Shown piece after piece: positions 1-64,000 of a stretch of DNA of 64,000 bases. Within the stretch, counting starts at the first letter, position 1. The number at the start of each line of letters is the position of its first letter. The DNA lies in the NCBI RefSeq assembly GCF_030685535.1, contig NZ_CP131601.1:2294001-2358000 (forward strand). The letters run 5' to 3'. The translations under genes and the position numbers were made by a program. The notes beneath the pieces are model-generated. The model saw only the letters and a program-made list of their open reading frames with translations, had not been told where the DNA came from and ran no database searches. Source of the stretch: Photobacterium leiognathi. GTDB lineage: Bacteria > Pseudomonadota > Gammaproteobacteria > Enterobacterales > Vibrionaceae.

Positions 1-226
1 CTTTTACATCACCATTGACTAATTGGTGACCCAGTTTAATTGCCTCTTGCTGGCCTTTATTTTTATAACAAGTCCCGACAGCAGCACGCTCATCATTCGT
101 CATTAATGGACGACTTACCGACGTTGGGAATGCACCTTGTTCAAATTCAACAGGCGCACGCATATCCATTAACGGTGTGTCGTTAACAAACAAGCTGCGA
201 AAATCATCGCAATTAGGACGTGGCAT
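1..226 (-). CDS. mnmH: tRNA 2-selenouridine synthase, N-terminal part (cut by window edge)
   Basis: The gene runs off the left edge, so only about the first 75 codons are visible. The start reads [13 protein letters not shown] and continues into a rhodanese-like segment (PLMDMRAPVEFEQGAFP), as expected for the N-terminal rhodanese domain of SelU/MnmH. The family replaces sulfur with selenium in 2-thiouridine at the wobble position of some tRNAs, using selenophosphate. The ATG overlaps the TAA stop of selD (TAATG), so the two genes are translationally coupled and the pairing supports the call. The catalytic rhodanese cysteine and the P-loop lie outside the window. Confidence 0.85.
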   Translation of the reverse strand, partial: MPRPNCDDFRSLFVNDTPLMDMRAPVEFEQGAFPTSVSRPLMTNDERAAVGTCYKNKGQQEAIKLGHQLVNGDVK

Positions 227-1260
227 TAGCAAACCTCAATAAAGGTATCGCCATCCATTGGCTCTAGTTCACCAATCGCTTCAAGCAAAATATCGTATTT
301 CTCAGCAATCGCCTTAAGCGCTTCTTCACAGTCTGGTGTTGCTGCGAGTAATAAGCCGCCAGAGGTTTGTGGATCGCACAATACCGCTTTTTGCTGCTCT
401 GTCATTGCACCCAGTTTATGACCATAACTCATAAAGTTACGCTCAGTACCACCCGGTACACAACCTTGTTCAATGTAGTTATATACGCCAGGTAACGTCG
501 GTACTTTATCAAACCACACTTTTGCTTTTAGGTTGCTACCTTCACAAATTTCAGCAAGGTGACCCATTAAGCCAAAGCCTGTTACGTCTGTTAGGGCTTT
601 TACACCTTCAACCTCGGCAAAGTCGGCACCCGGCTTATTTAATTTGCACATCCAATCACGTGCCAATCCTTGGTGCTCATCAGCCAACTTAGCTTTCTTC
701 TCAGCTGTTGTTAATACGCCAATGCCAAGCGGTTTAGTGATGTAAAGCTTACAACCTGCCTCTGCACTGTTATTACGTTTAACACGATCGGTATCCACAA
801 TGCCGGTCACAGCAAGACCGAAAATTGGCTCAGGAGCATCAATAGAGTGACCACCAGCAAGAGAAATACCCGCTTCGCGGCAAACAGAGCGACCGCCTTC
901 AATCACTTGTTGTGCGATTTCAGGGGCAAGGATATTCACAGGCCAACCTAAAATTGCGATAGCCATGATCGGCTTACCGCCCATCGCATAGATATCACTG
1001 ATCGCATTAGTGGCAGCAATACGGCCAAAATCAAATGGGTCATCAACGATAGGCATAAAGAAATCAGTGGTACTAATAATAGAAGTACCATTACCTAAAT
1101 CATACACTGCCGCATCGTCTTTACTTTCATTGCCTACCAATAGGTTAGGATCTGAAAATGGGGCTAACTGGGTGCGTAAAATGGTGTCGAGAACTTGGGG
1201 AGAAATTTTACAACCACATCCGGCACCGTGACTGTATTGGGTTAGGCGAACATTTTCCAT
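226..1260 (-). CDS. selD: Selenide, water dikinase (selenophosphate synthase)
   Basis: The protein has 344 residues, close to the 347 of E. coli SelD. It makes selenophosphate from selenide and ATP, the selenium donor for selenocysteine and for 2-selenouridine in tRNA. The N-terminal motif [14 protein letters not shown] carries the catalytic cysteine (C15 here) and lysine (K18). The catalytic position is Cys, not selenocysteine. I chose the ATG at 1258-1260 because it is preceded by GGAG at good spacing and matches the family start. A longer frame exists upstream but has no family similarity. It overlaps the stop/start of mnmH and probably forms an operon with it. A terminator upstream separates it from the nitroreductase gene. 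Confidence 0.96.
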
Positions 1261-1392
1261 GACACGCTCCAAAAAAGGGAAAGAGTCAGGGATTCTACTC
1301 CTGCCCCTGACACCTGTCATCTTTGAAGCAAACATCGTTCGGTTTTTCCGTTGATATAAATCAAAAATCGCGCTAAAAACGACCAAACTAAG

Positions 1393-1442
1393 AAAAAAAA
1401 GGTGATCCTTTTCACGGTATTATTCACCGGATAGGTATCACC
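1393..1442 (-). terminator. Rho-independent terminator after the YdjA-type gene
   Basis: Read on the minus strand, GGTGATACC pairs with GGATCACC (one bulged base) and is followed directly by eight T residues. It lies just after the stop of the nitroreductase gene and before selD. selD therefore probably has its own promoter between about 1261 and 1390. Confidence 0.75.
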
Positions 1443-1474
1443 TCTTTAAAACTTATCGCTAAAATGTTTGCTGT

Positions 1475-2023
1475 TTATAGGTATTCAACAAACTTTGTTA
1501 GATCACGCTCATGTAATTTCGCTTCGCGACAATCGACTGATCCTAGGTATAGAAAGCCGACGATCATGTCTTCACCTTGCACACCTAACGCTTCACGTAC
1601 CACAGGATGATAAGCCCATGATCCTGTACGCCAAAAACCAGAGAAACCTTGTGCAACCGCTGCCATTTGCATTGCTTGTACCGCACAGTCGGCTGATAAA
1701 TGCTGCTCAATCACAGGGACTTTATGACCTTCAGTGACTTTACTGACAACCGTGATAACCATCGGTGCTCTAAATGGTGCTTTGGACGCTTTTTCAATCA
1801 CAAAATCTTCCAGCTCATCAGCTTTCGCAGCGGAGATTAAAATATCTGCTAAGCGCTGTAATCCCTCACCTTCAGAGACAATAAAACGCCATGGCATTAA
1901 ACCACCATGATCTGGTGCGCGAAGGCCTGCTTTAAAAATATTCTCTAATGCTTCGCCACTCGGTGCTGGTGCTGCCAGCTTAGGAATAGAGCGACGAGTC
2001 AATAATAGTGATAACGCGTCCAT
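1475..2023 (-). CDS. ydjA: YdjA-type nitroreductase family protein
   Basis: The protein has 182 residues, against 183 for E. coli YdjA. Its start MDALSLLLTRRSIPKLA and the following GLRAPDHGGLMPWRF segment fit the compact FMN-binding NAD(P)H nitroreductase family. The conserved RRS near residue 11 contacts the FMN phosphate in this family. The physiological substrate of YdjA is not well defined. GAGGTT precedes the ATG at good spacing. In E. coli ydjA also lies beside selD, so the neighbourhood is conserved. Here a terminator separates the two genes. Confidence 0.9.
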   Translation of the reverse strand: MDALSLLLTRRSIPKLAAPAPSGEALENIFKAGLRAPDHGGLMPWRFIVSEGEGLQRLADILISAAKADELEDFVIEKASKAPFRAPMVITVVSKVTEGHKVPVIEQHLSADCAVQAMQMAAVAQGFSGFWRTGSWAYHPVVREALGVQGEDMIVGFLYLGSVDCREAKLHERDLTKFVEYL

Positions 2024-2077
2024 GGTAACCTCAAATGAAAATAGTTATTGTTTTAAATGTATCATGGACACTACAAG

Positions 2078-2139
2078 AGATTAAGGTTCTAGCCCTTTAT
2101 TTTTAGCATATTCTTAATCTGCCTAAATATAGAGGGCTA
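2078..2139 (-). other. Interleaved inverted repeats (pseudoknot-like) in the 3' untranslated region of the permease gene
   Basis: Two perfect complementary pairs are interleaved. AGATTAAG (2078-2085) pairs with CTTAATCT (2113-2120), and TAGCCCT (2090-2096) pairs with AGGGCTA (2133-2139), extendable by two more pairs. The a-b-a'-b' order is that of an H-type pseudoknot rather than nested hairpins. It starts 11 bases after the stop codon of the permease gene, on the transcribed strand. It may act in termination or mRNA stability. Function is inference. Confidence 0.4.
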
Positions 2140-2150
2140 TCACAGCAATA

Positions 2151-3800
2151 TCAGATAGAGTGCTTAACCAACAGCTCTTTTTCTGGCTCAGATTTCACTT
2201 CCAATTGTGCTAACTCATGCTCTAATTTTGGTGTTAACCAAGCTGAATTCACTCCCCAGTAGAAGAAAAATAGACTAACTACAGCAACAACAGCCATATC
2301 ATAACCAAATGGAATAATATTGATCCCACCAAATTGATCACTGCCAATAAATGAAAGAACAATCATAGTGACAAAGTAAACAAGTAACCAAGCACTCGAC
2401 TTCATGTGCTGTTTAATATTTTTCCAACCACGTTTATTTTGAAAGTAAGCATAAATCACAAATCCTAGTAGTAGGATAAAGATCACTTTGCCCGTCAACG
2501 GCCAGCGAGACCAATAAAGCACTTCAGATGAGATAGCAAAGCCTAATGGTGCAATGATTTGTAAAGCCTTTAAACGCACAGGACGTTTAGCATCTGGAGC
2601 AAGCTTTCTCAGTGACATCGCCGCCATCGGACCTACAATGTAGGTTACAACCGTTGCCGCAGAGATAATCCCCGCTAATTGTCCCCAGCCTCGGAATAGG
2701 TATAAGAAAATAAAGCCGACAAATAAATTCACCCACAACGCAGCACGGGGAATATGATATTTCGGGTGTAATTTCGACCAAGACTTTGGTAAATGACCAT
2801 ACTCACTCATTGCAAATAACATCCGTGTTGTTGTCCCCATATAGGTAATACCTGTCCCTGACGGAGAAACAAAAGCATCCACATAAAGCAACATCACAAC
2901 AAGGTTAAGGTTTAAAGCTATCGCTAATTGAGCAAATGGCGATGAGAAATCCAAACTCCAACCTTTAATAGCAAGCTCAGATGGTTCAACACCACCAATG
3001 AAAGCGGCTTGTAAACCTAAATACAAAAATACAGCGATGATAAGCGTCAGAATAATTGCTCTTGGCAAATCTTTACCGGGATTTTTAGACTCTCCTGCAA
3101 AGTGCATCGGGCTTTGAAAGCCATTATACGCAAAGACGATACCAGCTGTTGCGACTGCTGTTAATGCACCAGCCCATCCATAGGGCGCAAAGGAATGATT
3201 AACGGCGGTAAAGTTTTGCGGATGAAAGCCTGCGGCAACAATCGAAGCGACACTAAAGATTGGGATCGCTATTTTAAAAATCGTAATACTGGTCTGAGAT
3301 TTACTAAATAAACTAACACTCCAGTAATTAAGCAAAAAGTAAATCAGCATTAATCCCGCAGCAATAAGTAACCCAACGAACGACAAACTGTGTGTTTGAT
3401 CGTTAAATATTGTTGATGTAATGGGTTTTGCCCATTCCCATTGCCAAGAATGCATGTACTGTACTGAGGCTTCAGCTTCAACGGGAATAACTGTCACAAT
3501 TGAAAGCCAGGTAGCCCAAGCCGCCATGTAGCCAACGATGGAACCATGAGTTAGCTCTAAAAATCGAACAGGACCACCAGATTTAGGGAATAAGGTTGCG
3601 ACCTCGGTATAAGTCAACGCAACAACCAACACAGCTATACCGCCTATCACCCATGAGACGAGTGACGCGGGTCCCGCAATTTTTGCCGCGTGATAGGCGC
3701 CAAAAAGCCAACCCGAACCAATTATCGAGCCAATACCAGTCATGGTTAACGATACTAAGCCCATCTTCCTTTTAGGCTTTAGTCCTAAATTATTATTCAT
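2151..3800 (-). CDS. APC-superfamily amino acid permease
   Basis: The protein has 549 residues and about 12-14 hydrophobic segments along its length. It starts with a short cytoplasmic N-terminus (MNNNLGLKPKRKMG) followed by TMTGIGSIIGSGWLFG. This is the G-[ST]-I-[IV]-G-[AS]-G-W/I-F motif of TM1 that binds the substrate backbone in APC permeases. Later markers are FAGESKNPGKDLPRA (loop after TM6) and the G-x-G-x-x-Y region. It probably imports an amino acid by cation symport across the inner membrane. The substrate cannot be read from the sequence. The C-terminal tail is longer than in basic APC members. It appears monocistronic. Confidence 0.9.
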   Translation of the reverse strand: MNNNLGLKPKRKMGLVSLTMTGIGSIIGSGWLFGAYHAAKIAGPASLVSWVIGGIAVLVVALTYTEVATLFPKSGGPVRFLELTHGSIVGYMAAWATWLSIVTVIPVEAEASVQYMHSWQWEWAKPITSTIFNDQTHSLSFVGLLIAAGLMLIYFLLNYWSVSLFSKSQTSITIFKIAIPIFSVASIVAAGFHPQNFTAVNHSFAPYGWAGALTAVATAGIVFAYNGFQSPMHFAGESKNPGKDLPRAIILTLIIAVFLYLGLQAAFIGGVEPSELAIKGWSLDFSSPFAQLAIALNLNLVVMLLYVDAFVSPSGTGITYMGTTTRMLFAMSEYGHLPKSWSKLHPKYHIPRAALWVNLFVGFIFLYLFRGWGQLAGIISAATVVTYIVGPMAAMSLRKLAPDAKRPVRLKALQIIAPLGFAISSEVLYWSRWPLTGKVIFILLLGFVIYAYFQNKRGWKNIKQHMKSSAWLLVYFVTMIVLSFIGSDQFGGINIIPFGYDMAVVAVVSLFFFYWGVNSAWLTPKLEHELAQLEVKSEPEKELLVKHSI

Positions 3801-4917
3801 TTATAGTTATCCTTCCTGTTATTAATACCGACTTTACAAACTGCTCTTATTAGAATTAAAAGCAGCCAATGCTACACAACGTGAAAAATCAAAAATTTAA
3901 CATTAATAAAAAAGTGGTTTTATAGTGGTAATATTAATAATGCTGTAGCAGAGGTAACTAAACAGAAGCGTTTACTTATATATTTTTAGCTAGTCCTATA
4001 TTTTTTAGCATTGCATAAAGTCGTAGGTCAATAACGACAACCTTTTACCAACACGACATTACTAACTAAAATTTTCTATTTTATTCTATAAGTATTGAAT
4101 CTACAGGGAGGAAAAATAAATTTCACATTTATATTTTCACTTTATTTTAGATCTTATTTTAATGTTTATTCGCTTTATCTGATTGATTTTATCAAAATAG
4201 AAAAACATCTCTCCCACCTCTTCCCATCAAGAAACCACAAATAATATCCACATTTAAAACATATATATAGAAGTAAAACCTCATCATTGAGGTTGAAAAA
4301 CTATGAATTGCACAACGATTTTTTAAGAGCTATACCACGATTTACATAAATATATTGGTAAGTTTAATTTTAAAAATGGAGTCTTTATAAGTGTTTTTTT
4401 ATATCAATAATTGATAGGTGAAATTATCTTCCTGACTATTATTCAACAAAAATAAATCATTCATTAAATATATATCTTTAATTTGTTAAAACAAACAACG
4501 TTTTATATTTAATGAAATGGAGCAATTATATCGTCTTTATTTGTGGATTCATTAAATATAAATCAATGAATATATTAAGTTTAATATCTTTATAAAAAAA
4601 ACATCAATTAATAATGATTTTTTTTATTTCAAAAATGAAAATAATTTGCATTTTTTTGTTAAGCATTTGTTCAGAAAGTAACTGTTAGGTTCAACTGGTT
4701 GCATTTATTTGTCTATTTTTAACAACACTCAAATAAGAAATAGTGACTAAGTATGCAACGTATAAAAATAATGACAGGGCTAGTTTAACGACCAATTAAA
4801 TGAAGCTCTTTTGAAAGTAATGTTGAAGTACGAATGAGATGTAAGCTCACGCTGTTAGCACCTTGGTTTATCAAGTGTGCTTGATGGCTAATGCATCAAA
4901 TTCGACAAGGAGTGCAA
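3801..4917. other. Long AT-rich intergenic region between the permease and nuoA
   Basis: No credible gene was found in these 1.1 kb. The left end must hold the promoter of the permease (minus strand) and the right end the promoter of the nuo operon (plus strand). Most of 4090-4640 is very AT-rich with long A and T runs, the kind of DNA often bound by H-NS or IHF. I could not identify a convincing -35/-10 pair or a complete FNR/ArcA site. The nuoA ribosome-binding site AAGGAG is at 4907-4912. Confidence 0.6.
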
Positions 4918-5292
4918 ATGAGTGATTTCAACCCAGGAATCATGATCGGTGTCTTCAGCCTTCTCGTCTTAGCGGTGATCGCTTCCATTTTATTTATTAG
5001 TAAATCTCTTGGTGGATTCGGGCGTCGTTTTGATAAAGAACAGCCTTTCGAGTGTGGACTTTTACCCTCTGGAACGACAAAGCATAACTTCTCTATAAGC
5101 TATTACCTCATCGCAGTAGCGTTTCTGATTTTTGAATTAGAAGCCGCAATTCTTTTTGCATGGGGAGTCGACTATTGGCAACTCGGTATACCGGGTGTCA
5201 TTGCTGGCGTCACCTTTTTGGTGATTTTACTTTTAGGGTTCATTTACATGATACGTAAAGGTGTTTTTCAAATCGGAGTGTATGAGTCATGA
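4918..5292 (+). CDS. nuoA: NADH-quinone oxidoreductase subunit A
   Basis: The protein has 124 residues and three membrane segments, and is the ND3-family subunit at the junction of the membrane and peripheral arms of complex I. The conserved FECGLLPSG loop, which moves during turnover in the family, is at about residues 43-51. It is followed by [19 protein letters not shown] with the conserved acidic residues of the second helix. I chose the ATG at 4918 because AAGGAG lies five bases before it. A start nine codons upstream has no such site. The stop overlaps the nuoB start (ATGA). It is the first gene of the nuo operon. Confidence 0.96.
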
Positions 5293-5840
5293 GCGATATA
5301 ATTCAAACCGTTAACGTCGATAATTCCTCGAATGAAAAAGGCAACAACACCATTACCAATATTGTTGGTAAGGTTGATGATCTTATTTCCTACAGCCGGA
5401 AGCATTCGCTCTGGCCTTATAACTTTGGGACGTCTTGCTGTTTCGTTGAAATGATGACAGCAGCGACACCTCGCTATGACATGGCAAGGTTTGGTTCTGA
5501 AGTACTTCGTGGCTCACCACGCCAAAGTGATGTACTTATCACAGCTGGTACCTGCTTTGTGAAAATGGCACCGTTAATGAAGCATATTTATGATCAAATG
5601 CTTGAGCCTAAATGGGTTATTTCGATGGGGTCTTGTTCAAACTCTGGCGGTATGTATGACATTTACAGTGTTGTACAAGGCGTCGATAAAATTCTTCCTG
5701 TTGACGTTTATGTCCCTGGTTGCCCACCTCGTCCAGACGCCCTACTCGAGGGTTTGATCATGCTTCAAGAGCACGTTCAAGCTAACCCAGTATCTGTGCT
5801 AAGTAAAAACCGTAAACCACTCGGTTTGAGGGTCGAATAA
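5289..5840 (+). CDS. nuoB: NADH-quinone oxidoreductase subunit B (N2 cluster)
   Basis: The protein has 183 residues. It holds the terminal [4Fe-4S] cluster N2, which hands electrons to quinone at the interface with NuoD. The four ligands are visible as the tandem C50-C51 ([10 protein letters not shown]), C116 (GSCSNSGG) and C145 (VPGCPPRP). The N-terminal 25 residues are Asn- and Asp-rich and variable. It overlaps nuoA by four bases and nuoCD by one (TAATG), as expected for coupled translation within the operon. Confidence 0.97.
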
Positions 5841-7537
5841 TGAATAATAACGATCGTCAAATACTCATTGAGCGTTTCGGTGCTAAAACACCAAACCACG
5901 AAATCATTGGCTGTGAAAGTTTCGAGGTAAAAAAAGAAAACCTTATCGATACCTTACATTTCCTAAAAAATGAAGCTTCATCACAATTTGAAATGCTGTT
6001 TGACCTTTCAGCAATTGATGAATGTGAACGTGGTGGCGGATTCAGTGTGTTTTATTATCTGCTGAGTGTGAAAAAGAAGGCATTTATCTCCATTCGCACA
6101 CACATTGCTAATGACACCATTGAAGTACCTACCGTGGTTGGGCTTTGGCCTAACGCGAATTGGTATGAGCGTGAAGTCTATGACATGTTTGGGATAAAAT
6201 TCACTGATCACCCCGATCTACGCCGTATCTTAACTTTTGACTTCTGGAAAGGTCACCCACTGCGTAAGTCCTATCCTTGTCGTGCAACCTTAATGGATGA
6301 ACCTTTCGATCTTGAAGGTCCTGACTTTGATGATGTTATGAAGTCCTATGATATTCAAGGGAAGCAAGACGATGGCAGCATGGTACTAAACATCGGCCCT
6401 AACCATCCCGGAACCGATGGCGTTATCCGCCTAAAAGTTAAAATGAAAGGCGAGTACATTGAAGATTTAGATCAAGAGATTGGCTTCCACCATCGCGGGG
6501 CAGAGAAAATTGCCGAGCGTCATACTTTTCATAACTACATCCCTTATACCGATCGTATCGATTACTTAGGTGGTGTAGCAGGTGAACTGCCCTACTTACT
6601 AGGGCTTGAAGCAATGACTGGGATTGAAGTCCCTGAACGCGCCAAGACCATGCGGATTATGTTATGCGAATTATTCCGAATTTCGAGCCATCTTGTATGG
6701 TTTGGAAGTATCACGCATAACCTAGGGGGCATGGCTCCCGCTTTTTATGCTTTCACCGAGCGTGAAAAAATCTTCGATGTTATCGAGTTGATCTGTGGCG
6801 GTCGTATGCACCCTGCATTCTTCAGAATTGGTGGTGTTTCTCAAGATTTACCTGATGGCTGGGAAGAAAAAGTTGAACATGCCTGCCAAGGTATTGAGCA
6901 ACTTGTCCCCGATCTTGAAAAGTTAATGACCAACTCAATGATCTTCAAAGTACGGACACAAAACATTGCGGTTTACAGTCAGTCAATGGCGCTTGATTGG
7001 GGCTTAACAGGACCAAACTTGCGTGCAACAGGTATTAACTTCGATATGCGTAAAGATTTCCCTTATATGGGTTACGAAGATTACGACTTTGACGTTCCTG
7101 TTGGTCAAGATGGTGATGCCTACACCCGTACCGTTCTCCGTGTGCAAGAAGTGGTTGAGAGTTTGAAGATCATTCGACAAGCGGCGGCGCGTATGCCTGA
7201 AGGTCCTATCCTTGCTGACAATGCGCCTAACTTTGGTTTTCCTCGAAAACAAAATGCATTACGTGATATCGAAACCCTGATCCACAGCTTTGTTGATACA
7301 GGCAGAGGCTTTAACTTCCCTGTTGCTGAAACCTTTTATGCAACGGAAACCGCTAAAGGTGTCACAAGCTACCATACCATCAGTAATGGAACAGGATGCC
7401 CTTACCGTGTCCGAATCCGAACACCTTCATTTACACATTTCCAATCCGTTAAAGCCGTTTCTAAAGGCGACTTATTGAGCAATATCATCTGTTTAATCGG
7501 CTCTATCGATTACGTACTCGCTGATATTGATCGCTAA
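5840..7537 (+). CDS. nuoCD: NADH-quinone oxidoreductase subunit C/D fusion
   Basis: The protein has 565 residues. The 30-kDa NuoC domain (about 1-175, with the family hallmark GVKFTDHPDLRRIL-like segment ending in HPLRKSYP) is fused to the 49-kDa NuoD domain (about 180-565), as in other gammaproteobacteria. NuoD forms the quinone site with NuoB. The Tyr that contacts quinone is kept (DRIDYLGG). The normally invariant His of the GPxHPxxHG loop is Asp (D193, in GPNHPGTDG). By homology to Thermus Nqo4 this His (H38) binds the quinone head group. The rest of the protein is intact. The next gene starts 87 bases later. Confidence 0.97.
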   Translation: MNNNDRQILIERFGAKTPNHEIIGCESFEVKKENLIDTLHFLKNEASSQFEMLFDLSAIDECERGGGFSVFYYLLSVKKKAFISIRTHIANDTIEVPTVVGLWPNANWYEREVYDMFGIKFTDHPDLRRILTFDFWKGHPLRKSYPCRATLMDEPFDLEGPDFDDVMKSYDIQGKQDDGSMVLNIGPNHPGTDGVIRLKVKMKGEYIEDLDQEIGFHHRGAEKIAERHTFHNYIPYTDRIDYLGGVAGELPYLLGLEAMTGIEVPERAKTMRIMLCELFRISSHLVWFGSITHNLGGMAPAFYAFTEREKIFDVIELICGGRMHPAFFRIGGVSQDLPDGWEEKVEHACQGIEQLVPDLEKLMTNSMIFKVRTQNIAVYSQSMALDWGLTGPNLRATGINFDMRKDFPYMGYEDYDFDVPVGQDGDAYTRTVLRVQEVVESLKIIRQAAARMPEGPILADNAPNFGFPRKQNALRDIETLIHSFVDTGRGFNFPVAETFYATETAKGVTSYHTISNGTGCPYRVRIRTPSFTHFQSVKAVSKGDLLSNIICLIGSIDYVLADIDR

Positions 7538-7624
7538 ACAATAAAAACAACATCCCATGTAGATGTTGAGACGAATAAGACAAATGTCGCTCGTCATAAA
7601 TAAAGTCCGCAATGTGAGGAAATC

Positions 7625-8191
7625 ATGTTAACAGATCAAGAAAGAGCTCATCTGGAAGAGCATATTGCTCATTACCCAGAAAAAAGAGTAGGTGCCATCT
7701 ATTGTCTTTATTTTATGCAAGATAAATATGGCTATATCACGAAACCAAGTCTCAACCTTGTTAGTGAGCTTACAGACCTATCAACAACGCAGCTAGATGA
7801 ACTTATAACGTTTTATACGCTTTTGCGCCGACGCCCTGTTGGTCGCAATGTCATGCGTGTCTGTGACAGCATTTCTTGCCATACCCGAGGTGCGAAAAAA
7901 GTGCTAGAAGCGGCAGAAAATGCAACAGGTAAAGCATTAGGAGAGATCGTTAATGATGGCAGCATTACCGTTCTACCGAGTATTTGCCTTGGATTATGCG
8001 ATCGCGCGCCTGCTGCTCTGATCAATGATGATCGTGTTGAAGGTGAGCTAACACCTGAACGCATGCGAATGATCTTAACTGAATTAGCAGAAGAAGAGAT
8101 CAAGCTATCAGAGAAGCCTGATTACCAAAACATTATTTCGATGCTGACTCCTCAAGATGCGCCAGCAAAACCGAATGAAGAGGTGATGTAA
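7625..8191 (+). CDS. nuoE: NADH-quinone oxidoreductase subunit E (N1a cluster)
   Basis: The protein has 188 residues, somewhat longer than E. coli NuoE (166), with the extra length at the C-terminus. It has a thioredoxin-like [2Fe-2S] domain. The N1a ligands are C80 and C85 (RVCDSISC) and C121 and C125 (SICLGLCDRAP). GAGGA precedes the ATG. The 87-base gap after nuoCD is the largest inside the nuo cluster and has no terminator I can see. The stop overlaps the nuoF start (TAATG). Confidence 0.96.
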   Translation: MLTDQERAHLEEHIAHYPEKRVGAIYCLYFMQDKYGYITKPSLNLVSELTDLSTTQLDELITFYTLLRRRPVGRNVMRVCDSISCHTRGAKKVLEAAENATGKALGEIVNDGSITVLPSICLGLCDRAPAALINDDRVEGELTPERMRMILTELAEEEIKLSEKPDYQNIISMLTPQDAPAKPNEEVM

Positions 8192-9474
8192 TGGATTTAG
8201 TACTTTCACGTAACTTTCATCATCCAAAACCATTAAATTTTGCTGAGTACTGTGAAAATGGTGGTTACCAAAGCCTTAATTCCATTATTGGTCAACCAAG
8301 AGAGCCTTTACTCGCAGAACTTAAAGCATCTGGTCTACGTGGCTGTGGTGGTGGTGGTTTCCCAACTGGTGTGAAATGGGGCTTCCTTGCAAAAGATGCT
8401 AGTCACCCCGTTTACTTAGTCGTGAATTTAGATGAATCAGAACCGGGCTCGTTTAAAGATAGACAAGTGCTTTATCGCGATCCGCACACTATTTTAGAAG
8501 GCGTTATCGCAAGTAGTTACATACTTGGTGCAGACAAAGCATTTGTTTTCATTCGTGGAGAATATCGCGAAGGGGCAAAAGGACTTGAGAAAGCGGTACA
8601 AGAAGCACGAGCGGCTGGGCTTGTGGGTGAAAATGTCATGGGCTCTGGCTGGGATCTTGATGTTGACGTTCACTTAAGTGCTGGGCGCTATATCTGTGGT
8701 GAAGAAACCGCCCTACTCAATGCTCTTGAAGGCTACCGTGGTAACCCGCGTTCTAAACCGCCCTTCCCTATCGTAAAAGGTCTGTGGGGACAGCCAACCA
8801 TAGTAAACAATGTGGAATCCATCTGTCATATTCCTTGGATCGTTCATAAAGGTGCCGAGTGGTTCAAATCTCAAGGTAAAGGCGATGCCGCAGGAAGCCA
8901 TATTTACCAAGTGTCAGGTCCGGTCAAAAAGCCTGGCTTCTTTGAATTGCCATTAGGGACTACAGCTAGAGAGCTTATTTTCGAGCACGCTGGCGGATTA
9001 CTTGACGATCGTGAGCTTGTCGGTTTTCTACCAGGTGGTGCCTCAACGCAATTCATGCTCCCTGAACATCTCGACGTTCCCCTCGATTGGGACGGCCCAG
9101 CGACTGTTGGTTCACGTTTAGGTACTGGCGGGATCATTGTGATGGACGATGCGATTTGTCCAATAGACTTCATGATCAACCTGACAGAATTTTTCGCAAG
9201 AGAATCATGTGGCTACTGCACACCTTGCCGTGATGGCTTGCCGTATGTCGTACATGTATTGAAAAAATTTGAAACAGGAGAAGCGACCTCCAAAGATCTG
9301 GATCTGCTTCATGAGCTCTGTGAAACCATCTATCCCAACACCTTCTGTGCGCTTGCACCGGGGGCGCTAATGCCAATCATGACTGGATTAAAACACTTCA
9401 AACATGTTTTTGAATCCCATATTGAAGGACAACGCTGTACTCACAACCACCAGCTAACTGCGGAGGCATGTTGA
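8191..9474 (+). CDS. nuoF: NADH-quinone oxidoreductase subunit F (FMN, NADH, N3 cluster)
   Basis: The protein has 427 residues. It binds NADH and FMN and holds [4Fe-4S] cluster N3. The N3 ligands are C340, C343 and C346 (ESCGYCTPCRDG) and C386 (NTFCALAPG). The glycine-rich nucleotide loop reads GLRGCGGGGFPTG (48-60), while the usual form is GxRGRGGAGFxTG. The Arg is replaced by Cys (C52) and the Ala by Gly. Gly at the second position is familiar from HoxF-type relatives, but the Cys is unusual. Other nucleotide-binding features (NLDESEPGSFKDR, ICGEETALLNALEG) are normal. Confidence 0.96.
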   Translation: MDLVLSRNFHHPKPLNFAEYCENGGYQSLNSIIGQPREPLLAELKASGLRGCGGGGFPTGVKWGFLAKDASHPVYLVVNLDESEPGSFKDRQVLYRDPHTILEGVIASSYILGADKAFVFIRGEYREGAKGLEKAVQEARAAGLVGENVMGSGWDLDVDVHLSAGRYICGEETALLNALEGYRGNPRSKPPFPIVKGLWGQPTIVNNVESICHIPWIVHKGAEWFKSQGKGDAAGSHIYQVSGPVKKPGFFELPLGTTARELIFEHAGGLLDDRELVGFLPGGASTQFMLPEHLDVPLDWDGPATVGSRLGTGGIIVMDDAICPIDFMINLTEFFARESCGYCTPCRDGLPYVVHVLKKFETGEATSKDLDLLHELCETIYPNTFCALAPGALMPIMTGLKHFKHVFESHIEGQRCTHNHQLTAEAC

Positions 9475-9476
9475 TC

Positions 9477-11201
9477 ATGGGAACTATCTATATAGATGAC
9501 AAAGCTGTCGAATTTGAGCCAGGACAGAATGTGTTAGACGCTGCGCGTAAAGCGGGGATCGATACGCCTTATTTTTGCTACCACCCGGCATTAGGTGCCG
9601 CAGGCTCTTGTCGTATTTGTGCCATGGAAACCGTGCCACAAAAAGAAGGTGAAAAACCGCGTACCGTCATGACTTGTAGCATTCCAGCACAAGATGGCCA
9701 GCAATTTCGTTTTAAATCGCCAAAAGCAAAACAAATCCAAAAAGCCGTGGTTGAGTTTTATATGACCAACCACCCCAATGACTGCCCTGTTTGTGATGAA
9801 GGCGGTGACTGTCACCTTCAAGACACAACCATCAGTGTCGGCCATGCTTACCGCCGCTATGATGGACAAAAACGTACCATGCCGGATCAATTCCTAGGTC
9901 CGTTGGTATACCAAACCATGAACCGCTGTGTGACCTGTTATCGCTGCGTACGTTTTTATCAAGACTATGCGCTTGGTGATGATTTTGGTGCAATGGGGTC
10001 AAGCAATCACGTGCTTTTCCGTCGTACAGAAGATGGTGCATTCGATAGTCCATTCTCAGGCAATTTAGTCAGCGTATGTCCAACTAGCGTTTTTACCGAT
10101 AAGGTTTACCGCCGTAAATACAGCCGTACATGGATGTTAGAAAAAGCGCCTTCAATCTGCTCAGGTTGTAGTGTGGGTTGTAATATCGAAGTCGGTGGAC
10201 GTGAAGGAACCCTACGACGCGTTCAACCTAACAACGAAGCATCAAAAGTAAATCCTTATTTCATCTGTGATCGTGGTCGTTATGGGTCTCATGGCACCGA
10301 GTCGCACTCAAGACCTAAATACGTATCAGAGCAAGGTAAAGTCGTAAAAACGTCACCTCTAGATGCACTGAAAATAGCCCTTGTTAGAGCTGAAGGTCAT
10401 GTGGGTATTTTAGGTTCCGTAGAAGAAGATCTCACGACGAACTTGGCACTCAAAGCTATTGCAAAAGAGATGAATGCGCCGTTCTCACCATTTATTTCAC
10501 CGCAACAAGAAGCCTTGACGAAAACCGCTGTAGCAGCGAATCACAATGCGCCTTCTATATCAGATATAGAGCAATCAGATGCGGTTTTCGTAGTAGGAGA
10601 ACTCACTGAACATGCGCCTATGCTTGATCTTGCGGTACGCCAAGTTATCAAGGCTAAAAAAGATGTGTATGTATTACATGCAACACCTTCTCACCTCGTC
10701 ACAGCTTTAAATAAACTTCAGCAAGGCCATGTTAAAGCGTTAGCACCAAGCCAATGGCAAGACTGTTTAACACAAATTAACACAGCTGTTCATGATGGTG
10801 CAGTGGAAGATCTCTGGATTAAAGATGTTGCCAATGCACTAAAACAGGCGGAAAAACCCGTCATTATTGGTGTGGCTGAACTGCTTAACACTGCAGATAT
10901 CTCTCTACTTAATACCATTACAGAGTCACTTGCACCTACAGCCAAAATGGCGATTGCTTTACCGAGTGCAGGTTCTGTTAATGCAGCATTAACAGCACAA
11001 GAAAACTCATGTGCTGAGCTGATGGCGCAAATAGAAAATGACAAAATAAAGACATTGGTTGTTGTCGGCAGCGATCCGCTGAATACCAATCACCCACACT
11101 GGCATGCATTGCATGACAAGCTAGACCAATTGATTGTGATCGATAAAGTCTTAACCCAAACAGCACACTTAAGCGACACCTTATTGCCACTCGCTGCATG
11201 A
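9477..11201 (+). CDS. nuoG: NADH-quinone oxidoreductase subunit G, N-terminal 574 residues (ends at in-frame TGA)
   Basis: This is the large iron-sulfur subunit. The [2Fe-2S] N1b ligands are C34, C45, C48 and C67. The N5 His/Cys region is HPNDCPVCDEGGDC, and the N4 cysteines are in RCVTCYRCVRF. The optional N7 cluster is present (CSGCSVGC and ICDRGR). The molybdopterin-oxidoreductase fold follows. I chose ATG 9477 because GGAGG lies ten bases before it and MGTIYIDD matches the family start. Translation stops at TGA 11199-11201 after LSDTLLPLAA. The rest of NuoG continues in the same frame from 11217. E. coli NuoG has about 908 residues, and the two parts here sum to about 785. Confidence 0.93.
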   Translation: MGTIYIDDKAVEFEPGQNVLDAARKAGIDTPYFCYHPALGAAGSCRICAMETVPQKEGEKPRTVMTCSIPAQDGQQFRFKSPKAKQIQKAVVEFYMTNHPNDCPVCDEGGDCHLQDTTISVGHAYRRYDGQKRTMPDQFLGPLVYQTMNRCVTCYRCVRFYQDYALGDDFGAMGSSNHVLFRRTEDGAFDSPFSGNLVSVCPTSVFTDKVYRRKYSRTWMLEKAPSICSGCSVGCNIEVGGREGTLRRVQPNNEASKVNPYFICDRGRYGSHGTESHSRPKYVSEQGKVVKTSPLDALKIALVRAEGHVGILGSVEEDLTTNLALKAIAKEMNAPFSPFISPQQEALTKTAVAANHNAPSISDIEQSDAVFVVGELTEHAPMLDLAVRQVIKAKKDVYVLHATPSHLVTALNKLQQGHVKALAPSQWQDCLTQINTAVHDGAVEDLWIKDVANALKQAEKPVIIGVAELLNTADISLLNTITESLAPTAKMAIALPSAGSVNAALTAQENSCAELMAQIENDKIKTLVVVGSDPLNTNHPHWHALHDKLDQLIVIDKVLTQTAHLSDTLLPLAA

Positions 11202-11216
11202 CCAGAAAGGGACGGT

Positions 11217-11843
11217 ATGACGATTAACTATGAAGGTAGACTACAGCGTTTTAGCAAGGCTTTCGCGAGAAAAACAGCCACGATTGACGCTCATGACATG
11301 ATTGAAACCTTAATGAAATCACCTGAGACAATCGAGCAATGGTTAACTGCGCTCGCACCGACGCTACCTCAAGCTGGTGATGACGGGATCATCATCGAAA
11401 AAGACAAACTTAAGTGCACTGAATTACCGCTTGAACAGAAAACAAATCCACCAGCAATTCAAAGTACTCAGCCGCAAGTTGCACTGAGTAAATGGTTTGG
11501 TGAAGGATATATTGCCGATCATGCGCCTGAAATCCGCTCTCTCAAACCAAGATCTTCCGCTTCAATAAATTCCAAACTGGCTGCCTCGCTAAACCTTAGC
11601 AATGGTGATCAATTAATGATTATTTGCGGTGATCAGAAGTTGGTACGCCCTGCGGTGATTTCCTCTCAAGTTGCTGACCTCACAGTTGCTTTAAATCAAG
11701 CAGATATGCGCCTACTTCAGGCTGATATTGCTTCACCATTGTGTCTTGAGCGCACCTCTGAGCTTTTTATTGATGCAGATAAAAAGGAGGAAATCAAAAA
11801 CATTATTGGTAGTGCATCGGTCATCATGATGGGAGAAGCCTAA
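11217..11843 (+). CDS. nuoG: NuoG C-terminal part as a separate reading frame
   Basis: The 208-residue product is in the same frame as the preceding nuoG segment, five codons after its TGA. Its start MTINYEGRLQRFSKAF aligns without gaps to the INNEGRAQRF segment of E. coli NuoG. The bridge, read through the stop, is LPLAA-stop-PERDGMTINYEGR, which also aligns without gaps to LPAASFAEADGTVINNEGR. The TGA therefore sits exactly inside a normal NuoG. An AAAGGG sequence before the ATG could allow re-initiation. It may be a natural split subunit, a nonsense mutation, a readthrough site or a sequencing error. The stop overlaps the nuoH start (TAATG). Confidence 0.85.
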   Translation: MTINYEGRLQRFSKAFARKTATIDAHDMIETLMKSPETIEQWLTALAPTLPQAGDDGIIIEKDKLKCTELPLEQKTNPPAIQSTQPQVALSKWFGEGYIADHAPEIRSLKPRSSASINSKLAASLNLSNGDQLMIICGDQKLVRPAVISSQVADLTVALNQADMRLLQADIASPLCLERTSELFIDADKKEEIKNIIGSASVIMMGEA

Positions 11844-12820
11844 TGGATTCATTGCAGTACTGGATTTTTATTCTGGTCGGTATGGTTATCACTATCTTTG
11901 GTTTGATTTTAGTTGCAGGCTATACCGTTCTATTTGAGCGTCGCTGTCTAGCCTTGTTGCAAGACCGTTACGGCCCTAACCGAGCAGGTCCATTAGGGTT
12001 ATTCCAAGCACTATGTGATGCAGCAAAACTGCTAACAAAAGAATATTTCATGCCCGGGTTTGTCGACAAAAAGCTCTACGCTTTAGCACCAATCCTTGTC
12101 GTGGTATCGATTCTTGTTAGCTTTGCCTTACTGCCTATAGGTAAAAATATCTCATGGGCAGCAGACTTAAACATCGGTCTACTCTTTTTGATGGGATTAA
12201 GCTCCATTCACGCTTATGGAGTCTTTTTAGGCGGATGGGCATCAAGCTCGAAATACACCATGCTTGGCGCAATTCGTACTATTGCTCAGCTAATCAGTTA
12301 TGAATTAGCAATGGGTATGGCGGTATTGGGTGTGGTTATGCTTGCTGGTAGCTTTAGCTTAACGCAAATTGTTGATGCACAAACCACACCGTATATCCTC
12401 CTTCAAACGATTGGCTTCCTTGTATTCCTTATCGCAGGTATTGCAGAAACTCACCGCTTGCCATTCGATATGCCTGAAGCCGAAAACGAGCTTAATGCAG
12501 GTTTTAATACCGAATATGGCGGTATGCCTTTTGCGATGTTTTTCCTTGGTGAATACCTAGGTGTGATCCTCGTCGGTGCGATGGCAACAACCTTGTACCT
12601 CGGCGGATGGCACGGACCATGGGCTGAAGCCTATCCGCTTGTTGGCGTCTTATGGTTTGTATTGAAGACCTTCCTGTTAGTTTTCTTCTTTGTATGGATG
12701 CGTGCCAGCTTACCGCGAACGCGTTACGACCAGCTCATGGCATTCGGTTGGAAATTCTTACTTCCAATCGGCATCGTCAACATCATTGTGACCGCCCTTG
12801 TCGGTACATTCTGGATGTAG
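11843..12820 (+). CDS. nuoH: NADH-quinone oxidoreductase subunit H
   Basis: The protein has 325 residues, the same as E. coli NuoH, with eight predicted membrane helices. It links the quinone site to the proton-pumping arm. Hallmarks are RYGPNRAGPLGLFQ near the N-terminus, which lines the quinone tunnel, and the acidic loop ETHRLPFDMPEAENEL. The latter matches the family pattern E-x-x-R-x-PFD-x-x-E-x-E with small deviations. It overlaps the preceding nuoG C-terminal frame by one base and is followed 25 bases later by nuoI. Confidence 0.96.
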   Translation: MDSLQYWIFILVGMVITIFGLILVAGYTVLFERRCLALLQDRYGPNRAGPLGLFQALCDAAKLLTKEYFMPGFVDKKLYALAPILVVVSILVSFALLPIGKNISWAADLNIGLLFLMGLSSIHAYGVFLGGWASSSKYTMLGAIRTIAQLISYELAMGMAVLGVVMLAGSFSLTQIVDAQTTPYILLQTIGFLVFLIAGIAETHRLPFDMPEAENELNAGFNTEYGGMPFAMFFLGEYLGVILVGAMATTLYLGGWHGPWAEAYPLVGVLWFVLKTFLLVFFFVWMRASLPRTRYDQLMAFGWKFLLPIGIVNIIVTALVGTFWM

Positions 12821-12845
12821 CCCCCAACATTAGAGAGAGACAATC

Positions 12846-13379
12846 ATGAAAGTTATACAGATTTTACAAGAGGTCACAGGGGCTTTTGCGGCAACCATTA
12901 AGCACGTTTGGGCACCACGCGATACGGTTTGTTATCCAGAGGTAAAACCAGACTTACCTGAACGCTGGCGCGGTCGCATTGTATTAACTCGCGATCCTGA
13001 CGGTGATGAACGTTGTGTTGCTTGTTATTTATGCTCTTCAGTATGTCCTGCTAATGCAATCACCATTCAAGGTGCTGAGCGAGAAGATGAGCGTCGATAT
13101 GCCAAAACATTCGAACTGGATTTCAGTCGCTGCATTTTCTGTGGAATGTGTGAAGAAGCATGTCCAACCCTATCGATTCAATGCACCACTGATTTTGAAA
13201 TGGGTAAATATTCTCGTGACAAGCTGCTTTATGAAAAAGAAGACTTACTCATTGATGGCACAGGTAAACACCCAGACTTTAATTACTACAAGCAAGCAGG
13301 TGTAGCAATTACAGGTAAAGCTATCGGCGATGGTGAAAATGAAAAACCACCAATCGATGTGTACTCTCTGCTGCCTTAA
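12846..13379 (+). CDS. nuoI: NADH-quinone oxidoreductase subunit I (N6a, N6b clusters)
   Basis: The protein has 177 residues and is an 8Fe ferredoxin-type subunit that carries electrons between NuoG and NuoB. It has two CxxCxxCxxxCP motifs: C57/C60/C63/C67 (CVACYLCSSVCP) and C96/C99/C102/C106 (CIFCGMCEEACP). Length matches E. coli NuoI (180). AGAGAGA lies before the ATG. nuoJ follows after 14 bases. Confidence 0.97.
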   Translation: MKVIQILQEVTGAFAATIKHVWAPRDTVCYPEVKPDLPERWRGRIVLTRDPDGDERCVACYLCSSVCPANAITIQGAEREDERRYAKTFELDFSRCIFCGMCEEACPTLSIQCTTDFEMGKYSRDKLLYEKEDLLIDGTGKHPDFNYYKQAGVAITGKAIGDGENEKPPIDVYSLLP

Positions 13380-13393
13380 GGACATCATCATTC

Positions 13394-13927
13394 ATGTTAA
13401 CTTGGAATATTATTTTCTATGCCAGTAGTGCCATCATGCTATTGGCAGCAATCAGTTTACTGTTTGTCAAAGAGCCTATGCATGGTGCGGTGTATTTAAC
13501 CACATCGCTACTCGCACTGGCTGTTATTTTCTATTTATTGGGTGCGCCGTTTATTGCCGCGTTACAAATTATTTTGTACGTCGGGGCAATCATGGTGTTG
13601 TTTGTCTTCTTCATTATGTTAAGTCCGGCAAGCCGCACCTTCCCACTCACGGCCAATCGCACTGTAATTTTACCAGTGATCTTACTAACCGTTATGTTAG
13701 TTGAGGCTTTCATCGTTCTAAATCACGGTCATCAGTTCTATACAATTGAAACGATCAAAACCATCAGTCCTAAAGCTGTTGGTGCGGATTTATTTAATCA
13801 TTACAAACTCGCGATAGAAGCGCTATCAACGCTCTTACTTGGTGCGTTAGTCGCTGTGATTTATCTCGCGGCACAAATGAAAGTTCGCCACTCAGAGACT
13901 GATGATAAAGTGGAGGAGCACGCATGA
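13394..13927 (+). CDS. nuoJ: NADH-quinone oxidoreductase subunit J
   Basis: The protein has 177 residues with five hydrophobic segments, and is the ND6-type membrane subunit. The third helix carries the glycine-rich LQIILYVGAIMVLFVF segment, which forms the conserved pi-bulge helix in the family. The charged C-terminal tail (HSETDDKVEEHA) is cytoplasmic-type. Its stop overlaps the nuoK start by four bases (ATGA). Confidence 0.95.
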   Translation: MLTWNIIFYASSAIMLLAAISLLFVKEPMHGAVYLTTSLLALAVIFYLLGAPFIAALQIILYVGAIMVLFVFFIMLSPASRTFPLTANRTVILPVILLTVMLVEAFIVLNHGHQFYTIETIKTISPKAVGADLFNHYKLAIEALSTLLLGALVAVIYLAAQMKVRHSETDDKVEEHA

Positions 13928-14247
13928 GTCCACTGACTATCTTAATTTTATCCTTTGCCATGTTCATTATTGGCCTACTAATTGTTGTTGTTCGCCGACA
14001 ATTGTTGTTCGTACTTATGGGTATCGAAGTCATGCTTAATGGCGTTGCGTTAGCCGCTGTTGAAGCAGGTCAACATTGGGGAAATCCAACAGGACAAATC
14101 ATTACTATCTTTTTGATGATTGCAGCAGGCTGTGAGCTTTCTGTTGTCTTGATGCTCGCCATGTTGTCGTACAAACACCTAAAAACAACCCGTATCGACA
14201 AACTTAACCAGCTTAGCAGTACATTAATTAGTAAGGGAGAACTGTAA
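13924..14247 (+). CDS. nuoK: NADH-quinone oxidoreductase subunit K
   Basis: The protein has 107 residues and three membrane helices, and is the ND4L/MrpC-type subunit. The two buried glutamates needed for proton transfer in the family are visible in the second helix (MGIEVMLNGVAL) and third helix (GCELSVVLML). It is slightly longer than E. coli NuoK (100), with the extra residues at the C-terminus. The stop overlaps the nuoL start (TAATG). Confidence 0.95.
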   Translation: MSPLTILILSFAMFIIGLLIVVVRRQLLFVLMGIEVMLNGVALAAVEAGQHWGNPTGQIITIFLMIAAGCELSVVLMLAMLSYKHLKTTRIDKLNQLSSTLISKGEL

Positions 14248-16127
14248 TGAATACATGGTTATGGTTAATTCCTGCCGCTCCGCTTTTCAGCGCCGCCTTA
14301 ATTGTCTTATTTGGCAAGCACTTTCCGACTCGTGCAAGCGGTATACTCGCTTCACTATCCGTCTTAGTGTCGGCTGTACTCACAGGAATGCTATGGCTAT
14401 CCAGTGATTTTAATCCAGCTTTCCACCAGCAATTATGGACGTGGATGGCTGTTGGTGATTGGAACGTCAACATTGGTTTATCGGTTGATCGCCTCTCGCT
14501 AGTAATGATGACAGTGACAAGCTGGGTTGGATTTCTTATCCACTTGTTCTCCGTTCCCTTCATGCGCCGTGATTTTGGTGAAAGACGCTACTTTTGCTAT
14601 TTAAATCTATTCGTTGCTGGCATGTTGTACTTTGTGATGGCGGATAATTTAATCCTGCTATACACAGGTTGGGAAATCATGGGACTATGTTCATACGGAC
14701 TGATTTCTCATTACTACAACAAAGAAAAGAATGTGTATTCAGGACGTAAAGCATTCGTCGTAACACGAATTGGCGATACCTTACTTGCAATTGGTATCTT
14801 ACTGACATTCACCGTGTTCAAAACCGTTAACCTTAACGAGATCTATACTATTGCTAGCCAGCAATCGACGAGCTTATGGTTAATTGGCGCGATTTGTCTT
14901 CTATTCTTGTTCGGCGGTATGGTAAAATCAGCCCAGTTCCCGTTTCATGTTTGGCTTCCTGAATCAATGGCAGGTCCTTCTACGGTATCGGCATTGATCC
15001 ACGCAGCAACCATGGTAACTGCTGGGGTGTACTTGATTGCACGTAATCATGTGCTCTTTAATTTAGTACCTGATGTCACATGGTGGGTATCACTTGTGGG
15101 TGCATTTACGGCGTTTTATGCAGCAACATGTGCGCTGGCGCAGAACGACATCAAACGTATTCTCGCCTACTCAACCATCAGCCAAATTGGCTACATGTTT
15201 GCTGCGCTAGGTGTAGGTGCTTATGATTTAGCTATTTTCCACGTCATTGTTCATGCGTGTTTTAAAGCACTGCTATTTATCAGCTCTGGTGTCATTATCG
15301 ATATGTTTAATCACGATCATGACATTCGCAAAATGGGCGGTCTCGGCAAACGACTTCCGTGGCTTAAGTGGACTTACCTAGCTGGCTCTGCAAGTTTAGC
15401 CGCACTGCCTGTCATCACTGCAAGCTTCTTCTCAAAAGATGCCATCATAGCAGCAACGGAAACGGGCCATTTAGGTTGGTTACTGGGTGCACTTGGCTTA
15501 GCGGGTGCATTATTTACCAGTATCTATAGCTTCCGTATGTACTTTATGGTCTTCAATAGTGAAAACCGTACAGCGTTTAGTGAACCTCGCTACCTGAAAA
15601 ATAATGGTCTTCCTTGGCAGATGAAAGTTTCAACGGGTATTTTAGCCGTTGGTTCGATCGCTATTGGTTGGATGCAGTTTCCTAACGAATGGTCTTTTGG
15701 TCCTCACCTATTCCTTCCGTGGATTGATAGTCAATTAGGTACAGCGCCAGAGATTGCAACCTCTACAGGTCTTATGCTGCAAGTTGTTGGCTCATTAGTC
15801 GCTATTGCTGGGGTATGGTTTGCGTACATCTTAGTAAAACAAGAGCTTAAACAGGGCCATGGCATCGGTAATTGTCAATTCCTGAACTCAGCATGGTATA
15901 TCGACGACCTGTCAAAACTAACGGTTATTCGTGGCTTCAAAGGTCTTTCCAAGCTGTTAGAAACGGTTATTGAACGATGGGTACTGAATCAGGCCATTGT
16001 GAAAGGGATCGCGGCAATGTTATCTCACTCAGGCGAAGCCGTTAGTGATGTACAAAGCAGCCAGCTTTCTCGTTATATCATTATGATGATTGCAGGTTCT
16101 GTTCTTCTGCTTTTTTACTTGGTTTGA
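14247..16127 (+). CDS. nuoL: NADH-quinone oxidoreductase subunit L
   Basis: The protein has 626 residues, against 613 in E. coli. It is the distal antiporter-like proton pump with the long lateral helix at its C-terminus. The family Glu is in the YTGWEIMGLCSYGLI helix. The discontinuous-helix region QFPFHVWLPESMAGPSTVSA and the NDIKRILAYSTISQIGYM segment with its conserved Lys and Ser are both present. It is coupled to nuoK by a one-base overlap. nuoM follows after 18 bases. Confidence 0.96.
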   Translation: MNTWLWLIPAAPLFSAALIVLFGKHFPTRASGILASLSVLVSAVLTGMLWLSSDFNPAFHQQLWTWMAVGDWNVNIGLSVDRLSLVMMTVTSWVGFLIHLFSVPFMRRDFGERRYFCYLNLFVAGMLYFVMADNLILLYTGWEIMGLCSYGLISHYYNKEKNVYSGRKAFVVTRIGDTLLAIGILLTFTVFKTVNLNEIYTIASQQSTSLWLIGAICLLFLFGGMVKSAQFPFHVWLPESMAGPSTVSALIHAATMVTAGVYLIARNHVLFNLVPDVTWWVSLVGAFTAFYAATCALAQNDIKRILAYSTISQIGYMFAALGVGAYDLAIFHVIVHACFKALLFISSGVIIDMFNHDHDIRKMGGLGKRLPWLKWTYLAGSASLAALPVITASFFSKDAIIAATETGHLGWLLGALGLAGALFTSIYSFRMYFMVFNSENRTAFSEPRYLKNNGLPWQMKVSTGILAVGSIAIGWMQFPNEWSFGPHLFLPWIDSQLGTAPEIATSTGLMLQVVGSLVAIAGVWFAYILVKQELKQGHGIGNCQFLNSAWYIDDLSKLTVIRGFKGLSKLLETVIERWVLNQAIVKGIAAMLSHSGEAVSDVQSSQLSRYIIMMIAGSVLLLFYLV

Positions 16128-16145
16128 GCTATTTAGGTTTGATAT

Positions 16146-17648
16146 ATGCTTAGTTTATTGATTTTCTTACCCATGGTAGCTGCACTACTTATCGGCTCAA
16201 GTTGCCGTAAGCTGCCATTTATTGCACGCTCCATGACATTAACCACACTCATTATTGAGTCAATGTTAGTAGCTTGGATATTTATCACGCATCAAGTTCA
16301 TGGTTTTTCCATGACTGAAAGCCTCAACTGGATCCCTGACTTCGGCATTAAATATTTAGTCAGCATGGATGGGATCAGCTTAAGCCTGATTGGTTTAACT
16401 TGTACCTTGTTCATCGTTGCAATGCTTGTTGCTTGGCACCAAGTGAATCGTTGGCAGGCTTTTGGCCCACTAATGCTATTAACACTCAGTGGCATTATGG
16501 GGGCATTTCTTGCTCTTGATCTCATGCTCTTCTACGTATTTTGGGAACTTATGTTAATTCCGATTTACTTCATGTTGAGTTTCTGGGGCGGTAAAGATAC
16601 CAAACAAGCAGCATTAAAATTTGTCCTTGTGACCATTACAGGCTCTTTATTAATGCTTGTATCGCTTGTTGCTCTTTACATCATTAATGGTAACAACACA
16701 GGTGTATGGACATTTGATTACTTCTACTTAGCTTCCCATCCAATTACGGGTGAATTGGCTATTCCAGTTGTATGTGGGTTCTTAATTGCTTTCTTAATTA
16801 AGATCCCAGGTTTCCCATTTCACTTTTGGGCGCCTGACACCTACCGCGAAGGGGCACCTGCGGTATCACTGCTGCTATCTGGTGTTATGGCTAACGTCGG
16901 CGCATACGGTATCTTGCGTTTCTGTTTAGCTATCTTCCCTGAAGCAATGCATCAAATGATGTATATCGGTATGGCACTGGGTGCAATCGGTAGCTTATAC
17001 GCAGCCCTACTCGCTTTCCGTCAAAAAGATCTCCGTAATGTGATTGCTTACTCAAGTATCAGTCACATGAACTTAGTGGTCTTAGCGATTTTTGCATGGC
17101 AACTTCAAGCATTGAATGGTGCAGTGATCCAATTAATTGCTCACGGTCTTTCAGTGGCAGGTCTGTTTGCCGTTGTACGTATGCTTCAAGCGCGCGGGTT
17201 TAGCGGTAAGTTTGATGAGATGGGCGGCTTATATAAAGTCCTCCCGGGTATTGGCGTCCTCCTACTATTTATTGTTGCAGCAAGTGTGGGTATTCCAGGC
17301 TTAGGTAACTTTGCAGGTGAGATATTACTCCTCGCAGGTAGTTTCTCAGTCTCACCTCTTTGGACAAGCTTGGCTGCATTCTCGATAGTGTTAGGTGTGG
17401 TTTACTTCTTAAGAGCCTATGGACTGGCATTCTTAGGGCCAATCTCTGACGACAATGAACAACGTAAATTAATAGATCTGACAGCACGAGAAAAGCTAAC
17501 AGCATCCATCATTGTCATTGGATTGTTCTGGGTTGGCTTAGAGCCGAACTATTTACTGCAACTTATGATGTCATCAACCAAAACACTGGCATCCATTCAT
17601 TCGGGTTCATATTCATTGATTGAAGGGGTTATCAATGTCATCTTATGA
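16146..17648 (+). CDS. nuoM: NADH-quinone oxidoreductase subunit M
   Basis: The protein has 500 residues, against 509 in E. coli. It is an antiporter-like proton-pumping subunit in the middle of the membrane arm. The essential Glu of the family is in YVFWELMLIPIYFM. The half-helix PGFPFHFWAPDTYREGAP and the KDLRNVIAYSSISHMN segment are typical. The gene end overlaps the start of nuoN by 14 bases, so the two are probably coupled. Confidence 0.96.
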   Translation: MLSLLIFLPMVAALLIGSSCRKLPFIARSMTLTTLIIESMLVAWIFITHQVHGFSMTESLNWIPDFGIKYLVSMDGISLSLIGLTCTLFIVAMLVAWHQVNRWQAFGPLMLLTLSGIMGAFLALDLMLFYVFWELMLIPIYFMLSFWGGKDTKQAALKFVLVTITGSLLMLVSLVALYIINGNNTGVWTFDYFYLASHPITGELAIPVVCGFLIAFLIKIPGFPFHFWAPDTYREGAPAVSLLLSGVMANVGAYGILRFCLAIFPEAMHQMMYIGMALGAIGSLYAALLAFRQKDLRNVIAYSSISHMNLVVLAIFAWQLQALNGAVIQLIAHGLSVAGLFAVVRMLQARGFSGKFDEMGGLYKVLPGIGVLLLFIVAASVGIPGLGNFAGEILLLAGSFSVSPLWTSLAAFSIVLGVVYFLRAYGLAFLGPISDDNEQRKLIDLTAREKLTASIIVIGLFWVGLEPNYLLQLMMSSTKTLASIHSGSYSLIEGVINVIL

Positions 17649-19077
17649 GTTAATTAGTGCAATACCCTTTGCCATCCTAGGACTAGGTGCTTTAGGTGTC
17701 CTACTATTGGGTGTTCTACCTGGTAAGAACAACCAACAACTCCCTTATATGGGATCGATTGTGGTGCTATTAGCGACCATGTTATCAGTGGCTTCTTTAT
17801 TCGGACACAGTGCGAATATTGAAAACTTTGTGGTTATTGATCATTTCACACTCGTTGCTTTTGAATTATTCGCAGCAGGTGGACTGGCAACCATATTACT
17901 GGCTAAAAATTACCCAGCCCTCAACAAGCATGTTGCAGAAGAGTTTTACGCACTAATCCTGATAGCTGTACTCGGTACATTTATCTTGGCCTCAGCAAGT
18001 AACTTGTTAGCAGCATTCCTAGGGATGGAGACCATTGTCATTCCAATGTTTGCGCTAATCGCATGGAACCCTCAACGTAAAGGAGCTATCGAAGGTGGGC
18101 TAAAATATGCTGTTACAGCCACTGTTGCTGCAGCATTCTTTATGTTTGGTATTGCACTGATCTATTTTGGTGCGGGTACTATCGTTATTAGTGAAATACC
18201 TAAAGCGCTCACCAGTGCTAACGCGATGCCGATGGTCGCATTGATCGGCTTTATGATGTTATTTGTAGGCATATGCTTTGAACTGGCTTTAGCACCATTT
18301 CATAGCTGGCTGGCTGATACACTGCAAGCTTCACCTGCGCCTGTGATGGCATTTATTGGTAGTATCGCCAAAATTGCAATGCTGACATTTGTTATTCACT
18401 TCGTGATTCAGATTGAACCTATTTGGGATCAAATCTCGTTTGTACTTTGGGGCTTTGTGTTATTTAGCATTGTGTTTGGTAACCTATTGGCTTTCCGCCA
18501 AACCAATATCAAACGTATTCTGGCTTATTCATCCGTTGCCCACTTCGGCTACGCACTCATGGCACTAACCAGTGTGATCCCGAACAGTAGCGCCTCTTTA
18601 TCAGAAGCAGTTCATGCTACTGCTTATTACGGGCTGAGTTATGCCGTGATGAATCTGGTCGCGTTTGCTGTGATTGCAATGTTAAACAAACATAATCCAA
18701 CGGGTGAATTAAAAGGTTATCGCGGTTTAGGTCGACGTTACCCACTCGCTGGTGTTGCAATGGCGATTGCTGTGCTTTCATTAGCGGGCGTCCCCCCTAC
18801 TGCTGGCTTTTTTGCCAAATTCTTCCTGTTCTCAAGTGTACTTGGCAACGGATATTTAGGCATGGTTGTACTCGCTGCATTAGCTTCTGCAGTCTCCGTA
18901 TTTTACTACCTTCGTATCCTGCTGGCCTTTTTCGCTAAAGAGGAATATCACCACCACAACCAATCTGCAGATATTGAAAGTGTAGAGTTTGGTTCAACCG
19001 CGGTGATCAGTGTCGGTACTTTTGCCACTATCGCATTGGGCATTTTTGCTCAAGCAGTACTTACTTATATGTTTTAA
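17635..19077 (+). CDS. nuoN: NADH-quinone oxidoreductase subunit N
   Basis: The protein has 480 residues, against 485 in E. coli, and is the antiporter-like subunit nearest the quinone arm. Landmarks are FLGMETIVIPMFAL, FELALAPFHSWLADTLQASP and TNIKRILAYSSVAHFGYAL. I chose the ATG at 17635, preceded by GAAGGGG. An upstream in-frame TTG at 17620 is less likely. The start lies inside the end of nuoM. It is the last gene of the operon, and a perfect hairpin follows ten bases after the stop. Confidence 0.95.
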   Translation: MSSYELISAIPFAILGLGALGVLLLGVLPGKNNQQLPYMGSIVVLLATMLSVASLFGHSANIENFVVIDHFTLVAFELFAAGGLATILLAKNYPALNKHVAEEFYALILIAVLGTFILASASNLLAAFLGMETIVIPMFALIAWNPQRKGAIEGGLKYAVTATVAAAFFMFGIALIYFGAGTIVISEIPKALTSANAMPMVALIGFMMLFVGICFELALAPFHSWLADTLQASPAPVMAFIGSIAKIAMLTFVIHFVIQIEPIWDQISFVLWGFVLFSIVFGNLLAFRQTNIKRILAYSSVAHFGYALMALTSVIPNSSASLSEAVHATAYYGLSYAVMNLVAFAVIAMLNKHNPTGELKGYRGLGRRYPLAGVAMAIAVLSLAGVPPTAGFFAKFFLFSSVLGNGYLGMVVLAALASAVSVFYYLRILLAFFAKEEYHHHNQSADIESVEFGSTAVISVGTFATIALGIFAQAVLTYMF

Positions 19078-19086
19078 CAAATGAGC

Positions 19087-19112
19087 AACCTCGCTGTTAA
19101 AACAGCGAGGTT
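19087..19112 (+). terminator. Terminator of the nuo operon
   Basis: AACCTCGCTGTT (19087-19098) and AACAGCGAGGTT (19101-19112) are perfect inverted repeats. The effective stem is ten or more pairs with a TTAAAA-type loop, followed by a T-rich stretch. It lies immediately after the nuoN stop. Confidence 0.85.
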
Positions 19113-19638
19113 CTTCATTACTTTCTCTTTATTTCTTTTAACCTACACTTTCCTCACTTAATTTAGCACTATCCCTCACAACACCACTGCGAAAAAGCTC
19201 ATCACTAATAGTACAATCCTCTGTTATTTCTACAAAAAATTAAATCCTCACCTAACCAACCAGAATATAAAACTAATTAACGTTATTTTTTTAACATTAA
19301 AAGTCGACATTTTCTTTAGAAGTAATAAAAGACATTAAACCCAAAAAAACAGAACAATAAGTAGTCATAAAAACTAAAATTTAAAAAAATAAAAGACCCA
19401 AACACTGCAATAACAATCAAAAACCAGTCATTAGAACCAAAAAACAATCAAAAATGTAAAACTTTCATCTGTGACGTAGATCTAATTTGGTTTTTAACAC
19501 CAAAAACCAACAAAAAACTAGTTTCTTTTGTTGGTTATTAGTTAAAAAAGAGTGACACATTTCAAATGATTTTGTTTAGTCTATTAATCATTCCAATAAC
19601 AAGTAATAAACAAAACAACAGATATTAAGGCTTAAATT
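19113..19638. other. A-rich intergenic region before ald, with overlapping hairpins
   Basis: No gene was found in these 526 bases. The DNA is strikingly A-rich on the plus strand. The notable feature is a set of competing inverted repeats at 19487-19536, described separately. The promoter of ald must lie here, but I could not place a convincing -35/-10 pair. Confidence 0.55.
19487..19536 (+). promoter_or_regulatory. Mutually exclusive hairpins upstream of ald
   Basis: TTGGTTTTT (19487-19495) pairs perfectly with AAAAACCAA (19502-19510). AACCAACAAAA (19505-19515) pairs perfectly with TTTTGTTGGTT (19526-19536). The middle strand 19505-19510 is shared, so only one hairpin can form at a time, the geometry of an attenuator or other switch. 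It ends about 100 bases before the ald start. It might instead be paired operator half-sites for a regulator such as an Lrp-family protein. No leader peptide is obvious. Confidence 0.45.
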
Positions 19639-20754
19639 ATGATCATTGGTATCCCTAAAGAAATCAAAACACATGAATACCGCGTAGGTATGATCCCAGC
19701 GTCAGTTAAAGAAGTGGTCTCACATGGTCATCGTGTTTATGTCGAAACCAACGCAGGCACAGGTATTGGTTTTAGCGATCAAGACTATATTGATGCAGGT
19801 GCACAAATCCTAGCAACAGCATCTGACGTTTTTGCAGAAGCAGAAATGATTGTTAAAGTAAAAGAGCCTCAAGCTGTTGAGCGTGCAATGCTTCGCGAAG
19901 GGCAAATTCTATTTACTTACCTACACCTAGCCCCGGATCCAGAGCAAACGCATGATCTCATTAATAGCAAAGCCGTGTGTATTGCTTACGAAACAGTGAC
20001 AGATAAACATGGTCGCCTTCCGCTTCTTGCGCCAATGTCAGAAGTGGCTGGTCGCATGTCAATCCAAGCTGGCGCATTCGCATTAGAAAAATCTCGCGGC
20101 GGCTGTGGCATGTTACTTGGCGGCGTACCGGGTGTTGAGCCAGCAAAAGTTGTGATTATTGGTGGTGGTGTTGTAGGTGCAAATGCAGCACAAATGGCAC
20201 TAGGTCTACAAGCTGATGTAACTGTTATTGACCGTAATATCGATGTACTGCGCCAACTAAATGCACAGTTCAACGGTCAACTGAAAACAGTTTACTCAAC
20301 CAATGATTCAATTGAAAAGCATGTGCTTGAAGCAGATCTTGTTATCGGTGGCGTTCTGGTCGTTGGTGCTGCAGCTCCGAAACTGGTTACTGCTGAAATG
20401 ATCAAGAAAATGAAGCCAGGCTCTGCAATTGTTGATGTTGCTATCGACCAAGGTGGCTGTGTAGAAACATCTCATGCAACGACTCACAGCGAGCCTACTT
20501 ATATTGTTGATGATGTGGTTCACTACTGTGTTGCAAACATGCCGGGAGCGGTTGCTCGCACATCAGCAGTGGCACTAAACAATGTAACACTGCCTTACAT
20601 TGTTAACCTTGCCAATAAAGGCTACAAAAAAGCGCTACAAGACGATAAGCATCTATTAAATGGTCTAAATGTTTACCGTGGGCAAATCACTTGTGAAAGC
20701 GTAGCAACATCACTAGATTTACCTTACGTTACTGCAGACTCTGCTATCGCATAA
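19639..20754 (+). CDS. ald: Alanine dehydrogenase
   Basis: The protein has 371 residues, the usual family length. It interconverts L-alanine and pyruvate plus ammonia with NAD. The N-terminus [17 protein letters not shown] is diagnostic. The substrate-binding lysine is in VKVKEP (K75) and the catalytic histidine in YLHLAPD (H96), positions that match characterised enzymes. The Rossmann motif is [12 protein letters not shown] (about 170-181). TAAGG precedes the ATG. It is monocistronic between two terminators. The downstream transporter gene suggests joint use of alanine or serine. Confidence 0.97.
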
Positions 20755-20774
20755 TTCCTAGTACTCCCCCTCTC

Positions 20775-20816
20775 CTCCTGCTGGATATCATTTTCATTTA
20801 TCCAGCAGGAGTTTTT
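20775..20816 (+). terminator. Terminator of ald
   Basis: CTCCTGCTGGATA (20775-20787) pairs perfectly with TATCCAGCAGGAG (20799-20811). The 13-base-pair stem is followed at once by TTTTT. It is a textbook rho-independent terminator 20 bases after the ald stop. Confidence 0.95.
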
Positions 20817-21028
20817 ATATTCCCGTCAAACCACACAATTAAAACAAATAACTATAAAAGAAATTAAAACAAGATAAATCTTCAAAAAAATACAAAATAA
20901 CAAAATATAAATGCGACCCAGGTAGCAAGTATTCCCGCTGGGAATATTTCAAAGGTTGTCGATTTGTTATTATTGTATTCGATATGAAAAAACCTATAAC
21001 AATTACATTAACCAGTAAGGTCAATCAC

Positions 21029-22285
21029 ATGTCGACTTCCAATAACATTGAAATATCTACCCATACAGAAGAAAAACTCACCCTTAATAAACATGATAAA
21101 ACTTGGATCATTAGCTTATTTGGTACCGCCGTTGGCGCAGGTATCTTATTCTTACCGATCAATATCGGTGTAGGTGGTTTCTGGCCTTTGATCATCATGG
21201 CGCTATTGGCTGGACCTATGACATTTTTAGCCCACCGTGGTTTAGCAAGAATGATTATGTCGTCAGATAATCCAAAAGCAGAATTTACCGATGTTGTTGA
21301 AGAACACTTTGGTCATCGCTTCGGCTTTCTGATTTCACTGCTTTACTTCTTATCAATTTACCCGATTTTGATGATTTATGGAGTAGGATTAACGAATACT
21401 ATTGAAAGCTTTATTGTGAATCAGATGGGTATGGCAGCACCGCCACGTGTTTTGTTATCTGGTGCTCTTGTCGCTGTACTGATTGGCGTAATGACAGCTG
21501 GTGAGAAAACCGTATTACGCGCATTTGAAGTGATTGTTTATCCTTTAGTCTTCATTTTATTTGGGATCTCATTATATATGATCCCAAATTGGCAAATGCC
21601 TGACTTTTCCAATATACCAGCCGCTAAAGAATTCACACAAACGTTATGGTTAGCTGTCCCTACCACCATTTTTGCATTTAGCCATACGGCAGCTATTTCA
21701 AGCTTTTCAGTTGCACAAAAGCGACACTACGGTAAACAAGCAGGTAAACGTGTCGACTTTATCTTAAAGCACACATCGATGATGCTTATCACCTTTGTAT
21801 TATTCTTTGTCTTCTCTTGCACACTCAGCCTCACACAGGCTCAACTGGTCGATGCTAAAGCACAAAACATTTCTATTTTGTCTTACTTAGCAAATATTAC
21901 AGGTAGCGGCATGATTGCTTCATTTGGCCCCTTTATTGCCTGTATCGCAATCACTTCATCTTTTTTTGGACACTTCCTCGGTGGACGAGAAAGTCTAAAT
22001 GGGATAATTGCGAAACATACTAGCCTAAAACCAAGACTCGTGAATAAACTAACCATTGCTATCTTATTTTTCTCAGTATGGTATGCCGCAGTGAAAAACC
22101 CGAGTATCTTGGGTATCATGGAAACCTTTTCTGGCCCCGTCATTGCGCTAATTTTGTTTATTTTGCCTATGTATGCAATCAACAAAATTGATGCAATGAA
22201 ACAGTATCGTGGTAAAGCAAGTAATGTTTTCGTCACTGTTATTGGATTCATTGCTATCTCAGCAATTGTTTATACCTTACGTTAA
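21029..22285 (+). CDS. SdaC-type serine/threonine (HAAAP family) transporter
   Basis: The protein has 418 residues and about 11 membrane helices. After a hydrophilic N-terminus it enters SLFGTAVGAGILFLPINIG, the characteristic first helix of the hydroxy/aromatic amino acid permease family. WPLIIMALLAGPMTFLAHR follows, as in SdaC-like transporters. It probably imports serine or a related amino acid with a cation. I chose ATG 21029 because TAAGG lies eight bases before it. An in-frame ATG 15 codons upstream lacks a ribosome-binding site. Its position after ald suggests alanine could also be a substrate. That is inference. Confidence 0.88.
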   Translation: MSTSNNIEISTHTEEKLTLNKHDKTWIISLFGTAVGAGILFLPINIGVGGFWPLIIMALLAGPMTFLAHRGLARMIMSSDNPKAEFTDVVEEHFGHRFGFLISLLYFLSIYPILMIYGVGLTNTIESFIVNQMGMAAPPRVLLSGALVAVLIGVMTAGEKTVLRAFEVIVYPLVFILFGISLYMIPNWQMPDFSNIPAAKEFTQTLWLAVPTTIFAFSHTAAISSFSVAQKRHYGKQAGKRVDFILKHTSMMLITFVLFFVFSCTLSLTQAQLVDAKAQNISILSYLANITGSGMIASFGPFIACIAITSSFFGHFLGGRESLNGIIAKHTSLKPRLVNKLTIAILFFSVWYAAVKNPSILGIMETFSGPVIALILFILPMYAINKIDAMKQYRGKASNVFVTVIGFIAISAIVYTLR

Positions 22286-22295
22286 ATCAACTATA

Positions 22296-22320
22296 GAATG
22301 AGGCTTATCAAGCCTCATTC
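22296..22320 (+). terminator. Hairpin after the transporter gene
   Basis: GAATGAGGCTT (22296-22306) pairs perfectly with AAGCCTCATTC (22310-22320). The eleven-pair stem with a three-base loop lies ten bases after the stop codon. No strong T tract follows, so it is either a weak terminator or an mRNA-end stabiliser. Confidence 0.6.
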
Positions 22321-22579
22321 TCATAGAGAACACATCGTCATCTCAATTACTTTTTCATTAATCCACGCTTCTTCTGACAATTGTAATATCCGCCAAAATC
22401 AACAGTCTCACGCAATAGACGTTCATTAAATAAAAGTGGCTTAATATCACCAAGTTTGAGGACACAACTGCCTTAGTCTCAAATATGAAGCAACAATCAA
22501 TTTAATGTTATTATTCTAAACTAGCTAAATTCTGCACATATAACCTTTACTATACTCGAATGAACAGTGGGGAGTTATT

Positions 22580-25500
22580 ATGAAAAGGTTTAGGTTACTT
22601 ATTGCTATAACGATGCTACTTTCCCTATTCCTTATCACTGGTTGCTCAGGGGAGGATAATGAAAAACCATATTCACCGGAACATGATATTACTGTTACCT
22701 TCGAACATCCTACCAATATTGAAGAAAAAGACTTACTGACTGTAACTATTAAAAGCAACGTCAGTATAAATAGTTGGCAATGGTATTTTTCCATCCCCAA
22801 TATTGAAATTATCGATAGCTCAACAAGTTCACAAATTACCATCAGAGCGCCAAATGTCGGCTTATCTGGTGAAGAGTTGACTATCACTGCAGAAGGTCAA
22901 TACAATAACCAACACATCAAAAGCCAAAGTGTTCTCTTTATTACTCCAGTAACTGAAAACTTCACACTACAGGGTATTATTACAGACTCTCCTATTAGCA
23001 ATGCTGACATCACACTACATATTCTAGGCTCTGAAAGAACACTCACGTCTAAGGCTAATACAGATGGTCACTATCTCATGGATGTCATTCTAGATGATGA
23101 TGAAAGTCCTGTTATTTACTTAGAGGCGGTAGGTCATAACACACAAAATAAAGCACGATTGATTAAAATGATTGGTGATATAAAACAAATTAAAGAAGAA
23201 AATAAAGAAATCCCCTCTTTTAATGTTACCAATCTAACCACTGCTGAATATGCACTTGCTAAATATAATAATAATAACGAAAACTTTGACTCTTACATCA
23301 CATACAATAAGTCTGTCGATCGAATTAATGACACTGAATTAATCCAATTAGCAACGATAATAAAATTAATCATTGATAAACCAGATGATCCTATTCATTT
23401 AGATATTGATGATGAAATTATTGATACTTTAGAACTTGTAACAAATAAAGAAAAGAGAGATAACTATTTATACAATACAATAAACACAAAACAATTTACT
23501 GAAACTAAAGATGAGATATTAAAAGATGAAAAGTTGATTAAAAATAAACTATCACTTAAGGTTGGAGAATATAAATTAATTACTAATACCCCCCAATCAT
23601 TAACCCTATCTATTTCAGAGAATGTCGGTACTATTACTAATGCTGACAGCACGATTAAAGATTCTTTTAGCTTAACCGAACGTTCTAAAGAAATAATATT
23701 CACATCCACAGAACCGGATGGTTTTTCTCTCAGTAATATATCAGAAATTATTAGTCGTGGTGACATTAGCGACAACATCTTGTCATGTAACACAATCACT
23801 CTTCACAGCATATTAAGAAAATCTAATTATGAGTTTGTTAATATTTCTATTCAATGTATCGATACCTCTAATAATACCAACATATGGAATAATCAAGTAA
23901 GATTATACAAAGTTAACGACTTTGTAAAAAGTAACACTTATGACATTATCGAAAAAGAAAAAGAAAATAAAACTTTTTTGATATCAGACCCTTTATGTCT
24001 ATTTGAAAGAGTGAATTGTAAGACACATGCCAGACTAAACTTCGTTACCAATATAAAGAATACACAACCATTTACATGGGTACGTAAGAATAATCACATT
24101 ATAATTGATGATAATATTAATTTTCACATACTTGATTACAATGAAGACTTTATTGATATTAGAGTAGAAAAAGAAAATCGTGTTTATTTTTTAAATGGAA
24201 AATTAATCACAAAAAATACGAACCATTCCACTGATAATATTATTGGCAAATTCATGATCCATAAAACAAATAGTGAAAGTTATGGGTTTATTGATATTAA
24301 AAATGATGGAAAAGCTGAATTATGGTCATTTGATTCATCAAACAGTACACAAGCAACTCACTATGATCTCAGTTGGACAATGAATCATGATATTATCGAG
24401 TTCTCAACGCTTGCATATGAACAATTTAACGCAAACTTTAAAACAGTCTTTTTTGTTGAACATTGTGATATAGAAAATACTTGTGCTCACTTTAACAAAC
24501 GTCGTTGGCACATATTAGGCAGCGCCAACAATAAAATACATTTAACGCAAAACATCATCATACCCGAAGAGTCACAAATCAATGAAACTCTAACGTTATT
24601 AAAAATTGATCAAGCCCTTGAGATTGAATATGTAAACTCATTTAAAAATTGGAATAAAGGTCAAAAGCTCTCTCCTTGGCGCGCCTTCATTGAAGCCGTA
24701 AACACGAAAAATAGCTCTTCACTGAGTGATGCCTTACAGCGTATTAATGGATTGAAAAACTGGTCACTTGATATTGACTACGCTGAGCCTATTTTTAACA
24801 CCATGGCAATTGACAACCTATCGCAACTTCAACAAATAATTGATAATAAAAATACACAAGTGTTTGCACATCAACAGGCCGTCAATACATTAATCACATC
24901 CAAGAATCCGATACTATTACGTCAAGCATTAGAAGATCTTATTTTTTCAAATATTGATACCTCGTTATTTGATACGTATATCAATGAAATAATGAATACA
25001 GACGAAATTGATACTGAAAATGCGCTTACCCTGCTGATAGAAAACATCAACCAAGAAAAATATTCATTTGTTCAATTATGGAATACTCTCACAGAGAGTA
25101 TAACGAATAAGGATGATGTCACAACACTGCCCACACTCTTAGCGAAATTTGAAGGGTTAACGTTTAATAAAGACTACGTTAGCGCATATATCGATGCGTT
25201 TATGTTGTTAGAAACCGTAGAGAATGTTGAAGAACTACAAGACACTATTGATAAAATTGACGAACAAAAAGCCTTACAAACCACAGCGTGGAATACAATA
25301 CAAGCTGCCATTAATGAAAATGATTTCTCTGCAATATCATCTTCTATATTCAACGACTTGCTCGACCTACAGTTTATTCCTGAGCATATGTCTGATTATG
25401 TAGATCATCTGCTAACACGCTCCCACCTTGATAATATAACGCAATTACAAACCATAATTGATAACGTCGATGATCGTCTCTATCGTCATCACACAGCTTG

Positions 25501-27172
25501 GGGACAACTTGTCGATGCTGTAAATAGTGGTAATTTTTCACTGATTTCATTAGACACATTCTATGCTTTAAACAACATCTCATTTCAACCAGAATATTTA
25601 GAAAACTATAAATCCGCATTGCAACAACGCTCAGTCATTGAGGATTTATCCACACTACAAGTTATTATCAATCTTGTTGATCAAGCACAAAGCCAGCTAG
25701 AACCCGACACATGGACCGAAGGCGTCTATTTATCATCAGAGGATTTCATCAACCGTTGTGCTCTACCTCGCACAGGAATAGATCCTTACACCAACGAACC
25801 CTATCCCGACAAAGAAGGCAGTACATTAATTGAAAAACTCTTTTTACGTTCATTTCATCATGAAGAATACCTTTGGTACGATGAAATTGACGATGTCGCA
25901 CCTGAACAATTTAGCTCAGTTTCCAGTTACTTTAATCAACTAAAAACCCAAACGGTGTTGCCCAGCAATCGCGCTAAAGATCGTTTCCATTTTAGTCAAT
26001 CCTATGATGCTTACATGTCGAGTTTCTCACAAGGGATCAGCTATGGCTTTGGGTTCAATTGGGTATACAGATCGACAACGGCACCCAGAGATCTACGCAT
26101 TGCTTATGTCGATGAAGGCTCCGTTGCCAATATCGCAGGAATTGCACGCGGCGATAAATTACTCAGTATCAATAATGTAGATGTCGTTAATACGAATAAC
26201 TATTTCGATCTCACATTTATCAATCAAGTCCTCTCCGATCCTATCAGCAGCACTTACTCTTTTTCTTTTAGCAGCCTCGATGGTTCGGTTAAAGACGTAC
26301 TTCTTACGCCCGAAGACAACACCATCACGCCCGCAATGTACATCAATACTTTTTCGTCCGATCACGGTCAAGTTGGGTATTTCATGTTAAATGAATTCCA
26401 TCGACAGGCTCAAGATCGCCTCATTGAGTATTTCACTTATTTTGCGGCTCATGACGTAAAAGAGCTCATTATCGATTTGCGTTATAATCAGGGAGGTTTG
26501 TTATATTTATCTGCACAATTAGGCTATATGATCGCTTACCAGCAATCCATTAATAGAATCTTTGAATCATTAACTTATAACGATAAGCAATCCCAAAAAA
26601 ACACAGATCTATTATTTATTAATCGTTATATCGATTGGACAAACCAAGTAATCACCAATACGTTATTACCCACTTTAAACTTAAACCGCGTATTTATTTT
26701 AACCACTAATAATACGGCTTCTGCCAGCGAATCATTAATTAATGCATTACGTGGGATTGATGTGGAAGTTATATTGATAGGTGATAATACCTATGGTAAA
26801 CCCTACGGTTTTATTCCTGAGCCTAATTGTGACATGGTGTATTATATCGTTCAGTTTGTTGGACAAAATGAAAAAGGCTTTGGCGATTATCCTTACGGAT
26901 TTGAGCCCGTCGATACGGAAGTGACTGAAATAGGCTTAAATCAATACGTGAGAGGATGCCGCATCAATGACGATATTGAAAAACCTTTAGGTAGTATCGC
27001 TGATCCTATGATCACTCATGCCATGAATATCATTGCTCATGGAAAGTGCTTAGTAATGAATGAAGCCTCAAATTCCAACAACACAGCACCGAGCTTGTTC
27101 TACTCATCCAATCCGAAAGGCATACATCAAAAAATTTACAAGCAATTATATTCACCACCACCGTGGTTATAA
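22580..27172 (+). CDS. Giant S41-family protease-like lipoprotein with PDZ domain and tandem repeats
   Basis: The protein has 1530 residues. A lipoprotein signal ends at LITGC (C22). Residues about 30-115 look Ig-like and about 130-210 like a carboxypeptidase-regulatory beta fold. Residues about 698-1040 hold five imperfect repeats of about 66-70 residues, each ending in a pattern like LxTLQxIIDxVD. A PDZ-like segment (VANIAGIARGDKLLSINN) is near 1175-1240. An S41 protease core follows (about 1263-1475) with LIIDLRYNQGG, the nucleophile region TASASES near 1380 and the lysine region GDNTYGKPYGF. Such proteases cut periplasmic proteins at C-termini. GGGGAG precedes the ATG. The substrate and the role of the repeats are unknown. 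Confidence 0.85.
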   Translation: MKRFRLLIAITMLLSLFLITGCSGEDNEKPYSPEHDITVTFEHPTNIEEKDLLTVTIKSNVSINSWQWYFSIPNIEIIDSSTSSQITIRAPNVGLSGEELTITAEGQYNNQHIKSQSVLFITPVTENFTLQGIITDSPISNADITLHILGSERTLTSKANTDGHYLMDVILDDDESPVIYLEAVGHNTQNKARLIKMIGDIKQIKEENKEIPSFNVTNLTTAEYALAKYNNNNENFDSYITYNKSVDRINDTELIQLATIIKLIIDKPDDPIHLDIDDEIIDTLELVTNKEKRDNYLYNTINTKQFTETKDEILKDEKLIKNKLSLKVGEYKLITNTPQSLTLSISENVGTITNADSTIKDSFSLTERSKEIIFTSTEPDGFSLSNISEIISRGDISDNILSCNTITLHSILRKSNYEFVNISIQCIDTSNNTNIWNNQVRLYKVNDFVKSNTYDIIEKEKENKTFLISDPLCLFERVNCKTHARLNFVTNIKNTQPFTWVRKNNHIIIDDNINFHILDYNEDFIDIRVEKENRVYFLNGKLITKNTNHSTDNIIGKFMIHKTNSESYGFIDIKNDGKAELWSFDSSNSTQATHYDLSWTMNHDIIEFSTLAYEQFNANFKTVFFVEHCDIENTCAHFNKRRWHILGSANNKIHLTQNIIIPEESQINETLTLLKIDQALEIEYVNSFKNWNKGQKLSPWRAFIEAVNTKNSSSLSDALQRINGLKNWSLDIDYAEPIFNTMAIDNLSQLQQIIDNKNTQVFAHQQAVNTLITSKNPILLRQALEDLIFSNIDTSLFDTYINEIMNTDEIDTENALTLLIENINQEKYSFVQLWNTLTESITNKDDVTTLPTLLAKFEGLTFNKDYVSAYIDAFMLLETVENVEELQDTIDKIDEQKALQTTAWNTIQAAINENDFSAISSSIFNDLLDLQFIPEHMSDYVDHLLTRSHLDNITQLQTIIDNVDDRLYRHHTAWGQLVDAVNSGNFSLISLDTFYALNNISFQPEYLENYKSALQQRSVIEDLSTLQVIINLVDQAQSQLEPDTWTEGVYLSSEDFINRCALPRTGIDPYTNEPYPDKEGSTLIEKLFLRSFHHEEYLWYDEIDDVAPEQFSSVSSYFNQLKTQTVLPSNRAKDRFHFSQSYDAYMSSFSQGISYGFGFNWVYRSTTAPRDLRIAYVDEGSVANIAGIARGDKLLSINNVDVVNTNNYFDLTFINQVLSDPISSTYSFSFSSLDGSVKDVLLTPEDNTITPAMYINTFSSDHGQVGYFMLNEFHRQAQDRLIEYFTYFAAHDVKELIIDLRYNQGGLLYLSAQLGYMIAYQQSINRIFESLTYNDKQSQKNTDLLFINRYIDWTNQVITNTLLPTLNLNRVFILTTNNTASASESLINALRGIDVEVILIGDNTYGKPYGFIPEPNCDMVYYIVQFVGQNEKGFGDYPYGFEPVDTEVTEIGLNQYVRGCRINDDIEKPLGSIADPMITHAMNIIAHGKCLVMNEASNSNNTAPSLFYSSNPKGIHQKIYKQLYSPPPWL

Positions 27173-27633
27173 TGGTATTAGCATTTCTTTTATTTACGGC
27201 GCTGATTCCATCCTCAAGGTGAATCTGATAAAAAATAGCTTGGGCTATTCCTCCAACCTCCCCCCAAAACCCCAACACCTTGATTGCAAAATAAAAGCCA
27301 TTTAATCAATATGTTACAGTGACAGCTTATACGCTATTTAGGTAAAAATGAGACAGAATAGATGACACTGCGATGTCTAAATAAGTGACAAATATCGCTT
27401 CCAAGCGTTAAAAAGACTGACGCTTAACGTTGCATGGATTCATGTTTTCTCTAAGTCTTGATGCGACGTTTTCATCACACACTTCGCCCTAAAACTAACA
27501 GCGTATTAACCTCACTGACGCCTATCAAAGCCCTTAATAAAAACACATCTAATTATAAAAATAAAAACTCAAGCAATTGAAAGTCATTACTGTCTTTTCT
27601 AGCATCCGATTAACATCTTGAAGAGGAATAAAC
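27173..27633. other. Intergenic region without recognised genes
   Basis: These 461 bases hold no credible reading frame. A short inverted repeat, AAGCGT/ACGCTT near 27400-27424, is the only structure I noticed. A promoter for the small gene at 27634 may lie at the right end. Confidence 0.5.
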
Positions 27634-27768
27634 ATGACTGAATGGGAAAAAATCTTGGAAAGAAATCTAGCGTTAAAAATATCAGCATTAACCAGAAAAA
27701 AATTCTTATCTATTTACACTAACGCCTATTATTTAAAAAACGAACGCCGCTCATCTGACGCCTCTTAA
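27634..27768 (+). CDS. Small hypothetical protein (44 residues)
   Basis: This short frame has a good ribosome-binding site (GAAGAGGA six to eight bases before ATG). It encodes a basic peptide starting MTEWEKILERNLAL and ending RRSSDAS. It has amphipathic helical character and no signal or membrane segment. I do not recognise the family. It resembles in size and charge the small DUF1127-type proteins but lacks their sequence pattern. The good start signal is the main reason for listing it. It lies about 100 bases before the Nramp-like gene and may be co-transcribed with it. Confidence 0.45.
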   Translation: MTEWEKILERNLALKISALTRKKFLSIYTNAYYLKNERRSSDAS

Positions 27769-27864
27769 TCTTTTTTTCTCTTTTTATGATGCGTTAATGC
27801 TGCCGCCAATGAAGATTGCCATCACGGACAATTAATGAAGAATACATGTAAGGAATAAGAATCA

Positions 27865-29130
27865 GTGGAACTCTCTTATCACAAACCGCAATCTAGGCTA
27901 CTCCAGTTTATCCGCTCTCTTGGGCCTGGTATTTTAATGGCTTCAGCTGCAGTTGGTGGCTCACACCTTGTTGCATCAACAAAAGCCGACGCGATATACG
28001 GATGGCAATTGGCTGTACTCATTATCCTGGTGAACCTTTTTAAATATCCTTTTTTTCGTGCGGGGATCCAATACACCATGGGAACGGGTCGCACGCTCGT
28101 GGAAGGCTACGCGAAACTGGGTCGACCATACCTGTGCCTTTTTTTATGCCTGACGACGCTATCCGCCATTATTAACACCGCGGCGTTATTAATGTTCAGT
28201 GCCAGTTTACTGGGCTATTTTATTCCGTTCTCACTATCCATGTCGTCGCTCAGTATTATCGTGCTGACTACCTGTTTAGTGATTTTATTTACGGGCCATT
28301 ATAAAGCACTCGATATGTTAGCGAAGATCATCATGGCGATTTTGACTATCACGACCTTAATTGCGGTTATGATCGCTTTCCAACACCCAGTGACCGCTAT
28401 CCCTCATTTTGTTTCCCCTTCGCCATGGTCAATTTCTGCTCTCGGTTTTATTGTTATCACCATGGGGTGGATGCCAGCCCCTATTGAAATCTCATGTCTA
28501 ACTTCAGCGTGGTTAAAAAAACAAACTCAACAACAAACAGTGACACCTCGATCAGCCCTGTTTGATTTCAACATCGGTTACATTGTTACAGCCGTATTGG
28601 CCCTGATCTTTATGTCACTCGGGGCACTACTGCCTGATGGATCAGGTGTCGTCTTACAAACCTCTGGGGTAGGTTTCTCGCATCAATTGATCAGCTTGTA
28701 TGCATCAACCATTGGCGAATGGTCACGTTATCTTATCGCTGTCATTGCATTTTTCTGCATCTTTGGCAGTACCATTACGGTTATCGATGGTTATTCACGT
28801 GTTATTTCTGATGCGCAACGACTGTTGCAGTCAAAGCCCGCCGTCTCCCCACGTTCAACCTCATTAACCATGTTGATCGTCTCTCTGTCTTCACTGGGAG
28901 TTGTGCTTTTTTGGGCTTCTGCATTATTACCCATGCTTAATTTCGCGATGATCTTAGCGTTTATCACCACCCCTTTCTTTGCTTTATTAAATTACATCTT
29001 AGTTTCTAAGACGGCATTACCGAAGCCACTGGCGATGGGAAAAAAACTAAACTGGTTTTCTATCATTGGATTAATTTATTTATTCGGCTTCTTTTTATTG
29101 TTTATTTGGTGGAAATGGTTCATGCAGTGA
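27865..29130 (+). CDS. Nramp-related membrane transporter
   Basis: The protein has 421 residues with about 11 membrane helices. FIRSLGPGILMASAAVGGSH near the N-terminus aligns with the Nramp TM1 region. The metal-binding DPGN of true Nramp manganese/iron transporters is absent (GGSH is in its place). TM6 carries GWMPAPIE instead of the usual MPH pattern. It therefore belongs to the Nramp-related branch whose substrates are probably not the usual divalent metals, or differ among members. The start is GTG, with TAAGGA ten bases upstream. No ATG is available nearby in this frame. Confidence 0.8.
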   Translation: MELSYHKPQSRLLQFIRSLGPGILMASAAVGGSHLVASTKADAIYGWQLAVLIILVNLFKYPFFRAGIQYTMGTGRTLVEGYAKLGRPYLCLFLCLTTLSAIINTAALLMFSASLLGYFIPFSLSMSSLSIIVLTTCLVILFTGHYKALDMLAKIIMAILTITTLIAVMIAFQHPVTAIPHFVSPSPWSISALGFIVITMGWMPAPIEISCLTSAWLKKQTQQQTVTPRSALFDFNIGYIVTAVLALIFMSLGALLPDGSGVVLQTSGVGFSHQLISLYASTIGEWSRYLIAVIAFFCIFGSTITVIDGYSRVISDAQRLLQSKPAVSPRSTSLTMLIVSLSSLGVVLFWASALLPMLNFAMILAFITTPFFALLNYILVSKTALPKPLAMGKKLNWFSIIGLIYLFGFFLLFIWWKWFMQ

Positions 29131-29217
29131 ATATCGCTTCACCACCGTGTCCCTTTTAACTACGATGGACGTATAACAGGGAGCATCACCCTCCCTTACT
29201 ATGCTTGAAGGATCAAT

Positions 29218-29709
29218 ATGGATATTAGAACAGTCAATGAAGACGACGCGAGCGCCATTGCTAAGCTCTATAACTATTACATCAATGAAACGATAATCAC
29301 ATTTGAAGAAACAGCGGTCAGCACTGAACAAATGCTTGAGCGAATTAGGAAAATACAACACGCTCAATATCCGTGGCTTGTCGTAGAAGTAAATGGCAAT
29401 ATCATCGGGTTTGCTTATGCGAGTCCTTGGCATGAAAGAAGTGCCTATCGCTATACCGCTGAATCAAGTATTTACCTCTCACATCAGCATGTCGGCGGTG
29501 GATACGGTAAAGCGTTGTATAAGGCTTTACTCTCACAGTTAAGAGCGATAGGTATTAAAAATGTGATGGCCCTCATCGCACTCCCCAATTTACCCAGTGT
29601 TCGCCTCAATGAATCATTAGGTTTTAAGCCGATTGGTGCGTATAACAATGTCGGTTTTAAATTTGAGCGCTTTATCTCCGTTGGATGCTATCAACTTGCA
29701 CTTGAGTGA
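29218..29709 (+). CDS. GNAT N-acetyltransferase, phosphinothricin acetyltransferase-like
   Basis: The protein has 163 residues. MDIRTVNEDDASAIAKLYNYY and ITFEETAVSTEQMLERI are typical of the Pat/YncA (MddA) group, which acetylates methionine sulfoximine/sulfone and similar amino acid analogues. The acetyl-CoA loop is SHQHVGGGYGKALY (about 94-107) and the C-terminal LNESLGFKPIG is the usual GNAT motif B. GAAGGA precedes the ATG. Substrate assignment is by family only. Confidence 0.88.
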   Translation: MDIRTVNEDDASAIAKLYNYYINETIITFEETAVSTEQMLERIRKIQHAQYPWLVVEVNGNIIGFAYASPWHERSAYRYTAESSIYLSHQHVGGGYGKALYKALLSQLRAIGIKNVMALIALPNLPSVRLNESLGFKPIGAYNNVGFKFERFISVGCYQLALE

Positions 29710-29753
29710 GATGAAATATTTTCTTCCGCAACATGTTTGTTTTCGACTTGTGT

Positions 29754-29784
29754 AGTGAATATGCATATACAAAACATATTCACT
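29754..29784 (+). terminator. Hairpin after the acetyltransferase gene
   Basis: AGTGAATATG (29754-29763) pairs perfectly with CATATTCACT (29775-29784), with an 11-base loop. It lies 45 bases after the gene. There is no strong T tract, so its role as a terminator is uncertain. Confidence 0.45.
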
Positions 29785-29919
29785 TCCTACGACTATCCCA
29801 TATTAACCGACAGGAAAATGCCCAAACATTGGTCCTAACATTGCCAATACGATGAGAAAAATTAAAGACAAGCAGTTACTCAGGCTGAAAAGACCGATAA
29901 ACCCTCATCAAATAAACGG

Positions 29920-30078
29920 TCAGTCTTTTAGCTCCGCCCATAACTCACTATCAGTCTCGATATGATCTGGTGAAGCTTCACTTTCAATCACTTTTGCTCC
30001 TGCAAAGATATAACACACACAGATCGTCGTGATTATTGACGCAAAAAAAAACAATAAAATTACCCAAAAGAGTGTCAT
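29920..30078 (-). CDS. Small single-span membrane protein (52 residues)
   Basis: On the minus strand a frame begins MTLFWVILLFFFASIITTIC, a strong membrane helix, and continues into an acidic tail ending ETDSELWAELKD. The layout (short N-terminus, one helix, acidic cytoplasmic tail) is that of many small bacterial membrane proteins. The ribosome-binding site is weak. Directly downstream on the same strand (29786-29890) a second hydrophobic stretch without a good start may be the remains of another small membrane protein. I do not recognise a family. Confidence 0.45.
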   Translation of the reverse strand: MTLFWVILLFFFASIITTICVCYIFAGAKVIESEASPDHIETDSELWAELKD

Positions 30079-30390
30079 AACGATTCAACTTTACATCCAA
30101 GTAAACTTAAAAGTGTACTCTATGCTAATTTGGTATATTTATTTGTAAAGTTAAAAATTAGGCACTTATTTATAAAATAGATTTCTCGCTTATTTACCAG
30201 CCCAAAAACTTATTCAACACACTGATATATAAATGTTTTATTATTGAATGATAATGGTGGTAAATTATTGCAGCATTAATACCTGAATATATTGACCGAA
30301 TATCTCTATTTATATTTCATTATATTATTGTTCTTTTTTTATAAATTAAATGCATTTAAAACGAATATTTATCAATAAATTTTTTATAAA
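30079..30390. other. AT-rich intergenic region
   Basis: These 312 bases are very AT-rich and hold no reading frame that I trust. The left end may carry the promoter of the small membrane protein on the minus strand. Confidence 0.5.
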
Positions 30391-30421
30391 AAAAACCACC
30401 ACAGTAAAACTGTAGTGGTTT
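30391..30421 (-). terminator. Terminator of tsgA
   Basis: Read on the minus strand, AAACCACTACAGT pairs with ACTGTGGTGGTTT (one G-T wobble) around a short loop. A run of eight T residues follows. It starts 25 bases after the tsgA stop. Confidence 0.9.
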
Positions 30422-30445
30422 GTCTATTTCAAATGAATGCTTATT

Positions 30446-31636
30446 TTATTCAGCGTCTGCATGACCATAAATACGATGCTTCGTCACAAAGCCGACTAAG
30501 AAACACATCACAAAGACCACGCCGTATAAGCCATTCGCGGTAACCAATGCCGCATGCGCACCAAACTTATCCACGATTGGACTGGTAACCACAAAGGTCA
30601 GCATGGTACCGATGGTGCCACAAAGCAGAATGAAGTTCACCAACTTCGGTGATGCTGCTTTGGTTTGCTGAGAGCCAAGGGTAATGATCGAGGTGTAAAT
30701 CGCACTACTAAAGAAGCCCAATGTTGAAATCACGTAAAGTAATGTTTTCGCATCGGTATCTTTGTTGAACCAGTACATTAGCACCGTTGCGAGTGCTGCT
30801 AGTACCATGACGAAACGCTGTAAGTCGAATTTCTTCAGTAATACACTGAAGATCCACATACCGACCATGTATGCGCCCCAGAAGTAACTCACCAATTGAC
30901 CTGCATCGGTGATCGACATACCCAGATCCTTGGTCGCGTATTCAGGGATCCAAGAAACAAACCCTAGCTGACCAAGAATGTAGCACAGTGCTGCAATCGC
31001 TAAGAACACCACACCTAAGCCCCACTTCTCTTTCTCAGGGATCACTTCAAACTCTTCTTCGTCTTTTTTACCCAGCACAGGGAATTTAGCCATTAACGTC
31101 AGAACAAAAATCGCTAAATAGATACCGCCGATAGCCACATACACCCAGTACCATTCAAGATGACGCGCTAACACTGCAGCTGAAATCACAGGGAAAATCA
31201 TGCCAGCCATACTAAAGAATGAGTCGGTAAACAGCAGACGAGAACCCCGTTGTTTGCCTTCATAAATGTGGGTGATCAGATAAGTACCAATCGACATAGT
31301 GATACCACTCACCACACCTAATACAAACATACAGCCAGAGAAAATAGCCAAGTTATGCCCAAACATTAGCCCTAAAATCGCCAATACCATGAGACAAAAA
31401 CCAAAGATAAGCTGGCGTTTCAGCGGCACAATTTCCATCAACCACACATTGAGGAAAATAGAGATCAAAATACCTGTGTTTAAGAAAGTGAAGGTATTAC
31501 TCATGCTCGATATTGGTAAGTCGAAGTACTTAGCAATATCGCCCATCACAATACCTGTGACGATAATCAGTGAGCCTGTTAGCGCATAAGATAAAAAACT
31601 GATCCATGTCAGGAGGTTGCGGTTTGTATTTGTCAT
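30446..31636 (-). CDS. tsgA: MFS transporter TsgA
   Basis: The protein has 396 residues and 12 membrane helices. It matches E. coli/Salmonella TsgA closely over long stretches, for example [56 protein letters not shown] and EWYWVYV. TsgA is a major-facilitator protein of the fucose-permease-like group. In Salmonella it is linked to tellurite/selenite resistance genetically, but its substrate is not established. The gene stands alone with its own terminator. Confidence 0.93.
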
Positions 31637-31903
31637 AGCAAATCCTGAAAAACGTTCTAATGAAAAATAATGTGATGAAATGCTACCAATTCATATTACA
31701 TTTAATTGTGATTATACTCACAAAGCATTACTTGCGTGATGCATATTAGGATTTAACATCACCAAATTCAGGATTTATTCAGTGAAAATTGCCAATAAGC
31801 ATACTTAGGCCTTCACACTTGTCTTTTTCAATTAATAGAACTGTCATTATTTTCATTTAGTTTTAGCGCATTCAAATGAAACTAGATTTATAGTGAAAGC
31901 GTT
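31637..31903. other. Promoter region of tsgA and flank of a gene remnant
   Basis: No intact gene is present. The left end should hold the tsgA promoter on the minus strand. The right end runs into the acetyltransferase remnant described separately. Confidence 0.4.
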
Positions 31904-32023
31904 GCATTTCCAGTTGTTATCGTTGATGCTAAAAACGAAGCAAAACATTTCTATGAACGCTATGGTTTCAAGCATTTTTTTTCATTAGTAACTCTGTATT
32001 ACAACGCGTTATCAAATCATTAA
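31904..32023 (+). pseudogene. Remnant of a GNAT acetyltransferase (C-terminal end)
   Basis: One frame reads FPVVIVDAKNEAKHFYERYG and then FKHFF and an in-frame stop. This is the motif-B end of a GNAT enzyme. The 'VDAK-E-A-FY-YGF' pattern is typical of TacT-type toxin acetyltransferases. No start codon or N-terminal two thirds is present upstream, and the partner antitoxin is absent. It is therefore a decayed fragment rather than a gene. Confidence 0.65.
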
Positions 32024-32117
32024 GGTAACAATCAATGCCGATTCTTATTGTTAGATACAGCAAACAAGACACTTTATGACTAGTTTTTAAATATCATTCA
32101 TCAATAGTACTTGTACT

Positions 32118-34064
32118 ATGACGCTCAACTTAAATAAAACGAAATGGCTTACATTACCTATTTTATGTTTCTTATTCGGCCTTGTTAGTTGTAAGGAAAG
32201 CGATGAACAAGTTATCTATAATCACATAGATAACGAGCCCACTCAGGATGAGAACAATGAAAGCAATATCAGCACGATACCACTATTAGAGAGCTACTTG
32301 AAAAAAGGACTCGAGGTAAAGAATGCGACTGTCATTCAAAGAGATACAAACTTAAACTCTGATATGGTGATGGTAGAAAGTACATCCACTTCACCTGCGA
32401 ATTCAACCTTTTCTGACACCAATGTACAAGAGGCTGGGATTGATGAGGCTGACTTTGTAAAACATTACGATGGTTATGCGTTTAGTTATTATGATGAACG
32501 GGTTTATTATTATTTAGAAGCATCCCCAGCGCTCGCTGACACGAGTATTGAAAACACTTCACCCTATAAACAAGGTATTCGGGTTTTCGACCTCAACGCT
32601 CCCCCTAATGATAATGATCCAATAGTTGAATTCCCACTTGCAGATGACCTCGGGACAGTCAGCGGGCTTTATATTCACCAAGGGGAAAACCCTCAATTGT
32701 TATTACTTGCAGATGATTGGAAGCAAGGTATACAACTAAGAGGTTATGATGCTCGTTTACCAATGAGTAATTTAATAGAAAAAATGAACATTCATGTTCC
32801 GGGTCGTCTATTAACAAGTAGAAAAATGGATAATAAACTCTATGTCGTTAGCAGCTTTATGCCTATTATCCACGCTCCAGCGTTAGACAGCTTTATACAA
32901 TACCCGATAGATGATGAACAAAAGAAACATAATGAGGAATTAATACAAAAAGTGACGTTAAAAGAGTTATTGCCTAACATGAATATCAACGGCAATGAAA
33001 TCCCGCTTATCGATCACGATTCCTGTCAAATCCCTGATGACGATATTATCGCGGACGCTAGCTTAACCCTTATATCAATTATTGATTTAAACGACATAAC
33101 CAATATTTCTTCTGCCTGCTTGGCCGCAAATTCAAACAATACCTATGTTTCATACGATGCACTGTATTTATCTATTGATAGTGCTTTTTATGATATTAAC
33201 GGTCTTGAGAGCGAGGCTTTTAGCGATATCTATCGTTTTAAACTCAGTGATAGTGGTCCTATCAAAGCGGGTAAACAACGTCTTAATGGAAGAGTTGGAT
33301 ACAATCAACCCTTTCGCTTAAGCGAATACCAAGAGCACCTCAGAATCATCACCACTGATAATCGACTTGACCATCAATTACATACTTTAAAGCTCACTGA
33401 TACCGAGATGACTAAGCTGGCTTCACTACCTAACGCGCAAAATCCCGAGCCAATAGGCAAGCCTGGTGAAAATATTTTTGGCGTTCGATTTAGTCAAGAT
33501 AGAGCGTATATCGTCACCTTTTTAACGCAAGATCCTTTTTATGTTATTGATTTAAAAAATCCTGCCTTACCTAAAATACTGGGTGAACTTGAATTACCAG
33601 GGTTTTCAACCTACCTACATCCATTTAATGAAAAGCTCGTTTTCGGCTTGGGGAAAGAGAGTGACTGGAGTGGCGGTGTAAAGCTTGCGTTATTTGATGT
33701 CTCTGTTCCCAGTCAACCTCAAGTGCTTACAGAACTTATTGTAGGAGATAGTTATAGCTACAGTCCTGCCCTTTATAATCATAGAGCCTTAAGTTTTTTA
33801 TCTTCAAATAGCGGACAACCAGAGAAAATAGCGGTGCCTATGAGTGTCTACCAAAGTAACTTTATATGGGATTTTGATGGTTTGTATTTATTAGAAGTCG
33901 ACTTAACAACCAATAATGAATCAATGAGACTTCATGACATAATGACGATAGAAACCAATAACAGCCTAAATTACAGTCAATTATCGAGTTATGACCGCGG
34001 TATATTATCTCAAACGAAAGCATTTTTTATTTACAATGGAAAACTCTTTCAACAACGTTGGTAG
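32118..34064 (+). CDS. Beta-propeller domain lipoprotein
   Basis: The protein has 648 residues. A signal peptide ends in the lipobox GLVSC (C25). FSDTNVQEAGIDEADFVKHYDGYAF is the signature of the secreted beta-propeller family (Beta_propel), whose members start with 'TNVQ-GVDEAD-VK-DG'. The rest fits repeated beta blades with segments such as LFDVSVPSQPQVL and GKPGENIFGVRFSQDRAYIV. Proteins of this family are anchored outside the cytoplasmic membrane. Their function is not established. No good Shine-Dalgarno sequence is visible before the ATG. Confidence 0.82.
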   Translation: MTLNLNKTKWLTLPILCFLFGLVSCKESDEQVIYNHIDNEPTQDENNESNISTIPLLESYLKKGLEVKNATVIQRDTNLNSDMVMVESTSTSPANSTFSDTNVQEAGIDEADFVKHYDGYAFSYYDERVYYYLEASPALADTSIENTSPYKQGIRVFDLNAPPNDNDPIVEFPLADDLGTVSGLYIHQGENPQLLLLADDWKQGIQLRGYDARLPMSNLIEKMNIHVPGRLLTSRKMDNKLYVVSSFMPIIHAPALDSFIQYPIDDEQKKHNEELIQKVTLKELLPNMNINGNEIPLIDHDSCQIPDDDIIADASLTLISIIDLNDITNISSACLAANSNNTYVSYDALYLSIDSAFYDINGLESEAFSDIYRFKLSDSGPIKAGKQRLNGRVGYNQPFRLSEYQEHLRIITTDNRLDHQLHTLKLTDTEMTKLASLPNAQNPEPIGKPGENIFGVRFSQDRAYIVTFLTQDPFYVIDLKNPALPKILGELELPGFSTYLHPFNEKLVFGLGKESDWSGGVKLALFDVSVPSQPQVLTELIVGDSYSYSPALYNHRALSFLSSNSGQPEKIAVPMSVYQSNFIWDFDGLYLLEVDLTTNNESMRLHDIMTIETNNSLNYSQLSSYDRGILSQTKAFFIYNGKLFQQRW

Positions 34065-34391
34065 TTCTTCGATTACTAAAAGAATCACCACCACTAATAT
34101 TGCCCATGACTGCAAATATCATTTTGTCTTCTTTACCTGCGACTTCCTGAGCTTTGTTATAATTATGCTATATCACTTTATGTAAAGAATAGCTGTATTT
34201 TCGCTCGCACAGATTCGAATCTAAGCTGTTTTTTATATTCCATATTAATCATACAGTTACACTTGAATAACGGCATAGTGGATATGGTAGACATAGGATT
34301 TGACTTAGTGTGATTTTAAATATTGTGAAACTTCGAACTTAGCACTCAAATATTCACGTCAAGAAACTGAAATATTACTTAAGGATGCATC
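34065..34391. other. Intergenic region before the aldehyde dehydrogenase gene
   Basis: No gene was found. AGATTCGAATCT near 34211-34222 is a perfect palindrome, and CTG followed by six T residues occurs just after it. It may be a weak terminator of the lipoprotein gene. The TAAGGA before ATG 34392 is the ribosome-binding site of the next gene. Confidence 0.45.
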
Positions 34392-35912
34392 ATGATTTAT
34401 GCTCAGCCAGGAAGTAAAAATTCAATCGTTGATTTCAAGTCTCATTACGACAACTATATCGGTGGGAAGTGGGTTAAACCCTTAAATGGCGACTATTTTG
34501 ACAATACATCACCTATTAATGGGCAAGTCTATTGCAAGGTCGCACGCTCTACTGGTGCTGATATCGATCTTGCTTTAGATGCCGCGCACAGTGTAAGAGA
34601 GCAATGGGCCAAAACCAGTGTGACAGAACGATCCAATATTTTGCTCAAAATCGCCGATCGCATCGAACAGAATATTGAAGAGCTTGCTGTTGTTGAAACG
34701 TGGGATAACGGAAAACCGATGAGGGAAACATTGGCCGCCGATCTTCCACTCGTTGTCGATCATTTCCGTTATTTTGCAGGCTGTATTCGTGCCCAAGAAG
34801 GCAGTGCAGCAGAGTTAGACGCAAACACAGCAAGTTACCACTTTCCAGAGCCCATTGGTGTTGTAGGACAGATCATTCCGTGGAACTTTCCGATGTTAAT
34901 GGCGGCATGGAAGTTAGCGCCAGCGATGGCTGCAGGTTGTTGTGTGGTACTCAAACCTGCGGAGCAGACGCCGACATCGATCATGGTATTAATGGAAAAG
35001 ATCGGTGATCTCATACCACCTGGTGTTGTAAATATTGTCAACGGCTTTGGTCCTGAAGCTGGTCAAGCACTGGCAACGAGTCATCGAATTGCCAAGTTAG
35101 CGTTCACGGGCTCTACAGAAGTAGGGAATCATATTCTTAAATGTGCGGCAAATAGCCTCATTCCATCCACCGTAGAGTTGGGCGGTAAATCTCCAAATAT
35201 CTATTTCGCGGATGTGTTTGATCATGAAGACGAATACCTTGATAAATGTATTGAGGGAACATTACTTGCGTTCTTTAACCAAGGTGAAGTGTGTACCTGC
35301 CCTTCTCGCATATTAGTGCACGAGTCAATCTACGAAAAGTTTATCGAAAAAGTCTCCGAGCGTGCTAAAAGCATCATACAAGGTAATCCCTTAGATACCG
35401 ATACCCAAGTCGGGGCGCAAGCATCAGAAGAGCAATACAACAAAATTTTAAGTTATCTTGATATTGGCCGCCAAGAAGGAGCAAAAGTATTATTTGGTGG
35501 TGATGTAGCAAAACAAAAAGACGACTTGGAGCAAGGTTATTACATTCAACCAACCTTACTTCAAGGTCATAATAAGATGCGCGTCTTCCAAGAGGAAATC
35601 TTTGGTCCGGTTACTGCTATTACGACATTTAAAGATGAAGAAGAAGCACTGGCGATTGCTAATGACACCACCTATGGCTTAGGCGCGGGATTATGGACAC
35701 GTGATCAAAATCTTGCTTATCGAATGGGTCGAAATATTCAAGCAGGACGTGTTTGGATCAACTGTTACCATGCTTATCCAGCACACGCAGCCTTTGGTGG
35801 TTACAAGAAGTCAGGGATTGGACGAGAAACGCACAAGATGATGCTTAACCATTATCAAAATACTAAAAATTTACTTGTGAGTTATGACATAAATCCTCTG
35901 GGTTTCTTCTAA
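34392..35912 (+). CDS. AldB/ExaC-type aldehyde dehydrogenase
   Basis: The protein has 506 residues. The N-terminus with [20 protein letters not shown] and [20 protein letters not shown] is typical of the AldB/AcoD/ExaC group, which oxidises acetaldehyde and similar aldehydes with NAD(P). The cofactor motif is FTGSTEVG. The general base Glu is in VELGGKSPN, and the catalytic Cys is the first of [15 protein letters not shown] lies before the ATG. A UUCG-loop hairpin follows the gene. The family often sits beside alcohol-degradation genes or a DUF779 gene, and neither is present here. Confidence 0.93.
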
Positions 35913-35957
35913 TACTGTCGCCTGTTAAGTCAGTTAACAGTACACAATGTCACTCAT

Positions 35958-35983
35958 ATAAGGATCGGTTCGCCGATCCTTAT
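35958..35983 (+). terminator. UUCG-loop terminator after the aldehyde dehydrogenase gene
   Basis: ATAAGGATCGG (35958-35968) pairs perfectly with CCGATCCTTAT (35973-35983) around the very stable loop TTCG. The following T content is moderate. It lies 45 bases after the stop. Confidence 0.8.
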
Positions 35984-36012
35984 CATTTCAATCAAACGGC
36001 ATTATCGACTTC

Positions 36013-36279
36013 TTATGGCTCATCAAAATGATGAAATCTCTTTTTATCAAGTAATGAGTAATCATTGAGTTCATGAATCCAGCACCACCTGTTATTAAGA
36101 TTTTCACAACGACATCCTGACTGCATATCCTGCATAAAACTCTTTTCTATGCGTCTAAATGAGTTACAAAAATGGCTTTCTTTGTCAGACTTTTGACCTT
36201 CATCAATCGTCACTCTTTTCAATAAAAATGAAAACTTTTCTGATCGTACTTCACGTTTATTTATGAGATTTACACCCAC
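36013..36279 (-). CDS. Doubtful hypothetical protein (88 residues)
   Basis: An open frame on the minus strand starts at GTG 36279 and encodes a basic protein with several Cys, His and Trp residues in its second half (for example CRCENLNNRWCWIHEL). The start has no well-spaced ribosome-binding site and I recognise no family. It lies between the aldehyde dehydrogenase terminator and the recombinase operon, pointing the other way. It could be a small accessory gene of the element or a chance frame. Confidence 0.25.
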   Translation of the reverse strand: MGVNLINKREVRSEKFSFLLKRVTIDEGQKSDKESHFCNSFRRIEKSFMQDMQSGCRCENLNNRWCWIHELNDYSLLDKKRFHHFDEP

Positions 36280-36467
36280 CTAACAATATCTCTAGATCAA
36301 TATTCACAAATATGCATATGGGTTCATTTTTTGACCATTATCGCTATTGAGAATTTTCTAAAAAACAGTCAACCCTATAAAGACACTGACTATTAGAAAT
36401 TAACGGGGCAAAAAGCATATCTATGCACGTCAAGATTTTGACCCATAAAAACACGTTAAGGTACGCC
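36280..36467. promoter_or_regulatory. Probable promoter region of the recombinase operon
   Basis: This gap precedes the first gene of the operon and should hold its promoter. I could not fix a -35/-10 pair. AAGG before ATG 36468 is the ribosome-binding site that decides the start of the first gene. Confidence 0.35.
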
Positions 36468-36944
36468 ATGGCAAAAAGAAAAATGATCGCTCTTCGAGCA
36501 TTACAGTTGTCTTATCATCCACTGCTCGCACACATCACAGAGGGTGATCATTTTCAGCTGACCAACCATGCACAATTATCCAGCCTGTCCAACTTAGAAA
36601 TACAGTCTTTAATTGAGCAAATGACACTGTCTGTTGTGCCTCATCCCAATAAACCCTCTCAGTATTATTTGCTTTCACCAGCTGCTGATTTTTTCTTTAT
36701 CCAACAGCATCCTTATGCCTCAACACTGCAAGTCCAACTGCTTATTTATCCCTTAGAAGACGCTGAATTCATCATCAAAACATTGAGTTTTATTGCGCCA
36801 AGCCTGCATCACGGGCTTCAAACGAAAGCATTACATAACCTCTCAAAACGTCATCAATTAGCGAAGCAATATATGAAATCTGTACCTTCAAAACGAAAAC
36901 TGGCTGTTATTGCCAATACTTCAGCGTCTGCAATTCGCCACTAA
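36468..36944 (+). CDS. Unknown protein 1 of the recombinase operon
   Basis: The protein has 158 residues, starting MAKRKMIALRALQL. I chose ATG 36468 because AAGG precedes it at good spacing. A start 15 codons upstream lacks one. It is basic and probably soluble, with a His-, Leu- and Gln-rich composition and a basic C-terminus (SVPSKRKLAVIANTSASAIRH). I do not recognise the family. As first gene of a tight five-gene operon with recombinases it may be a DNA-binding accessory or directionality factor. That is inference from position only. The next gene starts 14 bases later. Confidence 0.7.
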   Translation: MAKRKMIALRALQLSYHPLLAHITEGDHFQLTNHAQLSSLSNLEIQSLIEQMTLSVVPHPNKPSQYYLLSPAADFFFIQQHPYASTLQVQLLIYPLEDAEFIIKTLSFIAPSLHHGLQTKALHNLSKRHQLAKQYMKSVPSKRKLAVIANTSASAIRH

Positions 36945-36958
36945 ATCGAGAGGTCAAG

Positions 36959-37468
36959 ATGGGATTACAAGCAGCCATAGCCAAAAATAACCGAAGTAAT
37001 AACAGTGGCGGTATTGCGCTCGACCCACTCCATACGGTGAATACATTGTCGATAGTCATTCATTATTTTAAGGCAATGTTTACGTGCACCAAAGACAGGG
37101 AAGCGTGCCTTATTACTTTTATTTATTTGTGGCTGACGCAAGCATTGGAAAATATAAAAAGCGCTAACGATATCCCTTCGCTAACACGTGTGACAGGCAG
37201 TGAACCATGCGATGCACACCGATTACGTATTATTCATGTAGATGGCAAATCTTGGGTTGAATATGCTCAATGTTATTCGACGCCACAGGGCGTTTTTTGG
37301 CAGTGGCAACCTATCCCAATCATATTAAATAATTTTTTCTATCACTATGTTCAGACCCTTTCAACAACAGCGATAAAGCCGTTACTTAGCGCTCAACAGA
37401 GACAACAACTTTGGGTTCTCATTGATAAATCATGGAAGACTCCAAAACACTATACCCAGTTTGGCTGA
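36959..37468 (+). CDS. Unknown protein 2 of the recombinase operon
   Basis: The protein has 169 residues and no signal peptide. GAGG precedes the ATG at good spacing. Segments include MFTCTKDREACLITFIYLWL and VTGSEPCDAHRLRIIHVDG. I recognise no family. Its place between protein 1 and the recombinase-fold protein, with gaps of 14 and 12 bases, shows that it belongs to the operon. Confidence 0.7.
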   Translation: MGLQAAIAKNNRSNNSGGIALDPLHTVNTLSIVIHYFKAMFTCTKDREACLITFIYLWLTQALENIKSANDIPSLTRVTGSEPCDAHRLRIIHVDGKSWVEYAQCYSTPQGVFWQWQPIPIILNNFFYHYVQTLSTTAIKPLLSAQQRQQLWVLIDKSWKTPKHYTQFG

Positions 37469-37480
37469 CTGAGAAAGGAT

Positions 37481-38572
37481 GTGTTTTTCCGCTATTTCAC
37501 CATCATGGCTCAACGTTGTCCTTATCTATCAACAACTGCAAAATCCATTGTGTTGCCAGAGCATGTTCTGCATCACGCCAGTGCTAAAGCTTATCAAAAG
37601 GAAAACAGCAACCAGATCCGTTATAAAATATTTCGTGCGCACAATCAGTATTTAAAACGATTAGACACTGCCAGTAAACAATATGGTATCAACCTTTCAA
37701 TCAACAATGCTCATCACAAGATGGCGTTGTTATTTGACGCCAGCATCACTCCCCCTTCCTATTTAAACCCAAAAGGGGAGATCAATGCTTTTGAGAGACG
37801 GAAGAATGCGGAGAATCAAGGCTATCAATACATTCAATTACCTTCTATCGAGATAGGTTCACGCCGAGCATTACCCCTTGATCAAGTGCGACGTTTTTTT
37901 GATGTGATTGATGAGCATGTTAAAGACTGTATTCCCCATCCGTGTTGGACAAAAAGACAATTAATCGACTACTACAATGCATTAACGTATCAACTTGCGT
38001 TTCAATTTTTGATTTTAACGGGGGTGAGGCCGACCCACGCACTTTCACTTGAAAAGCGTCGACGTTATGGCGTTAAACAAGCCATACATTCAGATAAAGG
38101 TCGCTATCGTGTTATTTATCTTTGTGATTTTTTACAAGAATCCATTCGCTATTACTTGTCAATTCAACAAGGTTTGCTCACACAGCTCAATATTAAAACA
38201 ACATCGCCCTATTTATGGTTTTTGTTAGATAAGGATAATCAAGTCCAAGTATTGAATGCCAAAATCATGCGCCAATTTATGCAGCAATATTGGCCTTATC
38301 GAGATACTGATATCAATACCGTTGTCCCTTATTGTTTACGACATACCTTTGCACAAATGGCACAGTCACACACTCATCCACAACTGACCACTCAGCAGAT
38401 TGATCGCTTAATGGGGCATTCATCATTTGGGGAACACCTTGGCAGTGATTTATGTTTCCCAAGCAATAAAAAAGCGCTTTTCGCCTTTTTAAATCACTTG
38501 CCAGAAAAACTGTATTTCACCAGTGATCCATCAACACGATTTTCATTCAATGATGTGGTGGAGGCTTCATGA
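37481..38572 (+). CDS. Degenerate tyrosine-recombinase-fold protein
   Basis: The protein has 363 residues. The C-terminal half follows the tyrosine recombinase pattern. Box I Arg is in LTGVRPTHALSL (R183), box II Arg in PYCLRHTFAQM (R287) and the box II His in RLMGHSSFG (H313). The first residue of HxxR is Tyr (Y284), and no Tyr occurs about ten residues after H313 (that position is Asp, D323). It should therefore not form the covalent DNA bond and may act as a structural partner. The start is uncertain: GTG 37481 has AAGGA only one base before it, and ATG 37505 lacks a site. Its end overlaps the next gene by four bases (ATGA). Confidence 0.75.
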   Translation: MFFRYFTIMAQRCPYLSTTAKSIVLPEHVLHHASAKAYQKENSNQIRYKIFRAHNQYLKRLDTASKQYGINLSINNAHHKMALLFDASITPPSYLNPKGEINAFERRKNAENQGYQYIQLPSIEIGSRRALPLDQVRRFFDVIDEHVKDCIPHPCWTKRQLIDYYNALTYQLAFQFLILTGVRPTHALSLEKRRRYGVKQAIHSDKGRYRVIYLCDFLQESIRYYLSIQQGLLTQLNIKTTSPYLWFLLDKDNQVQVLNAKIMRQFMQQYWPYRDTDINTVVPYCLRHTFAQMAQSHTHPQLTTQQIDRLMGHSSFGEHLGSDLCFPSNKKALFAFLNHLPEKLYFTSDPSTRFSFNDVVEAS

Positions 38573-41481
38573 TAGGAAATAGTCAACTTGATGATATTAC
38601 TAATGACATTATTGAAGCACATGAGCAGTTGGGCTTACCTTGCGAAGATAAAACACATTTAACCCATATCATCACATTATTACATGAGGATCAGCATTCC
38701 CAACGTTACATCTCCGACGATGAAATGCGTGTGATTAAAAACGCCATCAGAACAATCCCTTCGGGAAAACAACGCGTATTATTGCGAGCATTAGATAATA
38801 CATTATTTTATCTTCATCAGTATTGCGGCTGGCAACTTCCTCAACCTCAAAATAAGAAGCTAAACGATACCCAGTTAGCGTGGATGCAATTAATCAGTCT
38901 ACAAGCGCATGATGCATCCCGTCTCTATGAGGATTATCTTAAAGATAGACTCGACTTTCTCAATCATCGCCCTGTACTTCACATCGGTTTTATCACTGTC
39001 GCACTCAGTATTGAAGTCGCGCCACTCCCTCTCGCTTACTGGGCTGATATTCTTAATCGTCCTGACGCTATCGAACTCTACGAGCAACAATTAACCTTAG
39101 TTGTCTATCACCAATCCAAACGAGCCTCAAACACTCAGCAACCGAATTATTTTACCCGTTACGCATTAACCCCGTTTACTTGTCGGTTATTACTTGATTA
39201 CTTTGGTACTAAAGAGCAAAAGGTAACAACAAAGGGATTACACCAGAGGCTCAATGCGTATTTATCCGCAGCACCTTACTACCTCGAAAATAAGACTTTG
39301 AGCCAATGGCAACATTGTTTTCAACAAATTTGGCTTATCGAATATGGGCTCTCTAGCGTACTACTCTTAGATATGAGCCAACCGCATCGTCATGTGGCCT
39401 TTCATCCGAGCCCCTCTCAAGCACAACATGACCATGCTATTTCGAATATTTACGATCAAGATTGGCATCAGCCTGATTACAGCACGTTTTCTTCTAATAA
39501 ATCTCAAGGTTGGCCTCACCGAGACTTACTTAAAACCATCAAAAATCAGCCATCTTCGAAATGGAAAGCGCTGTTAAGCGAGCAATTTTCAACACCTCCC
39601 GCTTGGCATCACGACAATATTGTTCCGACAATTTTATATTTCTTCACCTATGACTTAATCCAATATGGTGGCGTGAAAGCAGCCACACTGAGTGTGAGCA
39701 GCTTGAGTAAATATACCAATATCTATAAAACACTCAGCAACCACCCACTGACCTATATTCAGGCCTGTGATCATGATGGCTTAATGCAATGGGCAACGAC
39801 GCTTTACGAAAGTATCGACAGTGAGGGGGATCGTTGGCTCATCTATAACTTTTTACGTTTTCTACCACAATTGTCGGTGACAGAGCATTTTGATATTAGC
39901 CAATTTTCATCCCCTTTTCTTTCTTTAAGCGTTGATCCTTTTCGTTTAAGTGTCGATCAATGTTTCATCACGCTTGAAGCGTTATTATCTCAATCCAATG
40001 GCAGTGCACTACAACGTCTTTTTTGTGCTGTCGCCTTAATTTTAGGCTTTTATAGCGCATTACGACGCGGGGAAGTATTACGGCTTCGTTGCCAAGATAT
40101 TGTGTGTAATCCTGATAATCCTTGCCGTTTTACTTTGCGAATCTGTAATACGAGTGAGGGCAACACAAAAAATAAGTCAACACGTTTTGTTTACCTCACA
40201 TTACCCGAATCTATTGCCAAACTCGTTCGTGTTGTTCGCCATATCAAACGCCATTGCTCACCCACAACACCTTTACTTGGCTTTGAAAATGAGTCGATGA
40301 CTTCTCGTCAATTACATTACCTTTTGCCCGTCACTAAGGCTCTGAAAGCGCTGTGGGGCAACAATGTGCGTTTTCATCATCTTCGCCACAGTGGAGCTCA
40401 CTGGCTAATGCAACAAGGATTGCTACTCGCATTTGATTGGGATAACTCTCCTTTCTGTGTAGGAGACGCAACGCAAGCGATATTGACAAAGCAAGCGTGC
40501 CAAGAGCGATTTCATTTTTGGCTTGAAGGTCGCGACTTTTCACATATGAATGATGGATTATTGTTTGATGTTATCGGCGAACAACTCGGTCATAGCCATT
40601 ATGCCACCACTCGCTGGAGTTACTTACATGGGATTGAATGGCTTCCACCACTGTTTTTAATCAATGAGCGTTGCTTTGAACACAATGAATTACGTTATTT
40701 ACTTGGCATAAAGCCAGAGTCTAAAGATGTCTTTCGCTTTTTAAACACGCTTACATCAAAAAACCAAGATACAGGAACCCATTTAACATTAAGGCTAAGT
40801 GAGCTTGAGTTAACCCCCTATTTGTTAAAGAAAAAAGGATTTAAACAACTCAGACAGGTCTCACTTATTCAAGACAGTTTTGAAGTACCGAAAGATGGCA
40901 ATCATTTTCTTGCTTTGTGGTTATCACATTGCACAGAGAGCATTGTCCAGCCTGATAAGCGTCAGTCATCAACCACTGTTTTTAATTATCAAACTCAGCA
41001 TTTATTGAAATTATTAACTACTGATAATGAAACGATTTTCTCCTCACTCAGTGCGTTTTGGGCACTATCAGGTAGACATCAGCCAATTTCCTTTACCAAG
41101 CAACAACGGCAAGCGCTTCATCAACTTGGGCCAATCTTTGTCAACCGAGACAACCAGACACTATCTTTGACGGTTCGCTGTAAAAGAGACAATGGCTTGC
41201 GTTTTCAACAAGTATTTAGAACGCCACTCTTTAGGTGCTGCCACTTTATTTTTGAGCTTCAACAAAACCGAAAAAGCAAAATAACTAAAAACCTCCAGCT
41301 TCTTGAGACTTATTTTTCCACCGACAAAGACACACTCGCAACGAGAAAAGTAGACAGAGGGAGTAGCCAACTGACCATCACACTGACCTTTATTCCTCAA
41401 GCACCATTGTTATTTCAAATGCTATGTAATTTTTTAACGTACCCGAAGAGAGAACAATATGAAAAAACTATCCATGGATAA
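38569..41481 (+). CDS. Large tyrosine recombinase (970 residues)
   Basis: The catalytic domain is complete. R499 is in SALRRGEVLRL, H603 and R606 in FHHLRHSGAHWL, H675 in EQLGHSHYATT and the nucleophile Y685 in RWSYLHGIEW. It is preceded by about 450 residues, more than twice the usual N-terminal part, and followed by about 280 residues of unknown fold. Typical integrases have 300-450 residues. It overlaps the preceding gene by four bases and the next by 23, so all three are probably made together. It is probably the active strand-exchange enzyme of the element. Confidence 0.85.
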   Translation: MIGNSQLDDITNDIIEAHEQLGLPCEDKTHLTHIITLLHEDQHSQRYISDDEMRVIKNAIRTIPSGKQRVLLRALDNTLFYLHQYCGWQLPQPQNKKLNDTQLAWMQLISLQAHDASRLYEDYLKDRLDFLNHRPVLHIGFITVALSIEVAPLPLAYWADILNRPDAIELYEQQLTLVVYHQSKRASNTQQPNYFTRYALTPFTCRLLLDYFGTKEQKVTTKGLHQRLNAYLSAAPYYLENKTLSQWQHCFQQIWLIEYGLSSVLLLDMSQPHRHVAFHPSPSQAQHDHAISNIYDQDWHQPDYSTFSSNKSQGWPHRDLLKTIKNQPSSKWKALLSEQFSTPPAWHHDNIVPTILYFFTYDLIQYGGVKAATLSVSSLSKYTNIYKTLSNHPLTYIQACDHDGLMQWATTLYESIDSEGDRWLIYNFLRFLPQLSVTEHFDISQFSSPFLSLSVDPFRLSVDQCFITLEALLSQSNGSALQRLFCAVALILGFYSALRRGEVLRLRCQDIVCNPDNPCRFTLRICNTSEGNTKNKSTRFVYLTLPESIAKLVRVVRHIKRHCSPTTPLLGFENESMTSRQLHYLLPVTKALKALWGNNVRFHHLRHSGAHWLMQQGLLLAFDWDNSPFCVGDATQAILTKQACQERFHFWLEGRDFSHMNDGLLFDVIGEQLGHSHYATTRWSYLHGIEWLPPLFLINERCFEHNELRYLLGIKPESKDVFRFLNTLTSKNQDTGTHLTLRLSELELTPYLLKKKGFKQLRQVSLIQDSFEVPKDGNHFLALWLSHCTESIVQPDKRQSSTTVFNYQTQHLLKLLTTDNETIFSSLSAFWALSGRHQPISFTKQQRQALHQLGPIFVNRDNQTLSLTVRCKRDNGLRFQQVFRTPLFRCCHFIFELQQNRKSKITKNLQLLETYFSTDKDTLATRKVDRGSSQLTITLTFIPQAPLLFQMLCNFLTYPKREQYEKTIHG

Positions 41482-42703
41482 GTACTACCATCCACATATT
41501 ACTAAGATGTTAGACAGTTTCGATAAAACAGAGCGTGTGCCACTTCTCACTTTTATCATCGATCAAGCAGCTAATCATATTTGTCTTATTGGCGGAAAAA
41601 GTGGTGAGCCAACCATGGTAAAACTGCCTTTTGACGGACAAGATCCCACGCTCCAAGATGGAAAATGGTCCATTGACGCTGACATGTTCAAATACTATTA
41701 CCACAATTGCTTAAAATCCGTGCTAGAGAATGAACATATTGAATTGGAAATCGATGAGCACACCAGTGGCGATACTTATGTGATTGGATACACCCACGAC
41801 CAAGGTGTACGTCGTTGGAAATGTGACTCACCTTGCCAAGAGCACATCGATTATTTCACAACCATTGGAAATAAGTCGTACCAAAGCATCTCGGTTGATG
41901 CATTAGCTCCCATACTGAATGTGGCAGAAAGTCATCGTCCGTTAGAATTTTTTAAAATCGATAAGACAAAAAACGAGATCACAGTACAACGTGATAATGA
42001 TGTTTCAACGTTTCCTCTGCCTGATGATCTGGAGGAAAAAGTTGATTTAGTCGCTAACCAAGAAGGACTTTCGGTTTTAAAACATATTTGTGGTAATACG
42101 CAATCTGATTCGATTATGTTCAGTGTCGATAATGAACAACTTACCGTTACCGATGGTCATCATTGCTACTCTCGCTCACTGGCATCATTGACTGAATTTG
42201 AGAGTAAATCCAAAGTGGATTACGAAACGGAAGTGAAATGTGTTGTTGATATCTCTTCCTTAAAGTCAGAAATTGAAACCTACACACGCGTAAACCAAAT
42301 TAAAAGTAACAACCTTAGCTTACTCTACATTATCGATAATGAAGCTTTTCTCTCTGGTTTTGGGTTCACTGTTGAGAGTTTTAAAAGCCTTTCTGCATTA
42401 AGTATTACTGCGAAACAGATCTTGCTCTACAACATCAACTTAAATCAATTGCTGAAAGTGAAGCTCAAAAATATTACGGATATGAAGAGCATGACCTTGC
42501 GTATTTTAAAAGCGCCGGATGGTTCAAGAAAGTTAGGCTTTTATAATGAGTATGATACTGAGCGCCCTTACGACAGTATTCCTATTACGCTTGACACGAA
42601 TAGCCAAAATCTTAGTGCGATGCAAAAACTATTGGCACTTAGCAAGAAACAACATCGAGAAGATGGTTCCCAGCAGGATTTTCTTGGCTTTGACGGGATT
42701 TAA
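41459..42703 (+). CDS. Unknown protein of the recombinase operon (414 residues)
   Basis: The protein is acidic and soluble, appears beta-rich and is last in the operon. AGAGAG precedes the ATG, which lies inside the end of the recombinase gene. Two segments (SVDALAPILNVAESHRPLEF, and IMFSVDNEQLTVTDGHH near residue 220) weakly recall the repeated blocks of DNA sliding clamps. The C-terminus ends in QQDFLGFDGI, vaguely like a clamp-binding peptide. I regard this only as a hint. No catalytic motif was seen. A role in holding or processing element DNA is possible. Confidence 0.7.
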   Translation: MKKLSMDKYYHPHITKMLDSFDKTERVPLLTFIIDQAANHICLIGGKSGEPTMVKLPFDGQDPTLQDGKWSIDADMFKYYYHNCLKSVLENEHIELEIDEHTSGDTYVIGYTHDQGVRRWKCDSPCQEHIDYFTTIGNKSYQSISVDALAPILNVAESHRPLEFFKIDKTKNEITVQRDNDVSTFPLPDDLEEKVDLVANQEGLSVLKHICGNTQSDSIMFSVDNEQLTVTDGHHCYSRSLASLTEFESKSKVDYETEVKCVVDISSLKSEIETYTRVNQIKSNNLSLLYIIDNEAFLSGFGFTVESFKSLSALSITAKQILLYNINLNQLLKVKLKNITDMKSMTLRILKAPDGSRKLGFYNEYDTERPYDSIPITLDTNSQNLSAMQKLLALSKKQHREDGSQQDFLGFDGI

Positions 42704-42924
42704 AAGACTTTAGGAAGAGGACTGGACAAATATCCAGTGTCGACTAAGGTTAGATATGCACAGTAATTCATTACTGTCTCAGTTTGGCAGTTGAGACGAA
42801 GTGGCGGCAACCACTTCGCCTCGTATCGGCTGCCCCGACGTTTAAGCGAACCAAAGCTCAGCCGACAGATTCAGTGTATCTAAGTCTCTCGGCGATGGGT
42901 AGATCTATCTGATGGAGACTTGAT
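42704..42924 (+). promoter_or_regulatory. Dense array of hairpins leading into the integrase gene
   Basis: Six inverted repeats follow one another. ACTGGA/TCCAGT at 42721-42738. ACAGTAA/TTACTGT at 42760-42777. GTCTCA/TGAGAC at 42776-42797. CGAAGTGG/CCACTTCG at 42797-42818. TCGGCTG/CAGCCGA at 42826-42865. AAGTCTC/GAGACTT at 42882-42921. The last one covers most of the GGAG (42914-42917) of the integrase gene. The GTCTC and GAGAC arms of the third and sixth repeats can also pair with each other. It may be a structured leader RNA, an attachment or folded recombination site, or both. Confidence 0.65.
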
Positions 42925-44100
42925 ATGGCTAACATTCGAGTGCGCCCTAATGGGATCATTCAATACGATATTCACATTTATGGCGAACGCTTTCGTGAAA
43001 CTTCAGGCATGCCTGCCACACCGAAGAACCTCAAAATTGCAAAAGCGACCATTAAACAAATCAATGCCGAAATTGATTTAAACACCTTTCAATACCGTGA
43101 TTACTTTCCTGACAGTAAAAAGGTCGAATTGTTTGAGCAATTGCAACGGGACAAATACCCCGATCGTTTCTTTCCCTACTTTGATGATTTTGCAAAGAAA
43201 TGGATAGCGCAACAAGCACCTAAATGGAAAAACAGCTACCGCAAAACCGTTGAGCGTAACGTACATCATTACTTGATCCCGTTTTTTGGTAATACCCTAA
43301 TCAATGAAATTTACCTAAATCAATTAGATCAATTTCGTCAGCAATTAACCGAGATGGAAAAAGAAGATGGTAGCCGCATATTATCGAATGCACGCGTTAA
43401 TAATATTTTATGGCCGTTAATTTCGATTATGATTGTGGCGGCAGAAGAATTTAAATTTGATTATCCCTTTTCACGCTACCGCGCATTGCGAGAGCAGAAA
43501 GCTGACAGTTCACCGATGACATTACAGGAAGTAAAACGCTTTTTAGATTATGTCGAACCAGCATGGTATGACTATTTTCTACTGCGTTTTATGACAGGGA
43601 TGAGAAGTTGTGAAGTGCACGGCCTTCAACTTAAGCATATTGATTTTGATCACCGCTTAATAAAAGTCCGTCAAAATGTGGTGAATGGTGAAATTACCGA
43701 TGTGAAAACCCCAAAATCACGCCGTGATTTACCCATCAATGATATTTTATCATCCTCTCTTGAGCGTATTACCGCAACGTTAACTGAACCTGACGATTTT
43801 CTGTTTACCAATGACGATGGCGAACCACTGGATACCCGCTATATTGGCAAACAAGTCTGGCACCCGACACTTAAACGTGCAGGATTAAAAACACGTCGCC
43901 CTTATGAAACCCGCCATACCGCAGCAGTGCTGCATTTGGCAGCCCATGAAAATCCACTCTATGTATCGCAACTGCTTGGGCACAGTAATACACGTTTGCT
44001 GTTTGAAATTTATGCCCCCTATGTGTTTAATGCTGCGCGCAATGACGGCAGTGCCTTTTCAGATTTAATGCGCTCTGGTGGCGTGATCAAATCTGACTAA
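42925..44100 (+). CDS. Phage-type tyrosine integrase
   Basis: The protein has 391 residues. The N-terminus MANIRVRPNGIIQYDIHIYG is an arm-type DNA-binding domain like DUF3596. A core-binding SAM-like domain lies at about 85-175. The catalytic domain has Arg in FMTGMRSCEVHGLQL, the box II segment RPYETRHTAA, His in QLLGHSNTRLL and Tyr in FEIYAPY. GGAG precedes the ATG but lies in a hairpin. It reads in the same direction as the recombinase operon and is separated from it by the structured region. It stops just before a strong two-way terminator and galU. Confidence 0.92.
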   Translation: MANIRVRPNGIIQYDIHIYGERFRETSGMPATPKNLKIAKATIKQINAEIDLNTFQYRDYFPDSKKVELFEQLQRDKYPDRFFPYFDDFAKKWIAQQAPKWKNSYRKTVERNVHHYLIPFFGNTLINEIYLNQLDQFRQQLTEMEKEDGSRILSNARVNNILWPLISIMIVAAEEFKFDYPFSRYRALREQKADSSPMTLQEVKRFLDYVEPAWYDYFLLRFMTGMRSCEVHGLQLKHIDFDHRLIKVRQNVVNGEITDVKTPKSRRDLPINDILSSSLERITATLTEPDDFLFTNDDGEPLDTRYIGKQVWHPTLKRAGLKTRRPYETRHTAAVLHLAAHENPLYVSQLLGHSNTRLLFEIYAPYVFNAARNDGSAFSDLMRSGGVIKSD

Positions 44101-44110
44101 GCCCCAAACA

Positions 44111-44166
44111 AAAACAGCCCGATATTATTAAGCACTAGTAATAAAGAGCGAATATCGGGCTGTTTT
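44111..44166. terminator. Bidirectional terminator between the integrase gene and galU
   Basis: AAAACAGCCCGATATT (44111-44126) and AATATCGGGCTGTTTT (44151-44166) are a perfect 16-base inverted repeat. The ends give T runs on both strands, so it can serve the integrase gene (plus) and galU (minus). It could also be close to an element boundary. Confidence 0.88.
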
Positions 44167-44186
44167 ATTTACGCGATAACAGATAA

Positions 44187-45137
44187 TTACGCGTCTGTTT
44201 TTTCACTTAATGGTGTGAGATCTAAACTATCAGTGAACGAGGTATCATTGAGTGTTTTGATATAAGCAGTGAAGGCTTCGCCTAATGCTTTATCGCGCAT
44301 ACCGTATTCAACAAATGCTTTTGCATAACCTAACTTGTCACCACAATCGTGAGAGCGACCAGTCATGTGGAAAGCTTCAACGGTTTCATCTTGCATTAGC
44401 ATATCAATGGCATCAGTTAGCTGTATCTCATCACTTGCACCTGGTGGTGTCATTGCTAGCTTATCCCAAATGTTATGAGATAAAACATAACGACCAACCA
44501 CAGCAAGGTTAGACGGTGCATCTTCAATAGCTGGCTTTTCAACCATACGCGTCATAGGGCAAGACTCACCTACTTTTAGCTCAGTACCGTTACAATCAAC
44601 CACGCCGTACTTTGACACATCGCTCATTGGCACAGGCTCTACCATGACTTGGCTCGCACCTGTTTGTTCAAAATGATTGATCATCGCTGCTAAGTTTTCT
44701 TTGCTTTGATCGGCGGTGTATTCATCCATAATTACATCTGGCAATACAACGACAAACGGCTCATCACCAACTAGCGGTTTGGCACACAAGACAGCATGAC
44801 CTAAGCCTTTTGCCTGACCTTGACGCACATGCATAATGGTCACATCTTTAGGACAAATTGCTTGAACTTCATCTAACAACTGACGTTTAACACGCGCTTC
44901 TAATGTTGCTTCTAACTCAAATGAGGTATCAAAGTGGTTTTCAATCGCGTTTTTAGAAGAGTGCGTCACTAATACAATTTCTTTAATACCCGCGTTGACA
45001 CACTCATTCACAATATATTGAATAAGCGGCTTATCCACTAACGGTAGCATTTCTTTTGGAATTGCTTTGGTTGCCGGAAGCATACGAGTACCTAGCCCTG
45101 CCACTGGAATGACAGCTTTTTTTATTTTGTTGTTCAT
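44187..45137 (-). CDS. galU: UTP-glucose-1-phosphate uridylyltransferase
   Basis: The protein has 316 residues. It makes UDP-glucose for surface polysaccharides. The nucleotidyltransferase signature [19 protein letters not shown] is at about 14-32. Other GalU features are [34 protein letters not shown] and the EKP motif ([13 protein letters not shown]). It is the last gene of the capsule locus on the minus strand, next to the epimerase and ugd genes. Together these supply UDP-glucose, UDP-glucuronate and probably UDP-galacturonate. Confidence 0.96.
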
Positions 45138-45162
45138 TATTCATCCGTATTTAATGAAGGAC

Positions 45163-46168
45163 TTATTTATTGTAAAAATCGCGATACCACTGAACAAAGT
45201 TCTCAACACCTTCTTTAATTGGTGTTTGAGGCTTATAGCCAGTAGCTTCAAACAAACCGCTAGTATCTGCGTAGGTTTTATATACATCACCTGGCTGCAT
45301 TGGCATGAAGTTTTTCTTCGCTTGAATATCTAAACTTGATTCAAGTGCTTCAATATAATCCATTAACTTTTCACACTTACCATTACCAATATTGTAAACA
45401 CGATAAGGTGCAGAGCTGTCTGCTGGTGAACCGAGTTTCTACAGACCAGTCAGTTTGTTTCTGAGGTACTACATCTTGAATACGTAGAATACCTTCAACA
45501 ATGTCATCGATATATGTAAAGTCGCGTTGCATATCACCATTATTATAAATATCGATTTCCTCGCCATTCATAATCTTATTGGTGAACTTAAACAATGCCA
45601 TATCAGGACGGCCCCAAGGACCATAAACTGTAAAGAAACGTAAGCCTGTTGTTGGTAAATTATAAAGATGTGAATAAGTGTGAGCCATTAGCTCATTTGC
45701 TTTTTTACTAGCTGCGTAAAGTGAAATTGGGTGATCAACTGAGTCACTTGTTTCAAATGGCGTTTTAGCATTCAAGCCATAAACAGAGCTAGAAGAGGCA
45801 TAAATTAGATGCTTAACCTTATTATGGCGACAGCCTTCTAATACATTTACAAAGCCAACCAAATTACTATCAGCATAAGCTAGTGGGTTATCAATAGAAT
45901 AACGAACACCCGCTTGAGCGGCTAAGTTAATTACGCGATCAAACTGCTGCACTTTAAATAGCTCAGCCATGCCTTCACGATCAGCTAAATCTAATTTAAT
46001 AAATTCGAAATTAGGATGCTCAATACGTGCTAAACGAGATAATTTTAAATTTACATCGTAATAATCATTTAAATTATCGATACCAACTACTTGATGACCA
46101 AGCGCAGTTAGACGCTCAGTAATAGCACTACCGATAAAACCAGCAGCACCAGTTACTAAATATTTCAT
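45163..46168 (-). pseudogene. UDP-glucuronate 4-epimerase-type gene with a frameshift
   Basis: The first 245 or so residues are a normal short-chain epimerase: GAAGFIGSAITERL for NAD binding, YASSSSVYG, and the catalytic Tyr and Lys in YAASKKANE. After TDWSVET the frame shifts and runs to an early stop at 45383. One base later in register the sequence reads GSPADSSAPYRVYNIGNG and continues to a normal end at 45163. A single extra base near 45434-45437 explains this, and the whole gene would then encode about 334 residues. It is either a recent inactivating mutation or a sequencing error. Confidence 0.85.
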
Positions 46169-46201
46169 AATAGCTCAACTTATAAATGGAGAAGTAATAT
46201 A

Positions 46202-47368
46202 TTAATCGTTACCAAATAGATCACGGGTATAAACTTTATCGGCAATATCAGAAAGCTCTTCAACCATACGGTTTGAAACAATCACATCACAGCTTTGTTT
46301 AAAATCAGATAAATCTTCAATAACTAGTGAGTTAAAAAACTCTTTTTCTTTTAACACAGGCTCATAAACAACGACTTCAATACCTTTCGCTTTAATGCGC
46401 TTCATAATGCCTTGAATGCTAGATGCTCGGAAGTTATCAGAACCCGCCTTCATGATTAGTCGATAAATACCAACACGCTTCGGATTTTTAGCAATGATAG
46501 AGTCTGCAATAAAATCTTTACGAGTTGTATTCGCATCAACAATCGCGCCAATGATGTTATTTGGTACATCACGATAATTTGCACGAAGTTGTTTAGTGTC
46601 TTTAGGTAAACAATAACCACCATAACCAAATGATGGATTATTGTAGTGATTACCAATACGAGGATCTAAGCCAACACCTTCAATAATTTGGCGTGAATCT
46701 AAGCCATTAGATGCGGCATAAGTATCTAATTCATTGAAGTAAGCAACACGCATAGCAAGGTAAGTATTAGAGAATAATTTAACCGCTTCCGCTTCTGTGG
46801 AGTCTGTGAACAATACAGGTATATCTTCTTTGATAGCACCTTCTACAAGAAGATTAGCGAAAACTTGAGCGCGCTGACTTTGCTCACCAACGATAATACG
46901 AGATGGATAGAGATTATCGTAAAGCGCACGACCTTCACGTAAAAACTCTGGCGAGAAAATAATATTCTCACAGCTAAACAGCCCTTTTACCTGCATGGTA
47001 TAGCCAACAGGTACTGTCGATTTAATTACCATGACGGCGTCAGGATTGATTGCCATTACATCTTTAATTACTGCTTCTACTGACGAAGTATTAAAATAGT
47101 TGTTTTCTGTATCGTAATCCGTTGGTGTGGCAATCACCACATACTCTGCATCTTTATAAGCTAATTCTTTATTTAACGTTGCAGTAAAGTTTAACTCTTT
47201 ATTTTGAAGAAAATCTTCAATTTCCTTATCTGCTATTGGAGAGATTTTGTCATTAAGTAATTTTACTTTTTCTTCGATAATATCTACAGCAATAACCTCA
47301 TGATGCTGCGCTAAAAGCATAGCATTAGACAGGCCTACATACCCTGTACCAGCAATGGCAATTTTCAT
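46202..47368 (-). CDS. ugd: UDP-glucose 6-dehydrogenase
   Basis: The protein has 388 residues. It oxidises UDP-glucose to UDP-glucuronate with NAD. The N-terminal Rossmann motif is [14 protein letters not shown]. Family segments follow: [29 protein letters not shown] and the catalytic cysteine in [15 protein letters not shown]. It lies between a glycosyltransferase gene and the epimerase gene, consistent with making acidic sugars for the capsule. Its product is the epimerase's substrate. Confidence 0.96.
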
Positions 47369-47370
47369 TT

Positions 47371-48492
47371 TTATTTCTCTTTTAATAATTCATCAATTGC
47401 ATCTAAATATTTATTAATCACAATTTTTTCATCAAATTCGGCTTCAATCTTCTTACGGCTCTTTAACCCCATATCAATACGTTCTTGGTGAGAAAGATTT
47501 ATTATTTTCTCTAACGCATTTACAAGAGAAGGAGTCGAACGAAGTTCACATAGATAGCCATTGACTCCATCATCTACTGTTTCACGACAACCAACATTAT
47601 CAGTCGTTACGATAGGTTTTCCCATCGCACCAGCTTCAAGAAGCGACTTAGGTACTCCTTCTCTATAAAAAGAAGGAAGCACCATACAATCAGCTTTAGC
47701 TATTTCTTTTTCAACTTCATCAGAAACACCAAGATAATTGACAATCCCTTCGCTTACCCAGTCTTGCATATCTTTTTTAGATACCGCGGAAGGGTTATCT
47801 ACATCAAGAAAACCTAGTAGATTAAATTCGACATTATGTATATGTTTTGCTTTTAACTCTCTCGCTGCTTCAACATAATGACCTATACCTTTGTCATAAA
47901 GCATTCTTGCGATTAATAGGAATCGAACAACTCCATCATCAGGTGATGGTGAAAAATTGAATCGACTTAAATCAGCACCAGAACCAGGAAGGCGATCGGT
48001 AATATTTTCTTTAGCTAATTTATTTTCTAAAAATAGCAACCTATCATCTTCATTTTGGAAGAATACTTTATCGACTTTTTTGTGACTTATTTTATAAAGC
48101 AATCGAGCTAATTTCGAAGTTATAGATTCATTAATAAATAAAACACCAAGGCCAGCAATATTATTTATAACTTTAATATTATTTAACTTTGCAGCAATTG
48201 TACTATAGATATTATTCTTTGGAGTAAAGTTTAAGACGACATCATAAGAATCAGCTTTATATATCTGATTAAACCTATATAACGTTTTCAAATCTTTTAA
48301 AGGATTCGTTCCACCTTTATCTATTTTAATGTCAATATAATTAGCACCGAGATCTTCAAGCTTGTTGGAATACTCATCCCATGGTGAAATTGCAGTAACC
48401 CTATAACCTTTATCAACAAGAGCTAGAATAGTATTTCTTCTGAAGTTATAGAGATACCAACTAGTATTTGACGAAATAATAATGTTAATCAT
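47371..48492 (-). CDS. GT4-family glycosyltransferase
   Basis: The protein has 373 residues and a GT-B fold. The N-terminus [18 protein letters not shown] and the segment [10 protein letters not shown] resemble PglA-like transferases. The C-terminal donor-binding half contains [14 protein letters not shown] and the E-x7-E motif around [18 protein letters not shown]. It probably adds one sugar to the lipid-linked repeat unit at the cytoplasmic face. The sugar cannot be told. It has two-base spacing to ugd. Confidence 0.88.
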
Positions 48493-49356
48493 TTAATAAC
48501 TCGTCCAATATTTACCAAATAATTTATCAAGTTCAATACAAGGAAACTTTTCGAATCCAGCACCTGGGTAGATAGTTAATTCACCAAAAGTAACTTTATT
48601 ATTGTAAAAATATAAGTCAACTCTTACAAAATCAAAATTCTCACCAATTAATTCAGATATCCTTATCATTTCATCTAAAAAAATAGGTTTTGGTGGAGAC
48701 GGTATCTTCATCTCATGAGAATATTCGAAATTCAAATCTCTCCAGTTACGATCAAACATATTTCTTTTATGATTAATGAATCGATCTGAGTCAAGTTGTA
48801 TAAATTCCACTCGGCCATTAAACACAAAAAACTTATAGTCGTCAGGTGCACTGCCTTCAAAATCAAGAAACTCTTCAATAAAAACTCGTCTAGGTATATC
48901 CTTGTAAGCCCATTCTCCTAATGATGATGATTGATCATGCTTCAACCATTTAGACGCTAGTTTTATCATCTTTCTCTGTGAAATGTGGTTATTATTTCTT
49001 ATTATTTCAATAGTTTGACTTGTGTGATTTGCTTTAAAAACATAATCACGGGGAAGTAATGAAAAATCTATTGATTCAATATCGTTAGTATCTGAACCAA
49101 TCCATAGATTTCTAGGTATATAAATATCAGAGCAAATACTTTTAACCCAATCTTTAGATGCGATTTTATCAGCAGCTACAGTAAATAATGGGTTATGATC
49201 TATAATTTTTCTAACTTGTAGTTTTTCATTGAAAGTCTCAGGTTGTGAAAAATTAATAAACCTCTTAAATCTTCTAAAAAATAATATGTTTAGTTTTATT
49301 TTATTAGGAAGTAAAGAAATAATTTTAGAAAAAAGTCGATATTGTAAACTAGGCAT
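48493..49356 (-). CDS. TupA-like ATP-grasp protein
   Basis: The protein has 287 residues. ETFNEKLQVRKIIDHNP, VAADKIASKDWVK and DYVFKANHTSQTIEI near the N-terminus, then FIEEFLDFEGSAPDDYKFFV and DFVRVDLYFYNNKVTFGELT, fit the TupA-like ATP-grasp family found in polysaccharide loci. Teichuronopeptide synthesis gave the family its name. Such enzymes join carboxyl and amino groups using ATP. It may attach an amino acid to a uronic acid in the polymer, which would fit the ugd gene in the cluster. That role is inference. Confidence 0.82.
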   Translation of the reverse strand: MPSLQYRLFSKIISLLPNKIKLNILFFRRFKRFINFSQPETFNEKLQVRKIIDHNPLFTVAADKIASKDWVKSICSDIYIPRNLWIGSDTNDIESIDFSLLPRDYVFKANHTSQTIEIIRNNNHISQRKMIKLASKWLKHDQSSSLGEWAYKDIPRRVFIEEFLDFEGSAPDDYKFFVFNGRVEFIQLDSDRFINHKRNMFDRNWRDLNFEYSHEMKIPSPPKPIFLDEMIRISELIGENFDFVRVDLYFYNNKVTFGELTIYPGAGFEKFPCIELDKLFGKYWTSY

Positions 49357-49375
49357 ATAAAAATAATAAACTCAT

Positions 49376-50443
49376 TTATAATTTAGAAGAGAAGTGTTTT
49401 TTATATTTAAATGTATTTATTTTTCTATCAGCTATTCTTATCAAAGTAGATATCGACAGTCTCTTGATAAACCACTTAAAGTCTCTCTTGGATGACAATT
49501 CAGAAAAAACTTCTTCAGAAAAGGCTGATCGTGTTCTCAAATAAGAGCTTAAAGGTAACTTTAAATATTCATTAGCTTTATTATATATATCATTAGCTAC
49601 AGAACTATTTATAAGCATCTTTTCCTCCCCTTGAAAAATGGGAATATACTTCATTGTAATATTATTTCCATCATATTCCAAAATTAAAATAATTGAAGAC
49701 TTGTTATTATCAGACTGCTTTATCAATAAATTAGAAGTCCTTTCATCATATAAGTCATCAAAGCAAAAATTACCGAGACTATAAGCAAGAACTGAATTTT
49801 TGAATTTTTCAACACCTTGTAAAACATGGGGATGATGTCCATAATATACATAATTATTAATATCTGCTAATTTTCTAGCAAATTTTATATCATCCACGCT
49901 GCATAAATTTACGTGCTCTATACCAGAATGAACACTTAATATATTTAAATAACCTTGTGATGAATAAAACTTGAATTTATTCTCAACAAGTGAATATTTT
50001 AATGCGTTAACACCATTTTTTTTATCTAACCCTAATGGGTTAGTATTATAGGAACAGTAACCGTGAAATGCTAACTTCAACTCCTCATTTATAAAATCTT
50101 TACCTTTTACACCAAACCAGTCAATATTATTTTCTTCAAGAAGTGTAATTGTCTCATTTAAACCGTTAGGGCCAAAATCAAAAATATGGTTATTAGATAA
50201 ACACACTGTATTTATATTAAGGTGTTTTAAAATATTAATATTTTCAAAACTTGAGGAAATATACGCTGATTTATTTCCATGTTTTTTTGATTTATTAATA
50301 AATGGGGCTTCGAGATTACCGACGCAAATATCACAGGAATCAAGGATTGGTTTTATATCAGAGAAGTAATTTTTAATATCTTTATTTTTATTTAAATCGA
50401 ATTTTCCAAATAAAGCAATATCGCCAACAAAAGCAATTTTCAT
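49376..50443 (-). CDS. CapA-like metallophosphatase-fold protein (copy 1)
   Basis: The protein has 355 residues. The metal-binding pattern of the CapA/PGA_cap family is clear: FVGDIALFG, NLEAPF, LSNNHIFDFGPNGLNET and the later YYGHHPHVLQGVEKF with YSLGNFCFD. Members were first linked to poly-gamma-glutamate capsules, and many occur in other polysaccharide loci with unproven roles. No signal peptide is visible. A second related gene lies at 54420-55532, with low overall similarity, so it is not a recent duplication. Confidence 0.87.
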   Translation of the reverse strand: MKIAFVGDIALFGKFDLNKNKDIKNYFSDIKPILDSCDICVGNLEAPFINKSKKHGNKSAYISSSFENINILKHLNINTVCLSNNHIFDFGPNGLNETITLLEENNIDWFGVKGKDFINEELKLAFHGYCSYNTNPLGLDKKNGVNALKYSLVENKFKFYSSQGYLNILSVHSGIEHVNLCSVDDIKFARKLADINNYVYYGHHPHVLQGVEKFKNSVLAYSLGNFCFDDLYDERTSNLLIKQSDNNKSSIILILEYDGNNITMKYIPIFQGEEKMLINSSVANDIYNKANEYLKLPLSSYLRTRSAFSEEVFSELSSKRDFKWFIKRLSISTLIRIADRKINTFKYKKHFSSKL

Positions 50444-50448
50444 CTAAC

Positions 50449-51609
50449 TTACCTATTGATAATATTAAAGATTGATTCATTCATAGTATTGATTGAAAAC
50501 TTTTTAAAGAAATCAGTAGTAGGTATATTTTTTCTACGTTCAATAATTTCTTTTATTTCTTTATCAAAATCACAAAGAGATATATCATCAACAACTGTTC
50601 CAAAACAACTATCATAGACAATTTCATTGACCCCAGTAGTTTTATTAGCTAAAACAGGAGTTCCTAAAGCTATAGATTCAATTAAAACTGTTGGTAAACC
50701 TTCACTTGCTGAAAATGTTTTTTCTTCGCCATTAAGCGTAATACGGCACTTTTCGAGAGAGCTAAATAATAATAAATCAGACTTTTTAATAAAATCATAG
50801 GGATTGTTAACCCAACCGTGAAATTCCACTAATACGTTTTTTGGTAAATCATTTATTAACTCGATAATGTATTTCTTATAAGCTATACCAATGTCGCCCA
50901 CAGGAGAACCAAGGACGTTTAAAATAACATTTTCTTTAAAATTAGAATTTATCAGGTTTTCAATTAAAACGTGAAGTCCTTTATTTGGAACAATAGTACC
51001 AATAAATAACAGGTTTATAACATCAGTTTTTTTTTCATATAACTTATCACATTCTTTAAATTCAAAACCATTATAAATTACATTAATATCATCTCTAATA
51101 TTAATGAAGTTATCAGCTATAGAACATGAAGGAACTATTACTTCATCAGCCATCCCAAGTAAAAAACGATTAATTTTATTACCAAAATTTAATTTGCCAT
51201 GCAAATGCCAAATAACTTTTAACTTAAAAAACTTTGCAAATAAGCCACAAAGAATAATTCCTTTCGGATCATAACAATAAATATTATAAATTCTATGTTT
51301 CTTTGCGGTATAAATAACTTGTAAGTTAGATATAAATACCGAGAAAAAAAGTAATAACTTAGATTGAAAAGATAAATTCTTAATGGAAAAATCTCCAGTA
51401 CCGAAGAATCGGTTTAATAATTTATGCATTAAAAATTGATGATTATTGAATCTTTTATAATAACCATCAAACAAACTATCATCATGCTTTAAAAGTGAGT
51501 AGATCTCAAAGCCTTTATCAGATAATGAATCAACAATCTTTAAAGTGATTTTCTGAGAACCCGCTAATAAGCTTGAAGCTTCAACAACCAACAATCTTTT
51601 ATTTTCCAT
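50449..51609 (-). CDS. GT4-family glycosyltransferase
   Basis: The protein has 386 residues from the ATG at 51609, which overlaps the end of the upstream gene by 11 bases. A start 11 codons earlier is less likely. The GT-B fold shows ASSLLAGSQKITLKIVDSL at the N-terminus, then FIGTIVPNKGLHVLIENL and EGLPTVLIESIALGTPVLAN, the usual donor-site motif. It acts on lipid-linked intermediates of the repeat unit. Codon use is strongly AT-biased, like its neighbours. Confidence 0.85.
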   Translation of the reverse strand: MENKRLLVVEASSLLAGSQKITLKIVDSLSDKGFEIYSLLKHDDSLFDGYYKRFNNHQFLMHKLLNRFFGTGDFSIKNLSFQSKLLLFFSVFISNLQVIYTAKKHRIYNIYCYDPKGIILCGLFAKFFKLKVIWHLHGKLNFGNKINRFLLGMADEVIVPSCSIADNFINIRDDINVIYNGFEFKECDKLYEKKTDVINLLFIGTIVPNKGLHVLIENLINSNFKENVILNVLGSPVGDIGIAYKKYIIELINDLPKNVLVEFHGWVNNPYDFIKKSDLLLFSSLEKCRITLNGEEKTFSASEGLPTVLIESIALGTPVLANKTTGVNEIVYDSCFGTVVDDISLCDFDKEIKEIIERRKNIPTTDFFKKFSINTMNESIFNIINR

Positions 51610-52222
51610 TATACCAATCAACAATATTAATGTACTTTTCATACTTTCGAAAAGAAGTAAAATCAGAAGATATTACTTCTTTTTCAAAAGTACAGTGAAC
51701 TTCGTTTTTTAAATTATAGCTATTAGCGGTAAATAAAATATTATTCTTTCCCTCTAATAAAGAAAATCTATTCGCAATATCTGTATTAAAACCATCTCTA
51801 TCCGTCATTATAAATCTAACATTATCTTTAACTATTTTTTCTTTTCTAGAATTCCATTTTAAACGAGCTTCATCAAATGTTTTATAATGTAGAAAATGGA
51901 TTTCAATATCCCCTAAAGTACCTATAGGATAATAAAAATCATTCGTATATTTTGAAAATTTAGTTTCTATTAGATCTAAAGATAGATAGTAATCTAAATT
52001 CTCGCAAAAATTGATAAAACAAGGTGCGTAAAAAAAAGTATTAATCGTAGGTGATAAAAATTCCTTATTTAAATCACTATATATACACCCAGCTAAACAG
52101 TTACTCGAAATTATTGTTATAGACTGGTTATTAACTTTTCGACAATAAAATATTTTTATAAACTCTCGATATAATTTAAAAAAAGTTTTCCTATATATAA
52201 ATTTAAAAATTCTAAAGAACAT
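51599..52222 (-). CDS. DUF1919 family protein
   Basis: The protein has 207 residues. ITIISSNCLAGCIYSDL, the following FLSPTINTF, and YPIGTLGDIEIHFLHY with DEARLKWNSRKEKI match the DUF1919 pattern. The family occurs in exopolysaccharide and lipopolysaccharide loci and is assumed to transfer or modify sugar residues, without a proven reaction. The gene overlaps the next by 11 bases and directly abuts the polymerase gene, so it belongs to the operon. Confidence 0.82.
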   Translation of the reverse strand: MFFRIFKFIYRKTFFKLYREFIKIFYCRKVNNQSITIISSNCLAGCIYSDLNKEFLSPTINTFFYAPCFINFCENLDYYLSLDLIETKFSKYTNDFYYPIGTLGDIEIHFLHYKTFDEARLKWNSRKEKIVKDNVRFIMTDRDGFNTDIANRFSLLEGKNNILFTANSYNLKNEVHCTFEKEVISSDFTSFRKYEKYINIVDWYNGK

Positions 52223-53374
52223 CTATTTCTCTCTATAGTTAATGATAACCATCAGATAAAACAAAAAACCAAAATATAAGAAACTAACTTTAGTCAATAA
52301 AATTATTAAAAATAAAGCACGATTAGTATAACTTTTAACTCTTTTAAAAAACAAAATAATACTTGTGATTAAACCAATAATACCGAACTTTATTATTATA
52401 AATAACCATAAACCATTATCATTTAGAGCAGCTACTCCTGCGGCCCACAGATTTCCTGACTTCATATATTCTGAAAGAGAAGGTATCACTCCTAACATAC
52501 CATTTCCAAATAAGATCTCTAATTTATCTTGTTCAAATACCTTTAATAATAAATTACTTCGTAAAGATGTTGCCGTATCAATAGAACCAAGACGTTCAAG
52601 ACCAATATAGATTAAAAAGATCAACAAAACTGGTAAAAATAGGAAAAATAAATATTTAATATAAGAATTATTAGTTTTTCTATAGAAAATTAATAGTACA
52701 ATAAAACCATAGATAATTGACGCTACTGAGAAAGACAATAGAACAGAAAAAACACTTATTTTTAATATGTTATCAATTTTATTATCTAAATAATATCTCG
52801 CTGAAATCAGAAGAATTATAAAGGCACTATAAGTTGAAGGCTCTTCATACAATCCTGTCGGTCTATATATATATCCAATAAATGGAATAGAAAAATTACT
52901 TTTATATCTTTGGACTTCACCAGTTAAAAAGTAAAGAGGATCTAAATAATAAGAAGTTCCATAGACTAAAATAAACTGTAATAGGAAAAACGAAACATTT
53001 AATATGATTACGAAATTTATTAGATCTTTCATTTTACCCCTATCATCTTTAAAAAATAGGAATACAATAAATATTGATAGCAATTTAACCAATAGGCCTA
53101 AAAAATAATCACTTAAATCATAATTGAAATTACCTTTATGTGGGTATAAATTAAAATAAGATGGTAAAGCTAATAGAAAAGAAAAAAATATGAGAACAAG
53201 AAAAGTATTTATAGTACTTTTCATCACTTTATGACTAAAACACAAAATAATTAAAAGAAAAATAAATAAAGGCATCATAAAAAGATATCTAATGCTTCCA
53301 AAATTTTCCATGAAGCCTATAAAAACCAAAAAAAGTGAGATATAAAAAGAAACATAATACTTTTTTACAATCAT
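52223..53374 (-). CDS. Wzy-type repeat-unit polymerase
   Basis: The protein has 383 residues and about ten membrane helices. RPTGLYEEPSTYSAFI in a large loop is the hallmark of O-antigen/capsule polymerases and is followed by helices of Wzy type. The protein joins repeat units at the periplasmic face. Sequence similarity between Wzy proteins is low, so the call rests on topology, this loop and position in the cluster. It is highly AT-rich. Confidence 0.83.
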   Translation of the reverse strand: MIVKKYYVSFYISLFLVFIGFMENFGSIRYLFMMPLFIFLLIILCFSHKVMKSTINTFLVLIFFSFLLALPSYFNLYPHKGNFNYDLSDYFLGLLVKLLSIFIVFLFFKDDRGKMKDLINFVIILNVSFFLLQFILVYGTSYYLDPLYFLTGEVQRYKSNFSIPFIGYIYRPTGLYEEPSTYSAFIILLISARYYLDNKIDNILKISVFSVLLSFSVASIIYGFIVLLIFYRKTNNSYIKYLFFLFLPVLLIFLIYIGLERLGSIDTATSLRSNLLLKVFEQDKLEILFGNGMLGVIPSLSEYMKSGNLWAAGVAALNDNGLWLFIIIKFGIIGLITSIILFFKRVKSYTNRALFLIILLTKVSFLYFGFLFYLMVIINYREK

Positions 53375-54430
53375 TTATTTACCTATTAACTTTTCGATTT
53401 TTATAATTTCTTTATAATTATTATTTTCTTCTTTAATAGTAAAGTTAGTTTCTAAAATGAATTTAATTTTTTCACTAAAATCTTCACAGTCAAAACAATT
53501 GATTAGGAAACCATTCTTACCATTTGAAATAATTTCTTTTGGGCCACTTTCACAATCAAAAGATATAACTGGAGTACCACATGCTAAAGCTTCCACAAGG
53601 ACATTAGGGTAGCCCTCGTAATATGATGTAAGTATAAAGCATTTTGAACGATTATATAGATCGACTGTATTATTAGTATTTTCTAAATAGTTAAAGTTTA
53701 TTTCATTATCATTGAGTGAATTGAACATAAACTCTTTTAATTCACCATCACCAACAATTGTTATATTAAATTCTTTCTTTTTATTTTTAAGAAGATTTAA
53801 AATATTAGTTAGATTATCTATTCCCTTTTGCTTCTTAAGCCTACCAATAAATAGTATGTCGATATCTTTTTTAACCTTTTTATTAATATACTTAACGGCA
53901 ACTGGGTTATGTATCACATGAATATCTTCTTTATTTATATTTAACCCATGAATCATATCGCTTTTCATTGCATTACACTGAGCAATATAACACCCAATAT
54001 TCTTATAATATCTTTTCATTAAGAAATTAGTTAATAACCTCTTAAGGTTACTTCCTTTTTTTGCCTTAAGATCAAGTGATAAATTATTAACATTTCTAGC
54101 AATTAATTTGAAGTTTGTTTTTTTAAACTTCTTCAAAGCAAAAAGTATTAAAGCGATCTGATGATTAAAAGCAATAACTGTACTGTTACTTTGTATTAGA
54201 TCATCTTCTTTAACTAATTTAAAAAATGCTCTAATTCCAGTATCTACATCCAAGGAGATAATTTCGACTTCATTATTAAGTTCATCCATATAAAATTGTT
54301 TAGAATCATTATAGATTATAATGGAAATGTCATATCCTAATTGTGCCAATTCATTTGCATAATTAATACAAACTCGCTCTGCACCTCCTGGATAAAAAGT
54401 ATCAATAAATAAATAGATTTTATTTAGCAT
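53375..54430 (-). CDS. GT4-family glycosyltransferase
   Basis: The protein has 351 residues. The N-terminus IYLFIDTFYPGGAERVCINY is a classic GT4 start. The donor half includes LFIGRLKKQKGIDNLTNIL and SYYEGYPNVLVEALACGTPV. It overlaps the upstream CapA-like gene by 11 bases. It is the third GT4 enzyme of the cluster, so with the initiating transferase a repeat unit of at least four sugars is likely. Confidence 0.87.
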   Translation of the reverse strand: MLNKIYLFIDTFYPGGAERVCINYANELAQLGYDISIIIYNDSKQFYMDELNNEVEIISLDVDTGIRAFFKLVKEDDLIQSNSTVIAFNHQIALILFALKKFKKTNFKLIARNVNNLSLDLKAKKGSNLKRLLTNFLMKRYYKNIGCYIAQCNAMKSDMIHGLNINKEDIHVIHNPVAVKYINKKVKKDIDILFIGRLKKQKGIDNLTNILNLLKNKKKEFNITIVGDGELKEFMFNSLNDNEINFNYLENTNNTVDLYNRSKCFILTSYYEGYPNVLVEALACGTPVISFDCESGPKEIISNGKNGFLINCFDCEDFSEKIKFILETNFTIKEENNNYKEIIKIEKLIGK

Positions 54431-55532
54431 GATTTTTTCTCAGTACATCTAGTAGTAAATCATGATGGGATTCACATTGTATTAGGTTATTTATCATCAA
54501 TTTTTTTTGTTTAGATAAGAAATTCATTCTACTTATACCTGTAACTTTAAAGAAGATTCTTTCGACTTTTGTTAAACCATAAATCCATGAAAGGTATGAA
54601 TATGATTTCCTCTCAATATAAGAATCCCATTCTTTTTTTAGAAGAGCATCGTTTGTTATTATTTCAGATATCTTATTTAACTCATGAATATACTTTTGTT
54701 TTTTTTCTTTATCTAAAAACTCAAAAATATTATCATTTTTTCCTTGAATATAAGGGTGTATAGTGAAATCTTTTAAATTTTTTGTGTTTATTTCAACAGC
54801 ATGTCCGTTATACCAATAATCTGGCATACTATTTCTTTTAAATATAAAATTCCCCAAACTATAAAATATTGGTTTCCCTTCATAAAATTCATAACCTGAA
54901 GCATTATGGGTATGATGAGTAATAACCACGTCTCCACCACAATCAATAATAAAGTGCATAAGTGATTTAAACCTTGGACTTGGGTATTTATAGTGTTCAT
55001 TTCCTCCATGAACTATAACTATACAAATAAAATTTTTATTCTTTAATTCTTTAATTCTTTTTAATAATTTTAAAGCATCTAGGCTTGATGCACCAAAACC
55101 ATAATCATTTGCTAAGCAATATTCTGATTCTGCAACATTTACTATAGCTACTTTTTCATCATTATTTTGATATAAAAATGCATTATCAGCATCATTGATA
55201 TTAAGTCCGGCTCCGCAATAATTTTTAGACGTATTCTCTAAAACAGTAATTGTATCTTTAAATCCAGACTTTCCATAGTCTAGAATATGGTTGTTTGCTA
55301 AAGTGTACAAATCAATCGGTAACTTTGCTATTAATTTTTTTCCTTTATCAAAATCTGTTGATAAGTTAGGTCCATCTTTATTCAATTTATCTCTGCTATT
55401 TGTTATAGGACATTCTAGATTTGCAATTAAAATATTTTCTTTTTTTACTTTATTTAACTCAGTAGATATTTTAATCTCATCATTTTCTGAGATATTATCC
55501 AGGCACATATCACCAAATACGACAAATTTCAT
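54420..55532 (-). CDS. CapA-like metallophosphatase-fold protein (copy 2)
   Basis: The protein has 370 residues. Family motifs are VVFGDMCLDN, NLECPITNS, LANNHILDYGKSGFKDT, IVHGGNEHYKYPSPRFK and FYSLGNFIF. It shares family features with the protein encoded at 49376-50443 but differs in many positions. No signal peptide is visible. The presence of two CapA-like and two ATP-grasp proteins in one locus suggests amino acid or peptide decoration of the polymer. That is inference. Confidence 0.86.
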   Translation of the reverse strand: MKFVVFGDMCLDNISENDEIKISTELNKVKKENILIANLECPITNSRDKLNKDGPNLSTDFDKGKKLIAKLPIDLYTLANNHILDYGKSGFKDTITVLENTSKNYCGAGLNINDADNAFLYQNNDEKVAIVNVAESEYCLANDYGFGASSLDALKLLKRIKELKNKNFICIVIVHGGNEHYKYPSPRFKSLMHFIIDCGGDVVITHHTHNASGYEFYEGKPIFYSLGNFIFKRNSMPDYWYNGHAVEINTKNLKDFTIHPYIQGKNDNIFEFLDKEKKQKYIHELNKISEIITNDALLKKEWDSYIERKSYSYLSWIYGLTKVERIFFKVTGISRMNFLSKQKKLMINNLIQCESHHDLLLDVLRKNHAK

Positions 55533-56741
55533 TTATTTACATCTCTTATAAATTAAATACATTAGGGATATATTCAATAAAACACCTAACACTGAGAAAG
55601 CATATAAAGTTATATAAACATCGTTATAAATTAACCAAGAGGATACGATAACAATCAGTCTCATTAAGAAAGATAATATATCAAACTTCATAATAACTTT
55701 CTGAATTCCAATTATATTTGCAACTGCACTGTAGGGCTGATTCAAAAACATTAATATAAACCATGGAGTTAATATTTGAGCATAAACACCTGCTTCTTTC
55801 CATTCTATGCCAAATAAACTTTCAAATAAATATGGTAAATGGTTAAAGAATATAATTGAAACTATTAATGATAAGGTTAATAAAGTAAATGTTATTTTTA
55901 TTAATTCTTTTCTGAGCAGCTTTCGATTACTTATTTTCTTAGCCTTATAATAAAAGGCATCTTTTATCGAAGATGAAACTAATGTAATAGGAGCTTGCAT
56001 TACTCTAGTCATCATGGAATAAAGCCCAAGTGTTATAGTATTTGAAAAGTAAACAAAAGAATAATTCATTATATATTGCGATGCCATAGAAAATGCATAT
56101 GATATATTTTGGTATAAAATAAAATCTTTCTTTCTCTTTATTATCTTTTTAAATGAATTAAACTCAACATAAATAACAAGCTTTTTATCGGTAATACTAT
56201 TAAAAAATAATACAGATATTAAATTTGCAGAAATATAACTAATTAACATTGAGTATAAATTTGTACTAAAATAACAAAGGACTATCTGTATCAAGATAGT
56301 TGTCGTTGTTCTAATAAATCTATGCTTCGATGCACAACCGAAATCACCTTCTGATAATGAATGAGAACTTATTAACTGTGATATAGAAAAACTTGAAATT
56401 GCAAATAAAGTTAATAGTATTGAAAAAATATATTTTTGGTCAATTATAAAACTTAATAATATAATAATTACAATAGATAACACTATAAAAATCAGATTAA
56501 ATCTTAACCCAGCATTAAGTAGTTCATTTTTATTATCATTTTCACTCGCAAGTAATGCTTGATCCATTCTTCCACAAAATATGGGATATAGTATCATTAC
56601 GGATATTGTTGAAATTGAATATTGGCCTAATATTTTTGGATCAATAATTCTTGATAGTATAGGAAGCATTGCAATTGTAATCAATTGAGCTGATGCACTT
56701 CCCATGAATACTTTTATGAAATTTTTTTTAAAGTTACTCAT
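55533..56741 (-). CDS. Wzx-type flippase
   Basis: The protein has 402 residues and about 12 membrane helices. It starts MSNFKKNFIKVFMGSASAQL and shows the polysaccharide transporter (MATE-like) pattern, with ISRIIDPKILGQYSI-like residues at the first loop. It should flip the lipid-linked repeat unit across the inner membrane. It directly abuts its neighbours in the operon and is very AT-rich. Confidence 0.86.
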   Translation of the reverse strand: MSNFKKNFIKVFMGSASAQLITIAMLPILSRIIDPKILGQYSISTISVMILYPIFCGRMDQALLASENDNKNELLNAGLRFNLIFIVLSIVIIILLSFIIDQKYIFSILLTLFAISSFSISQLISSHSLSEGDFGCASKHRFIRTTTTILIQIVLCYFSTNLYSMLISYISANLISVLFFNSITDKKLVIYVEFNSFKKIIKRKKDFILYQNISYAFSMASQYIMNYSFVYFSNTITLGLYSMMTRVMQAPITLVSSSIKDAFYYKAKKISNRKLLRKELIKITFTLLTLSLIVSIIFFNHLPYLFESLFGIEWKEAGVYAQILTPWFILMFLNQPYSAVANIIGIQKVIMKFDILSFLMRLIVIVSSWLIYNDVYITLYAFSVLGVLLNISLMYLIYKRCK

Positions 56742-56743
56742 TA

Positions 56744-57733
56744 TTATTTAGCTTTCATAAACTCATAAATAGAATAACAGTAATCTTGTTCTAAATTGTT
56801 ATCTTTAACTACTTTTTCCCACTTATCTTTTTTTTCGTAAAAATATTTAGCATTCAATTGAGTATATGGCCCAAAATGAGTTGCTTGATATTCAATACAT
56901 TTAAATTTATTTTTAGACACTTCTGCTATATCAATCGATACAAACGGAGAATTTATATTTTCTCTCAGATTTAATGAATAGTTAAGTAACTCATCTGTTG
57001 GTTCTATATAACTAAATTTCCCACTACCACTTGCTCTAAAGTCATTATCTCGAATGTTTCTTTTTAAAACATATACTCGTTTAAAAAACACAAGTACTTT
57101 ATAATCGGAATCTAAGCCTTCAATAAAATCCTGAAGTACATAAGGTACTCTTTTTTCAACGTAAGATGCATACTTATCATTTCTCTTAACAATTTTTTTA
57201 ATTTTTTCCTTAATTGCTGTCTTACATTCATAAATATTGAAGCTTATTATTTTTTCCTTATTTACTCTTTTCTTTATTTTACTGTTATCAACTAAACTTA
57301 CTCCTTGTCCTCCAGCTCCATCAATAGTTTTAAATACTTTTTTTCTATCAATATCCTCGGATAAAGATGAAAGGTAATATTTTTGTTTTATTAATTCTAT
57401 CGACTTACCGTTATTAAATAATAATGACTGAATACCTTTATTATCGTGTGCAAAGTATAATTTTAAACTTGTTATTAATTGTTCTTCTCTGTTTACAAAT
57501 AGTGAAAATACAATATCGTTTAAATATTTTTTTACTGCAGTATTTTGATGGCTTGTAATCCAATAGAATTCATTGTCATTAACACCATATTTAATTAATT
57601 CATTTATATCAAAGATGTTAATATTAAAATTTTTCGCTTCCAGTTCTTTCTTTATCACATTTAAATTAAGACTTTCCTCAACTTTTAAGTGATGTCCGAA
57701 ATAATTTTGGTATGTTACGATATTTATTTTCAT
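56744..57733 (-). CDS. ATP-grasp domain protein
   Basis: The protein has 329 residues from ATG 57733. An upstream TTG start is less likely. The ATP-grasp fold shows FKTIDGAGGQGVSLV (nucleotide loop), YVLQDFIEGLDSDYKVLVF and FVSIDIAEVSKNKFKCIEYQ with metal-binding acidic residues. The family ligates a carboxylate to an amine or similar group. It is the second ATP-grasp protein of the cluster and not closely similar to the TupA-like one. Its substrates are unknown. The position beside the flippase suggests modification of the repeat unit. Confidence 0.8.
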   Translation of the reverse strand: MKINIVTYQNYFGHHLKVEESLNLNVIKKELEAKNFNINIFDINELIKYGVNDNEFYWITSHQNTAVKKYLNDIVFSLFVNREEQLITSLKLYFAHDNKGIQSLLFNNGKSIELIKQKYYLSSLSEDIDRKKVFKTIDGAGGQGVSLVDNSKIKKRVNKEKIISFNIYECKTAIKEKIKKIVKRNDKYASYVEKRVPYVLQDFIEGLDSDYKVLVFFKRVYVLKRNIRDNDFRASGSGKFSYIEPTDELLNYSLNLRENINSPFVSIDIAEVSKNKFKCIEYQATHFGPYTQLNAKYFYEKKDKWEKVVKDNNLEQDYCYSIYEFMKAK

Positions 57734-57809
57734 TACGACCAACTCTCAATTTTATTCAAAATATATTATTAAACATGATATTCATAATTAATTTTAATAA
57801 GAATAATTT

Positions 57810-58895
57810 TTACTCTCCTTTTAGTTCCATTTCATCTTTATTACAATAATAAAAGCTCTTTAACATTTTGGTAATTCGCCAAATATGACTAATAACTGTA
57901 AAATAAACTACAAATAAACATAGGAAAGCAATAAACATCGTTGATTCAGCAACACCATTGATATCCGCTAAAATACCAAACACCGCACAGATGCTTGCCA
58001 TAAAACAAATGACAAATAACGTCATTAATGGCGATAATCCGATACGCTGGCAGATATGATGTAAATGCTCACGGTCAGGTTTAAATGGGGAATGGCCTTT
58101 ACGCATACGGCGGATCATAATGGTTGCCATGTCCATTAATGGCAAAGCAATTAGCCATAATGCTGTAACGGGTTTAAACGCTACGATGCTTGGCTCTTGA
58201 GTTCCTCGAATCAACATCCAGACCACAGAAAAACCAATAAACATACTTCCCGCATCGCCCATAAAGATTTTAAATCGACGACCAAGCGGGAAACCTAAAT
58301 TCAGCATGATGTAAGGGACAAGCGCTGTCACGATAAGTAAGCAAATCGTACCTAAGTACTCGTTGCCGCTCAGAAAGAAAACTGTGCCTAATGCAGTAAA
58401 AGTAACCGATGCTAAACCACCTAATAGGCCATCAATACCATCGACCATGTTAAAGGCGTTAATTGCTCCAATAACAGCAATCACCGTAATGAACCCGCCA
58501 ACAAATTCACCTAATGCAATAGTTTCACTACCCATTAGAAAACCTAGGTAGTGAAGGCTATGCCCACCGACTAAAATCATCGCCAATGAAATGCCAGCTT
58601 GAATGAATAAGCGAATTTTAAAACTGACATCGTAGTAGTCATCTAACGCGCCGAGAACGATTAAAATAGCAGAGCAGAGTAGGTATAACTCAAGGTTTAA
58701 ACTTGATGGTAAGAAAAGAAGAAAACCCACGAGTATTGAAAGGTAAATAGAAATACCCCCAACCAGTGGGACAACACCTTGGTGTAACTTACGCGCATTT
58801 GGCTTATCCACTAAGCCAATTTTCTTTGCTACTTTGCGCATGATGAATAACGAAATAAATGACGTTATAAATACAAACAGGTAAGCATAATTCAT
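57810..58895 (-). CDS. wecA: WecA-type undecaprenyl-phosphate sugar-1-phosphate transferase
   Basis: The protein has 361 residues and about 11 membrane helices. Hallmarks are VGLVDKPNARKLHQG-like residues near the N-terminus, the DD motif LGALDDYYDVSFK, FNMVDGIDGLLGG, FMGDAGSMFIGF and the late basic motif REHLHHICQRIG. It starts the repeat unit by moving a sugar-1-phosphate, usually GlcNAc-1-P, to undecaprenyl phosphate. Codon use is less AT-rich than the genes that follow it. A terminator lies upstream, between it and wzc. Confidence 0.92.
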   Translation of the reverse strand: MNYAYLFVFITSFISLFIMRKVAKKIGLVDKPNARKLHQGVVPLVGGISIYLSILVGFLLFLPSSLNLELYLLCSAILIVLGALDDYYDVSFKIRLFIQAGISLAMILVGGHSLHYLGFLMGSETIALGEFVGGFITVIAVIGAINAFNMVDGIDGLLGGLASVTFTALGTVFFLSGNEYLGTICLLIVTALVPYIMLNLGFPLGRRFKIFMGDAGSMFIGFSVVWMLIRGTQEPSIVAFKPVTALWLIALPLMDMATIMIRRMRKGHSPFKPDREHLHHICQRIGLSPLMTLFVICFMASICAVFGILADINGVAESTMFIAFLCLFVVYFTVISHIWRITKMLKSFYYCNKDEMELKGE

Positions 58896-59114
58896 ATAGC
58901 GGCCAACTTTTAATATGATATTAACGGTAGGTATGTGACGCGGTTTAACTTAAATCTGTCATTTAAAATTGATAATAAGATCCTTTTTACTATGACTTGA
59001 TTACAATTTATCGTGCTTTATTTTTAAGTATCACACTTAAAAAAGTTGAATTATTTCAACTTTTCTTGTCAGTATTTTTAGACACATGAGACGGATTTCT
59101 TGATATTTGAGACA
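58896..59114. other. Intergenic region before the wecA-type gene
   Basis: No gene was found. If the terminator at 59115-59147 works, a promoter for the second half of the capsule operon must lie here on the minus strand. Otherwise transcription comes through from wza by RfaH-type antitermination. Confidence 0.45.
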
Positions 59115-59147
59115 TAAAAAAGCACTAGTGGAAACCACTAATGCTTT
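59115..59147 (-). terminator. Terminator between wzc and the wecA-type gene
   Basis: On the minus strand AAAGCATTAGTGG pairs with CCACTAGTGCTTT (one mismatch) around TTT, followed by a run of T. It lies about 100 bases after the wzc stop. It probably limits transcription beyond wza-wzc. Confidence 0.8.
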
Positions 59148-59251
59148 GATATGCAACTTAAATACTGTGTTTTAGTGCTTTTAGGGGAATAGGTCCCAGT
59201 GCAGCAAAAGTATCTAAGACCGTATTCTTTATAATTAAACGCTCAATATAA

Positions 59252-61423
59252 TCACTTACTGTCGTAGCTGTAATTATAGTAACCGTAATTTCCGCCATAA
59301 ATACTGCTTGCTTTACGGACAATGGCATTAAGAATAAAGCCTTTCACTTCTATACCATTTTGTTCAAAACGATTTTTAGCTACATCAATTTCTTTAACTG
59401 TATTTTGCTCGAATCGTCCAACCAATAATGTTGTTCCTACATGCGCACCAACAATTGCAGCATCCGTGACAGCTAAAATAGGTGGAGTATCAACAATTAC
59501 CATGTCGTAATTTTGCTGCGCCCACTCAACTAATGCTTTCAAACGAGGGTGCATTAACAGTTCAGACGGGTTCGGTGGTGTGTCGCCTCGAGGAATGAAA
59601 TCTAATCCATCTACACCCGTTTCACGCACAACATTACCAAACTCTTGCTTGCCACATAAGTAATCTGATAAGCCTGGCTTGCTGTCTGTACATAGTTGTG
59701 TTTCCATACGGCCTTTGCGCATGTCAGCATCAATCACTAAGACTTTCTGCCCTCCTTTTGCAATCACCGATGCAAGGTTCACAGAAACAAATGATTTACC
59801 AATGCCAGGACTTGGACCGGAAATCATAAGCACATTATTCTTTGCTTCCATCATCGCGAAATGCAAGCTTGTACGTAAACTACGAAGTGCTTCAACTGAT
59901 AAATCAGCTGGGTTATAAACACTCAATAAGGTTTGTTCAACTGTTAATTGTTTCTTCCCTTTTTGTTTTTTCAGCAATTCAGTTTGAGAGTCTGATAATG
60001 GGATTGATGCATATACAGGTAATCCTAACTCTTCAATTTGATCTGGTGTTTCAACCCCTTTATGAAAAGCTGCACGAAGTAAAGCTATAGCTACCGATAG
60101 CATACCGCCTAATAGCGTTGCTAAAACAACAATTAATGCTTTTTTCGGTTTTACTGCTTGAGAATAAGTTTGCGCATTATCAAGAATACGTACATTACCC
60201 ACGGTGCTCGCTTTTACAATACTTAGCTCTTGTACTTTATTTAGTAGCTCAACATAAATTTGCTGATTAACTTCAACGCTTCTTGTTAATCGCAAAATTT
60301 CTTGTTGTGTTTTTGGTAACTTTTCAACACGCTTATTTAAACGTGCTTTTTCCGCTAATAATGTTTTACGTTTATCAAGCAATGCAATGTATGCTGGGTG
60401 CTCTTTGGTGAAACGCTGTGAAATATCACTTTCTTTAAAGGTTAATTCATTTAATTGCGCTTCAACATTTACCATGACTTCCAGTGCTGACTTTGCTTCT
60501 AAGTTTAAATCGACCGACTCGTTTGACTGACGGTAATGATTTAATTTGTCTTCAGCTTTATTTAATTGTGCTTTAATTTCTGGCAGATGTTTTTTTAGAA
60601 ATACTAAACTTTTTTCTGCTTCTGCCGAATTGCGTTCAACGTTTTGTAAAAAGTAGTTCTGACTGATGTCATTAAGAATATCTTTAATTTTACTGCGGTT
60701 TTCACCTGTCATTGAGAGTTGAAGGATACCCGTCTGTTTCCCTCGTTCACTAATGGATAAATCACGCTGTAAATTTTGAATAGCATCTAATCGGCTAATT
60801 TTACTTAAAGTAAATGTCGCTTTATCTTTAGCATGAATATAGGTTACAAATAAGCTAATACCATTTTGTTCAACTAGCTCACCTATTCGGCCTTGTAGAA
60901 CCTCACGCCCATCTGAATTAGCTAACGTATATTGACCTTTTTTACTATTAATAACCGTAAGCACATAACCATTTTGCTGCGCATATTCCGGTAAGGTAAA
61001 ACGAGAAATATTAATTGATGCACTTTCACCACTTAATCGCGCCAGCCCCTTTCCTATCACTGGTATATAATTCGGTGTTGCTACAACAGAAAGATTTAAT
61101 TTATCGACCGTCTCGCCTAATACCATACGAGACTTAATAATTTCAATTTCAGTTGTTGCAGTCGACTCAGATGAAAAAAGCTCAGCCATATCACCACCAA
61201 GAGCAGGCATCCCCGTGCTTTTTTGCTCTACTTGAATCAATGCATCAGCTTTATATATAGGTGTTGCTAGAAGCGCATAAGCAATACCTACAATAGTGAA
61301 GAGCAAAGTGGTTACAATAATGCTCCAACGGCTATCAATCAAAATGCCAAATAGTTTTCCTAGGTCGATTTCATCACTGGTATTCGGTGTTGCTTTATTT
61401 GCTAAATTTTGAGTTAAACTCAT
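59252..61423 (-). CDS. wzc: Wzc-type tyrosine autokinase, polysaccharide copolymerase
   Basis: The protein has 723 residues from ATG 61423. Two membrane helices flank a periplasmic Wzz-like domain with coiled coils. The cytoplasmic BY-kinase has Walker A SGPSPGIGKSFVSVN, Walker A' VLVIDADMRKGRM and Walker B MVIVDTPPIL. It ends in a Tyr cluster (IYGGNYGYYNYSYDSK) for autophosphorylation. It controls chain length and export with Wza. The partner phosphatase Wzb is not between wza and wzc, where it usually lies. A perfect hairpin CAAGATT/AATCTTG lies in the 55-base gap after wza. Confidence 0.93.
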   Translation of the reverse strand: MSLTQNLANKATPNTSDEIDLGKLFGILIDSRWSIIVTTLLFTIVGIAYALLATPIYKADALIQVEQKSTGMPALGGDMAELFSSESTATTEIEIIKSRMVLGETVDKLNLSVVATPNYIPVIGKGLARLSGESASINISRFTLPEYAQQNGYVLTVINSKKGQYTLANSDGREVLQGRIGELVEQNGISLFVTYIHAKDKATFTLSKISRLDAIQNLQRDLSISERGKQTGILQLSMTGENRSKIKDILNDISQNYFLQNVERNSAEAEKSLVFLKKHLPEIKAQLNKAEDKLNHYRQSNESVDLNLEAKSALEVMVNVEAQLNELTFKESDISQRFTKEHPAYIALLDKRKTLLAEKARLNKRVEKLPKTQQEILRLTRSVEVNQQIYVELLNKVQELSIVKASTVGNVRILDNAQTYSQAVKPKKALIVVLATLLGGMLSVAIALLRAAFHKGVETPDQIEELGLPVYASIPLSDSQTELLKKQKGKKQLTVEQTLLSVYNPADLSVEALRSLRTSLHFAMMEAKNNVLMISGPSPGIGKSFVSVNLASVIAKGGQKVLVIDADMRKGRMETQLCTDSKPGLSDYLCGKQEFGNVVRETGVDGLDFIPRGDTPPNPSELLMHPRLKALVEWAQQNYDMVIVDTPPILAVTDAAIVGAHVGTTLLVGRFEQNTVKEIDVAKNRFEQNGIEVKGFILNAIVRKASSIYGGNYGYYNYSYDSK

Positions 61424-61478
61424 GAACAATATTCCATGTCAGTCATATTTTATTCAAGATTGGGTGATGAAATCTTGT

Positions 61479-62609
61479 CTATTTAAAATCGACAAAACGG
61501 TTAACACCTTCAGTTAAGCTATTAAATCCGGTGATAGTTGGTAATAGCTGTTTGATTACGCGGTTCCAACGAGTGATCGGTGCAGCAGTCACATAAACAA
61601 CATCATAAGGCTGTAATTCAAACTCAGTACCAATCACCAATGCTGTCGCATCTTTGATATTTAATTGGTAAATATCAGCAATAGGATCACTTGCTTTTTG
61701 AGAATCTTTAGAGCGAATAACAAATACGCCTGTTGCATCAGCTTCTAATTCATTGATGCCACCCACATTACTAAGAGCTTCCGTTAAGCTCATACCTGCA
61801 CGGTCAATTTTCAGTAGTTGTGGCTTATTTACTTCGCCCATCACAAACACTTTTTGTGCATCATTACGAGGTACATGGACAATGTCGCCATCTTTTAATA
61901 AACGATTTTGAGTTAAATCTCCGCGCTGCATTAGCGCATATAGAGAAACATTCTGATCTTTACCATTACGAGTTAACGTTACATTACGCCAATCGGAATC
62001 TTCAGCTAAGCCACCTGATTTATTAATCGCATCAAGAAGCGTTAATGGAATATTGGTTATTGCTTGAGGACCTGGATTTTTAACTTCACCTGTTATATAG
62101 GTTTTTTTAGAACGGAAAGAAGCCACGTTTACATCAACTTGTGGCGCTTCAATATAGGCAGCTAATCGTCGAGCAATTTCTTTTCTTATTTCTGTCACTG
62201 TTTTACCAGCAACCTTCACCTTACCAATATAAGGATAGAAAATAGTGCCATCTGCATGTACCCAGTTACCCGCTTCACTCGCACTACGATAGGAACCAGC
62301 TGGAATCGTTAATTCAGGATGGTCCCAAATAGTGACATTTAAAATATCACCAACACCAACATGGTATTCATATTTTTTCAGCTCACTATCAAGAGTGGTA
62401 TTAACCTGAGCGGAAATCGGTAGTTTCTTATATTGAGAAACAGTCAAAGCCGTTAAGGGATAAACATTAATATTATCTAACGAAGTATCTTCATTACCCG
62501 CAGCTATTACTTGTTTATTATCTATATTGATATTCGATCCCGGAATACTACAACCAGAGAGTAATAACGTAATCGATATAGTTGACAAGATTCTTTTTGG
62601 TAAGATCAT
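61479..62609 (-). CDS. wza: Wza-type outer-membrane polysaccharide export lipoprotein
   Basis: The protein has 376 residues, close to the E. coli length. A lipoprotein signal ends in LLSGC (C20). The polysaccharide export domain follows ([20 protein letters not shown], then SLOB/SLBB-like repeats with [14 protein letters not shown] and [14 protein letters not shown]). The C-terminal amphipathic helix ([14 protein letters not shown]) is typical for the barrel that crosses the outer membrane. It is the first gene of the capsule locus and is preceded by a JUMPStart/ops site. Confidence 0.94.
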
Positions 62610-62678
62610 TTTTAGCTCACAGCTATATTATGGACTAAATTACTATTAGGGAATGCCTAGATTTAACAACAAAAAGAT

Positions 62679-62710
62679 AAGCTACCGCCCTAAGGTTACA
62701 GCCCCTCATT
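62679..62710 (-). promoter_or_regulatory. JUMPStart with ops element upstream of wza
   Basis: On the minus strand GGGGCTGTAACCTTAGGG runs into GGCGGTAGCTT. The core GGCGGTAGC (complement of 62681-62689) is a perfect match to the first nine bases of the ops element, which pauses RNA polymerase and recruits RfaH. The upstream bases fit the JUMPStart pattern. It lies about 70 bases before the wza ATG, in the leader. Confidence 0.85.
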
Positions 62711-63071
62711 TGCTATATTATGATTAAATGAGACTATTAAATTAGTTTCACTTAAATAAGAAAAATTTTCTGCATCATAATGCAAAATTACGCATCATAG
62801 CAAACCAGTTTAATAAAACGCGTTTCACATCACACATTTAATATCAAAAAGATAAAAACAACCATAAACTATTGACAAGTAACAAAATAAAATACGTTTT
62901 AACTTTATTGCTTGTGCGTTGCATACATTTTTCTACTGTGATGTGCGTATCACTTTTCAGCAATAAATTGTTAAAAGCAAAAAAACACATTCCCCACCAT
63001 ATGCAACAAAATATATAATATTCACTTAAGAATATATCCATATTCATTCTTTTTTAAATATGGTGGCAAAA
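62711..63071. other. Divergent promoter region of wza and the ompA-type gene
   Basis: No gene was found. The region is AT-rich and must hold the wza promoter (minus strand) and the promoter of the OmpA-like gene (plus strand). I could not assign -35/-10 elements with confidence. Confidence 0.5.
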
Positions 63072-64000
63072 ATGAATAAAGCTTTTTTGATCATTCCACT
63101 TGCTTTTGTTGTATCTAATTCTGTACACGCTTCCAATAATAGTTCTTGGTACGTTGGTGCTCGTGCTGGCGCCAGCTTTCTAACAAATATGGATGATGCT
63201 GTAACGTCAGTGACACAAATAGAAGATACTAATTTTGCTGGCGGTGTTTTTGCAGGTTATCAAGTCACACCTTGGTTTGCTCTTGAAGCCGGTTACACAC
63301 ACTTAGGTAATGCAAAACTAAATAACAGACAAGGTAGCTATGAATCGCAAGTAGCCGATGTAGTTACCAAATTTTCATTTTCTGCGACTAGTCATTTGGA
63401 TGTTTACGCTAAAGCTGGTGCTTTTTATTACGATTGGAATGCCATCGGTTCGGGCGTAGATAGTAACGATAATGGGTGGGCACCCACAGCTGGCGCTGGA
63501 CTTGAATACTTTATTAATAAAAACCTTTCAGCTCGTCTTGAATACCAGTATTACAATGATGTTGGTGGTCCAGATATTCAGTTTGCAGGCTTGGGATTCG
63601 CTTATCACTGGGGGAACTCTACACCTAACATTGCACCAAAGCCTGTTTATGTCGATCAAGTAACGGTTACTACACTTGAGGTACTAAAACTCAGTGTGCC
63701 TTTCGATTTTGACAGCAGCACAATTACTAAAACTGACACAGATAAATTAACTCCTTTTGAACTACGTTTAAAAGAACAAGGAGCAACAAAAGTCTATGTC
63801 ATTGGTCACACTGACGACAAAGGTTCGGAAACTTACAATCAAAATCTTTCACTAAAACGTGCGCAATCTGTGGCTGATGCTCTTCGTCAACATTCCAGTA
63901 TAGATGACACACGCATCATTGTTGAAGGTCGTGGTGAGTTAGAACCTGTTGCTTCGAATAATACTAAAGAAGGTCGTGCACAGAACCGTCGTGTCGACAT
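63072..64000 (+). CDS. OmpA-family outer-membrane protein (cut by right window edge)
   Basis: At least 309 residues are visible and the 3' end is missing. A signal peptide (MNKAFLIIPLAFVVSNSVHA) is followed by an eight-stranded barrel with SWYVGARAGASF, GYQVTPWFALEAGYTHLG and the closing FAGLGFAYHWG. After a short linker comes the peptidoglycan-binding OmpA domain with FDFDSSTI, VIGHTDDKGSETYNQNLS and EGRAQNRRVD. I chose ATG 63072, preceded by GGTGG. An in-frame ATG at 63060 lacks a site. It is transcribed away from wza. Similar genes beside capsule loci may help anchor the surface. Confidence 0.9.
   Translation, partial: MNKAFLIIPLAFVVSNSVHASNNSSWYVGARAGASFLTNMDDAVTSVTQIEDTNFAGGVFAGYQVTPWFALEAGYTHLGNAKLNNRQGSYESQVADVVTKFSFSATSHLDVYAKAGAFYYDWNAIGSGVDSNDNGWAPTAGAGLEYFINKNLSARLEYQYYNDVGGPDIQFAGLGFAYHWGNSTPNIAPKPVYVDQVTVTTLEVLKLSVPFDFDSSTITKTDTDKLTPFELRLKEQGATKVYVIGHTDDKGSETYNQNLSLKRAQSVADALRQHSSIDDTRIIVEGRGELEPVASNNTKEGRAQNRRVD

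Follow-up and report, generated by a model that had tools for sequence, protein, structure and literature searches.

Strand-biased circularizing elements (SEs) such as SE-6283 and SE-6945 carry two active tyrosine recombinases (one ordinary, one large) together with a degenerate recombinase-type protein (Tfp) and an auxiliary protein (Srap), encoded in the order intA-tfp-intB-srap at one end. They are bounded by imperfect terminal inverted repeats of 13-19 bp with a 6 bp fingerprint, and they circularize in a strand-biased manner without an empty site; copy-out through a nicked circle has been proposed for them (PMC10214605). According to excerpts of PMC9345347, counterpart proteins of two SEs are only 20.5-26.6% identical, so that distant kinship could be missed, and the N-terminus of IntB is extraordinarily long, for which the four-gene core regions of 5,541 and 6,432 bp leave room. 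In the excerpted descriptions, Srap is assigned, with low confidence, a TetR-like start and a coiled-coil end, and is not a clamp. GInts (ginABCD) comprise three recombinase-type proteins, including a degenerate one, and a fourth protein (PMC10214605). Several tyrosine recombinases per element are also found in Tn554 and RIT elements; in the excerpted text of the same article, Tn554 has nothing corresponding to Tfp, and the catalytic tyrosine is present in every archetype RIT recombinase.

We analyzed a stretch of 64,000 nucleotides from Photobacterium leiognathi (the window, to which all coordinates refer), in which an earlier note, made from the sequence alone, had proposed a five-gene recombinase operon at 36468..42703. 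Open reading frames (ORFs) are indeed present at 36468-36944, 36959-37468, 37481-38572, 38569-41481 and 41459-42703, with exactly the described gaps of 14 and 12 bases and overlaps of 4 and 23 bases. However, ORFs 2 and 3 share one frame and are separated by a single in-frame TGA (37466..37468, plus strand), whereas the two halves are fused in one ORF of 504-560 codons in 36 of 37 related loci with an identified first half (the ORF of L041 is cut by a contig end). L027 is the sole split copy among the 37, and in L055 (G006), which is not included in this number, they lie in different frames. The stop in the window may reflect decay, a sequencing error or a leaky codon. Because relatives carry both halves in one ORF, the window operon consists of four genes, one of them interrupted, and the unit runs on beyond the proposed extent through a structured leader to a sixth gene at 42925-44100. 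We refer to these genes as g1, tfp, g4, g5 and g6.

The first gene, g1 (36423..36944, plus strand; its start had been placed at 36468, and the frame is open from 36423), encodes a small protein with a probable C-terminal helix-turn-helix, KKxLAxxAxxSPSAIR, judged by eye in 17 aligned sequences. Pfam, NCBIfam, PHROGs and PADLOC yielded no usable family name for g1 or g5, the weak matches being HTH_Mga (0.017; sub-threshold in Pfam for g1) and CopG-like (0.0068). The second of the two small proteins formerly regarded as orphans is the first half of the tfp-like gene (36959..38572, plus strand). The tfp product has a recombinase fold in which R357, R461 and H487 (L019 numbering) are near-invariant, and the first histidine of HxxR and the tyrosine are lost, in agreement with the earlier description of a catalytically degenerate protein. 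Its second half matches a PHROGs integrase family (E 5.5e-11), and the intact relative in L019, from Photobacterium phosphoreum JCM 21184, gave a sub-threshold Pfam Phage_integrase match. The giant recombinase g4 (38569..41481, plus strand; 970 aa), for which a complete active site had been claimed, keeps R500, H603-x-x-R606, H675 and Y685 in all 30 aligned sequences; its Pfam Phage_integrase score is 27.2 bits against a cut-off of 27.1. Although both proteins are recombinase-like, profile-profile comparison of Tfp with g4 detected no relation. Profiles of g4 and tfp compared with PDB sequences gave no match, and that of g5 gave none at E ≤ 1.

The product of the last of the five ORFs, g5 (41459..42703, plus strand), was formerly an orphan of 414 residues; by sequence it has weak family matches only, and its fold is predicted to be that of a sliding clamp. 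The AlphaFold model, examined with Foldseek and VIA-align, contains six beta-alpha-beta-beta-beta repeats in residues 1-379, which corresponds to the three-domain, six-repeat fold of the DnaN type. In contrast to the DnaN beta clamp itself, however, g5 shows about 10% identity (rmsd near 5 Å) and no Pfam DnaN domain at E ≤ 1, has an extra C-terminal helix and a clamp-binding-like tail, and is encoded within a recombinase operon. The tail contains QQDFL (42671..42685, plus strand). A clamp-binding-like pattern was found within the last 75 residues of 25 out of 31 g5 sequences, compared with 22 out of 125 control windows; the consensus given in the excerpted PMC4549789 is QLxLF. Relatives of g5 in P. 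leiognathi are 96, 88, 74, 57 and 50% identical to the window protein, and the species has at least five alleles of the gene.

The ordinary recombinase, g6 (42925..44100, plus strand), is a phage-type tyrosine integrase with Arm-DNA-bind_2, SAM-like and Phage_integrase domains (Pfam), and lies behind a conserved block that begins with an operator-like palindrome, ACTGGACAAATATCCAGT (42721..42738, plus strand), which overlaps a possible -35 element. In 32 of 35 loci the region before g6 contains the pattern CTGG-N8-(A/C)CAG, compared with 5 of 36 for the region before g1 or tfp, and the background of the pattern is 0.04 per 300 nt. The LexA/SOS operator is CTGT-N8-ACAG; the g6 palindrome reads CTGG-N8-ACAG or -CCAG, and the exact LexA consensus was found once, upstream of g1 in L025. 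Three Vibrio loci (L021, L022 and L048) have no CTGG palindrome before g6; in these, a similar stretch resembling CGATTTTGGAAAT was seen by eye upstream of both tfp and g6.

The block ends with a leader RNA that in the window spans 138 nt (42787..42924, plus strand) and stops at the start of g6. In 33 aligned sequences, 96.2% of the cells were paired, compared with 89.4% in shuffles and 30-50% in slid controls; both sides had changed in 10 pairs, eight of them in helix 2 (shuffles, 6.7), and covariation was 0.252 versus 0.129. Against covariation, further pair types numbered 14, below the 18.6 of the shuffles. The motif CCAUYGG has two competing partners, an upstream CCGAUGG and an arm just before the Shine-Dalgarno sequence. 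Among the 29 of the 33 sequences that could be scored (the window copy being one of the four left out), the latter pairing is complete in 28, and its variable pair is C-G in 20, U-A in seven, U-G in one and a mismatch in one. Eleven of the 33 sequences were folded, with z values from -2.35 to -5.70; the best single folds of L024, L036, L043 and L046 bury the Shine-Dalgarno arm, and those of L019, L021, L025, L028, L054 and L100 adopt the upstream pairing. In the window the CCAUY arm is lost, and the best fold buries the Shine-Dalgarno sequence with a different arm. Our computations thus show a leader of g6 that covaries, with two competing pairings. The region 42600-43000 had no match in Rfam 15 at E ≤ 1, and we consider the leader a new candidate regulatory RNA. 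A leader model found the same 13 of 146 genomes as g6, and 13 of its 14 matches abut g6 (exception, G061:C1:914776); since several of the matched sequences were in the model, this shows exclusiveness rather than independent discovery.

We then asked where else the gene set occurs. A search of 5.8 billion proteins returned 128 relatives of g4, and among the 120 of these that were listed, the named ones belonged mostly to Photobacterium, Vibrio, Shewanella and Pseudoalteromonas. When 84,980 species genomes were scanned by pattern, 35 loci emerged, of which L052 and L053 are distant. With stretches from related genomes added, we examined 38 loci whose g4 is close, including partial and split ones (L019-L051, L054 and L056-L059; L056 and L057 lie in one genome, and L055, with a truncated g4, was counted apart). 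Using tblastn, g5 was found in 36 of the 38 (interrupted in L020) and g6 in 35; a further g5 relative in L059 was recognized by profile only (probability 98.4%). The order g1-tfp-g4-g5-g6 recurs in dozens of loci from several genera, which indicates that the gene set is not due to chance and answers the earlier call to look for it elsewhere. Exceptions are L050 and L059, where g6 precedes the operon, L056, whose copy lacks g6, and the permuted L047. Relatives of g4 are present in 14 of 148 related genomes (the own genome included, several only distant). A pattern scan of viral contigs found no g4 relative, and plasmids gave a single match, weak and partial. Chromosome 2 carries the locus in V. 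breoganii and V. inusitatus.

Several variants were seen alongside these loci. L100 (2787-11785, G044) and L101 (3835-13146, G026) represent a second subfamily, with a small gene, a 778-787 aa gene, a giant recombinase of 996-998 aa, a 406-419 aa gene, and, on the opposite strand, g6 and a further gene of about 212 aa; polysaccharide-like genes were noticed nearby by eye. The fourth gene of this subfamily, taken from L101 as a single sequence, showed no detectable relation to g5 in profile-profile comparison. The own genome contains a second, distant giant recombinase (L060, 9416-12559, G000:C3; 25% identity over part), followed by genes that resemble, by eye, anti-phage ZorA/ZorB. In G061:C2 (L056/L057), two tfp-g4-g5 blocks lie about 16 kb apart, with g6 after the second only and the g4 of the second in two frames. 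Extra g1-like genes or fragments lie just upstream of the module in L051 and, by eye, L028, as if earlier blocks had been replaced.

Identities of tfp, g4 and g5 intercorrelate at 0.956-0.965 (34 loci, 561 pairs with both genes), whereas their correlation with g6 identities is only 0.44-0.53. In 37 of the 58 pairs with g6 at least 80% identical, g4 is at most 50% identical; for example, the identities of g6, g4 and g5 are 99, 32 and 20% between L031 and L024, and 98, 38 and 22% between L019 and L020. Conversely, no pair among the 34 loci with g4 at least 80% identical has g6 more than 10 points lower. These computations show exchange of the tfp-g4-g5 block relative to g6, which is more stable; the exchange could have occurred by site-specific replacement or by homologous recombination. 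In BLAST comparisons, 10 of 13 pairs have the right edge of their shared DNA no more than 45 nt from the g6 stop codon, at the beginning of the neighbouring genes; in the other three, all among L024, L031 and L035, the shared DNA continues past it. The left edges scatter, which counts against the reading that we favour below. We had considered the g6 palindrome as a recombination core, for which an earlier edge mapping placed the start of shared DNA at the palindrome or no more than about 20 nt away in 9 of the 12 pairs shown; this was rejected, as shared DNA begins within 25 nt of it in only 4 of 10 by BLAST. Both termini of a 12,648-base Psychromonas contig (G176:C81; L047, L120 and L121) fall within g4, near residues 291 and 316, and do not overlap; g6 is followed there by sugar-dehydrogenase and epimerase-like genes. 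This hint of circularity could be explained by a circle, by a tandem repeat or by an effect of the assembly.

Downstream of the module in the window lies a convergent polysaccharide cluster (44187..62609, minus strand), which we treat as context and not as part of the module. It encodes Wza, Wzc, Glycos_transf_4, flippase-type and glycosyltransferase proteins and an epimerase (Pfam, 10 proteins, one with no match); its nucleotidyltransferase and UDP-sugar dehydrogenase were assigned through a BLAST cluster with scanned relatives. The ops-like 8-mer GGCGGTAG occurs at 62682-62689 (minus strand), with a second copy in the window at 23125. The epimerase gene beside the nucleotidyltransferase gene is split (45163-46168; 261 + 66 codons, about 334 codons in several relatives). 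We searched for Poly_export (PF02563) in 34 genomes with g4 (1-4 per genome; L028, L034, L041, L047 and L050 left out). In all 26 genomes whose contig extends at least 20 kb rightward of the best g4 copy, Poly_export lies there, 20.6-43.4 kb from g4 on the opposite strand (for G061 measured from its second g4 copy, the first being 46 kb away); as these genomes are related, they do not represent 26 independent events. The contig ends within 3-17 kb in the other eight genomes (G087, G155, G161, G162, G165, G166, G169 and G171). One exception, which speaks against the favoured reading, is a partial second g4 in G161 (C4, 585-codon frame) with 159 kb rightward and no Poly_export on the contig. Six of the eight right-flank proteins scanned with Pfam are nucleotide-sugar enzymes of different kinds (epimerases, phosphomannomutase, nucleotidyltransferase, CapD-type and UDP-sugar dehydrogenase), and those of L024 and L040 had no match; the left flank has no family common to all loci. 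The module hence has a fixed place and orientation beside wza-type clusters. A further Poly_export was seen 29-40 kb left of g4 on the same strand in G152, G156 and G171, so that convergent polysaccharide clusters may flank the module on both sides there.

Empty and occupied sites were compared, as the earlier note had advised. In G010, the MFS gene of the left flank lies 200 bases from the counterpart of the nucleotidyltransferase gene at 44187, the module is missing and both outer flanks are collinear with the window, which holds about 12.3 kb more at this site, including a gene for a beta-propeller protein and a 506-codon gene resembling, by eye, aldehyde dehydrogenase. Because the cluster of G010 occupies this position although the module is missing, it is not necessarily cargo of the module. 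Remnants of g6 lie beside the same gene of the cluster in two further genomes: the final 30-odd bases in G033 and a 3' part in G001. Elsewhere in the window, positions 22580-27172 encode a protein of 1530 aa that ends in an S41 peptidase domain and has no match in the otherwise collinear region of G010. G025 was rejected as an empty site of the whole cluster, as it retains wza and wzc, and a 15-base 'direct repeat' around wzc-wza in that genome was an alignment effect.

The module is real and conserved, and it is apparently undescribed. Pfam, NCBIfam, PHROGs and PADLOC, which the earlier note had wanted searched, recognized g4, g6 and the latter half of tfp solely as members of broad recombinase or integrase families, and assigned the proteins to no described element family with the same gene order; PADLOC models matched none of the proteins at E ≤ 1. 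Gamma-mobile-trio systems are recombinase-rich islands of marine Gammaproteobacteria, and no protein matched a model so named in NCBIfam, where we presume such models to be present. In searches of an open-licence literature collection, titles and opening lines of abstracts contained no description of a recombinase with a clamp, or of a recombinase or integrase with capsule or O-antigen loci. We propose, with a probability of roughly 0.55, that g1-tfp-g4-g5 and leader-g6 form a multi-recombinase module for DNA exchange that is as yet undescribed, belongs to marine Gammaproteobacteria and is specialised on surface-polysaccharide loci. In such a module, g4 would cut and exchange strands at the module ends, assisted by the catalytically dead Tfp, which would bind DNA as its partner, and by g1, a small protein that would also bind DNA. 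The g5 protein may ring the complex on DNA or tether it there, and its C-terminal tail could connect the complex to the host clamp, coupling exchange to replication by copy-out as proposed for SEs. We infer that g6 is controlled at the promoter palindrome and by Shine-Dalgarno sequestration in the leader, and that it integrates or exchanges DNA at the end of the polysaccharide cluster. Against this proposal, we saw no circular form, excision or transfer, homologous recombination could account for the block swap, and the clamp is a predicted fold with low identity to DnaN. Of the two readings offered in the earlier note, a new integrative element and a recombination machine serving some other purpose, either may hold.

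A rather unlikely alternative is a divergent branch of SEs or GInts that moves by copy-out and happens to carry polysaccharide genes. The comparison with tfp-intB holds for the parts: the module has one ordinary and one large RHRY recombinase, a degenerate Tfp and an auxiliary protein, as described in the excerpts for SEs and GInts, and its hosts are the same kind of free-living Gammaproteobacteria. Kinship is also left possible by the low identity between SEs, the long IntB and the core size given in the excerpted PMC9345347, and cargo located rightward of the core would fit the SE plan. However, the gene set differs, as the earlier note had stated: tfp, the large recombinase and the predicted clamp follow an extra g1 in one operon, and the ordinary integrase follows at the end, behind a promoter region and a leader of its own. 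A predicted clamp would stand in place of Srap, and the neighbourhood is one of polysaccharide genes, the comparison with SEs being made on their descriptions. Since order, clamp, leader and neighbourhood differ, we do not file the module as an SE, and it may still work like one. The excerpted descriptions of GInts, likewise compared by description, contain no clamp, RNA leader or polysaccharide link, and those of Tn554 and RIT contain no clamp.

It is also doubtful that the window copy is a decayed remnant without present function, which would be compatible with the exchange module as the reading for the family. The interrupted tfp, which counts against the exchange module as well, suggests decay, as do the split epimerase gene next door, the split or truncated copies in L027 and L055/G006, and the g6 remnants beside the same cluster in G033 and G001. 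On the other hand, g1, g4, g5 and g6 are open in the window, its leader still buries the Shine-Dalgarno sequence, and 36 of 37 related tfp genes are open.

Still less probable is a resident machine of polysaccharide loci that swaps or rearranges capsule or O-antigen genes for the benefit of the host rather than a selfish element. The linkage of the main copies in fixed orientation (26/26), the right edge at the g6 stop (10/13 pairs) and the scarcity of viral and plasmid relatives would all suit such a machine, but the patchy distribution of g4 (14/148) and the module-free cluster of G010 argue against it. We consider a defence or anti-phage locus, in which recombinase and clamp folds sense or block foreign replication, improbable: its block is fast, co-diversifying and allele-like, its palindrome resembles a LexA box and a clamp-like fold is predicted, but PADLOC gave no match, the g4 active site is complete and invariant, and the block travels with a true integrase.

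Within the exchange-module reading, a bolder version is possible but tentative: a separate class of mobile DNA whose own clamp would couple strand exchange to replication and whose integrase would be regulated by a two-state RNA, with surface-polysaccharide clusters as its standing home or cargo; such an element would drive the exchange of surface antigens among marine bacteria. In many insertion sequences, the transposase binds the sliding clamp of the host (excerpted PMC4549789). A recombinase operon that encodes a clamp-fold protein would have solved the problem differently, and experiments could then ask directly how tyrosine-recombinase elements of the copy-out kind meet replication. The association with surface-polysaccharide clusters also suggests a candidate mechanism by which those clusters could be exchanged.
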